A DNA stretch of 64,000 bases. Source: Cristatella mucedo. Taxonomy: Eukaryota; Bryozoa; Phylactolaemata; Cristatellidae. Shown piece after piece: positions 1 through 64,000 of the stretch (positions are counted from its first letter, which is position 1; every line of letters begins with the position of its first letter). Location of the stretch: the NCBI GenBank assembly GCA_009760855.2, contig WPIO01000028.1, forward strand, positions 2,798,501 through 2,862,500. The letters run 5' to 3'. The notes under the pieces were generated by a model, which saw nothing but the letters and a program-made list of their open reading frames with translations, was not told the origin of the DNA and ran no database searches. The position numbers and the translations under genes were made by a program.

Positions 1-704
1 TTTGAAACAAAAAGCTTGCGTTCACCACCTGCAATTGTATTGATCTCCGAAAAATGAACTCCAAGAAACATTTCAGCTTTCGAAAGAAGCGCTTGCTGGA
101 AACCCGCTATGTTACCCGTTCCGTGCTCGACCGACTAAAAACATACACCCTAAACCTAGCTTACTCATGTGAGCAGTTACCCTTTTGATGTTGGAGATTT
201 TTCTTCGTGTTTATCCATTTGTGCCAGAGTTTTGCGCGTAATAATTAACCAATACAATTCGTCTTTTCCGGTAGGTATACATTTGACAAAGCGGCAACAG
301 GTTCTCCTAATAGGGGGTCATAGGGCGGTACTAAATCTTATTAAAGGCATGTTTTTTGTCGCTCAGGGTAGGCTCTCTGTGGTGACAAGCGAAGGCGGAA
401 TATTTGAAGTTTGAGTGCAAACTTTAATTCTTTACACACAAGTTCATTCACGACGTACAGAGAGATTTGGCTGGAGCACGTGAATTGCGATTTACGGCCG
501 GTTGCTAATAATCCGGTTATGAACATCTTAGGCCCGTAAGTTATCTCAACCCTCAAACGATGAATCAATCACTCATCGATAACTGCGTTCAGTATCTAGG
601 TTTTCTTGAACCTTCAGTGCTAGAGGCGAAATTTGTTAGCATTCAATTGCAGGCCGAATGGCTACAGATCGCTGTTTATTTGTAATAAAATATTATTCTT
701 GGCA
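1..704. other. Unrecognised AT-rich DNA
   Basis: No coding similarity, RNA gene or match to the other repeats of the window was recognised. Short open frames on both strands look like chance. Confidence 0.5.
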
Positions 705-818
705 TTGTTTGGCCGAGAGCTTGCCTGACCGAAGTCGTAGGCTCGAGCCACATGAGGTATGTGAGGCTCCTGAATAGAGATTAATTTCTCTCAGAGCCCT
801 ATACCAATGAATTATATT
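705..818 (+). repeat. SINE A, 5'-truncated copy
   Basis: Matches the SINE A body from inside the tRNA-like head (GGCTCGAGCC box near 751-760) through the shared 3' hairpin, with inner arms AGAGA and TCTCT around a loop, to an AT-rich tail. The A-box half is missing or decayed. It lies alone in otherwise unrecognised DNA. Confidence 0.75.
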
Positions 819-3800
819 TAAGGTAATGCAGTGAAGTAGGTAGGGTTCTTGAACTTATCTGCTTGGTTAAGAGCACAGTATAAATCAGAAAAACGCAACA
901 GGTTTGTAACAGGACGGTCATAGGCTTTACAATTAAAACAAGTCGTAAGCTAGTGGTTTCATCTCCAGCAACTCAAAAATCCAACGTCTGAAGGACTGAT
1001 AATCTTATTGATTTGTGTGACACATTGTAAGAACTTTTAATAATCAGCCACTCTATCAAATATCAGTGAAAACTAAGCAGTAGAATTTCCATTCCTAACC
1101 AAGAAATTGCATCCTTTTGAAAATAATTATAAAAATACATTTCGTATAGAACGCTCCGTGAACCTGATTTATTTCTAGGCACTTCGCTTATGCTACACAG
1201 GAGGCATGGTCAAATGGTTAGTTGGTGGGAAAATGTTTGATGAAAAGATGCATAAAAAGGTTAGATGTGTCATGAATAGGTTCAGCAGCAAATATGGTAA
1301 GTGGTTGGACGGAGAGTGTCAGCATAAATGCCCACAAAAACCTTAAAGTTTTCTGGTAGTTTTGTTATATTTCTGAAGATGCAAATTCTTGCAAGGACTA
1401 TGCTAGTAACATCTATTGCGTTGAATTTGATAAGGAGATGGCGTGTCGGTTCATTTACGGTGCTTTGTTAGCATCTGAAAAAACCACAGCTCTTCAAATG
1501 AGTCAGCTGCTGCCCTAACTAATAGTGGTACGGTTGGGGTCCACTCATAGATTCCAGTATCTTTTGTTCATTTTGAGCAACCAGACAGACTGAAGGGTTT
1601 TCCAAAAAACATTCTTTCAGTCGGTTTTTTAGTAAAAGATGAAACATATGTCTCGCTGAGTGGCCTGTCTGTCCCATTATTAACAAGGCCCACAAATCTC
1701 GTGAGCAAAAAGGTTGCCAGACTTTTGCTTACTGTAGCTGTGTTCTTATTATTCCAATTATATTTCTTGAATATGAGATTCGGAATAGAAATAATGTTCT
1801 AATATTTTCCGTAGAGGAGTATGAGCTTGAGCCTAATTGGTTTTGTGAATTTTAGTCACTATCGAACTCTGAAAACATGGAACTCACCGTATCTTGTTGC
1901 GATTCCAAAACGATGTTTCCATAGCAGTTATTAGCGTCTTGCTCTTGGTTACGGGCTTTAAGCTCCGCAATAGGCTTACATTTCCAGAGAGGTCATTACA
2001 AAATCTTCAACAAGCAGGCTTCTGAGCAGTGCTGCGTCATTTTATGACACACATTTAACAATTGACTTCAGACGAGATCGTAAAGAAGAGAACCTGGCTT
2101 GGTGTCCTGCCTCATTTAGAGACGCTTTGACGATAAGCTAGCCGAAGCGAATGAGCCGCCTTTTGTGCAGTTACCTTCCTGATAGCAGCTAGACAAGCTA
2201 GCGATAGTTCGTCAGTGAAAATTCTCATAGAAGAATCGCTGGACCTCCCTTCGAGCTAGATCTTTGGCTACATGTACATGTCGGATAGGATGTGTGTTCT
2301 AAATGTGTGTGCATTGACTACACGACAAAGCCTAGGCGAAATGCCCTCTGTAATACAGATCTCGCTGCGCAATCAATATAACCTTTCACATCCTTGCACA
2401 AAGTGCTCAATCAATACCTATGCCTCGGGTAACGGCCTCTGTTATCGAGTGTTCGCTTGTCCATTCTGCTAACTAAGTGAAATGACTTTTAGCGACAAAG
2501 TGCCCAAGTAAGACTAATTTGCCTTCAACACTTGAAAAGCTGCTGTTTCACCGCCTCAAAGTAGTTGTTCAAAAAATGTGCCAGCACTCATATCAGCTAC
2601 ATGGCTTCCTGCCCGGCGTCGAGAGCTTCCAGGAGCAGTCATTTTCGGAGGAGAAACCCTTCCATTTCTCCATACACAGCCAAATCAACCCCCATTTTAG
2701 TGGCCTTTCTTAACCATTAGGTCTCTTTTGGTTGTAACCAAAGCAGATCTCTCTTCCCGACCCTGTATTAAGCTGTTTGGTGACCAGAACACAGCTGGTT
2801 TCCTTGGAAGTGTGTAATCCGACTCACTAGTCATCCTGCAGGTCTAAGATCAATACTTGGTACCCTTTCTGTCGACGACAGGCTTTAGGCAGAGTGATCC
2901 TCTTTCACCAGTTCCCTTTGATGTAGCCATGGAGCCCAGCATCTTATTGATCCTAACTCTCAATACTTCTGCTTCCAAATGGGTGAAAATCACCGTACAC
3001 TTAACTCATTGACCGATCACCAGGCTTTCTCTTCGACATCACACGTTAGACTTTAGGAACTATTCTTAGCTGACCGAGGTTATCCTGTCATGGTACTTGG
3101 TCGCCGTAGCGAGAAGTGCTGCTTAGGTTAACAGCTTGGCCAGAGCCGAATGTAGACTATGTTTCTTCTCTGCAACAGCTGCTAGTGATAGCTTAGTGAT
3201 TGAGACTACAGGATTTATCTTGGATCACAGTAGCTGCTTGGCTAGCCTAAGGCCAATATCTAAAAGGTGACTCAATTATTCTCGAGGGTCTACTTGGCTG
3301 TGCATAGCTGTCTCATCACACTTTAGTAGAAACAGGACATCATGCAGCAGTTCCATCAGCAGAGGTTAGGCTTTCTTTGCTGATTAAAGTAATACTTTTT
3401 TCGAATGCTCTATAGCCCATAATTTAACCCGGCCTACATCATGGCTTTGCCTTACTTAACAACATGTACAAAGAATCTAGAAACACTCACCTTGTCCACA
3501 GCATCGGCTTAGTCCAAGCGAACTGCTCATTGTTTGAGCTTGTGACTGCCGAGGCTGAGCATTTCATCCCTGTACTTCCTTATTACTGTCGTGCTCTCCT
3601 TATGGCATAGGTTTAGTTTAGTGCCAACCAAAAGATGAGTTCTTCAAGGGTGGCTCTAAATCTAGACAATCGAAGGAGCTCGTTCAACTCGATTTACACA
3701 GTTACTAAGTTACAGTTCCATTTGAAATATTTCGCTGCCACTGCAATTCGAAATTTGGAAATGCCTACTGTGTAAATGCTAGGAAAAGTCTGGCATTTAT

Positions 3801-4147
3801 GATGGATGGAGATGTGAAAAGGTGCAACGATAACTATTCACGGCCAATTATGAGCGTTGAGATGACATCAGTTAGAAAAAAATCATAAACTGCAAAAAAC
3901 AACATACACCTGATCAAAAAGTGACAATAAACTTCAAAGTTTGTTTGACAGCTGTTACCTGCTAATTTTAACCCTCTCTAATCTCCTAATTTAGAAGTCC
4001 CAATTGAATTGACTACTGTGCAATTGCTAGAATGCTTTGGCGATACCAAAGGGCAGCCAAGAAGGACGTTTGAGGTGATGGTGCGACAGGCTGCAGTAAG
4101 ACCTGGCGGTAAAAACTAAAAGATTCAACGTAAGTCAGCATTAGTAG
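819..4147. other. 3.3 kb without recognised features
   Basis: Both strands were read. No exon chain, tRNA, LINE or SINE match was found. Open frames at 2272-2472 and 2519-2713 have no recognisable motif and are not annotated as genes. Confidence 0.4.
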
Positions 4148-4211
4148 TGTAACGCCGAAGGCTCGGCGGGGTAGGATTGACCTGCCGCTTACCTAGCGGC
4201 GTAGCCTAGCG

Positions 4212-4277
4212 CCTAATGCCGTTCGGTGCGCTCTTAATGCCGTTCGGTGCGCGCCTAATGCCGTTCGGGGCGCGCCT
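4212..4277. repeat. 21-23 bp tandem repeat in the LTR, about 3 copies
   Basis: Three successive units share the core TAATGCCGTTCGG followed by a GC-rich spacer. They lie in what would be the U3 part of the LTR. Confidence 0.85.
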
Positions 4278-4487
4278 ACGCGAAATAAGCTGGCCGCCAC
4301 GAAACGAGCGTTTCTGGCGCCGACCTGCTTACCGTAACTAAAGGGGGTCGCGGGACGGTGGCGTGAATTGGAAAGCGAGACACACAAATCGGGGATTTTA
4401 CTGAGCTTTATTCGCCAGCGCGCAAAGTCGCTGCGCGTCTAGCTCAGTTTTATCTCCACACTCCTCGCACGCTCTCGACAGCACCCA

Positions 4488-4888
4488 CACTCTTGCGGAG
4501 GGAATACTTCTCCACACTGAGCGCGAATCGGAGCCTAAACCCTAACCGGAGAACTAGGACTTCGTTTCCACCTGTGCGAAAGGAATACCACAAACACGCC
4601 AACTTAAGCACTCTTGCGGAGGGAATACTTTTCCACAATGAAGCGCGAACCCGAGCCTAAACCCTGACCGGAGAATTAGAACTCGCTTTCCACCAGTGCG
4701 GCAGGAATACTCCACACACGCCACCTCAAGCACTCTTGCGGAGGGAATACTTCACACTAGGGCTGCTTACGTGTATACTGGGAAACGACCCAAATAGACG
4801 GAGCCCGAACCAGAGCCTAAACCCTGACCGGAGAACTAGAACTCGGTTTCCACCAGTGCGGCAGGTATACTCCACACACGCCAACTAC
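4488..4888. repeat. About 121-bp tandem repeat in the LTR, 3 units
   Basis: Units begin at 4488, 4609 and 4731, each with CACTCTTGCGGAGGGAATAC. The first two are 121-122 bp; the third is about 158 bp because of an insertion near its start. Each contains a CCTAAACCCT motif that looks telomeric but occurs once per unit. Arrayed U3 repeats are known as enhancer-like in many LTR elements; that role is inferred here. Confidence 0.85.
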
Positions 4889-5390
4889 GCCTAGCTCGCA
4901 CCGGCAAATCCCTATGCCGTGACCGCGTGCTAGCTCGCACACACAAAATACAAAAGAATCACAAAATGCCAGCTCGGGCGCGATACGACCGTATTCGGTG
5001 GGGTCCACCGAATCCTCCTAGCGCTGTCTTGTCCTGTTCCGTCCATCGTCGGCGGACAGCCCACCCTCCTCCCTCGCTTTCAGAGAAACGAGTGCCCGAG
5101 GGTGTCGAAGCGCAGAGCCGGACCAAAGACACGAAGATACTAAAGACCCAGAGCGAGCGTCGATCGACTCTTAAATACTTAGCTGAGACAATGGGGCAAG
5201 AGCTTTGTGATATTGGGCCCGACACCAGGGCCCATTACGGTAAGGAATTAATACCGGCACTAGGCCACTGGAATGTCCCCTCTGTCCAGCTTGAATGGCG
5301 AATGGGTTCCAGACGATTCTTTTTGGACAGAGTGATGGCGAAGGTTGACAGGCCAGCCAACATCAATCAGCAGCTCCGGCGGGTATCGGA

Positions 5391-5402
5391 CCAATTATAA
5401 AG
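5391..5402 (+). promoter_or_regulatory. CCAAT/TATA promoter core of the LTR
   Basis: CCAAT (5391-5395) directly abuts TATAAAG (5396-5402). An initiator-like TCAGAG lies about 27-30 bases downstream, the usual TATA-to-start distance. The position near the right end of the LTR suggests transcription towards the now-lost internal region. Confidence 0.55.
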
Positions 5403-5448
5403 GCCGACTCGCCACCGCTGGTCAGAGAGCTTCCTAGCTTGCTCTTAA

Positions 5449-5515
5449 GCGCTTCCTCTCTAACCGCACTGACGCTCCTCTCTAAGCGCACTGACGCTCC
5501 TCTCTGGCTCACTGC
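5449..5515. repeat. 22-23 bp tandem repeat downstream of the LTR promoter
   Basis: About three units built on CTCTCTAAGCGCACTGACG, the last one degenerate, lie in the part of the LTR expected to be transcribed (R/U5). Confidence 0.75.
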
Positions 5516-5794
5516 TCCAGGACAAAGGAGTTCTAGCCCGCCTCCGAACAGCTCTTGTTCGTGCTAAAATTCAGCCAAGGCCAGCAGGGCGCTACAGTAG
5601 GAAAGTCGAAAAAACTCGTAGAAGCACTGACTTAGCCTAGTGGCTAAGCTTCGAGCAATGTCCAACTTTCTACATATATATTGTACTGATCATCCTCAGC
5701 TTATTTATGAGTGCACTCTGCTACAGCTGAGATGACGATACTTTAGCCAAAGATCTTCCATATTCCTTGAGGTTAGTCACTGCAATTAAAAACA

Positions 5795-5808
5795 TACACA
5801 CACACACA

Positions 5809-5854
<46 letters not shown>

Positions 5855-6000
5855 TACCCCATATTTATATATATATATACCCCATATATATATATATATA
5901 TACCCCATATATATATATACCCCTTATATATATATATATATACCTTATATATATATATATATATACCCTATATATATATATATATATATATACATATTTA
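5795..6000. repeat. (CA)n then (TA)n compound microsatellite
   Basis: A short CA run is followed by TA tracts interrupted several times by TACCCCATA-type spacers. The tract runs into the TTTA-rich tail of the adjacent minus-strand SINE A. An open frame across it (5767-6039) encodes only Ile/Tyr repeats and is not a gene. Confidence 0.95.
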
Positions 6001-6142
6001 TTTATTTATTTATCATTTATATCACTTAAGATAACTTAGTCTCCATTCAGGCGTCTCACATATGCCAATGGACTTGAGCCCACGAGCTCGGCCAGACCAT
6101 GGTCTGGGTGACCACCTTAATTGTAGGGTCAAACCAGCCCCA
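6001..6142 (-). repeat. SINE A, near full length
   Basis: Reading the minus strand: tRNA-like head with A-box-like and B-box-like segments, linker, 3' hairpin, then (TTTA)n. Inner hairpin arms are partly mutated (GATAA for GAGAA on the plus strand). The tail abuts the AT microsatellite at its left. Confidence 0.8.
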
Positions 6143-7814
6143 TTCGCTTCTTAGTCAGAACGACGCTTTAAAATTGCATGTCCTACTTCAAAATAGCACG
6201 TGCCTACTGGGCCCTCTGATTAAGTAACGTTCCTTTGGACTAACTTCTTTGCTGAAACTTGATGTCCATTTGATGGCCTGCCAGTAACGATCTCAGCTAA
6301 GTTGTTGACTCCCAGTCTAGGAAACATAATAGCTGTTAAGACCTTAAACCTGTTACCTTCCATCTATGATACTTGGACAGGTTGAACTTAGTTTAGTGGC
6401 AAAATCTTTAAGTCTATGCATACGGTTCCACTGTGAACACTAGCGAGCCGATCCGACATGCTCCTCTGTTTATTCCATCAACTTTCAACAAATACACAAT
6501 ACACGATTTGGCCAGGCCTTATCAGGCAAGCCTCAGTTTAGTTAATTCCTTTATTTGCGACATTCTGTCCCAATGTCTGTGATTACCCTTACGAGTGTGT
6601 CGTCCAGTGCGATACTTCACTTGTAGCATACTGTCATTGCTAACCTCAGTAGCCATTATTGTATTTCGAAAGCTTCGATGTTACCACAAAACTCAACCTT
6701 CACTGAGCTGCACTAGCATCCAAGAAGTATTGATACCAAGGTTATGTAACACATTTTGAAGCCCTTTTAATTATTTTAAGCTTCAGCTTAGTTATAAGAA
6801 TTGCCTAGCAATTACAGCCATGAAACACACCACCGGGCTGTCTGACTAAAACCGTTTAGCTGTGATTCCAACACTTCACAAGTCCTATAGGGACATAGTG
6901 AGTCAGAGACCGTGAAACTGATCTATTAGTGCTGGATAATTTGAAATTTCATACAAGCTTATAGTTTTGAAGTGTAAATATGAATTTAAATCCTCTTCAC
7001 AGTACGAGTTTCGCCTTAATCTAAATTGTAACTACTGCCAAGACTGGGCCGACGGTGAAGCCCATGCAAATGTAAGCGGAGCAACAGCCTTCGATCTTTC
7101 CCAGAGTGTATGACTTGATGTTTAACTATCTCCTACTCTTCCATCAATATTATTTAGTGAGTTTGTAGAGCTGATCGATTTCACTATGGTGTGCAGTGCT
7201 GTACCTCCAAATTAAAGTTGTGGAGAATTATAGCACTCGGCTATCTGCACTAGCAATCACAAGAAATTCTTCAACACGTGTCTTCCCAGAGCTGGTAATC
7301 CGCTAATCCAGTGGCTTTCTTACATGTCATGCGATGACTTAAATCTCGTTTGCGGAATAAAAGCAATCTGGAGTGTTTTATTAACATTAGCAAAGCCATA
7401 TCATTTTCAAAACCATTTGATGGGTCGATAAACTGATTTAAGAATCTCCACTGTTCTTAAACAATTGTTCTCACGTTGCCAGAACAGGAAAGAGAGCTAA
7501 TCATTATTGTAGAAGATTTTTTACCGTAGTTGTAATTATTTACCTGAAGCTGGCGGTATCATGCCTTCTCGGCAGTTCTCTTACTAGCACCGAAGTAAAC
7601 CCTAGAGCTGGCTGACGCCCGAAAGAGCCCCGTAATACCTGCATGCATCTCAGAACCTTTCCGGAAGAGTGATAACTGTAGTATGTTATCTTGCTTAATT
7701 GTTAAACCGTTGGCATGTGTTAATAGAAGATGCAAATCCGTTACTACCCTCGAAATAGATACGTAGATATTCAATGTTTTTAAATAGCACGATTAGTAAC
7801 TTAATGTCTATTCA
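6143..7814. other. 1.7 kb without recognised features
   Basis: No coding motif or match to another repeat of the window was found on either strand. Confidence 0.4.
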
Positions 7815-7872
7815 GTCTATTCAGTCGCTTTACCTATGCCATGGGGCTCGAGATAATGATCTCGGCCATCGA
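7815..7872 (-). repeat. SINE A fragment
   Basis: Only the middle of the element is seen: the junction of the 3' conserved part (TTCAGTCGCTTTACCTATG) and the GGGGCTCGAG box. Both ends are lost. Confidence 0.55.
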
Positions 7873-9386
7873 TTAATTTTTATTTGACATAGTTTTTGCT
7901 TGTTTACCAGATCTAGTCAACGAAAACTTTCTCCCATATCCACTGAAAGCATACGAATGTAGTACAAATGACCATCTTGCATCTATTGCACCCTTTTGAT
8001 AGTAAATTCAAATGGATAATAACCCTTTAGAAAGTGCAATTTTAGAAAAGTGTATATGTCTACTTTGGATTTCTAGTTACAGCTGCCCCGTTCATGTAAT
8101 TAAATATACAGGTGGCTGCCATGACCCGAACTTGTCATCACGGGAAAAGAGCACGAGTCTAGGTCAAAACCCATAGTAATTACTTCAGAAAACTGAAAAT
8201 ATAAAGGTGACCCAAGAGAATGATGATTGATAGCTCGCCGTAGTAATATTGTGATACATCGGGTGAAAGAAGGCCTTAAAATTGTCTCGATGTCAATTTG
8301 CACACACACGGCCACTGCCATGCATTCAATATTTGACAAGACCTCACTTTATGAACTTTTAGTATCAACACCTTAAGAGAAAAACTGCAGCATTGTGTTC
8401 AATTTTTTATTTGCTCCAGGTTACTTGAGTTAATTGATATTAGGCTTTTGAATTCTGGTTTAAGAAATCAAGCAAATTATTTTCCCTTCGAAAATTATTC
8501 GTAAATCCAGTGATTGAGTTTGATCAGCCTCATAGAAGGTATGGAAGATGTTACAGTCATCATGATACTAGCATAAATATATTATTAAGCAAGATGTAGG
8601 CACTTTGAAGCTAACACTAATGAGGTACAAACCATACTGCATTATTGATTTGTATCGCCCTTGGACAATGTGAGACTATACGATCTGATGTTTAGCATCT
8701 GCTAGTTAAGATTTATATGCCTGGCTGGAGCCGGGACTGCATAAGTCAGCAGCATGCAAATAAATGCAGAGGATACTTCGTCAAAAGAGAATACAAGCAG
8801 CCATTTCTAACAGTCAGATTTTTCAAGTATATCGCCAACAAATCCTTCATTTGAGAATTTATGAAGCTCGTTTCTATGAATCGCGCCTCCTGTATTTATT
8901 TGAGATATACCGATGATTATTTGACCCTTATTCTACCGGAGGGCGCGAGTTAACTGGGCACCACGGCCTTACAACTTCATCCGGCAGGGTTTGTAGATTC
9001 GTCTGTCAGACGAAAGCTTTACGGCATAGTCACTATTTCAGTGTTCGGCATGTTGCAGCTGTGCATAAGTAAATTTCAACTAAGTGGCCAAATCGAAAAG
9101 CATAGCTAGTCACCAACAATTGAATCAACTCGCGGGTAAGAATATTATCCTTTTGCTGATGCGTTTTCGTATTCTTGGCTTATAACTTCAAAGCATTACT
9201 TGCAAGTCATTTGACTAATATCCTCATAGGTAAGGGTTTGCATCAATACATAGTTTTCAATCACATGCGTATCACAAAGTAAGGAGTTTTTATATTCATT
9301 TAGGCCTTTGCTGTGATATCGTGGCAGGCGTCAGCTCCAGAAACGGCTCTATGGGTAAGGTGGGAATATGAAAGATTATTGACTAG
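7873..9386. other. 1.5 kb without recognised features
   Basis: No gene or repeat recognised. The open frame at 8100-8339 on the minus strand has no identifiable domain. Confidence 0.4.
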
Positions 9387-9876
9387 TGGTCCTTCGGCTC
9401 CAATCCTGATCTTGGTGGCCTTCTTGCCGTTCACCTGTCCTTGTATGGCGTCGTTACTCCAGTCATATGCTTTGTCGCTATCATTTCAAATTTTCTAAAC
9501 CGGACCGTACTATTGATCATTGCCAAGCGAAATATTTCGCCAATCTACCAAATTCTGTTTGCAATAGCGGTCGCTGAACTTATTATTTGTGGATCGCAAC
9601 TAGTAACCAGGGCTCTGGAATACCCTTGGGTTGCACTGATACATTGATATCCACTGACTGCCGGATCAGAGCGTGCTGGGCTCTGTTGTAGACGTTGTTT
9701 ACCTATCTCTTTACCCAATCTCCCAGATTGCCGGCTTAGTATCCAATTAGTGAACAGTCGTAATATCTGCTTTCAGGTTTATAGCAATCTACTTTCCCGT
9801 GAAGGCATCTCAGTGGTACACAAGATGCCGGGCTATAGCCTCAGTAGTGACCGTGACTACTGCTGCCCTTAGCTGA
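9387..9876 (+). pseudogene. Class A GPCR pseudogene, TM1-TM4 region
   Basis: The translation shows the first half of a rhodopsin-like seven-transmembrane receptor broken by stops and one frameshift. Frame 1 (9387-9647) gives a hydrophobic TM1 (TPVICFVAIISNFLN), a basic first loop (AKRNISPIYQ) and TM2 (LFAIAVAELIICGSQLV), then a TGA at 9645. After a +1 shift the frame from about 9688 gives TM3-like YLSLYPISQIAGLVSN, two consecutive stops (9748-9753) where codons for a Trp-Leu-like pair would fit, then RFIAIYFPVKASQWYT, the position of the DRY motif and second intracellular loop, and a TM4-like stretch ending in TGA at 9874. The DRY acidic residue is not conserved (FRF). TM5-TM7 are absent; a LINE A fragment begins about 20 bases further on. 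No intron interrupts the match, so a retrocopy or one exon of a dead gene are both possible. The loop pattern suggests a peptide receptor; the ligand cannot be told. Confidence 0.75.
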
Positions 9877-9895
9877 TTCTTGATCAGGTTCAACA

Positions 9896-10498
9896 TATAA
9901 CACGAATAACATAGTTAGGGGAACATGCACAGGATCAGCATGCAAGTGTGCTTAGCAGTAGCTTGTACAGACTCAGCTCGCATAGGCAAATAAAGAACGA
10001 ATTAACAGAAAGAACGAAAGAACAGACAGGGACCCAATAAATGCTACTGTAGGCAGGTGTGTTTTAGTTTCTTTTTAAATGTCGATACTTCAGGAGAGCA
10101 GGCGGAAGTCGGGAGTGAGTTCCAGGCTACGGGAGCCTAAGAACGAAAGGCACGGTCTCCAGGGGATATGAGATTTTTACAATTTTGGGTAAACAGCTAT
10201 ATTCCGAAAAGCAGGTGGTACGATGCTTAGCCTGGTGGGAAAGTAGATCTGCTAGATAGGCTGGAGACAAAACATAAAGGCACTAGTAAGTGATAAAACC
10301 TAAAAGTCCATGCGATTCTTGACTAGGAGCCTGTGCAGGTTGGCAAGACGCAGTGCAATATGGGAGCTGTGATGCTTGCAACAGACAAGACTGGCTGCAG
10401 AGTTTGGCACCAGCTATAAGCACTCGAGTCCACAGGCTAGTAGACCACCAAGCAGTGAGTTACAGAAGTCTAGATGTGATGTCAAAAATGTATGTGCT
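9896..10498 (-). mobile_element. LINE A (L2/CR1-like), truncated 3' part
   Basis: On the plus strand it follows the same order as the LINE A copy at 24.2 kb: the GGGTCAGCATGCAA-type 3' UTR segment, the 'mutated AWNSLP' C-terminal region, then the segment ending near 10498. It lacks the 3' hairpin and is truncated at its 5' end exactly where the (AAT)n tail of the next LINE A begins. No open frame survives. Confidence 0.85.
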
Positions 10499-13400
10499 AA
10501 TTTAATAATAATAATAATTGTAATAATAATTCACTTGATAAAGCGCCCTCAGAGAACTTAATCTCTCTCTAGGCGCTTTACATTTGCTGTAAAGTGAAAT
10601 GCAATTGAATGGTAAGTAAAATCATGCTTGAAAAACAAACGAAATGAATAATATGGTTAGTGGTGACAAGCACAGGGTCAGCATGCAAATGTGGTTAGTG
10701 GCAGCATGAACAGTGTCAGCACACATAAGCACATCAAGGACGAATCACAGGGACCCACTGACTGCTGTCCTAAATAGTTGTTTTTAGGTTCCTTTTAAAT
10801 GTGGTCAGGTCAGGGGATGTTCTGACCCAGATCGGGAGGGAGTTCCAGGCTTTGGGAGCATATGAACTAAATGCACGGTCTCCAAAGGATGTAAGGTTTG
10901 TATGAGGTATTTGTAGACTGTTGGATTCAAAAAATCAGGTGGTACGATGCTTGGCCTGGTGGGGGAGTAGATCTGAGAGATAAGCTGGAGCCAAAGAAGG
11001 AAGTGACTTAAAAGCGAGCGACAAAACCTTGAAGTCAATCCGTTGCTTGACTAGTAGCCAGTGCAGGTCAGCGAGAAGTGGAGTGATATGTCAGCTGCGA
11101 CGCTCACGACAGACAAGCCTAGCTGCAGAGTTTTGCACCAGCTGCAATCGCCTGATCGCACTTGCTGGTAGGCCAGTAAGCAGTGAGTTGCAGAAGTCGA
11201 GACGGGATGTCGCGAATGCATGAACCAACTTAGAAGTGGTATCTTTATCTAATGTGGTATCTCCTATCTATATAATTTACATCAGGTGTCCCTGTCTAAA
11301 AAAAGCCCCAGTTTTGGCAATGTTATGCTGCTGAAAGCAGGCATACTTGACTGTGGAGCTCAAATAAATGTCTAATAAAGGTCATTTTAAAAACGACACA
11401 AAGTTTATGTGCTGATTCAAATAGATACATGTTGGCAGAGCAGGTTTTTAGTGTTAGCCTTTCTAATTTTTAATGAGACTTAGTTGGCCCATAATTAGTA
11501 AGTCAGTTACAATCGTTCGATGCCATCCGCATGCTAATTTATGCAGCTAGGTAGTTGAAAGAATTCGATATACTGGAGGGTTTTATTGGTTCAAAGTTAT
11601 GGTGCAAGTGAGTGTCATCTGCTTTAAAGTGACGGCCTAGATTGTGCTTGTCAATCACTTCGGCAAGAGGGAGAAAATATGCTGTGAAAAAAACGGGTCA
11701 AGCACAGAGCCCTGATATTCCCCATATTTTTCAGGCTAATCGGATAATCTTTGCATATTCACATCAATACTCAAGAGTTTACCACTGAGCCGAAACCTCA
11801 CTCATTGCAATTTGATGCCATTGATACACAGATTAAATGCTTTTACAGCTTAGCCATCCCGTTTGTTAAATAGCTGTCTTCCACGGTGGCTTGCAATACA
11901 TTTAACTAGGTCCTTACTTCAGTCTCGGCTAGATTATGGCAAATCCATTTTGGCTGATGTATTCATAAAAGCAAGTAGACCGAGGCAGATGGCTCTGAAT
12001 ATGGCTGCAAAGCTAGTTTGCAAATCCCAGAGGTTTGACCGCTTTCTCCTTTGCTAAGAGAGTTAGGATGGCTGCCGGTTGATCTTCAGATACAGAGCAA
12101 GTTTCTCAAGCTGACCCACAAGGGCTGCCATGGTTTGGCTTTTCCCTACCTAGCTGAACTGCAGCACCAGTTCCGACTCCTCGTGCCCTCAGGTCGCGTA
12201 TAAGTTAGCTGTTTGATTTCTTCGCATTGAAATGTTGCCAACATAAGCTGTATCACAGTAGGTCCTTGACTGTGGAACCAGGTTCTGCTCTTCTTATGCA
12301 ACGACCGCTAGCTTCCTTCTGCTGACTATGGTGCATTCTTTTCAGCGAGCCTGAGCTGCTACTTAAATGCTACTCGCAACCTCAACTGCTCTCTCCTGAC
12401 TCTGCTATGCTTCCCACGTTTTCTGTTGTCATGCGAGATTAAGTTTGTTGTCTATGGCATGCACACCGAAAGCCACTTAGGCTGTGAATGTGCTATACAC
12501 AATTAACCTGCATAACACCCAAACATTCTTCGTAGCTTTGTCGAGTTACAGACGGGCTGACATTAATTACATTGGATGTAGTAAGGAATGACTTAGTGAT
12601 CGGTTGTATCAACAGCGGACGAAAGAACGTACACAATAAGCTGAGATACACTACCTGAATCTGCATTCATTAGTAGATACACCTAAAAAAAATGCTGAAC
12701 CAATGTATTAATGAGCTCTAAAAGAAGACTAGAACTTACTAGCAGGGTAAGGGGTTTCAATTTACAAGTTATGCTGGTCTGGCGTGATTTGTAACTTAAT
12801 CTTTGATAAGAACGGTAGTCGGTAGGTTGGGTGGAAGTTACTCAAATTCAATTGTTCTAGTGATGCATTTTCGAGTAGTGGCATTATTACAGCCACTTTG
12901 AAAGGTGCTGCGACATCACTTTGAGGCTTTCGAAACATTTATGATGTTAATTATGATTGGCAGCTGAAGATCCATGCATCATAGATGCAGGAGTGTCTGA
13001 GTTGGGTCCACAGTACTACTAGACTTATTTGATTGGCCTGTGATATTCAGGACGAGACCACTAGTGACCTACTTGAAATGTTAACATAGAGGGGCTACTC
13101 GGAATTGAGGATTAAGATTCTTAGGGGGTTGCTGCCGTCTTAAGGATAGACTCCCAATTTGATTCTTTTTTGACCAAAAAAAGTGAGTGAAGCTATCAGG
13201 TAACGTCTTTAATATAAGCTAGACTTGACCTTTGCTATACTTGAATGATACAACAGTCATCCTCGTATGCCTGTCTATGAACAGCCAGTCCTAATCTTCC
13301 TACAATTTTTCAACTTGTGCACAGTAGACCAAGCTAGTTTAGTATCTGTGGCAAAACGTAATCCTTGGGGGTAGAGAGCACTGTCAGTTTGGTCAAAGGT

Positions 13401-14345
13401 GCAAACTCGTCGAGCATTTCACCTAGTGTCGTCTTTTAGAAATTCATTGTTGATGAATGACCGGAAAAAAGGATTGATCAGCACAAGCGAATCAGATAAT
13501 CTCAAGCGGACAGCACGGATGACAAGGGTCTTGAGCTTCGTGATTCGCAATCGATTTTAGATGAGGAGGAAGAGTGTACACTTTATAAACTTAATTAAAT
13601 CTGCATGCGGTTATATAAGCAGGATTTGATAGTTATTGCTGCTGATAAAGTGCTGCTTAATGAAGAAAATCAGTCGAATGTGTGAAGCCTGAAGTTACTG
13701 GAGCCTATGCACTCATTATAAGATGTACTAAGTCCGTCAGTGCACGAAATTAAGTGCTGACGGCGTCAGATCAGTTTCTAAAAATTAATGTTGAGACCAC
13801 CCATGTTAAGTAAGGAGCAATTTCTTGCACACAGATTCGAAATGGGATCAGAGAAATCTGAGATAACTGATTACTTGGCACCTGATCGAGTAGCCCGATA
13901 GACAGTTGCCGCCATCCATCAGTTGCTTGCTGTCTGGCTAAATCAGGATAGCAGATTCAAATATCTGCTTGGAGGGTACTGCAATTCTCTCGAAGTTGAA
14001 TTTCGGGCACCTGATGAGAGCAACTCCACCCCTAGTTTTGATTGATTTAGGGGTGCGAAAGAAGAAAAAACCTGCCGGGTGGTGCCTTTAATTGTCCAGC
14101 AGCTTACTTTTTCAGCCAAGTTTCAGTAAAGGCGAGCAGGTTCGGAGCTGTTTTAGAGGTAAAGTTGCTTATTACAGGGAGTTTATTGAACTTTGAGCGA
14201 GGATTCCAAAGATAATAATTAAGTTGTGCCGATCAATTACTAACAGGCCTGAGGGCCACTAAGTTGGAGATATTTATATTGAAGCTTGATTTTGAACGTG
14301 CTGAGTGATTGGAGAAAATGGTAGGATAACCAAACGAGCTGTACT
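10499..14345 (-). mobile_element. LINE A, near full-length but decayed, split by LINE B
   Basis: Starts at its (AAT)n tail (10502-10530), then the 3' hairpin (10535-10577), the 3' UTR, the C-terminal region, reverse transcriptase (to about 13.2 kb), linker and APE endonuclease. On the minus strand the endonuclease N-terminal motif NLLAFTETWLKK is readable at about 14.1 kb, including the catalytic-Glu motif TETWL. A LINE B fragment in the opposite sense interrupts it at about 11839-12582; LINE A sequence resumes at about 12588. Many stops and frameshifts exclude function. This is the copy that reaches furthest 5'; beyond about 14.23 kb the similarity cannot be tested against another copy, so the 5' edge is uncertain. 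Confidence 0.85.
11839..12582 (+). mobile_element. LINE B 3' fragment inserted in LINE A
   Basis: Plus-strand translation gives LPRWLAIHLTRSLLQSRLDYG and following sequence, matching the post-reverse-transcriptase region of the LINE B copy at 28.0-31.6 kb. It continues through the 3' UTR (CGCAACCTCAACTGCTCTC, then ACCGAAAGCCACTTAGGCTGTGAATG) and ends at an ATTACATT-type tail. It is 5'-truncated. The surrounding LINE A is continuous on both sides, so this insertion is younger than that LINE A. Confidence 0.85.
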
Positions 14346-14679
14346 CAGCCCACAGCTCACTCTAAAAAGCACAGTCTTAGCTTACGCCCGCTGCCTCTGT
14401 GATGGCTCTGGGGGAGGCTTTCATTTCGGTTAAGCCTAATTCATGGATCTTAGTGACAGCAATACAATCTATAAACTCATTCAAACTGTGATATTAAAGC
14501 CAAAATAGGTTCGCATGATTATAGATAGCAAGTAGATTACTAGAAGAGTCGTATCTAACTCGACTGCTGGCATTGGAGACCCAGTGGCCCCAAGCTATAA
14601 GCATTTAATGTCCATAGACTAATTCTTAGGTGCTACTGTAAAAAAGGGATTTGCTTAAAATTATCTTATTTGTATCGGT

Positions 14680-15010
14680 TTTCGTATACGATTTTTGCAA
14701 GAACTTTGGTTTTAAGAAGAATTCTAAAACAAGCACTTTTATTTGCACCTTTAATTATAATACAACGACATCTGCATTCTGATGACCACCCATTTCAGAT
14801 TTATTCTTGCTGTGCTGATTTGGTACTTCCGTGCTACTCACAACCTCAACTGCCGTTTTGAATCACCGATGCTTTTCATTATTTTTATGCATTGGATGGG
14901 ATCTTTTGGTTATTGAACGTATATACAAAACCGGTTAGGCCGTCAATGGCTACATGAAACTCCTCAAGCTTTACATCGGCCTGGTGTTCATGGCTTTGCC
15001 TTGTTAATAA
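14680..15010 (+). mobile_element. Decayed LINE B 3' fragment (tentative)
   Basis: The stretch GCTACTCACAACCTCAACTG (about 14832-14851) and scattered matches on both sides follow the order of the LINE B C-terminal and 3' UTR regions at 12.3-12.5 kb. Similarity is low and the borders are approximate. Confidence 0.4.
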
Positions 15011-18000
15011 TAGACGGATTGCTGTAAATTATACCACAACGTTATTCCATTTTTCCGATATAATTTTTATCAAGGGTAGTCGTGTAGTGTGGTGCAGTTT
15101 TGCTGAAACAATGGGCAACTACATTCCTCAAAATATTGATACCCACTGCCCAGGAACGACGAATGCGAAGGGAGCAGCCGTGAAGGAAGTGTGCCAAAAC
15201 TAGTGACCTACACTGTACGTGTCGATACGATGCCTAGAACTGTTATTTCATGCACACTGCTTAGAGTGGTGAGTGATACGGCGCAGTGAATAAATGGGTC
15301 AGAATAATAATGAAATACCTTTGCCAATGATGGTAACGAAATGACAGTGTTAGCTCATAGCCACGTACCCATACTCCCGTATTCTAAATTCAGGGATACA
15401 GACAGGCATCTTTCGTCCGGTGAGCTGACTAATTAAAGTAAGAAAGTTCTTCATTCCGTCCTTCAAGAGGCAAGATTGCCCACTTCCTTCAAGTGGCAAG
15501 ATGGCACATTGTTGTCTTCCGTGACGGAAATACTATGACTCGGGGGGGGGAAGAACGGGCAGTGGTTCATGGTTCCACAGAAGTTCCGTCTGAGTCAGAA
15601 AGCAGCACGAGAGTTCTAGGAAGCCGGTCAGTGAAGATCATCCTGCAGACTCATATGACCTTGAGCGATATAATTTCTCGAGAGCTTCCGCTCCTATCAG
15701 GACGATTGAAATCCAGATCATTGCAATTTAGAAATTTGATATCTTGATAAGCTTCTGTTTTCATCCGAGGGATATATGCAGGATTTTTCTGGTGTGTAGC
15801 TATATTGTTCCAGTGTTTCTCCCCCTTTACGGTTTTAAGTGAAATTCGTCCCAGATTAAAGACTATTTTTTGGGAAAAGCAGCGATCGAGACTCCCGGTA
15901 GTCAAACCTAAATTTATCATTGAAAGGGCTAGGTCGAGGCTGCTGATCCCGACCATTGATGTTCTGGATATTTTTCCAAGGGCGAAATTCCGTACTTTAT
16001 CTTAGGGTCACTTAAGTACAGGAACAGTAGCATGCCTGTAATTGTGCAATGGATGTAAGGCTGGGCGGCTTTTCGTGCTGCAGCAAGTGTTTGCGAGAAA
16101 TACCAGGATAACAACACTAATATCAGTGAGTTTTTCGGTTTTCAGTGAAGCTACTATACAATCTTTTACGTTATTTAACTTGGGTTTTTCCGGTGCAAGC
16201 TAAGGAACTCCTGGCCCTGTTTACAGTGATTAGGTTTGTACCTGAAATGCCAAAGTTGATGAGATCTACTTAATGCACACCGGGCACACTGAATCATAAT
16301 TCTAGAACAGATGGAGTCACTCCATTTGCCGTCGAGCACTCTATCACCTCACCCGAAGCTTGGTATTATATTTCATTGCTCTGACCGGGACTTCGTAAAA
16401 TGTAGGCCTTATAGTAAAACTATAGTTCAGACACCTAGTATGTAGTCTGCTTTATATGGTCTTAATTAGTGCAGTAAGGACTAACATTGAATTGGCAGTG
16501 AGTGCACGATTGGAGCTTGCAGAAGAGGTAAGTTTTCAATGTACTTCAAGCTGATTGGAAAAGGTTCTTAACGTGAGCCAATCGTAGCAGCGATGTGCCA
16601 GTAGACTTGTACTAGAACTGAACCTAGGGATACACTTGCATAACAGTGCCGGCCTTGGCTCAATTTTTAAACACGAGAATTGCTCAGTTGAGAAAATTCC
16701 TTTGTCCTGGATCAGTGAGCCAAAGAAGAGCACCAGCCTGGTGAAATAAAAATAGCTTAAGCACAAGCCTGGAAGCTTTGGGATCAGCTGTTTTGATTCG
16801 GCATTTAGCATTGGTCTGCTATCCACTGGCGCGGCTGATAGACGATGGCTGGCCTGTCAATCTAGTTCAGAACTCGGTCCTAAAATAATTGTTTGGAACC
16901 GTATCTGCACTCAAGCTGGACTGGATACTAATTCCTTATGGTTATGGCTCTCGATGTCGGCTTCACTGCTTCTATGCACTTACCTTATTGTCTCTGCTAG
17001 GTATTAAAGAGCAGAGTGACAATCGCTCAAGGCAGCGTCTTCGGCTTCATTTTAACCCTGTTGCCGGTAGTTGTCGCACTCGTCTTCTCTAAAAGCGAGG
17101 GAGGTGGGGCTTTTTGCTGGCGATTGATGGAACAGAGTGAGAGAGTGCCAAAAGGATTCCGTGGACGCCACAGAATATGACCACATAGTGCTCATAGCTC
17201 GCATCTTGTGTTTGTGTCCTGCCTGCGTGTGTGCACACGTTATCTCAGCATTTGAATTTGCCAACGCGAATTAGAAGTAGTTCGGTAAAGTACGTGAAGT
17301 ATTCCTGCCTTTACAGTGGAAGCGCAGCCCTGGTTCTCCAGTCACGGCTCAAGCTCTGTTGGTAAGGGCTCCTTCATATATTTGGGTCTGATGAATGAAA
17401 CAATATCCTTTAAGATACCATTCATTCGCACATTGCTCAAGCTTGACGGTCTTTAAGTGAATTTTTTATTCATCACAGGTTTTTAAAGAGAATTTTAAGT
17501 AGTTTGAGTGATGATTTTCTGTCGGGGAGAACAGCATCACCGTCCTAAGACAGGTCCTGGTTGGAGGGGTTAAGATGTCTTGGAACCGACATTAGGATGA
17601 GATTGTTAGAATGTATAGCATTTCAAGTAATTATATTCTTCAAAAATATATGTGGAGCCACAATAATTTTGAAAAATGTAAAGGTAATGATGGTTTATTT
17701 ATTCATTGAAGTCTAAAATGATTATGAGAAAATGTTCAGTTATGATTCTTTACAGCTATTAAAGTAGCTAATTATGTCTATGTTCCCAAACCTTTTATAA
17801 GCTGCAGTGGTTGTGGGCAAGAACCCGGTTAGTGTGATACAGGTTTCCAATGCTGTGATTGAAATCAAATATGGAGATCATATTTATATTAGCTATTTTT
17901 TTCTTTCCTTAAGTAAAAATGGATCACCATAGAACAAAGATGAAACTATGATATAGATATGAAACTATGCATGATGTCATCAAGCATGTTAGCAGACATT

Positions 18001-18943
18001 TCTACTACTCACCACCAAACGGAGGTTACCTCTTACCCTGCATTATGGTATAGGATTATCTGGACAACGTTTTCAATAGTATGACTATCATCACACTGTC
18101 GCCAAAGTGACAACACGATTATTTTATAATTGTTAACGGATGCTCTTACGAATTAAATCCACCTGATATGCGTATAGAAACTACTGTTTGTGACTTTAGT
18201 GAATATTAAAATCTTACAGTGGATTAATATTTGCCTAGGTAACCCCATGTATTTTACATCGATCACTACCCTTTAATTCATGACTTAAACGAATAAACTT
18301 CACTTAGTGGTTACAGATGATTTTTCTTCTACATATTGAGGCTTTAGTAACGATTAATTTTAATTATAATGCGTAGCCTGAGAAAAGAGTTTGCTAACAA
18401 AAATTACCTCTGCTTTTCATCTGAAAGCGACAAGATAAGACCTGTTTTAAAAAGTTCTGATTGTTTCCTACAAATTTCCTTAGGGTTTTTTCAGGTTTTT
18501 ACACCGATTCTTAGTTCTTAAATGAAGAAACGTATCAAACTTTAAGTTAAGAAGGTTTATCATCTTTACTTCGGATGCAAGGTCAGTGACTAAGACCAGC
18601 CTAAGATCCTCCCATATAGGCTGTGCTACATGTACAACAAAACTTTTCCAGTAGTTGAATGTTGAAAGACCATTAATGCCGTTGGCATTTCCAATGTTAT
18701 GGAGAGATCCATGCAACCACATAAAGTAATATTAATTCTGCTCGGCTCCTCCTATTTCCGCTGGAATATCGAAGCAAATAAGGTCGGGAATGTATAACCA
18801 AGAGTTCCGTCAGAATTGAGATATGTTCCACACGGTAAAAGACTTCTTACTACAGTTCAGAGACTCCAGCAGACTATTCTCTTGATTCATGATGACATGT
18901 GAGAGCGGACCTGCTCTTTTCCTGGTGCATCAGCATGCAGTGA
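15011..18943. other. 3.9 kb without recognised features
   Basis: Contains an imperfect local duplication (CTTCAAGAGGCAAGATTGCC versus CTTCAAGTGGCAAGATGGCA, near 15462-15505) and a run of ten G near 15542-15551. Several open frames of 60-100 codons have no recognisable domain. Confidence 0.4.
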
Positions 18944-19070
18944 TAATAATAATAATTATAATGTACTTGATAAAGCGCCCTCAGAGAACTTAGTCTCTTT
19001 TTAGGTGCTTTACATTTGCTGCAAAGGGAAATGCAGTGATCCCTATTTTTTAGTGGTGCATAATCAACCC
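18944..19070 (-). mobile_element. LINE A 3' end fragment
   Basis: (AAT)n tail, intact-looking 3' hairpin with one change in an outer arm, and the first part of the 3' UTR (TTTGCTGCAAAGGGAAATGC). The rest is missing, so this is a strongly 5'-truncated insertion. Confidence 0.85.
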
Positions 19071-19885
19071 CGAACAGAATTACATTTGGCCACGTTCGTG
19101 ATTTGAACTTATCCGAGAACGAGTCAGAATTGCTAGGATAAAGACTCCAACATGGGAATCTTCTCAATGATGTCATAATTACTTAAATCATAAGTTCCCC
19201 AACAGTTTGACCCTTTCCTTAGAAACAAAAGTAATCTTGTATTATGTTGCAGAATTTAGGGCCTCATGAACGCCTTACAAATCACTCGTGACGTAAAATA
19301 ATGTAGACTATTTGCAGACTTTTCAAACATAAATCTTAAGGCTGTGTTCCTGCACAAAGGAAACCGTCTTCAATCTATTGCAGTATTCCAGTAGCACAAG
19401 CTGTCCACATGCAAGAGACATAGCATAACTTGTATGGAGCTACTTAATTTCACTGACTATAATAAGTATAGCTGGTACATATGTGGTCATTTGAAGGTAT
19501 CTACTCTTTAATCGGGACTGTAGCAGGGATAAACAAAATATTTGTGCTTTTTACGAGAGTGTGTAAATTGCGGGAGGAATGGACTAGCGTGCAAACTTAA
19601 CAGTTGGAGAGAAGAATAGGTATAATCTAGCTCTATTCAACGCTCGCTAAATCTTGCTACTACCCCATCACATAGAAATTGGTTTGATAAAGGCCTCTTG
19701 GAAGTCATAAACCGTTCTTCGCCAGCTTCCCGATACCTGTATGAAAAAATCCCTCCATTCGTAGAAGCAAATATTGAAGAGTGAGTTTTGTGGATCATCA
19801 TATTCAGAAGCTCTTCAAAAATTATTAGTTCAAATTGCTGCATGGTGATGCGAAACAAACATTTATACTAGCTGATTTTACAGCC
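19071..19885. other. 0.8 kb without recognised features
   Basis: No motif or repeat match recognised on either strand. Confidence 0.4.
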
Positions 19886-20048
19886 TCTTTTTTATAGCAA
19901 AAGAAGGGCCTGTACGGCTATACCACTGCTTTAAGTGGTGATAAAGTATCGCACACCACGAGATTCGCACACCACGAGATTCAAACCGACGACCTCGGGG
20001 CCGAGGTCGTGAAAAGCAGCCACCTTACCTAGTGAGCCATCAATGCTA
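19886..20048 (-). repeat. SINE B copy
   Basis: Minus-strand reading: tRNA-like head, a 10-bp perfect hairpin ACGACCTCGG/CCGAGGTCGT (19989-20010) next to the B box (GGTTTGAATC), then the body hairpin CCACT/AGTGG (19923-19938). A perfect 16-bp tandem duplication (19949-19964 and 19965-19980) is private to this copy. Confidence 0.75.
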
Positions 20049-20304
20049 AACACTGCTTGCCTAGTGCTTGTGAATTTTCTGGGGAATCTGATGACAGAGA
20101 AGTACATCCAACTAGTAGAAGACGTGCTGATGCAATAAAAGAATTTGGCGGCAATATTATTATTTTTTAAGATCTAATACCTCAATTCCCTTTTGTAATT
20201 CTTCCCTAACATCTGTTGTATGTTTTTTATGAACATGGCAAACATTTGCATAAACATATCGTAACAATGGATACAATATATCAGGGTAAATAGTCCACTA
20301 CAAT

Positions 20305-21180
20305 ACTGCTCATGAGGAAATCACGGTCAGGTCAGAATTAGGTAAAGTACCCTGCAAAAGGCTCGCTTTGATTGACCTTTGGGCACCGTTTGATTCAATT
20401 GATCACACAGCCGTTCGGGAGAGCGCCTGCCACCTCTCATTTGTCTAATTGGCTCTAGGCTGCAGTGACTTTGATTAAAGCAGGGTCGGATAACCGAGTG
20501 GAGTGACGTAGCTACCGATTTTGGTAGCTCGATTGCCCACCAGGTGCAAAGTCCTGTTTTATTTCAGAGTTTTCTGATCTCGTTTCGATTCTGCTTGCAA
20601 TAAATCTACATTTCTTTATTACCGTTGATTTCAAAAATCATTTTGATAACATATCTGACGCATTTAGCAATGAATTGTGAGCACTTTCCAACTCAAATGT
20701 ATTCCTACTCATGTTATTTTAAAGAAGATGATGATCATTCGAAGAGCTATTAAGGAACTGGATACACCAATGCTTTCTGCTCTGTGCTTGGTTCGCTTAT
20801 TGCCCCAATATATATCATTCCTCTTGCAGATGCAATAGCTAAGTCAAATTCAGGCTTCGACTTCTATGCGAATGACACAGCTGCACCCATACTTTGACCT
20901 CTGGCAGCCTTTTAGCTATTTTAAAGTTTAGGCTGTTAAGGTGCTCGCCCCGACCAAGGTCTGACTGAGGTCGTGGGCTCGAGCCCCAAGGCATATGTGA
21001 ACTGCAACACCTCTCATGTACCATTATCAAATGTGCTATTGTTAAAATACGAAATATTGAAAAGTTGACTGCCTTCGTGGACAGAGAAACCACACGTCCG
21101 GTGGTGCAATCATTTAGGTAATGCCTTATCAAATTTTGTATTTCACTGTTTCCAGATTTACCGCCTTAAAGTAACCAGGC
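20305..21180 (+). mobile_element. LINE A-like reverse transcriptase fragment
   Basis: Plus-strand translation gives ALIDLWAPFDSIDH, the decayed form of the polymerase motif LxDLSAAFDTIDH, then SVLGSLIAPIYIIPLADAIA and FYANDTAA, which stands where FYADDTQ is expected: the first Asp of the catalytic pair has become Asn. Stops and shifts lie between the motifs. A SINE A copy interrupts it at about 20917-21012, after which RT-like sequence (KIRNIEKLTAF) resumes. Confidence 0.75.
20917..21012 (+). repeat. SINE A, head and middle, inside LINE A
   Basis: Contains GTTAAGGTGCTCGCCCCGACC, a match to the A-box side, then GGTCGTGGGCTCGAGCCCC (B-box side) and GGCATATGTGAA. The 3' hairpin half is lost or unrecognisable. 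Reverse transcriptase sequence flanks it on both sides. Confidence 0.8.
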
Positions 21181-22194
21181 AGTCATAGTTGGTATACAAC
21201 TTGGCAGCCAGGCTTTTCTGTCTTGAGTTTGGCAATCTAACCCTACTTTTAATTAAATTATATTATGTCGATAATAGCTGCAACTGATAGCAAACTGAGA
21301 TAGTTAGATCACTTTCTAGACACTCAGCATGTGCCGAAATTTTCTTTCATAACTGGTGAATTTTGGAGACATTAATGAATAGGAAATATCACATAAGGTC
21401 TAAGCAGGAGATATACACAGTTTATTAGCAGTTTAGAAGCAGCTGTATTTCCACAGAGTTGGAGTAATAGTTTTTAAAATCGTGTTCACTGACTGCCCAG
21501 TTTTCAAAGTCCAAACTTCGTGAGAGCAACGACACGCCAAACAAATGCAAAGTTTGTGTTTATTTAACTAGTTAAAAAAAATTTTTGAATACGTTGAAAA
21601 ACATGCAGCAAACTTACGAATCTACTAGCTCTTCGCGATTGAGGTTACGGCTCGAGTCCTGCACTAGGCCTTCATTTACTGCCCACTGCAAGTCATTGTG
21701 TTAGCCGGATGGAATCTTGTGCTACGAACACTGAGGCTGTTGGGTCATCTAGTCTTTTATCCCTATGTCTTTGCCAAGGGGTATGGTGGCAGCCGTTCAC
21801 AACCCGGTTCGTGTATTCAAGTCCTGAAGTGGTCAATCCTTGCTTGACTACTGCGAGTGGTGGGTACATCAGCCAGGGCTTTAGTAATGCTATACTTAAT
21901 CGCATTACCTTTACGAACTAGACTCCTGCTAATACTTTTGCATCATTTGCTTGCTCTCTTGTACACTTGAAACATCTTCAGAAGCTGCAGGAGTTTAAGC
22001 AGGAATTTGCATCTTTACAGTCCTATTGCAGGTGAATTAAGGAGGCTTCTTGCTCCAGTATTGGGTATATTTTGCACTTTTAATTTTCAATTATTAATAT
22101 TGATAATGATGTAACATTTCAGCTCACACATGAAAATGTATCTCCTTCCTGGCACGCTAATTAAGTTTTGCAGACTGGATGGCCGTATGACTAG
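21181..22194. other. 1.0 kb, unrecognised apart from a SINE B piece
   Basis: Apart from the SINE B fragment at 21622-21690, no motif or repeat was recognised. The two overlapping open frames near 21.7-21.9 kb are antisense shadows of each other without domain signals. Confidence 0.4.
21622..21690 (+). repeat. SINE B fragment
   Basis: The run from GCTCTTCGCGATTGAGGTTA through GGCTCGAGTCCTGC to CCCACTGC follows the B-box and body of the SINE B copy at 33.5 kb. Both ends are missing. Confidence 0.5.
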
Positions 22195-22660
22195 GTAGTA
22201 CTTATCAGGAAATCTTTACTATCGGGCTAACAATCATACCACCGCCTTTTCAAAATCTAGCTGTTTATCTATATGTCGTAGAAACATCAAGTCCTTTGGA
22301 GCCCGTGCCTTTAGTTCGTGTTCTCCCAAAGTCCGGGACCCACTCCCGACTTGCTTCACGACATCTCCTGACATTATCACATTAAAACATATGCTAAAAC
22401 GCTTCTGTTTATCAAAACATTTAGTGGTTTTTCGTTATTCATCTTGTGTAGGCTCATACTTGCTGAGATTGTGAATGCTGCCACTAACTATACTTGCATT
22501 CTGATCCTGCACATGTCATCCTTAATTGTGTTGTTCTTGCTGTTCATTGACTATACTACCACTAATCATTCAATCGTGCTTTCTTTTCAGCAAATGTAAA
22601 GTGCACTAGAAAGAAATTGAGTTCTCTAAAAATGCTATATCAGCTCTATCATTATATCAA
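22195..22660 (+). mobile_element. LINE A 3' fragment
   Basis: Plus-strand copy of the C-terminal coding region (decayed 'KSGTHSRL' region), the 3' UTR and the 3' hairpin (AGAAATTGAGTTCTCT near 22612-22627), ending near 22660. It is in the opposite orientation to most copies of the window. Confidence 0.8.
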
Positions 22661-22879
22661 CTGCACAATTAATAATAATGTACTTTCACAGTTTCAGCAT
22701 GTATACTGCTACGTTGATTACTTGGGCAGTTTCAGCACCTATGAGCACTCAAAGGAAAGTTAACATAGACTAAATACTGTGTTAAGAGCTGTGAGAAACA
22801 GGTGGAGTCTTTGTGCAATTTCTTTAAAGGGACCACAAAATGGTGTCTGATAAGAAATCTGTTCAATCCTTCTACAACC

Positions 22880-23520
22880 ACGTGAATCAAGAAGCAGCAC
22901 ACGCTCACTAAACGTATCTACCGAGGGAAAAGTTGAAAAAATGAGATCACGAGACAGATCATTTTCCCTAAATCTGACTCCTCTCTACAGCTCAAATCTA
23001 AACAGGATACACTTGTAGCATCAGTTCAAGCACGTTACTCATACTAAGTGCACTTCATTTATTGTTCAATGTACTTGCTCGATGTTAAGCGACATGATTT
23101 TCACATTTTCCAAATTCGGGAGATGCATTTACTTTTCTTGGGAAATGGCTTACAAAAACCGCTGCAGGGAAAATACAAGCACGGGTCCAGGACGAAACTC
23201 TCAGGTTGTGCTCTAATGATTCGTTTGGCCTTCATAGATTTTATTTCCGGCGAGCTTTGGAACACTTCAGGTGAGAAGTAAGTCGTCGATTGTAGCTGAT
23301 CCGGAGGTGAGCTCGGCATTCTATCTAAATTATTATCGAAAGAATACATTAAGTTATACCAAATCGCATGTTGCTGGTCGCACAGATAATGAAAATACGC
23401 CATCTATATTTATCAGCTAGAAAATATTATCAAAGTGAACATGCCAGTTAAATGATGCATATATGAGCCATGTACGTATCAGCCTACGAAGTAGTCTATT
23501 TTTTAAAGCAATTGTTATCA
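22880..23520. repeat. Unclassified repeat R, left part
   Basis: Collinear with about 60760-61440. Shared landmarks are TTAAGCGACAYGATTTTCACA, TTGTAGCTGATCC and AAAGTGAACAYRCCAG in the same order and orientation. No coding signal. It ends just before a LINE A tail. Confidence 0.65.
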
Positions 23521-23564
23521 TTTCCTAATTGTATTAGCTCATTTTAACGATTAACCGCAATAAG

Positions 23565-24150
23565 CAAAAATAATAATAGTACACTTGATAAAGCGCTCAC
23601 AGAGAACAAAACCCTCTTATAGGAGCTTTATTTTTTCAGCAGAGGAAGTGCCACGACATGGTTAGTGGCAGCATCCTCAATAAACGAAGCGAAGAAAATG
23701 GTTAGGGGTAACATGCACAGGGTCAGCATGCAAGCGTGGTTTGTGGCCGCATGTACAGTGTCGGTGCTCATAAGCACTTAGAGGATGAAATGCGGGGACA
23801 CACCAAATGCTGAGGTAAAGATTTTCCTTTTTAGTTTTGTAATAAACGTGGTCAAATCAGTGGATGTCTTGATAAGAAGTCCGGTGTGAGTCACGGGCTA
23901 TGGGAGCATACGTACTAAAGGCACGGTCTCCACAAAATTTGTCGTTTTTACGAGTTGTAAGTATACAGTAAGATTCCAAAAAGCTGGTGGAACGAAGCTT
24001 ATCCTAAATGAGCAGTTAGCCGGTTAGGTAGGCTTATGAAAGAAATGAAAATGACTTAGAAGTGAGTGACAAAACCTTAAGGTCAATCCGTTGCTTCATA
24101 TGAAGCCAGAGGAGGTCGGCGAAAGGTTGTGTCATGTCGCAACTGCTACA
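23565..24150 (-). mobile_element. LINE A, 5'-truncated
   Basis: AAT-type tail, decayed 3' hairpin, 3' UTR (GGGTCAGCATGCAAG) and C-terminal region, then an abrupt end at CAACTGCTACAATC where the (AAT)n tail of the next LINE A starts. No open frame remains. Confidence 0.85.
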
Positions 24151-24185
24151 ATCAATAATAATAATAATAATAATATTGCACTTGA

Positions 24186-24227
24186 TAAAGCGCCCTCAGA
24201 GAACTTAATCTCTTTCTAGGCGCTTTA
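24186..24227 (-). other. LINE A 3' two-tier hairpin (reference copy)
   Basis: Outer arms TAAAGCGCC (24186-24194) and GGCGCTTTA (24219-24227) pair perfectly over 9 bp. Inner arms AGAGA (24198-24202) and TCTCT (24209-24213) close a 6-base loop. It is followed in element sense by an (ATT)n tail. In the L2/CR1 group the 3' end of the RNA is what the reverse transcriptase recognises; that this hairpin is the signal is inferred from its sharing with SINE A. Confidence 0.8.
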
Positions 24228-25551
24228 CATATGCTGCAAAGTGATATGCAATAGAATAGTAAGTAAAATCATGCTTGAAAAACAAACTGAATAATATGGT
24301 TAGGGGTGACATGCACAGGGTCAGCATGCAAATGTGGTTAGTGGCAGCATGCACAGTGTCAGCACACATAAGCACATCAAGGACGAATCACTGGGACCCA
24401 CTAGATGCTATCCTAAATAGGCGTGTTTTTAAGTTTCTTTTAAATGTGGTCAGGTCAGGGGATGTTCTGACGCAGGTCGGGAGGGAGTTCCAGGCTTTGG
24501 GAGCATACGAGCTAAATGCACGGTCTCCAAAGGATTTAAGGTTTGTACGAGGTATTTCCAGACTGTTGGATTCCGAAAAGTGGGTGGTACGATGCTTGGC
24601 CTGATAAGGTAGTATATCTGAAAGATAGGCTGGAGAACAAGACAGAGAAGCCTAGCTGAAGAGTTCAGCATTAGCTGTAAGCACCCGATCGCTAAAGCCG
24701 GTAGACTGGCAGCAGTGAGTTACAGAGGTCAAGACCGGAGGTTTCAAATGCATGAACCAACTTGGATGTGGTATCCATATCTAAACAAGCCTCATTTTAG
24801 CAAAATTATGTAGCTGAAATTAGGAGGACTTAACTTTGGAGCGACATGTTCGTCTAAAAAAAGCTCAGTTATAAACATGACAACCTAGATTGTGTGCAGA
24901 ATAAACAGGATAAAATCTAGAAGAGTCGATTTTAAGCCGTAACCTTTCTAGTTTCTGAATCACACTTGTTTTTACATGAATACGAGGTCGATTTTATAAT
25001 CATTCAACTTAAGCAAGTTTGCTAAAATCTGTGTGAAGATACTATCAATGCTTGCCGCAAGGGAGTCAAGAGAACTCGAAGTGCTGTTGGAATGGGAGGG
25101 AACAAAGAAAAGGTGTGACTGAGTGTCATCCACGTGGAATTGACAGCCTAGATTGTGCTTAACAATTATATCGGCATGAGGAACAGTATAAACCATGAAA
25201 GGAACCGGAAAAAACATGGCGTGTTGAGGTATTCCATATTTCAGAGGTTCCTCGGATGACCTTTGGTCATTCCTATCAATATTGTAGAGTCTTACACTGA
25301 GATGGGACTTGAATCATTGCAATGCAGTGCCACTAATGCTCAGGTGAGATTAGAAGCACTCAACAAGGACTTGGTAGTTGACAGCATTAGAGCTGCCGAA
25401 ACATTAAGCGTAAAAATATCAGATAATCTACCAGTGTCTGTATTATAAAGTAGTCATCGTTCACCTGACACAATGCTGACTGTGTGGAGTGATTAGCTCT
25501 AAAACCAAACAGGAACTTGGTAGCAAGGTTTGAAGCTTCAATATATGAGTT

Positions 25552-25721
25552 ATAAATAAATAAATAAATAATTCATTTGTATAGCACCCCAAGAGAACTT
25601 AATCTCTATTCAGGCGCTTCACATATGCCTCGGGCTCGAGCCAACGACCTCAGCTAAACCTTGGTCGGGGGCGAGCACCTTAACAGCTGGACCAAACCAG
25701 CTCGGCGGTTCAGAAGGTCGA
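25552..25721 (-). repeat. SINE A, full length, inserted in LINE A RT
   Basis: Flanked by GAGTT on both sides (25547-25551 and 25722-25726), a 5-bp target duplication. Minus-strand order: head of about 30 bases, A-box-like segment, B-box-like GGCTCGAGCCCGAG region, linker, 3' hairpin with outer arms 25583-25588 and 25613-25618 (one G.U pair) and inner arms 25592-25596 and 25603-25607, then (TTTA)n. LINE A copies at 36.84 and 47.02 kb have the uninterrupted GAGTTC site. Confidence 0.9.
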
Positions 25722-26613
25722 GAGTTCAGCTGATCTGCCACGACTGGTTCCAGCGTCTTTGATAGGAATGGCAGAAGAGAGACTGGGCAGTAGTTGCTCA
25801 AGTTCTCTCGGTCTAGTGTCACTTTCTTGTTGAGCTGCCTGACTACCGTCTTTCTGAGAAGGGCTGGAACATGACATAAGGTGACGACTTATTAACGATG
25901 TTAGTTATGAACGACAGCTGCAGATCAATGCATGTTAGAAGCAGGGCATTGTGATTATGATCGAGATTAGTAGTTGTTTTATTTGACTGGGATGTAAACC
26001 TATATATCCTACGAAGATATTTGAATAGGATGAGGTCACTAGCGTCCTCCTTGTATGTAGATATTTAGATGCTGCGACGAATTGAGGGACATCAGTCTAC
26101 AGGGGAAGCTTCCCTCATAGGGATGGAATATCTGATCTTTTCAATGCACTTGATAATGAAACTAGACAAGACATGAGCTAGATCTTCACAGGGATCTTTA
26201 GTTAAGAAGAAATTCTGAGAGCCGTTGAGGAGATGGTTGATCGTCAAGATCGGCATTTTTGGATTATGCATCTGTGATTCAACAATTTTCTTTCCTATAA
26301 GGTAGGCTTTGCCTTTGCTAGGATCAATAGGTATGACCTACAGTATTCCTCATATGCTTGTCGATGGACAGTTAGCTCTGATCTTGTGTATGATTTCTCA
26401 AGCTTGCACTTGATAGACCTAGCTAGTTGGATGTCTGTGGTTAAACTTAAGCCGTCTAGGTGTGGGCACACAGTATGCTTAGAAAGGGGTGCAAACTCAT
26501 CGAGTATGTCGGCTAGTGTTGTTTTGTGGCGATCTAACTATTATGATACATCGGAATGGGGAAGCAGAGGCAGAGGCGAGGGATCTATTCTCATACGGAC
26601 AACATCAACGGTC

Positions 26614-26787
26614 AGCCGCGATGATACACGAGGCAAGGCGCTTGCTTTTCATGGCATCGGCCCCGAGGTCGCAGGTTAAAATCCTACAGTGGATGACCCT
26701 TTACCGCCACTGCTAGCGGTGGCGATAGCCCGTAAACCTTCTTCTGTCACTACTCAAAAGAGGGTGTTCAATCAGCTAGTATGAATG
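26614..26787 (+). repeat. SINE B, full length, with 9-bp target duplication
   Basis: Bounded by TCAACGGTC at 26605-26613 and 26788-26796. It has a tRNA-like head (B box decayed to GGTTAAAATCC), then a body hairpin CGCCACTGC/GCGGTGGCG (26705-26713 and 26716-26724) followed by GATAGCC, then a 3' part ending in AAAAGAGGGTGTTCAATCAGC-type sequence. The LINE A copy near 13.5 kb shows the same place without insertion. Confidence 0.9.
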
Positions 26788-27461
26788 TCAACGGTCTTGT
26801 TGGTTCGTGGTTTATAGGTGATTTTAGATAGGGAAGAGAAGGAACACACTTTTGATTGAATGAGATCTGGATGTGGTCAAAAAGTACAATCTGGTATTAA
26901 TCGGTAACGATAAAGTGCAGTTAAATGACAAAATTTGGTCGGGTGTGTGATGCTTGATGTGAGTAGTTCCATGTAAATGAGCTACAAGAGGCAGTGAGTC
27001 AGTCAGAGCACGAAATTCAGTGCTGAAACTATGGAGAAGTTATACAAAATAAGGTTGAAATCTCCCATTACGAGGTAGAACCGATCTCTTGCACAGAAAA
27101 TCGAAATGAGATAGGAGAAGTCCGAGATTAGGGAGGATTGGGTACCTGGTGGGAGCTGAACTACTGCTATCGTCGGCAGGTTGTCGTCAAGTGAAATTAA
27201 GGCAATCGATTCGAAAGACTACATAGAAGGTACCACAAATGATTTGAAGTCGAATTTTGAACCAATGATAATACAAACTCCACATTCAGTTGTGATTGAT
27301 CCGGGGTTGTGGAAGAATGAGAAACCAGTCGAGCTAGGGTCTTTAATTGTCTGGCAGTTTACTTATTTCAGCCAATTTTAAGTCATAGCCAGCGAATCGG
27401 GACTATTTTTTTTAGAATAGGGCAGCTTATTACTTGAGGTTCATTTCACAATGAGCGATAA

Positions 27462-27668
27462 TAATAACACTAATAATAATAATGCACTTGATAAAGCGCC
27501 CTCAGAGATCTCAATCTCTCTTTAAGCGCTTTATATTTTCTGCAAAGGAGAAATGCACTTAAATGGGAAGTAATGTCATGCTTGATAAACAAACAAAATG
27601 AAAAAAATGGCTAGGGTGGCATGCTCAGGGTCAGCATGCAAATGTGGTTAGTGGCAGCATGCACAGCG
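27462..27668 (-). mobile_element. LINE A 3' UTR fragment
   Basis: (AAT)n tail, 3' hairpin and the first 150 bases of the 3' UTR, ending at GCAGCATGCACAG. It lies immediately upstream, in element sense, of the 5' end of the copy at 24151-27461. Confidence 0.85.
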
Positions 27669-27869
27669 ATGATTCTAACAACAAGCCTTACGTCGGGCTG
27701 CAGGAGTTCTAACAGGCCTAATGACTACTAATTTTGAGAAATTCACAGTGTCGCCTGTAGGAGAGCTTGCTGAGTGGTTCGAGACAACGCTTTGAATGCC
27801 AAACAAGTGGGTAGTCATGTAGAAATTTCCTCCACATAAGCTGTGTCTAAGCAGGACGCTCCGGCCAGT

Positions 27870-27926
27870 GGTATACTATACGGTATACTATACGGTATAC
27901 TATACGGTATACTATACGGTATACTA
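27870..27926. repeat. 12-bp minisatellite, about 4.7 units
   Basis: Perfect tandem units GGTATACTATAC start at 27870, 27882, 27894 and 27906, with a partial fifth unit. The unit contains the palindrome GTATAC. Confidence 0.95.
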
Positions 27927-28263
27927 ACGGTATGCTTTTCTATGGTCAATGCATAGTTAAAGTATCTGAGCGACAACAGAAACATCTTGGAATGCGTTTG
28001 AGCTACAATGACGAAGTGGTAAGTGGTGGGCGTGATTATGCAATGTGATGTAATGTAATGTAACTCCGTCTGTAACTCCACAAAGTCATAAAGACCATGT
28101 GGGTGTTACGCAGGAGAGTTTTGTATAGCCCATTCACAGCCTAAGCGACTTTCGGTACGCATTCGGTAGCCAACAGACTTCGTCTCACGCAACAAAGAGA
28201 AAGTGGGAAGCATAGCAGAGTCCGGAGAGCAGTTGAGGTAGTAAGTAGCATAGAAGTAGCAGC

Positions 28264-29019
28264 TCACGACCGCTGAAAAAGATGAGCCATAGTCGGCAGT
28301 AGGAGAGTAAAAATAAAATAAAATGAAGAGTAATTTTCGTTGCGTAAGAATTGTGGAAGCGAGTTCCACAGTCTAGGACCTGCAGAGCTAAATCTTCTGT
28401 CGCCAACTGTCTTTAAACTGAGGAATGAAACAGCTAATTTATTGTCCACACATGACCCGAGGGCGCGCACAGGCTGAAATAGATGCAGAAGTTCAGCTTG
28501 GTACGAAGGAGCCAAGCAGTGGTGGGCCTTGTGGGTCAGCATAGGAACTTTGCTCTGTATCCTTTACTCAACCAGCAACCATCCTAGCTTTTTCAGCAAT
28601 GGAGACACGTGCCAAAACCGCTGGGACTTGAAGACTAGCTTTGCAGCCATATTCATAGTCAGCTGCAGTGGCATAGTAGCTTTTTTTGGCAGCCCAGCCA
28701 ATAGGGTATTTCAATAATCACGCCGAGACAGAAATAAAGAGCTAGTTATTGTTTTTACAAGCCACTGTGGGAGACAGCTCCTAATCTTGGATTGGGATCG
28801 GATGTGATGGCTAGCTGTAGAGGCAGTCTTCCGAATGAAGCTTTTGAAATTAAGGCAGCTGTCGAACACGACACCTAAATTTCGAGCACGTGGTGATGGT
28901 CGCACGACAGCATTGCCTATTAGAACAGAAAAGCCTTTGAATCCAGCCACACGCTTAGGGTTTCCTATGAGCAGCAGTTCGGTTTTATCATCATTTAATT
29001 TCCGGGAGTTTTCCGACAT
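28264..29019 (-). pseudogene. LINE B ORF2, C-terminal part (broken)
   Basis: Two open pieces (28711-29019 and 28264-28542) joined across a frameshift. The first begins with SENSRKLNDDKTELLLIGNP, the end of the palm/thumb region (LNDDKTELL follows the active site in this clade), then CLPQWLVKTITSSLFLSRRDY. The second contains LTHKAHHCLAPSYQAELL and SSAGPRLWNSLPQFLRNE, the usual end of L2-like ORF2 proteins. The frame closes just before the 3' UTR. Confidence 0.9.
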
Positions 29020-29745
29020 CCAGGATCAAAAATCGGCAAGGCAGGCATTCAGTTTCTTAGTTGTGCAGCGGATTCCGACGGTTGGAATGACAAATACAAC
29101 TGAGTATCGTCAGCATAAAAGTGATATCCTATTCCATGTGCCTTAATCACTTTTCCCACAGGTTGTGTATAAATAAAGAACAGCAAGGGACCGAGTACAA
29201 CCCTTGAGGGACTCTACAGGTGACCCTGCTCGTGTCTGAGACCTGATCCCCACACGACACGGATTGAACACGATCAGATAAGTATGATTTAAACACGCCG
29301 GTGCTTCGTCTGCGAGACCGATCGTTGTTCTCAATCGTTCAAACAGTACCTCGTGATCAATGGTGTCGAAGGCAGCAGACAGATCTAGCAGAGCTAGGGC
29401 AGTGACATTCCCGCCGTCGTTGCTACGTAGAATGTCATTATTAACACGGAGGAGAGCAGTTTCAGTAGAGTGCTGCCTCTTGATCCCTGATCGAAATGTT
29501 TCTGACATTCCATTATTTTTAATACGCTCAACCAGCTGCTTAGCAACAATTTTTTCAAGAATTTTTTGTAAGAACGAAAGAAGGGAAACTTGGCAATAGT
29601 TTGGTAGGAGCTCTGTGTCTAATCCAGGCTTTTTAAGAATAGGTCTAACGATTGCCGATTTGAATGACTTGGGGACGACCCCTCTTCCCAAAGAAGCAAT
29701 ACAAATCTTGGTTATGGCAAGGCTAAGTTGGTCTGCTAGTGGAGA
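29020..29745 (-). pseudogene. LINE B ORF2, reverse transcriptase core (broken)
   Basis: The frame at 29143-29691 reads PKSFKSAIVRPILKKPGLDT, then the fingers motif NYCQVSLLSFLQKILEKIV, HSTETALLRVNNDIL and the first catalytic-Asp motif LALLDLSAAFDTIDHEVL. A frameshift follows. The next frame, just left of it, has [20 protein letters not shown] and the intact active site [14 protein letters not shown], with YADD encoded at 29106-29117. Known function of the family: target-primed reverse transcription in the nucleus. The frameshifts make this copy non-functional. Confidence 0.92.
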
Positions 29746-29755
29746 CCACAGAGAT

Positions 29756-29900
29756 TAAATATAATTCATTTATATGGCGCCCCAAGATAAATTAATCTCT
29801 ATTCAGGGGCTTCACATATGCCTTGGGGCTCGAGCCCACGACCTCAGTCAGACCTTAGTCGGGGCGAGCACGTTAACCGCTAGACCAAACCAGTTCGGCA
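29756..29900 (-). repeat. SINE A, full length, inserted in LINE B ORF2
   Basis: Complete head (CCGAACTGGTTTGGTCTAGC), A- and B-box-like segments, 3' hairpin (inner arm partly mutated) and AT-rich tail. A 4-bp duplication AGAT flanks it (29752-29755 and 29901-29904). LINE B coding sequence is collinear on the two sides (SPEDPIS... to the right, SLWSPLADQLSLAITK to the left). Confidence 0.9.
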
Positions 29901-29904
29901 AGAT

Positions 29905-30644
29905 GAAGATATAGGGTCTTCAGGAGACGAGCTCTTTTTGCTAGACCTTATTAAGGCAGCCACATCACAGGCAGAAACATCAGAGAACCTTTTAAGAAAG
30001 GTCAAAGGTTGAGGAACGGCGATTGCTTTGGTCGGAGGGGGCTTAATGGAGGCACGAATGTGCACACTTTTTTTCAGTAAAGAAGGCTGAAAACTTTTTG
30101 GCTGAGCCCTTAATATCTGGGGAGTCAGACCTCACAGCATTGGCCAGTAAATGGTTTACTGTCGTATAAATCTGTTTAGTGTCCGACTGGCAGGAATTCA
30201 GTCTTCTAATGAAAAAAAAAGCCCTGGCTTTTTTTAGCTTTCGGGCGTAAACTTGAAGGAAGTCTTTAAAATTGACTAGGTCTGCCTCAGACCCAGATTT
30301 TTTGAAACGACGTTCAGTCTGCGCTTAACACGGCGCATCTTAAGGAGTTTTTTTGTAAATTGAAAGCAATCTCGACGACTTTGAACACGGATAGAGCGAA
30401 CGGGAGCATGCTTGTCAAGAGCACTTCTGAATGTCATGTTCATCGCATCATTGAGGGTATCGAGACTGCCGGTCGTGTCTGAATGCAGATCAAGAAGGCC
30501 TGCATCACAAACAGATTTCAAAAACTTGTCTATGTCAATGCTTTGCAAGTTACGTCGTTTGCAAATTCGACATTGCCCTGTATGTACGAGAGAGCTGGAA
30601 CAGTCAACGAGATTGAACAATAATCTGAGAGGGTCAGTGGGCAC
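29905..30644 (-). pseudogene. LINE B ORF2, linker between endonuclease and RT
   Basis: The frame at 30276-30644 includes RNLQSIDIDKFLKSVCDAGL and ALDKHAPVRSIRVQSR, which matches the KHAP-type linker of L2/CR1 ORF2 proteins. After a shift the frame at 29880-30065 gives PLTFLKRFSDVSACDVAALI and SPEDPIS, the segment just before the RT. SINE A interrupts the coding sequence right after it. Confidence 0.85.
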
Positions 30645-30670
30645 ACCACAAGGTCAGTGGGGAGGACATC

Positions 30671-31235
30671 CTAAGTGATCACGAGATCTAGAATGTGGCC
30701 ACCGACGTGGGTGCTATGATTAACGTGTTGGGCCAAATCAAAATTCGCCAGACAGTCAAGAAATGAGCGGACCTGGCTGTTGCTAGGGTTGTCAACGTGA
30801 ATATTCAAGTCACCTACAATCAGTAACGGCCTGTCACACGCAAATATTTTAGCCGGGAACTCTGAAAACTCCTCTATAAACAAGTTTAGACAGCCAGAAA
30901 GAGTCCGGTATATTACGCAGGTGAGAGGCATCGTCTTTGATGAAGACTTGATAGCGACCGATTCAAACGATGACCCATGCGAGAAACTGCACATTTTATA
31001 GCCAAACGATTCGCGAACAACAATTGCAACCCCGCCATAAACCTTGTCAGAACGCATGGACTGATAGAATGAGAACTCGGCTGAAGTGATCTCGGAAATA
31101 CAGCTACTGGAACAAATTGTCAGCCTGGTTTCGGTAAGCAGAAATGCATCTAGCTTCTCCTGGATTACCTGATCGCGGATAAGTAACCCCTTCGTTTTAG
31201 CCAGCAGACATTTATTAGGCTGAGTTTAAGAGGCT
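30671..31235 (-). pseudogene. LINE B ORF2, APE-type endonuclease
   Basis: Minus strand: KLDAFLLTETRLTIC carries the catalytic Glu motif (LTET, about 31.13 kb). The frame 30671-31057 continues with YGGVAIVVRESFGYKMCSFS, ESVAIKSSSKTMPLTCVIYR, the metal-site motif PLLIVGDLNIHVDNPSNS, and THVGGHILDLVIT, which stands for the terminal SDHH-containing region of apurinic endonucleases. This domain nicks target DNA in non-LTR retrotransposition. The next residues are cut off from the linker by a frame change. Confidence 0.92.
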
Positions 31236-31570
31236 GCCCAACAGCTGGGTGACGGCGATGAAGTGGCTTTAATTCTTTACCGTTTGCGTCCGGCCCGGCG
31301 GACGCTGGCTCTTCGAATTTGAATTGGACCTTGGTAACGGCCGTCGGACGACGTTTCTTGACGTGCTAGGCTACGACTGGTGGGCTACTACTGCAAGCAC
31401 TTTAAACTTACGAGTCGTAGGTTTGATAGCTGAGCTGTTGATAGGGCGAACGCAGGATGAAGGAAGGTTCTCACTGACCCACCCGAGAAGGCCGGCTGGT
31501 AGGTATCGACTAACGATAAAACTCACATGCAGGTTAGTGGCCGCCAGCATGGCAAAGGCCGCCACCTGAG

Positions 31571-31899
31571 TGGGAAACCTTGCAGCCCAGAGCGATGACT
31601 GTTTATATGTCCACAGACAATTAGTTTCTTCTGAGCTACGGTGAAAGAAAAAGTGAAATCCGGTAATGTTAAAGAGAGGAGAACTAAGTGAAACGTATTC
31701 AACTGGATCCGTAAACCCTTTTATCTCTCAGCTGCTACGTTGCACTGAAAAAGCATGTGTCAAGTATAAGATGACTACAATAGCAATCTGAAATGGAATA
31801 TGGGTCTATTGCTCAAGAGATTTACCTATTTACCTTGAGAACTGCAGAACCAAATAGCAGAGCTGGCTTGCTTTTTAAACAATAACAAATGAGCTATGC
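31571..31899. other. Short unrecognised gap
   Basis: Sequence between two LINE B pieces with no recognised motif. It could include the untested 5' end of the LINE B element to its left. Confidence 0.4.
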
Positions 31900-32265
31900 A
31901 GTGTAATGTAATGTATCTCGATCTATTACTCCACAAAGCCAAAACCACTATCCGAGTGTCACATGGGGATATTTTTGTTGGATACTCACAGCTACAGCTG
32001 CATTCGGAATGCAATCACTAGCAAGATACAGATAATCTCAGGAGACGAAGGGAAATTGGGTTGCATAGATAAATCGAGAGAGCAGTTTAGATTGTGAATA
32101 AAATGCAAATAGCAGTTTAGAACCACTGGAGATGATTTGCTAAACTTGGCAGCATGAGAGTAGCTATCATTAGGTATGAATTAAGGGAGTTCCCTAGTTT
32201 CGGACCTGCAGAGCACAAGCTTCAGTCGCCAACAGCCATTAATTCGAGGAATGGCAATGCATTCG
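31900..32265 (-). mobile_element. LINE B 3' fragment
   Basis: Starts with GTGTAATGTAATGTAT, the TACAT-type tail, followed by the 3' UTR and the C-terminal segment (TTCGGACCTGCAGAGC matches TCTAGGACCTGCAGAGC of the main copy). 5'-truncated in the C-terminal region. Confidence 0.85.
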
Positions 32266-32279
32266 TGATACGGTCATCA

Positions 32280-33460
32280 TTGTATTGTGGTCTTATCTAT
32301 ATCCCACCTGGGTTTGAAGCTGATGAAATTGAAGCAGTAAATGTAACTCCCGTCAGTAATAGTAAGAATTCTTTCATTTCCTTCTCCCTAAAATTAAACA
32401 CTATGCGTTCAGCCTACTGCGACCCACTGGATAACAAAAAAAATTAATATTTGTATTATAATAAACGTATTCAAAAGCTATCACGGAGCAACTAAGTCTT
32501 CAGTTAAAGTGTTAAAACTTGTACTGTTACATTATTTAACAGCTTGGCCAGCTTGTAGAAAGGACTCTATTTGAGCCCAGCATTTGCTTAATAGTGTAAC
32601 GGTAAAATAAAACTGCTGGGAAACTAAAATAGTCATACATTTAAGCAGTGTGATTAATCAATTTTTATGTATAATGAAGCCTTCAAATTTTTTGGCTGGC
32701 GTCTGGCACCGTAACACTAATAACCAATATAGATTCGTTTCCAATAGCTGCTCCATTCAAGCTACCGTAATCTGGGAAAGCTGCTCTAATATGACATTTT
32801 GTTATTAGACTACCTATGCTGCTCATTCAAGTTTGTCCACTTTCTTTGAGCCATGTAGCAATGCCAATTTTTGATTAGATAATATCGGAATACGGCATTC
32901 AAATCAGGTCATTCATTTGTCACAATGTCTGTCGACTCTTAAAACTTGATCTTCCTCTACTTGCCATCATGAGCGAGAGGTTGATGCAAATCTCATTAGC
33001 TAAGCTTTTCTATCGTGAGTGTACCAATATACACTGTGTTCTGCACTTTCCAACGACTTGAGCTTTGTCTCCAACAAATAACCTATTGATTTCAAGGTTT
33101 CGCCACTCACATCGATGTTCAGTCATTCTCTTACTCCGGCTAATCAATGCCAGAAAATGCCGATTATGTAAGGCAAATTTCTACCCACTTTGATGTCATT
33201 AGTTTGTTTACCAGTGCCTCTAACGAACATACAATCACTTTAGACTACGATTTCAGCTCGAACACTTTTAACCAATGAAACGAACGCCCAAATAAATTTC
33301 TGACATGCCTAATGTATAGACACTATAAAGCAGAACAATGTCCCTCTATTTCTAGCTGCATAAGCTGGATCTGCGGGAAACGTCTTTTGTATGGCTATAT
33401 ATTCTCACTGTTTGCATGGCGTCAGGAAATACTTGATAAGTTTAAGGTGTAGCTTATGTA
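32280..33460. repeat. Unclassified repeat R, middle part
   Basis: Collinear with about 61690-62800 in the same orientation. Landmarks are ACCTGG...GATGAAATTGAAG, CAACTCCCGTCA-type sequence, TCAAGGTTTCGCCACT (32nd to 33rd kb and 62.5 kb) and GGGAAACGTC. No coding signal. Confidence 0.65.
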
Positions 33461-33501
33461 TGCTGACTAGGGATTTCTTCTTCGAGGGATCTTGAATTTG
33501 T

Positions 33502-33680
33502 TGGTGAGCCGTGATGGTGCAATAGGTAAGTAATGAGGCTGCTATTTGCTACCTTGGTTCCGAGGTCGTGGGTTCGAATCCTGTGTGCAAACCTTTATTG
33601 CCACTGCTGTCGGTGGCGATAGCCATCAAGAATCCTCCGTCGCTACACAAAAGAGGCTGCTAACACAGCTAGCATTTTTT
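33502..33680 (+). repeat. SINE B, best-preserved head
   Basis: A-box-like TGGTGCAATAGG (33515-33526) and a consensus B box GGTTCGAATCC (33571-33581), 56 bases apart, mark a pol III promoter derived from a tRNA. The body hairpin (GCCAC...GTGGC, about 33600-33617) and GATAGCC follow, then AAAAGAGGCTGCTAACACAG and an AGCATTTTTTT end, which could act as a pol III stop. Confidence 0.85.
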
Positions 33681-33817
33681 TAGAACTTCTTACTATTTAT
33701 ATTGTGGCTCTCGCTAGCATGGCGCTTCCACCTGATCTCTCACTTCGGTGTTCTCTTGCGTTTCCTCAAATCATAAGAAGTAAGAGCAAGATGCTATTTT
33801 TACTTATTGATTTTAGC

Positions 33818-34235
33818 AAAGGAGACACGTGCTCAAACCTCTAGGACTGGAAGACGAGCCTTGCAGCCACATTCATATCCAGCTGCAGCGGCCTAGTTGC
33901 TTTCTTTGGCAGCTCAGCCAAAAGGAAACTATGATGATCTAGCTGAGAAAGAACTAAGGAGCTAGTTAAAGCTTTTGCAAGCCACTTTAAAAGACAACGC
34001 CAAATTTTAAATAGGGATCGGACGTGATAGCTAGCTGTAGAAGCAGTCTTATGAATTAAGCTTTGCAAAATTTAAGCAGCTGTCGAAAACGACAGCTATA
34101 TTTCGAGCATGCTGCGATGGTCTCACAACAGCATCACCTATTGGAAGAGCAATTTTTTTTAATCTACCCACACGCTTACGAAGCCCTACGAGCAAAAGTT
34201 CGGTTTACTGTCATTACGGCTGCATAGCTATCTCA
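33818..34235 (-). mobile_element. LINE B internal fragment
   Basis: Matches 28596-29000 of the main copy: CAGCTGCAGCGGCCTAGTTGC, GCAAGCCACTTTAAAAGACA and GGATCGGACGTGATAGCTAG segments in order. It covers the region after the RT active site. Both the 3' tail and the 5' half are missing. Confidence 0.85.
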
Positions 34236-34559
34236 TTCGGTTGGCCATCAATGTAAAGTTAAGCACGAACGAGAACATGAAGCTGATTCTCTAGAGACTA
34301 CTTTGAGCCTCCAGACAATAGTTAAAAATTCTGAAAGCATACACATCTGGCTCGTAAGTAATAGTAAAAATAATAATACACTTTATGATATGCCTTTATT
34401 GATGAAGGGCAGTCATCTTACGTCTTTAAAGGCATCGTTATTAAAGACGTCATATTTTAAGCCGATGCAGGTAGCAGCTACAGCTTGCAGTTAGTGCGAC
34501 ACTTAGAGTCGATACACAAGAAATGGCTAGTAATAAAGAGTTTTAAGTCAGTATTTAAA

Positions 34560-35341
34560 ACGTTCAGTCTTTCTGGAATTCCTCGAGCCAGCAGTGCTGT
34601 AGCAAGAAGGTGAAGCTTGTCAAAGACGGGTTCAATAGGCAAGTGCAAGTGAAAGTGAAGAGGCCTATGTGCCATAAAGAGAATATTCAGGTAAACGCAA
34701 CTCTTGATGGACAGCAAATTCAGCTCAGACACAAGCTTCGTGACATACTAGATATGCTACTGACGGAAGAATAGAACAATTGTTGAGTTTGGGCACTGGT
34801 TTTAGATAATTTGAAGCGCTAAACCAGAGTTCTGCAACCGATTAGATGAATATCAGCGATTACAGATGTGTCTAATGTCAAGTATTTGCTTGCTCAGTAA
34901 TTACAATTGCTGCACAGCACAAATTTATCTCCCCTGTGGATGTTTCTGCTGCACTACCTGCAGAACTCTAGCCAATTAGCTAAGCCACTAAGTGGCTAAG
35001 CGTAGTGAATGATTAGAACAAATCACTTGGCACAATTGACCCCTTAAAAAAAAACATTTCTGACAGGTGCGCCCCAAAGGCCTGGTAATTACAGTACTTG
35101 GTATTACAAATTGATCATAAAGAACTGCTTTAAGGGAATAATGGTGACCAAGTAAAAGGACCTGATTAAGTACTAGAAATATGTTTTCCTTGTTTAGCCA
35201 TAATAAATCTCATTGTACGTCGACGTTGCTACTAGCCATTCAGCACTGATGTGAATTGTATGTTCCTTAATATCTGCTAGGTAGGTAATCATACAATTCG
35301 ACCACTAAGAAAAATCACCAAGGAATCGCCTAAACATATTT

Positions 35342-35421
<80 letters not shown>

Positions 35422-35890
35422 GCTCATAGCCCTTCAGTATTACACTGCCGATAACTTAGTTTCCTTCTAAATTTATTGCCAAGGTAAACTTTAGTGGTCA
35501 ATTTAATTGTGGTATTAAGAACCGGCCCTATTTAGATGCTGCTGGATTGAACACTATTTAGTCTCGACCTGAAACGTTGCTCAGTGAACTTTAAGATATA
35601 GCTCAGTACGCAATTCGTGGCAGCTTTCTCTATTTGGCACCGTATCCCTAGACCAATAAGACAGTACTAGTGATCACAATCAGATACTCAATCGTTGAAG
35701 CACTTACCGTTTGAAGTGACCTATGAAGCGATCCAACCCAGCTGGTCGTTTGGGGCTTGGAAGAGAGAAGCCTTCAGCGAGATGGTTAACCGTTCGATTA
35801 GTCTCTATGCTGGCTAACGGGAAGCTCTGAGTCATTGTGCTTAACTATTCCTGGAATCCTTCTCAAGTTAAATGAGCATCCACATCCTGG
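34560..35890. repeat. Unclassified repeat F, copy 1
   Basis: Collinear with 40430-41690, same orientation. The clearest landmark is CAGCTGGTCGTTT (35739-35751 and 41537-41549) preceded in both by a CACTTACCGTT segment and followed by TCTATGCTRGCTAA. An AT microsatellite is present only in this copy. No coding signal; LINE A starts directly after it. Confidence 0.65.
35350..35419. repeat. (TA)n microsatellite
   Basis: Thirty-odd TA units with two CATA interruptions, absent from the paralogous place near 41.19 kb. Confidence 0.95.
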
Positions 35891-35894
35891 TTAG

Positions 35895-37180
35895 ACTTAT
35901 GACAACTGGGTTAGAAACTGTGACGCTCACCACAGAGAAGCTTAGCTGTGCATTTTTGCACTAGCTGTAAATGCCGTAGTGCACAACCATTACACAACCA
36001 GCACAACCAGTAGCAGTTACAGAAGTCATGACGGGATCTCAAAAATGCATGAAACAATTTAGATGTGGTATTCCTGTCTAAACAAGCCCGAAATCTACCA
36101 ATGCTATGTAACTAAAGTAGGCAGACGACTTTGGTGCTGATTTAGAAGTCTAATGAAAGATCACTTTGGACCATAGCATCTTTATTTCGCGCAGAGTCGA
36201 CATGACGTCTCGGCAGAAGAGATTTTCAGGGTTAACCTTTCCAATTAATTGGATCCCAATTTGTTTGTCGATACTGAGTAGGTTGGTTCTGTTATCACTT
36301 AATTGTGGAACGTTCACTACCATCCTTGTGCAAACGTCAATAATAATATAATTCTTTTGTAATGCGCCCTAAGAGTACTTAATCTATATTATACGCTTCG
36401 CAGATGCATCGGTGCTCGAGCCTACGACCTTAGCCAGGCCTCGGTTGAGGCAAGCACCTTAACCATTGAACCAAACCCGCTCGGCTAATCAATACATACA
36501 GCAAGGAAGTTAAGATAGTTCAACGGGCTGAAGGGCTGGGAGACATCAGAGAGAAGAGCAACGGAGTGTCTGCAACCTTGAACTGAGTTAATACCTGAAC
36601 CATTGCAAAGCAGAGTCAGTGACGCTCAGACAGATGAAAGGCTTACAAGAAGGACTTGGTGATCGACAGTATCGAAGGCTCTGCTGAAAGATTGGGCAAA
36701 ACAAGCAGGGATACTCTACTTAAGTCTGCATTGGTAAGTTGGTCGTTATGCATCCATCCCCATGCTGATTCTGTGGAGTGATTACCTCTAAAATCAAAGT
36801 TAATCTTACTAGCAAGTTTTGAAGTTTTAATATATGAGTTCGGCTGGTCTGCCATGAATCGATCCAGTGCCTTTTATAGGGAAGGTAGAAGGGAGGCTAT
36901 GTGCACGTTGCTCAAGTTCTCTTGGTTTTTTGCTGATTTAATAAGTATTGGTAGACTGCAGTCTTTTTGAAAGATACTGGGACATGACCAGAGGCTCATG
37001 CCAGATCTGAAATGTGATTTGTGCATGCCAGCAACATATCAATGCATCATAGAAGCCGGGCAATGGGAATATGATCCAAAAGATTATTACCTTATTTTGA
37101 CAGTAGCAAACGCAATAAATTGGGTTTCTAGCCTCTTTTATAAAGCTGAAAAATTATTTGAAAAGCAGCTGGTGCCTTGG
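35895..37180 (-). mobile_element. LINE A internal fragment with nested SINE A
   Basis: Runs from the C-terminal region (GACGCTCACCACAGAGAAGC, matching the 'gacgctcacgacagacaagc' type segment of other copies) through the reverse transcriptase (ACTTGGTGATCGACAGTATCG; AATATATGAGTTCGGCTGGTC) to the linker. The 3' UTR and hairpin are missing at the left and the endonuclease at the right. The minus-strand frame 36643-36855 contains NFDFRGNHSTESA and LSRVSLLVLPNLSAE, decayed RT motifs. Confidence 0.85.
36343..36487 (-). repeat. SINE A, full length, inserted in LINE A
   Basis: Head (GCGGGTTTGGTTCAATGGTT on the minus strand), GGCTCGAGCA box, 3' hairpin with several substitutions, AT-rich tail. It is among the more diverged copies. 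LINE A sequence flanks it on both sides. Confidence 0.85.
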
Positions 37181-37294
37181 CGCTAACTATCAATATGTAT
37201 CCAAGCAAATAGCGTCTTGAATCAAGCTGGAGTGATAAGGTGTTCAGTCGCAACATAGCTTTTCACAAGACAACAACATCAGAAGCACAGGCAA

Positions 37295-38440
37295 ATCCTC
37301 CTAACTATAGGGGGCAGCACTATAATTTTTTTATGTCATCATAAGGAAGTAACACATCAAGGGTTGTAGATGGGTTCGTTGCATCCCATTTAAAAAATTT
37401 ACCTTCTCTAGTCTTCCGGTGTTAGCCATCGGGTACATAAAGTTGATGGATACTTCAGCAGCTAGGCTTGGCTGTCACAAAAATTATACTTTCACATTCC
37501 AGAGTCTGCCACCAACCAGTACTGAGTCTACAGAAAATAAACTAACGAAATCAACGTTTCGCTTCTCGCGTTTAGGGTCTCTTATTATCTAAATACTTAC
37601 CTATCAGGCAGCCTTCCAACAGATAGCTTAAGTTGAATTGCGTCGATAATAACAAACCTATATTGATAAGGTTAGAATTCATCCAAATCCAGAAAATAAC
37701 TGCCGAATAAATTCATGACATTACTGGCTTATCGACAACTAAAAAGAGGCAAAAAATCACTTATTCTTTCAAGTGTACGCTCAGTTAATGTAAATGGTCT
37801 GTGGCATGGTAACACATGCTGACGTTTTACATATTTTCATTAATCACCTGATAGAGTATCTGTGTAGCATATTTAAACTGTCTAGTGATCTAGCTCTAAG
37901 AGGGCACATTAGAATTTTAATAACGTTGTTACTGTCATTGTTATTGTGCTAGTGCTTTCACATGATTTCTCCTGGATATACTGTTGAGGTTCCATAAGTC
38001 CTTGGACGGTTTGGTAAGATCAGACTTATCGGTTCTAATGATCCCATGCCCACGTGGTTTCTTAAGACAAAATATATGCTATTGGATAAAATTTCAAAAC
38101 TTAAATATTTAAATAACCGAGTGAAAATGGTTGTTACAACTAAGCTTTATTATTCTCAAATGGTTATGATGCCATCTAAATCACAGTTGCACGAAATATG
38201 CCAAGTAAAATCAAAATTTCAGGTAAGTAACTATGATATAGTACTGGTATTCGCTTAGACAGACTCGTTCATTCCAAATAATTGTCGTTTTTGCAATAGA
38301 CTAGCTGAATAGTTAACAAGGGTTAAAACAGGATTTTTCACCTTTTTTAATGAACAGCTACTCTGAGGTTTCCAGCTCAATATCTAATCTTTTCCTTACG
38401 CTAAATCTTTAATTTTAAAGCCAGCAGTGGCAGACATGTG
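37295..38440. repeat. Unclassified repeat R, right part
   Basis: Collinear with 62255-63350, including a 16-base identity ACTTCAGCAGCTAGGC (37452-37467 and 62391-62406) and CTGTCTAGTGAT with GAGAGGGCAC or AAGAGGGCAC just after. Part of it also aligns with 32.9-33.46 kb. No coding signal. Confidence 0.7.
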
Positions 38441-39136
38441 CCATCGACCTGTATCATTTTCTTAAGTCACAGTATGTAAATTTAAGTGCAATAAAAAAAT
38501 TAAACTCTGTGCAATGATCCTTGTTGGTTTTGACCGTTGAGGAAAGGACCTGCTTTAACTCATTACCACAATTAAATCTAGCCGTAAAATAATCATTGTA
38601 ACAGTTTTGAAATAGTCCAACCTCTTTTAGGTTTTTTCAGTATGAAATTTTACATGACGAAAAAAGCTTCACGATTGGCTGTCGGTGTAGCCGGTTCACA
38701 AACTATATAGACTGCTACAGTAACCCAAGAGTTCATCTACTTTGCATGTACACATTGCCTCAGCTTAACCCTACCTACCCCGAGGAGCATCCAAAACTAC
38801 TTACAAAAATGACAATACGTTGCTTGTATAGGAACCAAATGGGAAAATAAGCCTATGTCCTCGAGCTTTAGGACTCACTCAACAATTATATACTGCGAAT
38901 TATTAATGCAATGTGTGGTATAAATCAATTAAAATATACATATATCAATAAAAAAGGCAGGCTGAAGAGTGCAAGAATTTACTAAGAGCCACGGTCAATA
39001 ATAACTCTTGCAAATGCAAAAGATCGAGAGAAGATGGGCTGCAGCCTAATAGTAAAATATAAAAATTCACTGGCTGACCAAAACAACTGACAGAAATAAA
39101 ATAGGCTGTTAGTTGCGACTTAACATACATTGAGTA
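38441..39136. other. 0.7 kb without recognised features
   Basis: AT-rich sequence between repeat R and a LINE A tail; no match or motif recognised. Confidence 0.4.
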
Positions 39137-40420
39137 ACGATAATAATAATGGTAGATATGCACTTGATAAAGCGCCCTCAGAGAACCCAATTTCTTTCTA
39201 GGCACTTTATATTTGCTGCAAAGAGAAACCCGATTAAAAGGTGAGTAATATCATGCTTCATAAACACCATGAATAACAGGGTTAGGGATGACATGCAGGG
39301 GGTCAGCATGCAAGTGTGATAAGTGGCAGCATGCACAGTGACAGCACCCACAAGCACATGAAGGATGAATCACAAGGACCTACTAAATGATCCCCTTAAT
39401 AGGTGTGTTTTTAAGTTCTTTATAAATGTGGTCAAGTTAGGGTATTTTCTGACGCCAGTCGGAAGTGAGTTCCAGGCTTTGGAAGCATACGAACTAAATG
39501 GACTTTCACCAAAGGATTTGAGGTTTGCACTAGGTATTGGTGAACTGTTGGATTCCGAAAAGCGAGTGGTACGATGATGCGGGAGCCTGATGGGGGAGCA
39601 CATCTGAGAGATAGGCTGGAGCCAAGCAATTAGGTGACCAAAAAGTGAGCAACAAAACCTTGAATTCGATCCGTTACTTGTCTGGCAGCCAGTACAGGTC
39701 GGCGAGAAGTGGTTGGTGTGGCAACTGCGATGCTCATGACAAATAAGCCTAGCTGCCGAGTTTTGCACCAGCTGTAATCTCCAGATTGCACATACCAGAA
39801 AGTAGTAAGTTAAAGAAAAGAAGACGGGATGTTGTGAATGCAATGACCAACTTAGCTGTGGTATCCTTATCTAAACATGCCCGAAGTTTTATGCAGCTGA
39901 AAGTAGGCGGACTTGATTATGAAGCTGATGTGGTCGTCTGTGGAGAGGTCACTTTGGAACGTGACACCTAGAGTTTGGGCTGATTCAACAGGAGATATGC
40001 TGGCAGAGCCATATTTGAGCGTCAGCCTTTCCAGTTTCTGAATCGCATTGGGCTTGTCCGTAACTAGTAAATTAGTTTTATCATCGTTTTGTTTTATAAA
40101 TTTTTCTGCCATCCATATGAGGATGTCATCAATACATGCAGAAAGTGAGTTGAGAGAGTTAAAGGTGCTCGAAGGCTGGGAGGGATCAAAGCAAATGTAC
40201 AATTCAATGTCATCCACATAGAGCTGAAAGCCTAAATTGTGCTTGGCAATCACAACTGCAAGAGAGAGAGTATTAACTGTGAAAAGAACTGGATCTAGCA
40301 GGGATCCCTGAGGTACCCCATATTTCAGTGTAGATTGGCATAGTAGCTGAAGCTGGTTGTGGTTTCCAGACTCACCATCAATACAGCAGGAATAACTAGT
40401 AATCCGAAGATTTTACTCGG
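39137..40420 (-). mobile_element. LINE A, 3' half with longest C-terminal frame
   Basis: AAT-type tail, 3' hairpin, 3' UTR, then two long minus-strand frames. Frame 39370-39843 (157 codons) reads LQLVQNSAARLICHEH near its start and SSYASKAWNSLPTGVRKYPN near its end, the standard C-terminal region of L2-like ORF2. Frame 39867-40253 has FQLYVDDIELYICFDPSQPS with the active site as YVDD (40209-40220) and SLSACIDDILIWMAEKFIKQ. The copy is truncated just upstream of the active site, at about GDPRGTPYF. It is one of the less decayed LINE A copies. Confidence 0.9.
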
Positions 40421-40429
40421 TGCGAAAAA

Positions 40430-41690
40430 TATTATGCCTTTCTGTAAGTCCGTGAGATGGTAATCCATTATCACGTAGGTGAAGCTTTATGGAGATGGTC
40501 AGATATGCGATGCAAGCGAGATATAGCTGCCCATAAGCCTGAGGGAGTATATTGAGTGAAATGTGACTTTTGAAAACCAGTCTGTTTTGCTCATACAGGA
40601 GCTTTGTGTTGCACCACGTAGGCTCATGATGGCAGGAAAATTTAATAGGTGATTGTTGAGCAATAGTGCTCGTTTTAAACCATTTGGGGCACATAACAGA
40701 GGCCCTGTACCAGAACAGTGAATCTCAGCTCTGAGATATGTATCCAGTATCTGGTTTATGCTTGGAAACTAAATGCCTCACCTAGTACATGCTGATTACC
40801 CCAGCAGATTTTTCCGCAGCAATATCTTTACAGTAGTATAGAAAACTGTCTGACCCTCTAAGCGGCTAATGGTAGATAACGATTGCAGCAAACCACTGGC
40901 ACGAATGATCACTTAAAAAACAGGTTTAACAAATGTACTGCTTAATTCCTGCTTATTACAGTAGTTTGTAGGACGCGTTTCATACATTGAGAATTACGTC
41001 AAGCAAGCAATAGTGAATTACAATGAGTACCTCACAAGGCGGAGTGCTATATTTTCTCCGCCTGATCATCTGAAATATCAATACACTTGGATGCTGCTGA
41101 CAGCCATTTAGCTGAGGTGTACGTCCCTAAGTATGTGCTACGTGGGTAAGCTAACAAATCAACTGCTAAGACTCGACGCCCAAGGGATACCCTAAAATAG
41201 GTCATGTATACAGTGATCTATTCATCAGCCTTCATGATTATACTCTCGATAGCTCAATTTCCTTCAGCATTGTTCGTAAAAGTAACGTTTCCAACTCACT
41301 TTTACTGTTCCATTAAGACATGGCAGCAACCAGACCCTGCTGAAATGCTGTATGATCAATACCGATCTGAGACACTGCTCACTACATCTTGAGACGCAGC
41401 TGAATATTCAGTTATTGAATGTCTTCCTATTTTGTCTAGTAATTTCTGGATCAACAAACACTACTCTGGAGGAATATCAGAACCTGCACAAACAAAGCAC
41501 TTACCGTTGGAGCTGACTGATGCAGCTCTCTTGCCCCAGCTGGTCGTTTCGTGCTTCTCAGCAGAGTAGCCTTCACCTAGATGAGTTAACCTTTGTTTAA
41601 CCTCTATGCTAGCTAAGTGGAAACTCGGAGTCATTGATGCTACCACATTTCTAGGAGCCTGCTCAAGTTCAGGGGGCAGTCACTTGCTGC
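40430..41690. repeat. Unclassified repeat F, copy 2
   Basis: Collinear with 34560-35890. It lies between a LINE A copy on the left and the tandem duplication on the right. No coding signal; open frames inside are not conserved in the other copy. Confidence 0.65.
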
Positions 41691-43145
41691 TTCGACTTTA
41701 AAGTACTGACTTAGGTATCTACCAATGCTGTGACCTTTGTTTACAAGCAGGTGCACTTACACTTATTCCACGGATTCCATTACAGCCCAGCAGTAAATTA
41801 GACCTACAACGGAATATGAAGCGAAATCACAACTTGGACTGTCAAGAAAATCAAGCCATGCACCACCTAAAGGAATTACGAGTCTTATCTAAGACTTCAG
41901 ACAGCTCCATCCCTGCTCTATAGCTAACTCAATAACGCCCCTGCATCCACTCTTACTGTTTGAAGTCAGTCTGTTTTTTAAATGCTGCATTTCTCTTCCG
42001 TTCTCTAGGTGAGTGATTTGAAGTATGTTGCAAGCGAAAAATAGCTTACACATCTTAATGGAGACGTTCAGCCAAGATAATCATAATTGCAACATTCTTT
42101 ATAAAGCGTCCTCGGAGAAGTCAATATCTTTCTATGTGCTATACGTTTGCTGCAAAGGAGACACGAAGGAACGGTTTTGAACTACATGCTTGTTAAACAA
42201 AAATGACAAAATGGTGAGGAATGACATGCACATGTCAGCCGGCCAGAGTCATGTGGTCATTGGCAGCATGCACAGTGTCAGCAAGCAGTATCAAATAAAG
42301 ACAAATCCAAGCGATCCATAAAATGCTTCTGCAAATAGGTGGATTTGTAGTTGTTCTTAACTGTGATCAAGTCATGGTGGTCGTGAGAGAAGTCCATACA
42401 GATTCCCAGGCTTAGGGCTAATATGAACTAAAAGCACGGTCTCCAAAGGATTTGAGGTTTGTATGACGTGAAGGCAAACATTTAGACTAACAAAATGGTG
42501 TCGGTACGATTTTTAGCATGATAGGGCAGTATATCTGATAGGTAGGTTATAGCCAAAGTATGAAGGAACCTGAAATTGAGCGACAAACCCACTGAAGTCG
42601 ATGCTTTGCTTGACTGGGAGCCAGTGCAGGTCGGCGAAAAGGAGTGTAATGTTGCTACTCGGACGGTCAGGACAGGTAATGCTAGCTACAAAGTTGTGCA
42701 CCAGCTGTGGGCCATGATTGCTCTTATCTTTAGACCAGAAAGCTGCTACATAGAAAAAGTAAAGTAGTTCATGCATTTTATTTATGTCTAACGCTCATTA
42801 CGGTCAACTTTCCTTCATTAGTGGTATGGGTGTGGAAAACAATGCTTCATTTTCAGCGATTGCAAATTCTGACCTCGTTAATTGCATTTATTTTAGAAGT
42901 CAGTCATGCCTAGATTAGATATTATCTTATAGTCAGCTCTTCTGTGATCATTGGTAACAAAGTAGTACTTGCATTCTGGCCTTTTAAATCTACCTTTAAA
43001 CTTATTCGAGCAACATTCAGTTAAAATTGTGTGCACTTTGAAAGGCCTCTCGAAGCTTCATATCGTGGTGTAGTGATGCATAGGCAGTCTCTCGCTTCAA
43101 ACCAGCAACTTCTTGCTACACAAGTACCATCCTCTGTGGATCCTT
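41691..43145. repeat. Tandem duplication, unit 1
   Basis: About 1.46 kb unit repeated next to itself. Landmarks common to both units: TTTAAAGTACT..CTTA, GGTGCACTTACACT (41750-41763 and 43246-43259), the LINE A fragment, and ATCGTGGTGTAGTGATGCAT near the end. The offset between units varies from about 1465 to 1496 bases through indels. Confidence 0.8.
42085..42778 (-). mobile_element. LINE A 3' fragment within tandem unit 1
   Basis: Decayed tail and hairpin (ATAAAGCGTCCTCGGAGAAG), 3' UTR, and C-terminal region ending at AGAAAGCTGCTACATAG. Minus-strand frame 42513-42776 keeps the HWLPVKQSIDF element typical of L2-like ORF2. Its partner at 43545-44228 has the same ends, so one insertion was duplicated. 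Confidence 0.85.
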
Positions 43146-44610
43146 CCTTTGTGGACCTCAAGTTGAGGGAACATTCACTTTCTCCTTAGACTTTTAAAGT
43201 ACTAACTTAACCGTCTACCAATTCCTTTACCTTCGCTTACAATCCGGTGCACTTACACTAATTCTATGGACCCCATTAGCAGCCCGGCAAGGCATTTGAC
43301 CTGGATAAAAACATGAAGCTAAATTGCAACTTAGAGGGTTACGCAAATCAAGCGATGCTTGGCATACAGAAATTACCCGTCCCGTCCAAGGCTTTAGACA
43401 GCTAAAAGTGATCTATAGCTCCTCATAGTTAGTCTATCTTGTAAATAGGGTATTTCATTTCTGTTTTCTCGGGTACAGATCTGCAGAATGTTATAGTCAA
43501 CCAACAACCTTTGCCTATTAATAGAGACGCTACCCCATCATAAAGGAATTACAATAGCATACTTGATAAAGTGTCTTCGGAGTACTAAATCCCTCTGTAG
43601 GTGTTTTACAGTTCCTGCAAAGGAGACACGATCTAATGGTTGGTGGTAGCACGCTTGATAAAGAACAAAAATGATATGGCCAGTGGTGACATGCATTGGG
43701 TCAGGGTGCAAGTATGGTTAGTGGCACCACCCACAATGTCAGGATTCATAAGCACATAAAGGAGGAATCATAGGGACCCAATATATACTGTGATACATAA
43801 ATGCTTTCTCATTTCTTCTTAAATGAGTTCAAGTCAGGGGATGTCGTATCAGAAGTCTGGAGTGAGTTACATGTTCTTGGGAACATATTAACTAAAGTAC
43901 GGTATCCAAAGGATTTGAGATTTGTAATATGTATATGTGAACTATTAGATTCAGAAAAGTGGGTATGACGATGCTTAGCCTGGCGAGGCTGTTGATCATT
44001 TGTTCAGGTTGTAGCTAAATAATATAGGACCCAAAATTGGCGAAAAAACCTTGAAAATGATGTGTTACTTGACTGGGAGCCACTACAGCTCGGCTAGAAG
44101 TGGTGTGACGTGGCAACTGCAACGCTCATGGCAAACAAGGCTAGCTGCAGGGATTTTCGCTAGCTGTAATCACCTGATTGCAAAGGCCAGTATAGCAGCA
44201 AGAAGTTTTATAGAAACTTTAAAGCACTTAATAATAGTTTATCTATATTCCAAGCTCATTACACTCAACTCATTTCATTAAGGTATGGCACGAATCTGGG
44301 AAAAACGGCTTTATCCTGCAGCTTGTACGAATTCCGACCATGTTACTTGCAATAATTTTATAACGTTGTCATGATTAAATATAGATTTGAGAACGCTGTC
44401 ACGATATAGGCCCATACTCAGCTCTTCCTTGGTCAATGGTAACCAAATAGTATTTGCATTCATTCTTATTAGACATATTATAATACTGAGCAGAGGGTAA
44501 AACCTGGTTAACATTATGTGTACTTTGACATAACTCTTCTACCCTCATATCGTTGTGTAGTGATTCATTGGTAGTCTCTTACCTCCAGTTAGGGAGTAGT
44601 TGCGACACAA
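43146..44610. repeat. Tandem duplication, unit 2
   Basis: Second unit, collinear with 41691-43145 and strongly diverged from it, so the duplication is old. Confidence 0.8.
43545..44228 (-). mobile_element. LINE A 3' fragment within tandem unit 2
   Basis: Same segment of LINE A as 42085-42778, with the same left and right flanks. Hairpin, 3' UTR and C-terminal region; no open frame. Confidence 0.85.
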
Positions 44611-44970
44611 GCCCTTACTGTGTGTACTCATGATTGCGCTGCATATTTCCTCAATTTCTTGGACGATAGCCGTATCCTATATCGAGCTGCCGTGTCAGAT
44701 TTTATATTTCCCACCTTCATATAGATCCTTGTCCATTCTTGTACCTTCCTTAATAGGGAAACTCAGCTACTGCTGTTGGCTCTCAGTTACATACACGATA
44801 GTAATAACAACAATAGTATTATTACTAATAAAATTTCAATTATTTATAAAACTATTATAGTGCCCAGAGACATTAGTGTTGTTCTAGCTACTTTACAGAT
44901 TATTTGCCAAAAACATTGCCACATGATTTGTTTGGTGGTAACATCTGATAGTAGCAGGCACTGTGTCTGT

Positions 44971-45125
44971 GTGAGCCGGGACGTGCACACGTAGTATGTG
45001 TGAGCCGGGACGTGAACACGTAGTATGAAGCAGCCGGGACGTGCACGCGTAGTATGAAGCAGCCGGGACGTGCACACGTAGTATGTGTGAGCCGGGACGT
45101 GCACACATAGTATGAAGCAGCCACA
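44971..45125. repeat. 29-bp minisatellite, 5 to 6 units
   Basis: The AGCCGGGACGTG core recurs exactly every 29 bases (44974, 45003, 45032, 45061, 45090), with a decayed sixth near 45119. Two unit types differ just before the core (GTGTG or GAAGC). Each unit holds ACGTGCACACGT, an inverted pair of ACGTG half sites. Long minus-strand frames across it exist only because the repeat lacks stops. Confidence 0.95.
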
Positions 45126-45514
45126 ACGCACACTAACGAGGCAAAACGTATGCATCCACAAAAAGCTATTAGCACATTCAATGTGCTACTTTATTACAAA
45201 AAAGGGCCGACAAAGGAACTAATTTTATAAGCTCGGAGCTGTTGGCTAGCCATGGCTGACCCTTGCCAAAAGAGTGTGTTGTTAGCCACTATTCCTGTCT
45301 TAAGTAATATACGCTATGGCATTCACTGAGAAGTGTTTAACATAGATAATGTCCTCTCATGCGACGGCTCTAGAGTTAGTGATGGCAGCAGGTATTTTAA
45401 GATTTCTGCAGAGAGCATGCTTTTCTTTAAATTTGTAGGGATGCATTCTTAAGTGCGAATAATGTTATTTTAAGAATGGCACACTAGCTGAGTGTAATCC
45501 AACAGTATCGCAGT
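45126..45514. other. 0.4 kb without recognised features
   Basis: No motif or repeat match found. Confidence 0.4.
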
Positions 45515-47840
45515 TTTTAATAATAGTAACATTAAAAATAATACACCACCTAAAGCATCCTCAGAGAGCTCAATCTCTTGCTAAGCGATTTATATTTGCG
45601 CGAAGAGAAACGTGATTGAATAGTGAGTCATATCATGATTGATAAACAGCATGAGTAGCACGGCTTGGGGTGACAAGCTCAGGGTTAGCATGCAAGTTTT
45701 GTTAGTGGCAGCATGCACAGTGACAGCACGCATAAGCACATAAAGGACGAATTACAGGGACCCACTAAATGCTATATTAAATGGACGCGTTTTTAAGTTC
45801 TTTTTAGATTGTGGTTAAGTCAGGGGATGATGTGATGCATGTCGGAAGTGAGTTCCAGGCTTTGCGAGCCTACGAACGAAAAGCACGGTCTCTAAAGGAT
45901 TTGAGGTTTGTACGAGGTATTAGGAAACTGCTGATTCCGAAAAGCGAGTGGTACGATGCTTGGCCTGGTGGGAGTAGATCACAGATAGGCTGGAGCCAAA
46001 GAATGAAGTGTCTTAAAAGCGACCTGTGAAACCTTGAACTCAATCCGTTGCTTGACTAGTAGACAGTGCAGTTCGGCGAGAAGTGGCGTGAAGTGGCATA
46101 TGTGATGGTTACTATAGACATGCCTAGCTACGGATTTTTGCACCAGCTGTAATATCCTGATTGCACACGCCGGTAGGCAGCAAGCAGTGAGTTACAGAAG
46201 TTACCAAGTGAATGGACCAACTTGGTATTTGTGTCGTTATCTAAACAAGATTGAATTTTCGCAGTATTGTGTAGCTAAAAAAATTGCAGTCTTGACTGTG
46301 GAGCATAGATATCGTCGTCCACCGAAAGGTCACTTTGGAACGTGTCGTTAGTATTTCGTGCAGATTCAATAAAAGGTATGCTGGCACAGCCGATTTTGAG
46401 CGTCAGCCATTTCAATTTCTGAATCACACAAGTTTTGCCCCCAAATAATAAGTTTTTTTGATAATAATTTAATTTATTTAAGAGAAAACTTTGCAGCCAT
46501 ACAGGTGGGTTTTTTCCAACTACTGTACCATGAGAGCTGAGAGGATTTGATATGCTCGAAAGCTGGGAGTGATCAAAGTAAAGATAGAACTGAGTGTCAA
46601 CCACATAGAAGTGAAGGCCTAGATTATGTTTGGGACTCACATCGGCAAGAGGGAGAATATAAACCGTGAAAAGAACCGGGCCTAGCACGGAGCATTGAGG
46701 CCCCATAGTTCAGAGAGATCTTGGATGATATTTTTCCATTCCCGTCAATACTCTTAAATCTCCCACTGAGATAGTACCTGAACTAAAGCGGAGCACTGCC
46801 AGTGATGGCCAGGCGAGATAAGAGGCATTCTAGAAGAACTTGGTGATCGATAGTATAGAAAAGCTGCCAAAAGATCAAACAAAACAAGCAGAGATACTCT
46901 ACCCATGTCTGAATTCATAAGTAGGTCGTTGTACGCCATTGGCGGTGCTGATTCTGTGGAGCGATCAGCTCGGAAGCCAGACTGGATCTTTCTAGTAAGG
47001 CTTTAGGTTTCCCTATGCGAGTTCAGCTGGTCCACCACGACTAGTTTCGGTGTCTTTGATAGGAACGGTAGAGGGGAGACTGGGCTGTAGTTGCTCAAGT
47101 TCTCTTGATCTAGTGTTGCTTTCTTGAGAAGCGGCCTGATTGCAGCACTTTTGAAAGGGGCTGGGGCATGACCTGAGACTAAAAACATATGGATGATGTT
47201 AGCTATGCATAGCAGCAGCAGATCAATTCAATGCAGGAGCAGGACAGTGTAAATAGAGTCCAAATGTTGTTTTCTTTGATACGGATGCAAACTTCAGGAC
47301 GTAATCGCTAGTGACCTGCTTATATGTAGATATTGAGGTACAGCCAGGAATTGGGGAATAGCATTTTAATAGGGAGCTGCCATTGCAGGGATGAACTTTC
47401 TGATCTGGTCGGTCTTCTGGACAATAAATCAAAAAATGCAATTGCCAAGGTCGTCGCAAGGATTATCTGGTAAGGAGCTAATCGGGTAGCTGTTGAGGAA
47501 ATGGTTGATCGTCGACATAAGCATTTTTTGAGTTAGCATCTGTAAGTCAACAACATTTTTTTAGAAGCTAGACTAGGACTTTGCTAGGATCGATTGGTAC
47601 GATGTACAGTATTTCTCGTATCTCTTTCGATGGAAAGTTAGTAATGATCTTTGGCATGCTTTTTTAAGCTTGGGCTTAGTAGACCTAGTTAATTTAATCC
47701 CTGCTGCAAGCAATAGGTTTTCTAGGCGAGGGACTACCTTGGGCTCAGTCAGTGGTGCTAACTCGTCGAGCTTGACAGCTAGCCTCAGGTTTTTAGTCAC
47801 CAAGTCAGATTTGTTATCCTTGTCTATGTAAAGCCCAATA
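45515..47840 (-). mobile_element. LINE A, 3' end through RT and linker
   Basis: AAT-rich tail, decayed hairpin, 3' UTR, C-terminal region, then minus-strand frames 46275-46706 (SVLGPVLFTVYILPLADVSP, then FYVVDTQFYLYFDHSQ, where YVVD replaces YADD so the second residue pair is damaged), 46754-46939 (MNSDMGRVSLLVLFDLLAAF), 47003-47188 (PFKSAAIRPLLKKATLDQEN, SNYSPVSPLPFLSKTPKLVV) and 47573-47803 (linker). The endonuclease is missing. No SINE sits at the GAGTTC site (47019-47023), which serves as the empty allele for the SINE A at 25.55 kb. Confidence 0.9.
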
Positions 47841-47879
47841 TTTATAATATAATTTAATTTAAGGTTACTCGATGTTACC

Positions 47880-49330
47880 TTGGGGCATGCATGGTTGTCT
47901 AGTGAAAGGTCACTTTCTGAAAGTTCACCTAGCTTTCATATTATATTGATATACTTGGATGCTGATTACATTCCAGATATTTTACCAGAGCCGATTTCGA
48001 AAGCTTTCTTATTTTCTAGTCACACATGGATTACCAGTAACTAGACAGTATGCTTTGCAAGTCCACATGTCAGCAATACGAGCAACAATCGAGTTCATAG
48101 ATTGTTAAGAGCCAAAATGCTGTTTAAAATCACAGTATAGGTACTGCTGTGTCATCTGCATTTAATGAAAAACCTATAATGTGCTTGGCAGTCACATAGT
48201 TTACATAGTTGGAATGCATTTGCGAAAAGAACTTGACCGAAAGCGATTGCTTACCCGGTGCACTATTAGTTCCATTTATAATATTCGCATACTGTCATTA
48301 ATACTCTGGGTAAATCAACTGCAATATGATCTAAGCCATTGAAGTGCAGGGCATTTCCTACTGAGCGACTCTTGGAACCGTAGTTCGAAAGGTGCTGAAA
48401 GAGCCAGCAAAGCGAGCATTTAGTAAAAAACTTTACCTAAGTCTGAATTACTGATAAAGTCGGTACGCCCTAATTAAAATTTTAGCTTTGTAATGTGATT
48501 AGCTCTAACACTAGATTGTAACTTACTCCTTGGTTTAAAGTTACGATATACCAGTAAAGTTGATCTGCTATTACTAGTGGCAGCCCGTTTGATATGAAAG
48601 GCAGTACGGTTACACAGCTACAGTCGCTCCAATTCTATTGATCTTGTGTTGCTTTCCTAACTAAATCACTAAAGACTGAGCCTTTTAGAAAATTCCAGGG
48701 ACACGACCTGGTGAGAAATACGTTTGCATTAATCTAGTTACACGAAGAGCATCATATTTTTGGTTGACATTGGGAATAGGATCGATCGGCCGGTTGACTT
48801 TTTTTTAGTAGTATATAAATTTCAGAATTCGGTCATTCGTGGCAGCTCTCAAAACAAACATTCAAGTACGGCCGGGAATTGAGGGGGACAAGTAATGCAG
48901 GTATTTTATTGAGAATGACGAGTTCTTTGAGGTTGCTGTTACCTTAAGGAGGGCTCTGCAATTTTACCGATATTGCCAAGAATAATCTAGGAATCTGTCA
49001 GCTAGATCGCCAAAAGAGTCACTGTACGGATCTAATCTTGGATAAATTAGCGAGAAGGTCAGTAAAGTTACAGGCTAGCATTTTTTGATAGCTCACGCAC
49101 GATTAATAATAGTAATATTAATAATGCTCTTGATAAAGCGATCTCAGAGAACTCAATCACAACTTCGCTCTGAATACTGTTGGCTTTAGACTTTGCCCTC
49201 ACTGTGATGGATTGGTATCATTGAGTGTAGTCTTCCTGCTGATTTAGATGGACGGCCAGTCCCAATCTTTCGTAAGCATACGGAGACACCCCACCTAAGC
49301 TGCCATTTAAGACCGACTGTTGTCTTTGGC
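47880..49330 (-). mobile_element. LINE A internal fragment, strongly decayed
   Basis: Collinear with 46.3-47.65 kb: GTGAAAGGTCACTTTC, TTGGCAGTCACATAG..GGAATG, AGTCGGTACGCCC, TTGATCTTGTGTTGCTTTC and then the linker (GGCTTTAGACTTTGCCC near 49.18 kb). No tail of its own is seen at the left. An ultra-short LINE A insertion splits the linker at about 49105-49160. Confidence 0.75.
49105..49160 (-). mobile_element. Ultra-short LINE A (or SINE) 3' end insertion
   Basis: Only the AAT-rich tail and the distal half of the 3' hairpin (outer arm plus one inner arm, ending at CTCAATC) are present. The surrounding sequence is the LINE A linker, which in other copies runs on without this piece. Reverse transcription seems to have ended inside the hairpin. 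Confidence 0.7.
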
Positions 49331-49445
49331 AGACTATAACGGAGAAACTCGCGGTAAGTGATTTGTAAGTTAGGGCTTGTAGATGCCACGACAAAATGAC
49401 AACAGCCAGGTGAAATAATGAATTGACATTAATTCGGCCACCAAA

Positions 49446-49597
49446 TATATAAATATAAATATTATTCATTTATATAGTTCCCCAAGAGAACTTCATCTCT
49501 TTTCAGGCGCTTCACATATGCCACGGGGCTCGAGCCCACGACCTCAGTCAGACCTTGGTCGGGGCGAGCACCTTAACCGCTAGACCAAAACAGCTCC
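49446..49597 (-). repeat. SINE A, full length
   Basis: Cleanest head in the window: on the minus strand TTTGGTCTAGCGGTTAAGG, then GGTGCTCGCCCCGACCAAGG and GGTCGTGGGCTCGAGCCCC, the A- and B-box regions of a tRNA-type pol III promoter. Inner hairpin arms are intact; the distal outer arm is mutated. AT-rich tail. Confidence 0.92.
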
Positions 49598-51739
49598 TAT
49601 GAAATTGATACGCAAAGAACATAAAAATTCAACCTAGTTGAACATTAAGAGTCAATAGCACTTTGATAAATAGGTGCCGACTCGTGCCTTTTTCTTTACC
49701 AAGTTAAAGCACTGCTGTTAGTTGGTTACTATTCTGGAAAGGTAGACTATTGGCTCTTGAAGAGCTTCAGACCCGCCTCACTGAGTTGATCGGAAGCTCA
49801 ACCGTTTTAATATCCTGTCCCTTCACGCCTTTTCTGCCAATCTCGAGGCCTGTTTGATCCTCCTTTCGAAGACAGGCTCTCAAATTTCACGTACTCAGTA
49901 GACTTTGTAAGACCAATTTGAATGTACCCAACCCTTTCTTTTCCCTTTTGAATCAGACCGTGTTTGTACTTGCCAAGCAGGAATACCTAGAAAGTTACTT
50001 CATGATCCTCTTTAAAAATCAAAGATGGCCCTCCACTTTAAGTATAGTTACAGTTGAATAAGCAATTATAGGGTTCGCCATCTGCACACCTTCTTCAACA
50101 CTTGGATGAAAAGGAATTGTGGTCGTAAACTGAAAGTCCGGACCCTGTCAGCTGGAAGCACCGCTCTGCATCCACGTTTACATTGGTCGAGAAGGCATGC
50201 ATCAATAAGGACAAGGGTTGCTACAAGCCCTGTGTTTGTGGTGTCGCTCTGTCCGGATGAGTCAGCCACCGCTCCTCGCTTGCACTTGTTTTAAAGAAGG
50301 TAGCCATGGCAGCGAGAATATTTAGCTTTGTACTTCTCTTTAGAATCTGAAATGTTTTGCAACCAGCCTGTGTTTCTTTTGCTGATTTTGTTGAGTTAAA
50401 ATTACTACAGGGCACTCCTAGAACTGTGCCTTTTTCAAAAGATTTTGCAGAATATTTAAACCAAGTTTTATTTAGTGCGTTAAATATGCACGGTTCATGA
50501 CGCGTAAGCTACAGAAAGATTTCTAAAGAAGCCGAATCTAATTTTTTAAACCGTTGGAGAGTTGGCTATTTAGTTTTGTGTGCTTGTACAGGATTTTTGT
50601 GCTGAACTATAAACTTCGATAACGTATGCAGTGACGGCACGATACGCTTTGCAAAGTCTTTCGGTCGGTTATGAGTACAGCTAAACGACGAAGGTCATAA
50701 GAGCTGTGGCTATGTGATTTCTAGGCTAGAACACGTGTGCTTGTGTAATTCTTGTGAATTAATCGGGCAACAGGCTCCACTTGTTCTCTCGCAGCTAGTA
50801 GAAACTTGCTAGCTTAGAAGCTGAGCCTGCCTGAGAACACCGTTATGCACTCGCAGCAGTGCCGACCTATTGCTGCTAAACCTGAATGGAACCTAATTAA
50901 GAGTATTTGAATTTTTAATATTTACTTTTAGTTTGCTTTGCTACCACTCTCTAAACTTTCTACACTCTCTCTCTCTCTCTCTCTACGCTTTTACTCACTA
51001 GCACTACCAGCCTTCCTCTCTGAGCTCTCTGCTCCTCCGAAATGCACTCAGCTACTTAGTGTTCGTCTTGGTGTAGCTCATTGTAAATTTTAATTTTTCT
51101 GCGGTCATACATTCAACTTGTGTGCACTAAAGGTCTGAAATTGCTTTAGTTTGGCTTCTATTCCAGCAATAACCTTGCATCTCTTAAGTCTAAGCTTAAG
51201 ATGCATCAGTTCCAGTCAGCTTCCACTTGACCGAAGTGAACTTGCTTTTTTGTTCGGGTCCACATTGCTTGCGTACCTGTGCATGCTCCTGGTCATTAGC
51301 CTTACTGCCCAATGGCCATGAGTGTCCTCATGTTTGCTTGAGCATGCTAGCCTAAATCTTACACGAGCTTTTCACTTTGAAACAGGGTCGTAAGCTTGCT
51401 TACTTCCGAAGTACTTGCTCTTGCTTAAATATCCCTTCAGTGCTTTGCAGGGCTTTGAAGTTAGCTGTCAATAAAATCCTTTAAAAATGTTCTCGTACAA
51501 ATTTCACCAACCTTCAGCGATATAGTAATTACATGATGATTGATTGAAAAAATTCTTATGCTACAGTATAATTAAGAAACTTCAGCTGTAAGAGCAGCTA
51601 AATGGATTATATCTGCTTAGGCTCCCTAGATCACCTCCGTACTCCCAAAGAATCGCTAAAATATTGCACCAAAATCGTCAATCGTTCAACCAACTTTTAC
51701 GCCGAGGAACATTACAAGATAGACTAAAAGTAATCCAAA
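49598..51739. other. 2.1 kb without recognised genes
   Basis: Contains a (CT)n tract. A 14-codon open frame with a good start context (GCCATGGC at 50304-50311) is too short to call. No domain or repeat recognised. It is one of the few long stretches free of LINE and SINE matches. Confidence 0.4.
50964..50984. repeat. (CT)n microsatellite
   Basis: Ten CT units in a pyrimidine-rich stretch. Confidence 0.95.
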
Positions 51740-52522
51740 CACATGGATCGGTCTGCTTTTTCTTGTAGAGTTACCTTTCCGTTGCGGGTGTAGGCACTTT
51801 CATTTTAATCTTTTCATCATCAAGTTTGATCCTACAGAACAGTTAGGCTACTTACAATGAACTTTTTGTTCTCTGTTAATTCTATTTAGTTTGCACACAA
51901 TTTTTGAATGTTAGTAGCTTAAAGAAAATTGTTGATTTTAAAATAAAGCTTACTTTTAACTCAGTAATGCTAATCTTAATATTTCGTCCTGGAAACTCAA
52001 AGACAGTGTGATGATATTTAAATTATAGATATTATTCTACATGCACTAGGCGGCAAGTAGGATCTGAGAACAGCAAAAGCGATCATCCCATGCAGCTTTA
52101 ATTGCTTCTGAACCGTTTGAGGATGCTGGTGCAATATAGTGCTAACTCACAGTGCAGATGGCGCAGATCAAAATAGAAACATTCAACGTGGGCAGCTGCG
52201 ACCTGCTCCTAAATTCTTCACTTATATGTTACGACGTTCTCGGTTTATGTACAGTTTCTCATTATTTTGTCTTTATGAGCACTAGCACGCTTTTTTGGAG
52301 CCAATTCGTAGCCATCACAGCTTTGCAACGACGGTTGGTTCTGTGTAGTGAAAATTATTCGGAAACCTTTTAGGACGATAAGACGCATTCTAAGCTAGCA
52401 ATCCACCTGCTTCAACCATGTCTGCAACCGACCTCCTATCTCTTTGCAACTAGTTCTTCAAGGTGCTGCGAGCTCGTAATTGTCAAAATTCCAGAAAAAA
52501 GCAGCCAAAAGTTGACCCAACT

Positions 52523-52652
52523 ATGAGCTGGTTTGGTCCAGCGGTTAAGGCGCTCGCCCCCGATGAAGGTATGGCTGAGGTCGTGGGCTCGAGCACGGAG
52601 GCATACGTGAAGCGCCTGAATAGAGATTAAGTTCTCTAGGGGTGCTATAGAA
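52523..52652 (+). repeat. SINE A, full length, inserted in repeat H
   Basis: Head GAGCTGGTTTGGTCCAGCGG, A-box-like 52534-52544, B-box-like around 52586-52596. The 3' hairpin has outer arms AGCGCC (52611-52616) and GGTGCT (52641-52646), with one G.U pair, and perfect inner arms 52622-52626 and 52633-52637. The tail passes into an AT microsatellite. The other H copy lacks it. Confidence 0.92.
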
Positions 52653-52656
52653 ATGA

Positions 52657-52686
52657 ATGATATATATATATATATTATATATATAC
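52657..52686. repeat. (AT)n at the SINE A tail
   Basis: AT dinucleotide run grown directly from the GAAATGAATGATAT tail of the SINE A copy. Confidence 0.9.
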
Positions 52687-53180
52687 TGCCAATGCATTCC
52701 GACTGAGGTCAAAATAAGCTAGCCAGCATCAACCTTTAGGATCTATGACGAATCCGTTACAGTTTTTTAATATGCACCCAGCAGACAGAGTCATTATTGG
52801 TAGTAGCAATTAGCATTAGTCGAGCCAGGGTATTTGACCTATCAGCAAAGCAGACCCGAATACAGTTCTATACTTGCATGCACCCCCTTGTCAACAGTCG
52901 GCATTGAAATCACGCCATATTTCTGTAAGGTTATTAATCACCATCTTCGTGTCGAATAAAGAAAACGATTGCTCCCAGCAATTTTTCAGACTTGCAGGCC
53001 TTGCCCACTACTTGGAATGTTCACGTGAAAAAGCTAGCGAATCCAAAGATCAAAAACCTACCCCAGCCTCGGCCATAGCATGAACCTTTGGGGTCAGAGG
53101 TCAGAGCAGAGTTGCTGAGAATGAGGTCGGTGGTGAAGTTGCTTAGTAGACGAGCAGTTGGTAGCAGTGGGACATCGCCA

Positions 53181-54559
53181 GCGAAAACGAAGATGCGGTC
53201 TGTTACTGCAATGAATAGGCCACTGCACAATACTTACCTCTACTACTAACAAATCGGTTGCACTTCCTTTAATCATTGGATTGTGCATCCGTTGCAGCAA
53301 TTGCAAAGTTCTTGGAAAGAGATTGATTTATCTGACTGGGCTATACCAAACGTATTATTTTTACTTTTATAGGTTGAGTGGCATCCTTCGAAATTCAAAG
53401 TTTCCTATTTCACTGCGACTTTTACGATGACGGCCTGAGTAGTTCTTTGGTCGAATACGTTATCTTTTAGCCAGGCGATAGTCTAAGCGTTCAAGTCAAG
53501 GTTTTTGCATCAATAATTTGAAGCCCTTTGAGCACTAGCTTCTACCCGATTATCAGATTTATTTTACGAGCCAACACAGGCACCAAACAGCCAGCTTTTC
53601 TGACTACGATGATTTTGCTGTGCTTCGAAACCTAGCTAAATTTCATTGGTGACTGCTGGACCAAAATTAATGAAGCCCATGAAGCTGCATAATCTTTAAA
53701 CCATCTGTAATTCGAGCGCACTTTCATTTCTAAAACAATCATCTGACGCTTAAACCATTTCAAATGATTTTTTTTTCAAAGTAAGAATTGTGTGGTGTTT
53801 CTAAATTGCTGCTGTTGCTAAGACTGGTCATACTGAGACCCTTTTCGTTACTAACAGGCGAAACCATAATTGGAGCGACAAAATGCTGCAGCCTTCGAGC
53901 TTGTTCACGACTTAATGTAGGCTATCTCAACGTTTTAGCAGTGATCTGTAGCTAATGATACTTTCAAGATGATCGCATAAACTACTGTTAGGAATTGTGG
54001 AAACCTGGAAAAATGCTCGCTTAGAATTTTAGAAGTCTCCATTTTATGTAAACATGTATCTTGACCGAACTGGGTATATTATATGTAAGCTACTTTCAAT
54101 AATCATTTTCAATATCTTGACAGTAAAAGCTGAATGAAACGAATGCAACCTACCAGGTATATTTTTGAAGCCGTTGGAGCAGCTTAAAATTAAAAATCGT
54201 TTTGAGGATTTGGTTTCAAATTTCTGCTGTTTTTTTGCCTAATTTCCAAGAAGTTAGCTAACAGATGTAAACGCTATTTTTGGTGTTTATTCTCCCAATC
54301 ATTTACTATTCAGCTGCAGCTGGCTTCTTCTGATTTCTTGGCAGCCGCACTGACTTGCACTGAAATAAATTCTTGATCAAGCTGGGGCACATAAGAGCCA
54401 TACAATAATGGCTTGCACCACCGAACTCTTTGGTAAGAGCACCAGAAGTAAACGCTTCTGTTATTTAAGGATTTTACCATTGGCAAACATTAATAAAATC
54501 TAATTTTCCGTGATCTACCTACTTATTGCGGACAGCCTCACTTTTAACTATACGAAAAT
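53181..54559. other. 1.4 kb without recognised features
   Basis: No motif or repeat match recognised on either strand. Confidence 0.4.
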
Positions 54560-54735
54560 GCTAGCTGATTTAATGGCCTCTTTTGTAGAGTGGCTGAAGA
54601 GCCCATACGGCTGTAACTACCACTTGCAGTGGCAATCCAGGATTGCCCTTAGTAGGATTTGAACCCACAATCTCAAGACTGGGGTCGCTAAAAGCAACCG
54701 TTTTACCTAGCGCGACCTCACGGCTCACCTCCTTT
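54560..54735 (-). repeat. SINE B, full length
   Basis: Minus-strand reading: head, B box as GGGTTCAAATCC (54655-54666), then body hairpin CCACT/AGTGG around 54620-54632 and the AAAAGAGGC-type 3' part. The plus-strand frame starting at 54643 (LVGFEPTISRL) is only the B-box region read as protein, a common false signal. Confidence 0.8.
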
Positions 54736-56689
54736 TTGTCATGCGAACATCTTAGCTTAATTTTAAGACATGTTGACTCTCTCTTTGTTGCTTGGAAAAA
54801 GTCTGAGCGCTACCGAATGCCGCTTAAGCATTCAAAGCACCATTGAAAACTCCGACGAATAACAGGTACGTAGAGTTGGCGGCTTTCTAGAGTTGCTAAT
54901 GGAGACACACGTACACACTATATACAATTCTTATCATTTAATAATATGGTTATTTATAACAAATTAGAAGAGTTTGTTGTACCAGTAGCAGTATTAGCAG
55001 CGGTAGCAATAACTGAACTACCAGCACTACCAGTGACAGCATTAGTAGCAGAATAGCAGCCCCGATAAAATACCTAGATACGGTGCTGATTCACTTCATG
55101 CCAACATTGCACCAATTTCAGTAAGAGTTGGAATTTTTTTTCTGTAGTCTAAATTAAAATTCGCAAAGCGAGTTCAGGATAACTTGAGAATCATATTGTA
55201 CGAGCCATGTTGAAACGTTAGAACCTTTATATTACTATAGAGAGGGCGAAAACCAGCAACAACATAATGTATTTTTGTCAAGGTAAATTTAAACTCCTAC
55301 CAATCATTCCCAGCTTGCAACGGGATAGATTTGTTCTTACCCCAGTAGCTCTGGAATGAATTTCCTACAGTTACCGACTCAGGTTAAGGTAAAGTCCCAA
55401 AGCTGGCAAGTCTTTATTGCCCACAGCAAGCCAGGCGATAGCCAGTAATTTCCTTCTGTCTATATAAAACAGAAGCTCGCTGGCTTAAGTTTACATTACA
55501 TGCAATATGTTGCGTTGAACTACAGCGTAACACGGACTAAGCCAGTATTGCTGTAACAAATGCTAATAGTTCCTAATTTTTGTTTAAATTTATAAATATG
55601 TTAGTGAACTTCCGGATGTCGTTCGGAAAAGAGTTTGGAAATATGTATACATAACAACCAGTGTGACCTCAAAATTAAATTGTTAATTTCGCCATTTCAT
55701 CACACAGATCAAGGGGAAATTTCTGCAGCTGGCACATTCTTACTACCAACTAGAAGACTAGAGATAACCTTTAAGTCTGCTATGCTGATAAAGAAATGAG
55801 GTTATTTCACTTGCTTCAGTTTACTTTAAATGACGGATATCACGTCAAGCTTCGGTATCACTAGTATTAAAGTAATGCTGTAATGAAAGGATATGCCTCT
55901 TACTTTCTGACCAAATGTAAAAATACTTAACGAACGTCAATATAACCGTAGCAAAGTGGTTGGCAAAAATATATACCTGGGAATCATATATTCTTTCAAT
56001 TAGATCATGAGTTAAACTATCGGTCCTGCTTAGATACTGGAAACTATTGTGACCTCGTAGCTCTATATATAACCTCTCAGCGTCAATGAAACTAAATGAT
56101 ATTTCCGGTGAAGTTGTTCATATAGTTCATTCAAAGGCCTACCAAATTAGAGGTACACTGTAACGAAGAAATGCTACGTGAGTTGAAACTGAGAAATTGA
56201 GGTCCATTGCATACATAAAGATTTTAGTTGAAAAAGCAAGTAATTTCCCATGACCGATTCAATAGGATGTGCTCAAATCGGCTACAGACGAGATATCAGT
56301 TTGCAAGTATTATTGCAGTGAGTGTATGTCTCTAAGTTAGAAGGGATTATTGTTTTGACAAAAATATACAGGCTGTAAAAAGAAATTGCAAATATTTTTT
56401 CAGCGTTCTTTATTTCCTTGAAGTCATCTCAAATATCATACGATAAAGGTCACGAGTCAACTGCAAGCCGGCTGCCCTAATAAGATGAAATTTGGTTTAC
56501 CAAACAGGTATCCAATCAGTTACTTAAATGCATCGGGATAATTGAGTTTTCAACACGTTATTCACTTACATATATACGTACTGCAAACCCAGCGGGTAGA
56601 TTTCTTCAGTATGCTGACAACTGATACTAACTGACGGACAGAGATTGTTCGACTGACTGTACTGCTGATTACCTCATAGCCCTGTGCTG
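54736..56689. other. 2.0 kb, mostly unrecognised
   Basis: Includes an imperfect trinucleotide-like AGC/GTA-rich stretch (about 54980-55060) and a SINE B 3' fragment. Nothing else recognised. Confidence 0.4.
55405..55492 (+). repeat. SINE B 3' fragment
   Basis: TCTTTATTGCCCACAGCAAG, GGCGATAGCC and CTTCTGTC follow the body and 3' part of the copies at 26.7 and 33.6 kb. The head is missing. Confidence 0.65.
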
Positions 56690-57565
56690 TGTTATCTTCT
56701 TTTCACAGCTTATAATCTTCCTCCTGCCGATATGATTGCATGCACTATCTAGAATCTCGCATTTTTGCAGATGACACTCAGATTTATCTTTGCTTTGATC
56801 CCTCCCAGCCCTTGGCACGACGAATTGTCGACATGCCATTGCTGCACGTTTTGTTGACATCTGCACATGTATGTTAACAAATTTTCTCATTTTAAATGAT
56901 GACAAAACAAACTTACTAGTGTAGGCAAAGCAATTTCGACTGAGAAACTAGAAACACCACTGCTTACAAGTGGCTCCGATAGCATATCTCCCGTTGCATC
57001 TGCATGTAGTTGAGGTATCCTGTCCCAAAGTGAAGTCACAATAGATGAATGCAATAGCTCCACAGTCTAATCTGCCTTCTTTCAGCAGGGTAAAGTTGCC
57101 AACATTCGAGATTTCTTAGGAGTAGATACTACATCCTAATATGCCCATGCATTGGAAGTATTTCAATTTTATTTCTTTAATTCGCTTCTTTCTTGTCTAC
57201 CTGCATGTTCAATCACCTGCTTACATGTGGTACAACACTCTGCACCAGCACAAGTCTGTCGTGGTGTTAGCAGTGTCCACGTCACTACACTTCTCGCCGA
57301 GCTGCACTTCCTAAGAATCAAGCAGTGTAACTTCACGGCTCTGTAATTTACGCGTGGTCCCTTCATTCTCTGGCTTTCGTCTACCAACAGAACTACTCCT
57401 CAATTTGGCCAAGCTTCGCACGGCCTACGGCTGTCACCCATTTAACATAGATATACCATGCATGAGCTTCAATAGCTTCGGCGACTGAGCTCTTAGTTCA
57501 TCGTCTGGCCTCGAGGCATTGCCTGACATAACAGTAATTAAAAATTGCTTCAACCACCCCTATTT
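56690..57565 (+). mobile_element. LINE A fragment, RT active site to C-terminal region
   Basis: Plus strand, opposite to most copies. Starts at a decayed 'LPADMI' segment followed by the active site FADDTQIYLCFDPSQP (TTTGCAGATGAC at 56764-56775), then NDDKTNLL-like, GSDSISPVASAC-like, and the QHSAPAQVCRGV / LAELHFLRIKQCNF segments. It ends in the C-terminal region near 57565 without hairpin or tail. Several stops. Confidence 0.85.
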
Positions 57566-57909
57566 ATAGCACATGTAGTTGATCTTACAGGTTCGTCTTT
57601 TATGTATTATGCTTGCAGAAGTAATGCGTGTTGCTACCATCCATATCTCCATCTAGATCGTGTCCATGTCGCCTCAAAAACTTTAGGCTTGGTGACTTTG
57701 TCAATTTTTACACTAATCATTTGGTCTTGCTTTCTTACTAGCATCATTAAAATGACTTAGGATCACCGAGAATAGACATTGAGCAAGCCAAGCATGTGTG
57801 CACCTTCCTCTAGGCCAGACGAAATACATCGCGGTTGCCAGGTTCTGCTATTTATCATTAGTGAGTCTTTACGAACCTGGGCCTGTGTACTAAGTTTATC
57901 AACTAAATG

Positions 57910-59175
57910 AAAAGACGGACTAGTCAGTTCGGCCAGTTTGAATGATTTTTCCATCTCGGTTCTCGGCGCTTTCATCTGATTTTCGTTTCATCTTCAAGTT
58001 GATTCTGTAGAATAGCTAAGCTGATTAAAAAAACAAATTTATGCTCAGTTCATTCTTCCCATTTTGCACAAAATCGTTTGAAAGCTATTCATTAAAATTA
58101 AGAGCTGCGAAGTGGAACTTAGAAACCTCCCTTCAATTCAGTAAGGCCGATATTTCATCATTGAATTCAATAGTACATTCTACCATCAATGCACTGTGCA
58201 GCAATGCGGATCGGAAAATATTGAAATCGATTATACCGTGCAGCTTCGATTTCTTCTGAACAGTATTCGGATGCAGGGCTCTGCAATGCTAGCCCACAAG
58301 CTAGACGGCACAGATCAAAAATACAATCTTTTGCACTGGCAGCTAAGACTGCCTTATACTTTGATCATTGATTTGGATGATCTTCTCTCTTTCGATACAG
58401 TTTCTCTTGTTTTCTTGTGTTTGTGAGAGCATTAGAACGCTTTTAATTTGTGAGCAATATCGTTGCCATCACCGCTTTACAAGGCTTGGTCCCGAGCAGT
58501 GAAAATTAATCCGGCTGATTTTAAAGCGACAAGAACTGCTCTAAACTAGCTGACCATCCTCTGCAAACCAATTTGCAAATCATACAACATCGTTTGCAGC
58601 CTCTTCGTCAAACGGCTGCATGCTCGCACTGTTTTGGCATTCCAGAGAATACAAGCGCCATGTGTGATAGAAAATAGTGCCAAAGCTGTCAAGCCACTGT
58701 CTAGATAAGCAAGCCCGTCGTAATCGAGAGGATCTATGACGAGTGCCTGGCGGTCTTTCAATCAGCACCCAACAGATATATTAACCGTCTGTACTGTCGA
58801 TTTGCATCGGCTGAGACAGAATCGTGTTCGCTCTCTTCATCAGGGCAAAGCCCTAATTCGTTCTGTAATCGTAGGCAATCCATCGTCCGTCGATGCAACA
58901 ATAAATTGCTGTCCTACTTCTGTGCGATCAGCAACCACCAAGTTCGTGCCAAATAAATGCAGAAAGTGCTCGCAATAATTATTCTCACTGGCAGGCCTTG
59001 CCCCTGTGTGAAATGTTCACGTAAAAAAGGTCTTGTAACTACAGATTAAAACCTTAACTCAGCCTCTGCCATAGTAAGCAGCCTTACGGTCAGAGCTGTG
59101 TAGCCGAGCAAGGGGTCGGTAGAGGAGTGGCTTAGTGAACTCCAGTAGTCAGTAACAGTGGGCACTGGCTTATCA
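57910..59175. repeat. Unclassified repeat H, copy 2
   Basis: Collinear with 51740-53180 and without the SINE A insertion. Open frames inside (for example 58546-58768 on the minus strand) are not preserved in copy 1. Confidence 0.75.
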
Positions 59176-59649
59176 GAATGAGACTCCAGAGAGCAAACCT
59201 GAACCGGAACTATTTGGTACTTCTGCTCTCTTTACAATTCTACGGCGCAGATAAATATTGAGCTCTTAAATTAAGCTTTTACTCCTTGCATACCAACTGA
59301 CAATGCCCGTGTCTTTCAGCTAAAGCGATATTTGAAGACTCTCATTCGTAATATATGTAGAGAAATTTAGAGTTAATTGCTGAAGCCTTCTCTAAATGTC
59401 CACCTCCAGCTCGTCTAACAACCTGCACTATGGCACTTTATTAAATAACATGATTTTTATGAGCTACTGTTTCGTTTTTTAAAAATCATTAGTTTTTATA
59501 AATGACGATAACCACGGAACATGCTTTGAATCAAAGTTGTAGCTTTGTAAGGCTGACAAAATCCAGCAGCCGTGAGACGTCTGACTGAAACCCTCCTCTT
59601 TTTTAATATAGGTCCATCTCATTCCAGTTCAAAATACTGTTTTACAGAT
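59176..59649. other. 0.5 kb without recognised features
   Basis: No motif or repeat match recognised. Confidence 0.4.
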
Positions 59650-60170
59650 AATAATAGTATTAAATTTGTTAGTGCAGCCTCAGAGAACTCTATCCTTTTC
59701 TAGGCACTTCACCTTTCCTGTAAAAAATTGCGATTAAATAGCCAGGGGAAGCACGTTCAATGAACAAGCCTTAAATGTGTAGAGGTGACATGCACAGGAT
59801 CATCATTCAAAGATGGTCACTGGCAGTGTGCACGGTGTCAGAATGCATAAGCACACTAAGTCGGAATGCAATGGGCCGACTAAAGGCTGGCATAAAGAAA
59901 TAATTTTTTAGTTTCTTTTTAAATATGATCAAATCAGCGGATTTTGTGATGCAAGTAAAAAGCAATGTCCACGTTTTAGGAACCACAGGCATGGTCTCCA
60001 AAAGACTTGTAGTTCCTACGACGTATAGGTTAGCGATTAGACTCCAAAAGTTGGGTGGTACGATGCTGAGCCTGGTGGATGAGTTGGTCTTATATTTGGG
60101 CTGGAGCCATAGAAAGAAGGATTCCAAAATGAATGACCAAATCTTAAGGTATCTGAGTTACGTTGAATTA
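59650..60170 (-). mobile_element. LINE A 3' fragment
   Basis: AAT-type tail, decayed hairpin (CAGCCTCAGAGAACTC...TCTAGGCACTTC), 3' UTR (GACATGCACAGGATC) and C-terminal region to about 60170, where a GA microsatellite begins. Confidence 0.85.
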
Positions 60171-60174
60171 AGTG

Positions 60175-60222
60175 GCAGAGAGAGAGAGAGAGAGAAAAAG
60201 AGGGAGAGAGAGCGAGAGAGAG
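60175..60222. repeat. (GA)n microsatellite
   Basis: Purine run of GA units with AAAAAG and GGG interruptions, located at the truncation point of the adjacent LINE A. Confidence 0.95.
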
Positions 60223-60759
60223 TTTGCGTCACGAGTTTTCATGCTAGATTAAGATCATTTCAATGCAAGCTAGTGCACAGTTTCTGAAATTGCATAGCTT
60301 TATTTTTGAGTTTTTTGAAAAGCTGCAGATAAACGTGCACCAATAAAGTAAATGATCGCACCCTTTTTTGGATGCAAATGACAACAGAATCTTAACCAAA
60401 CGCGACGTAAGTGGCTGTCAAATTTGGTATGCACTTTTAATAAAAATGTTTGTTATAGCTTCCTTGGCACTGTACTTATACTTTAAGGGCTGCGTGACCA
60501 GACGGTTTGTAGAGGCTGCTTTACCATACGGTTAGTGTCAATCTTTACGGTGCCATTATGCATAATGTGATTATTGGTAAATTGTGCATTGTCATAATGG
60601 ATAAGCACACAAATGTTTAATAAAAAGGATCCAGCAAAGCCGGCAAGAAGCATATGCCTTATTCATTAATCTTTTTTTAAGGTCGCCTTAAAATTGTATC
60701 TTTTAATGACTTGAATATGTTTTAAAACAAACTAGTGCTTCTCTAAGCATCTCATGCTC

Positions 60760-63460
60760 TTGAAATGTTGTCATCGATGAGAAGAATAAGCAGAAATGGT
60801 AGCTGTCGTGAAAAATACAATTTCCATTATTCTTATTTCTTCCAACAACAATGCCAAATCTTAAAACAAAATATTTTAACGAGTTTGAGGACATTCCTCA
60901 TACAATCGCTACACATTTATTGTTCACTGGACTCACTTAAAGTTAAGCGACACGATTTTCACACGTTTTAACGTCCATGGAGGCAGATGCTTAGTAGATT
61001 TTTGACAAAAACGGCCGGTTCTCCAAATCTTACACAAGTCAAGCATACCGAGGAATTTAGCTTTCTTTTCTGGAGTGGGTTGGATTGCTCCAGCTGAGAT
61101 AGCGACTGGTTGTAGCTGATCCAGCAGTGAGCCAGTAATTGTATCTAAATAAATAACAATTTAAAGCATCCAATAATCCAAATCCAATCCAAAATCCAAA
61201 TTAATAGGCAGCTTTTAGAAAAGGTTATGGCAATTCAAAACATTATTGCTCAACAGCTAGTGCCATTTACAGACCGGAAACGGTTTGTCAAAGTGAACAC
61301 ACCAGCTACAGTTCCTGAAGTAAATGTCATCAAACTATTGCAGAAATTAGAGTAATATGTTCACCATTCAATCACTTACGCGACAATTAATTGCTAATGG
61401 GAATGTTTGGCAGAAATGAAATAAAATCCGTTTTTTAAAGCCATGACAACTGACCAAAATGTACGTAGCATGATCCAATCGGCTCATCGGCTACTAAGTT
61501 TTCAGACACTAAAACTAACATCTTTTAAATAATTAGCAATGCGTACTTAGACAATCCTTGAAGTAATTTTTTTGTCAATTATTTAATTGATTTTTCTCAA
61601 ATAACCACAGACAAATTGAATTGCTAGTGGAAGCTTTGTCAAAGATGAAAACTGGCTACACATATATCTAAAGCCGTTGTTGCATGGCTGAAGATCATTA
61701 CCTACCTGGATATGATTCTGATGAAATGGCTGAAGTCAATGCAACTCCCGTCAATATTAGTAATACATTAATCATTTCCTTTTTCCTGAAATAAAAACCT
61801 TTCTTTAACCTACTTCTAACACGCCTCTTCATTAGAAAATATTTTTTTGACTTCAAAAGTTACGAAACAGGTGATTCTTACACTAGGATGAAGAGATTAA
61901 ATCGTTTCTTGGAAAAGATAAAATGCGTATGAAGGCACTATGGAAGTGCTATATTAGCTCGGAGTAATAACTTAACTAGTCTGCTATTTGAGTCATTGGA
62001 TAACAGTAGTAATACTGCCTATAGGTCCGCTCAAATTGCCACAACAGCAAATGCGAGAAACTGGATTTATTGTGGGTATTATGAAGCTGAATTTTAGTAT
62101 GCAGGAAACTTGCATCTTGAAAAAACTATAGATATAAATCCATCTCATTTAGCATCTTGACTCTAGCTAAAGTAATAAGGTGTACGGCTCCAACGTTACC
62201 TTAAAATAGACACCCAATCAACAGCATAGCCAACCCTGCCTACTTATATCCTTACAGCACTGCCACTTTCGTACCGGCTTATAAGAAAATAAGGCATTTA
62301 CGATGGTCCATTTGTTCTTACTTGACCATTTTGACTCTTTAGCTTGCCAGTCTTCAGGTGTTTTTCATCGCGCACATAAAGTTGATAGAAACTTCAGCAG
62401 CTAGGCCTATCCGTTACGAACATCACAGTTTCCATATTGAAGAGCCTGCCGTCAACCTGTACTTGCTTTCCAGAAAACAGCTTATCAAAATCAAGGTTTC
62501 GCCACTTATGTTTTTGGTCCACCTTTACCATGTTCCAGGCAACCGATCGGAGCAACTCACTGATCGGGTCACTTTCCAGCCCCTCTGGTCTCTCGAGTTG
62601 CCTAGCGTAGCCTATAACAATGCATCTAACTCCAGAAGCTAACTACCGAACAAAGTCGTTAAGTTCACGGCTTATCGACAATTAACAATTATCAAAAAAG
62701 CCCTTATTCTTCTGAGTATGCATTCGGTGTGTGGGAAACGTCCATCATATGGCAATGCACGCTGACGTTTTGCATGCCTTAAACCACCCGATAGAGTAAT
62801 TGTGTAGCATAGCTACACTGTCTAGTGATTTAGTTCTGAGAGGGCACTTTAAGATTTTGCTATTGTGATTATTCTCATTGTTATACGGATAGTACTTTCA
62901 CCTGAGCTCTCTTAGATGTGGTTTTGGAGTTCCTTAACTCATTATAAATTACGATTAGATAATTCTCAGCTTACGTGATCCTAAGCTTTGAAGATCTCCT
63001 AAGATAAACTATCGTATTGTATCCAATTTATAACTATAATATTCTTAATAAATTTAACTAATCACCTGGCAGCTCTCGCCTACTCAAACTCAGACTATTG
63101 TCAACATGGTTATCGTGCAATCTGAATCACAATTGCATGAAATCATGGTGAATAAACTTGAAGTATAAGTAGCTAAATATGATATAGTTATAGCATTCCC
63201 CTGATAAGTCACGTGAATTTAAGACAATTACTTCCTGTGGGATGGACTAGCGGAAAAACCATCTCACCCATAGGCAAAGCCTAGTTTAACCACTTTAGAG
63301 TTCAGCAGCCCAAATAAAAATGTGAAAACAGGCACCACGTAAATGCACAGAAACCACTGCATCGTTATTGCCAAGAGGTGTTAATGCTAAGTCAGTATCG
63401 TTTTATGTGATTGGTCAGAAAACTAACGATCACAATATGCTGAGACGCAATTAAATAAAG
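60760..63460. repeat. Unclassified repeat R, longest copy
   Basis: The only place where the three blocks seen separately at 22.9-23.5, 32.3-33.5 and 37.3-38.4 kb stand in one row (60760-61440, 61690-62800, 62255-63350). AT-rich, no domain in any frame, no terminal repeats found. It may be a large non-autonomous element or an old segmental duplication; the sequence does not decide. Confidence 0.65.
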
Positions 63461-63657
63461 TTGGCTGCAATGCTATTGGCCAATGTAAGCTCTGCCTGTT
63501 GCATTAATTCCGGCATTCCTACCTCCAAAGTTTTAGTTTTCGGCAAGCAGGTGTGCAAAATAAAAGTCTCTCCATACGATTGGGTGGCCAGTGATCGCTT
63601 GATATTTTTTAGGCTTAAGACTGTTCTATGCTTAGGCCATAATGTTAATTAAATTCT

Positions 63658-64000
63658 AAATAACAATAATAATACGTTTGATAAGTGCCCTTAAAGAACC
63701 TAATCTTTTTGTAGTTGTTTACATCTTTTGCAAAGTAAGCACTATCAAAAGGTTAATGATGGCATGCTCAAGAAACAACAAGAATAAAATGCTTAGCCTG
63801 AGCCAAAAAGTAAAGGAAACTACATTTAAACGGCAATACCTCAAAGTCGATTATTTGCTCTACTGGGAGCCCATGCAACTATGCAGCCCGGTGTAAACAG
63901 GTAAGATTTGGCCATTGCTACTCTTACCACAAACAAGCCAGAGTTTTGCAACAGCTGTAAGAACCTGGGTGCACATTCAGGTATGCCAGCAAGCTGTGAG
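63658..64000 (-). mobile_element. LINE A 3' end, running off the window
   Basis: Tail AATAATAATA, decayed hairpin (GATAAGTGCCCTTAAAGAAC), shortened 3' UTR, then C-terminal region (TATTTGCTCTACTGGGAGCC and AGAGTTTTGCAACAGCTGTA). It continues past position 64000. Confidence 0.85.

Follow-up and report, generated by a model that had tools for sequence, protein, structure and literature searches.

A homologous two-tier 3' hairpin points to a probable LINE/SINE partnership in Cristatella mucedo

The question raised by this locus is whether a SINE with a tRNA-like head (SINE A) and a LINE (LINE A) end in the same 3' hairpin because the SINE is copied by the enzyme of the LINE, as the initial annotation of this DNA had proposed. 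All results rest on copies within the window, i.e., the whole 64-kb stretch that was analysed. Our reading, to which we give a probability of about 0.82, is that the two families form a stringent-type LINE/SINE pair, in which SINE A would be copied by the enzyme of LINE A (or of some subfamily of it) via the hairpin in their shared tail. The homology of the tails, the contrast with a second LINE (LINE B) and a nested insertion speak for this partnership, whereas the arguments from covariation, from a G.U pair and from a (TTTA)n tail failed or were weakened.

The hairpin itself was found in both families where it had been placed. In LINE A (24186-24227, minus strand) it reads TAAAGCGCC - TAGAA - AGAGA - TTAAGT - TCTCT - GAG - GGCGCTTTA, and the segment 24180-24230 that contains it folds with a minimum free energy (MFE) of -22.4 kcal/mol (z -5.2). 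Both SINE A hairpins cited at the outset (25583-25618, minus; 52611-52646, plus) read AGCGCC - TGAAT - AGAGA - TTAAGT - TCTCT - (T/A)GG - GGTGCT, with the upper stem and loop of LINE A and a 6-bp lower stem that includes one G.U pair. The lower three LINE A pairs (TAA/TTA) are partly kept in SINE A (U-A in 6/7 and G.U in 7/7 copies), with an A.A mismatch among them in 6/7 copies. The asymmetric internal loop of LINE A lies 5 bp from the terminal loop; a distance of 4-6 bp between an internal loop or bulge and the terminal loop is described in PMC5135761 as a common feature of the LINE stem-loops reported there. The outer 3' arm of SINE A had been given as GGTGCT or GGCGCT: both cited copies indeed carry GGTGCT, but neither has GGCGCT, and the seven aligned copies vary (GGTGCT in two, then GGCGCC, GGCGCA, GGAACT, AGCCCT and one deletion). 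The change from GGCGCT to GGTGCT, formerly read as pairing preserved through G.U, says little about selection for such a pair, because the C-to-T behind it sits in a CpG and ordinary decay explains it.

Iterative nhmmer searches seeded with the LINE A tail yielded 22 tails (15 LINE-type and 7 SINE-type), and a SINE A search further revealed a rearranged copy (7764-7868) and a head that lacks the tail (20926-21005), which brings LINE A to 14 full tails and one partial tail and SINE A to eight tails and one tail-less head (Table 1). The alignment used below comprises 14 LINE A and seven SINE A tails; the partial LINE tail at 49117-49159, the rearranged SINE and the tail-less head were omitted from it. 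Both a sequence-plus-structure and a sequence-only model recovered their own 21 input tails and no convincing new copy in the window.

Table 1. Positions of the LINE A, SINE A and LINE B features in the window
Feature	Positions	Strand	Remarks
LINE A two-tier hairpin	24186-24227	-	9-bp lower stem, asymmetric internal loop, 5-bp upper stem, TTAAGT loop
SINE A	25560-25701	-	within LINE A RT region; hairpin 25583-25618; (TTTA)n tail; AACTC on both sides
SINE A	52527-52669	+	hairpin 52611-52646; (AT)n tail
SINE A	49453-49594	-	A and B boxes intact; (ATATTT)n tail
SINE A	29757-29893	-	A and B boxes intact; inside LINE B copy; terminal repeat ATTATATTTA
SINE A	36340-36480	-	flanked by two LINE A segments; short (ATT)n tail
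SINE A	6013-6138	-	3' arm partly deleted; (TAAA)n tail
SINE A	723-819	+	head truncated or diverged; terminal repeat ATTATATTTA
SINE A	7764-7868	-	internal duplication in tail
SINE A head	20926-21005	+	similarity ends just before hairpin; truncated or other tail; flanked by LINE A segments
LINE A tail	10521-10594	-	least-diverged group; 14/14 pairs
LINE A tail	18953-19026	-	least-diverged group
LINE A tail	27474-27547	-	
LINE A tail	39150-39223	-	RT ORF upstream at 39867-40412
LINE A tail	45533-45605	-	
LINE A tail	42084-42157	-	diverged (old)
LINE A tail	43549-43622	-	diverged (old)
LINE A tail	23571-23644	-	diverged (old)
LINE A tail	59652-59725	-	diverged (old)
LINE A tail	22583-22657	+	diverged (old); 3' arm CTATA like SINE A
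LINE A tail	53290-53363	+	diverged (old); SINE state at 4/5 changed diagnostic columns; continues as TTATTTTTACTTTTA
LINE A tail	1127-1200	-	diverged (old); SINE state at 5/7 changed diagnostic columns
LINE A tail	63664-63735	-	diverged (old)
Partial LINE A tail	49117-49159	-	
LINE A copy	24168-27398	-	one of three least diverged; 3' UTR, (ATT)n tail; interrupted by SINE A
LINE A copy 24168-27398, parts	27398-27039; 26516-26310; 25870-24793; 24639-24412	-	decayed EN; EN-RT linker; RT pieces; C-terminus
LINE B	28053-31225	-	second EN-RT LINE; unrelated 3' end; (ATTAC)n-type tail; carries SINE A 29757-29893

LINE A and SINE A have a homologous 3' end of about 55 nt. A profile built from the 14 LINE copies only found six of the seven SINE tails at E-values between 1.1e-8 and 4.9e-4, the remaining tail having E 2.9, and the consensuses of six younger LINE A and seven SINE A tails are identical at 45 of 57 columns, the 12 differences including one lower-stem mismatch. 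When one LINE A tail was aligned by Smith-Waterman with six of the nine SINE A copies, the scores were 45-68 and the shuffle maxima 24-30. Short inverted repeats are generally known to be frequent in AT-rich DNA, and a hairpin common to both families could in principle arise by chance or convergence; however, the real match was equalled by none of 1000 dinucleotide shuffles in any of the six copies, contrary to the possibility that the tails align no better than shuffled sequence, and the similarity reaches past the hairpin on both sides, so that we regard such an origin as extremely improbable. LINE B served as the contrast for tail specificity within the window, and a natural one, since LINE A and LINE B are related but their 3' ends are not: against the same six SINE A copies its 3' end scored only 12-20, and 266 to 794 of 1000 shuffles were as good in five of the six (22/1000 in the sixth), a match at or near chance.

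The remainder of SINE A is short, the whole element (about 140-145 nt) consisting of an A box, a B box, a few nucleotides and then the LINE-like tail. Its head carries the internal A and B boxes of Pol III promoters: among the nine copies the A-box pattern was present in five, the B-box pattern in six and the properly spaced pair in three, and the spaced pattern occurred four times in the window (three of them in SINE A) as against 0.12 times on average in 50 shuffles of the window. ARAGORN found no tRNA in the window, and with a relaxed threshold its single call on a SINE A copy lay on the antisense strand and was set aside. Rfam gave no tRNA match either, neither in the whole window at gathering scores nor, with E-values up to 10 allowed, in 52500-52640 and 49500-49600. 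The head may be Leu/Ser-like. Judged by the spacing (few nucleotides from B box to tail), a CORE-, V-, Deu- or MetaSINE central domain is absent. The terminal repeats differ among the copies (Table 1), and (TTTA)n, which had been given as the tail of SINE A, occurs in just one of the seven aligned copies (25560) and is not a family-wide character. Elsewhere in the window, a tRNA-like stretch with A and B boxes at 33515-33590 (plus strand; GGTTCGAATCC) does not belong to SINE A and is possibly a second SINE head.

In the proposed partnership, SINE A would combine a tRNA-like head, whose A and B boxes serve as the promoter, almost directly with a tail acquired from a LINE A transcript, probably by template switching in the course of target-primed reverse transcription. 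Its RNA would be made by Pol III, and the protein of LINE A or some subfamily of it (an EN-RT enzyme, apparently L2/CR1-like) would bind to the hairpin of this RNA in the same way as to its own and then copy SINE A into nicked DNA in trans.

Past movement of SINE A can be followed at one site, where the copy 25560-25701 sits within the RT region of a LINE A copy (24168-27398) and splits it. In an alignment with another LINE A copy (46800-47260), both flanks include the same AACTC, which ends the left flank and begins the right one, and about 20 unassigned nt separate the left AACTC from the start of SINE A. This is the only one of seven SINE A copies that could be compared with an uninterrupted LINE copy, and target duplications were not clear around the six others. 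The host belongs to the three LINE A copies that have diverged least (consensus identity 0.894, 0.897 and 0.891; grouping support 0.15-0.73), and SINE A therefore moved during or after the recent activity of LINE A. Two further SINE A pieces (36340-36480 and 20926-21005) are flanked by LINE A segments, and the copy at 29757-29893 sits within LINE B. As LINE A makes up about 22% of the window (some SINE-tail hits being counted in), these positions show no insertion preference.

Whether the hairpin, as opposed to the sequence that contains it, is the recognised signal was addressed by folding and by the pattern of substitutions. Consensus pairs are kept at 14/14 in LINE A and 13/14 in SINE A, and single-copy folds of 10 hand-chosen tails among the 21 aligned gave z values of -2.6 to -6.3 in nine, the exception being an old LINE copy (53301-53351, z +0.2). 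RNAalifold predicted no pairs on all 21 aligned tails, and the single-copy folds and consensus pairing were used in place of folding an all-tail consensus. The excess of paired substitutions that had been anticipated in the stems was absent (three pairs with both sides changed versus 3.1 in shuffled data), an outcome that had been named beforehand as refuting the idea; the test has little power, however, because dead copies decay neutrally. When substitutions were redistributed in simulations, pair retention was no better than under random placement (P 0.94 for LINE, 0.71 for SINE), and stems have decayed at about the rate of loops and flanks both in LINE A (66/390, 34/196 and 57/307 substitutions, respectively) and in SINE A (24/193, 12/97 and 20/131). 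Two SINE A copies (748-820, plus; 29756-29828, minus) pair their lower stem out of register, as GGCUC/GAGCC and GCCCC/GGGGC, respectively, which may be due to chance or slippage.

The lack of stem constraint among the copies is what neutral decay would produce, and it speaks neither for nor against a structure that was maintained in the source elements. The lack of both compensatory changes and stem-specific conservation is what would be expected if the tail were homologous but the enzyme read its linear sequence, or the terminal repeat, and not the hairpin; we consider this unlikely, as near-complete pairing is kept in both family consensuses, constraint cannot show in dead copies, and zebrafish L2 LINEs are reported to need both the stem structure and the loop (PMC4176376). 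Recognition of the hairpin by the reverse transcriptase of LINE A is suggested by analogy with the published work on L2-clade LINEs. A further question is which LINE A was the partner. SINE A has TGAAG...GCTATA and AAATG where the younger LINE A copies have TAAAG...GCTTTA and AAGTG, and a SINE-like lower stem with the bases that follow it is present in two old LINE A copies (1127-1200 and 53290-53363, with the SINE state at 5/7 and 4/5 changed diagnostic columns). The true partner might therefore be an older or unseen LINE A-related lineage with CTATA at the 3' arm, to which the least-diverged copies are tied by shared ancestry only. Such a lineage, which falls within our preferred reading if it is counted as LINE A, is a possibility to be taken seriously, although the less probable one: over all eight older LINE A copies there was no excess toward the SINE state (13 observed versus 13.5 expected, P=0.56), and both SINE-like copies were picked after looking. 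The earlier suggestion of a partner closely related to LINE A accordingly finds two fitting copies but no general trend, and these same two copies are the only ones that come near the LINE subfamily with a (TTTA)n tail that had been sought.

The third loop base fits the least-diverged group instead, being A in 7/7 SINEs, in 3/3 least-diverged LINE A copies and in 2/11 other LINE A copies, with G or T in 9 of all 14; this comparison uses a column picked post hoc, a weakly supported LINE grouping and SINE copies that are not independent of each other. It is a doubtful idea, put forward tentatively, that SINE A follows, in its loop, whichever LINE A subfamily was active most recently, while its lower stem retains or drifts towards other states; if true, this would document in nature how recognition by way of the loop drives the coevolution of SINEs and LINEs. 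Because the loop is described as the specificity determinant in zebrafish L2 LINEs (PMC4176376), the loop-base pattern is a lead worth following.

The partnership with LINE A requires an enzyme, and LINE A appears, from its decayed copies, to encode a reverse transcriptase: the fragment 39867-40412 matched Pfam RVT_1 at 29.1 bits (E 1e-6), just below the cut-off of 29.6 that LINE B exceeds with 36 bits, and other LINE A pieces match the LINE B RT by tblastn (aligned RT pieces 34-53% identical). No intact LINE A ORF was seen in the window. The endonuclease is fainter in both elements, with an Exo_endo_phos score of 23.4 bits in LINE B (cut-off 24.5) and one tblastn match of 28% identity between the LINE A and LINE B EN (E 3.7e-7). 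Order and strand suggest that the 5' pieces listed in Table 1 are part of the same LINE A copy (24168-27398). A resemblance of motifs suggests that both LINEs may be of the L2/CR1 kind. LINE A also has the EN-RT linker, and in ZfL2-2 this linker is reported to bind the tail (PMC4176376). In an ungapped placement by eye of decayed copies against P324, W325, R334, E341 and W344 (ZfL2-2 numbering), the two better LINE A linkers have Arg at the presumed position 334 in both, Glu at 341 in one and the two Trp in neither; a third copy was too broken to place.

Several observations concern LINE B and the surrounding sequence. Relatives of the LINE B 3' end lie at 12465-12564 (+), 32008-31910 (-), 54811-54909 (+), 14927-15018 (+) and 2358-2302 (-), and a LINE B 3' fragment (11836-12565, plus) sits in opposite orientation inside a LINE A copy (12758-12569 and 11837-11100, minus). 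A candidate LINE B 3' hairpin folds at 28068-28110 (-17.0 kcal/mol, a value without a shuffle test), a second copy did not form it when folded, and wider LINE B stretches gave z values of +0.3 and -1.5. In scans for relatives, exact patterns had no match in viral_contigs, a protein-based scan gave 13 pattern matches of which none was confirmed, and the LINE B RT had no plasmid match; seven PDB sequences matched at E up to 1, all of them reverse transcriptases and LINE-1 ORF2 among them. The window also contains tandem repeats at 4209-4278 (21-bp unit), 4488-4753 (122 bp), 27870-27933 (12 bp) and 44974-45122 (29 bp).

Recognition of the stem-loop has been demonstrated experimentally for LINEs of eel and zebrafish. 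LINE and SINE tails with a common stem-loop are described from many animals, including for L2 and CR1 LINEs (PMC3747384, PMC2653535, PMC5135761, PMC4176376), and for ZfL2-1 and ZfL2-2 of zebrafish the evidence includes stem-loop swaps with retrotransposition and binding assays (PMC4176376). The general principle is thus long established, and SINE A/LINE A is a likely addition to the catalogue of known pairs. Our literature search showed no paper naming SINE A, which may well be catalogued already. The table of a 2013 review is rich in vertebrates and has at least one entry under protostomes (PMC3747384).

Among the known systems, UnaL2/UnaSINE1 of the eel (L2 clade, stringent type) resembles the present pair in a shared 3' stem-loop followed by a short repeat, but has a GGAUA loop and (TGTAA)n (PMC5135761) where LINE A and SINE A have TTAAGT and a repeat that is (ATT)n in LINE A but differs among the SINE A copies; UnaSINEs are, moreover, listed as CORE-SINEs (PMC3747384), whereas a central domain would not fit into SINE A. 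ZfL2-1 and ZfL2-2 likewise have a 3' tail with a loop and a stem in an upper and a lower region, i.e., the two-tier form, which is recognised by the cognate protein (PMC4176376); both are active in assays, whereas LINE A is known here from decayed copies only. HAmo SINE and HAmoL2 of carp, a tRNA-derived SINE and an L2 LINE, have a tail of about 42 bp with a hairpin in common that differs at one base (PMC2653535), and the difference at 12 of 57 columns between SINE A and younger LINE A thus indicates that our pair is older or that the partner is not the youngest LINE A. Set beside these systems, the shared-tail partnership of SINE A and LINE A is ordinary in kind and probably right, a stringent-type pair apparently of the L2/CR1 kind.
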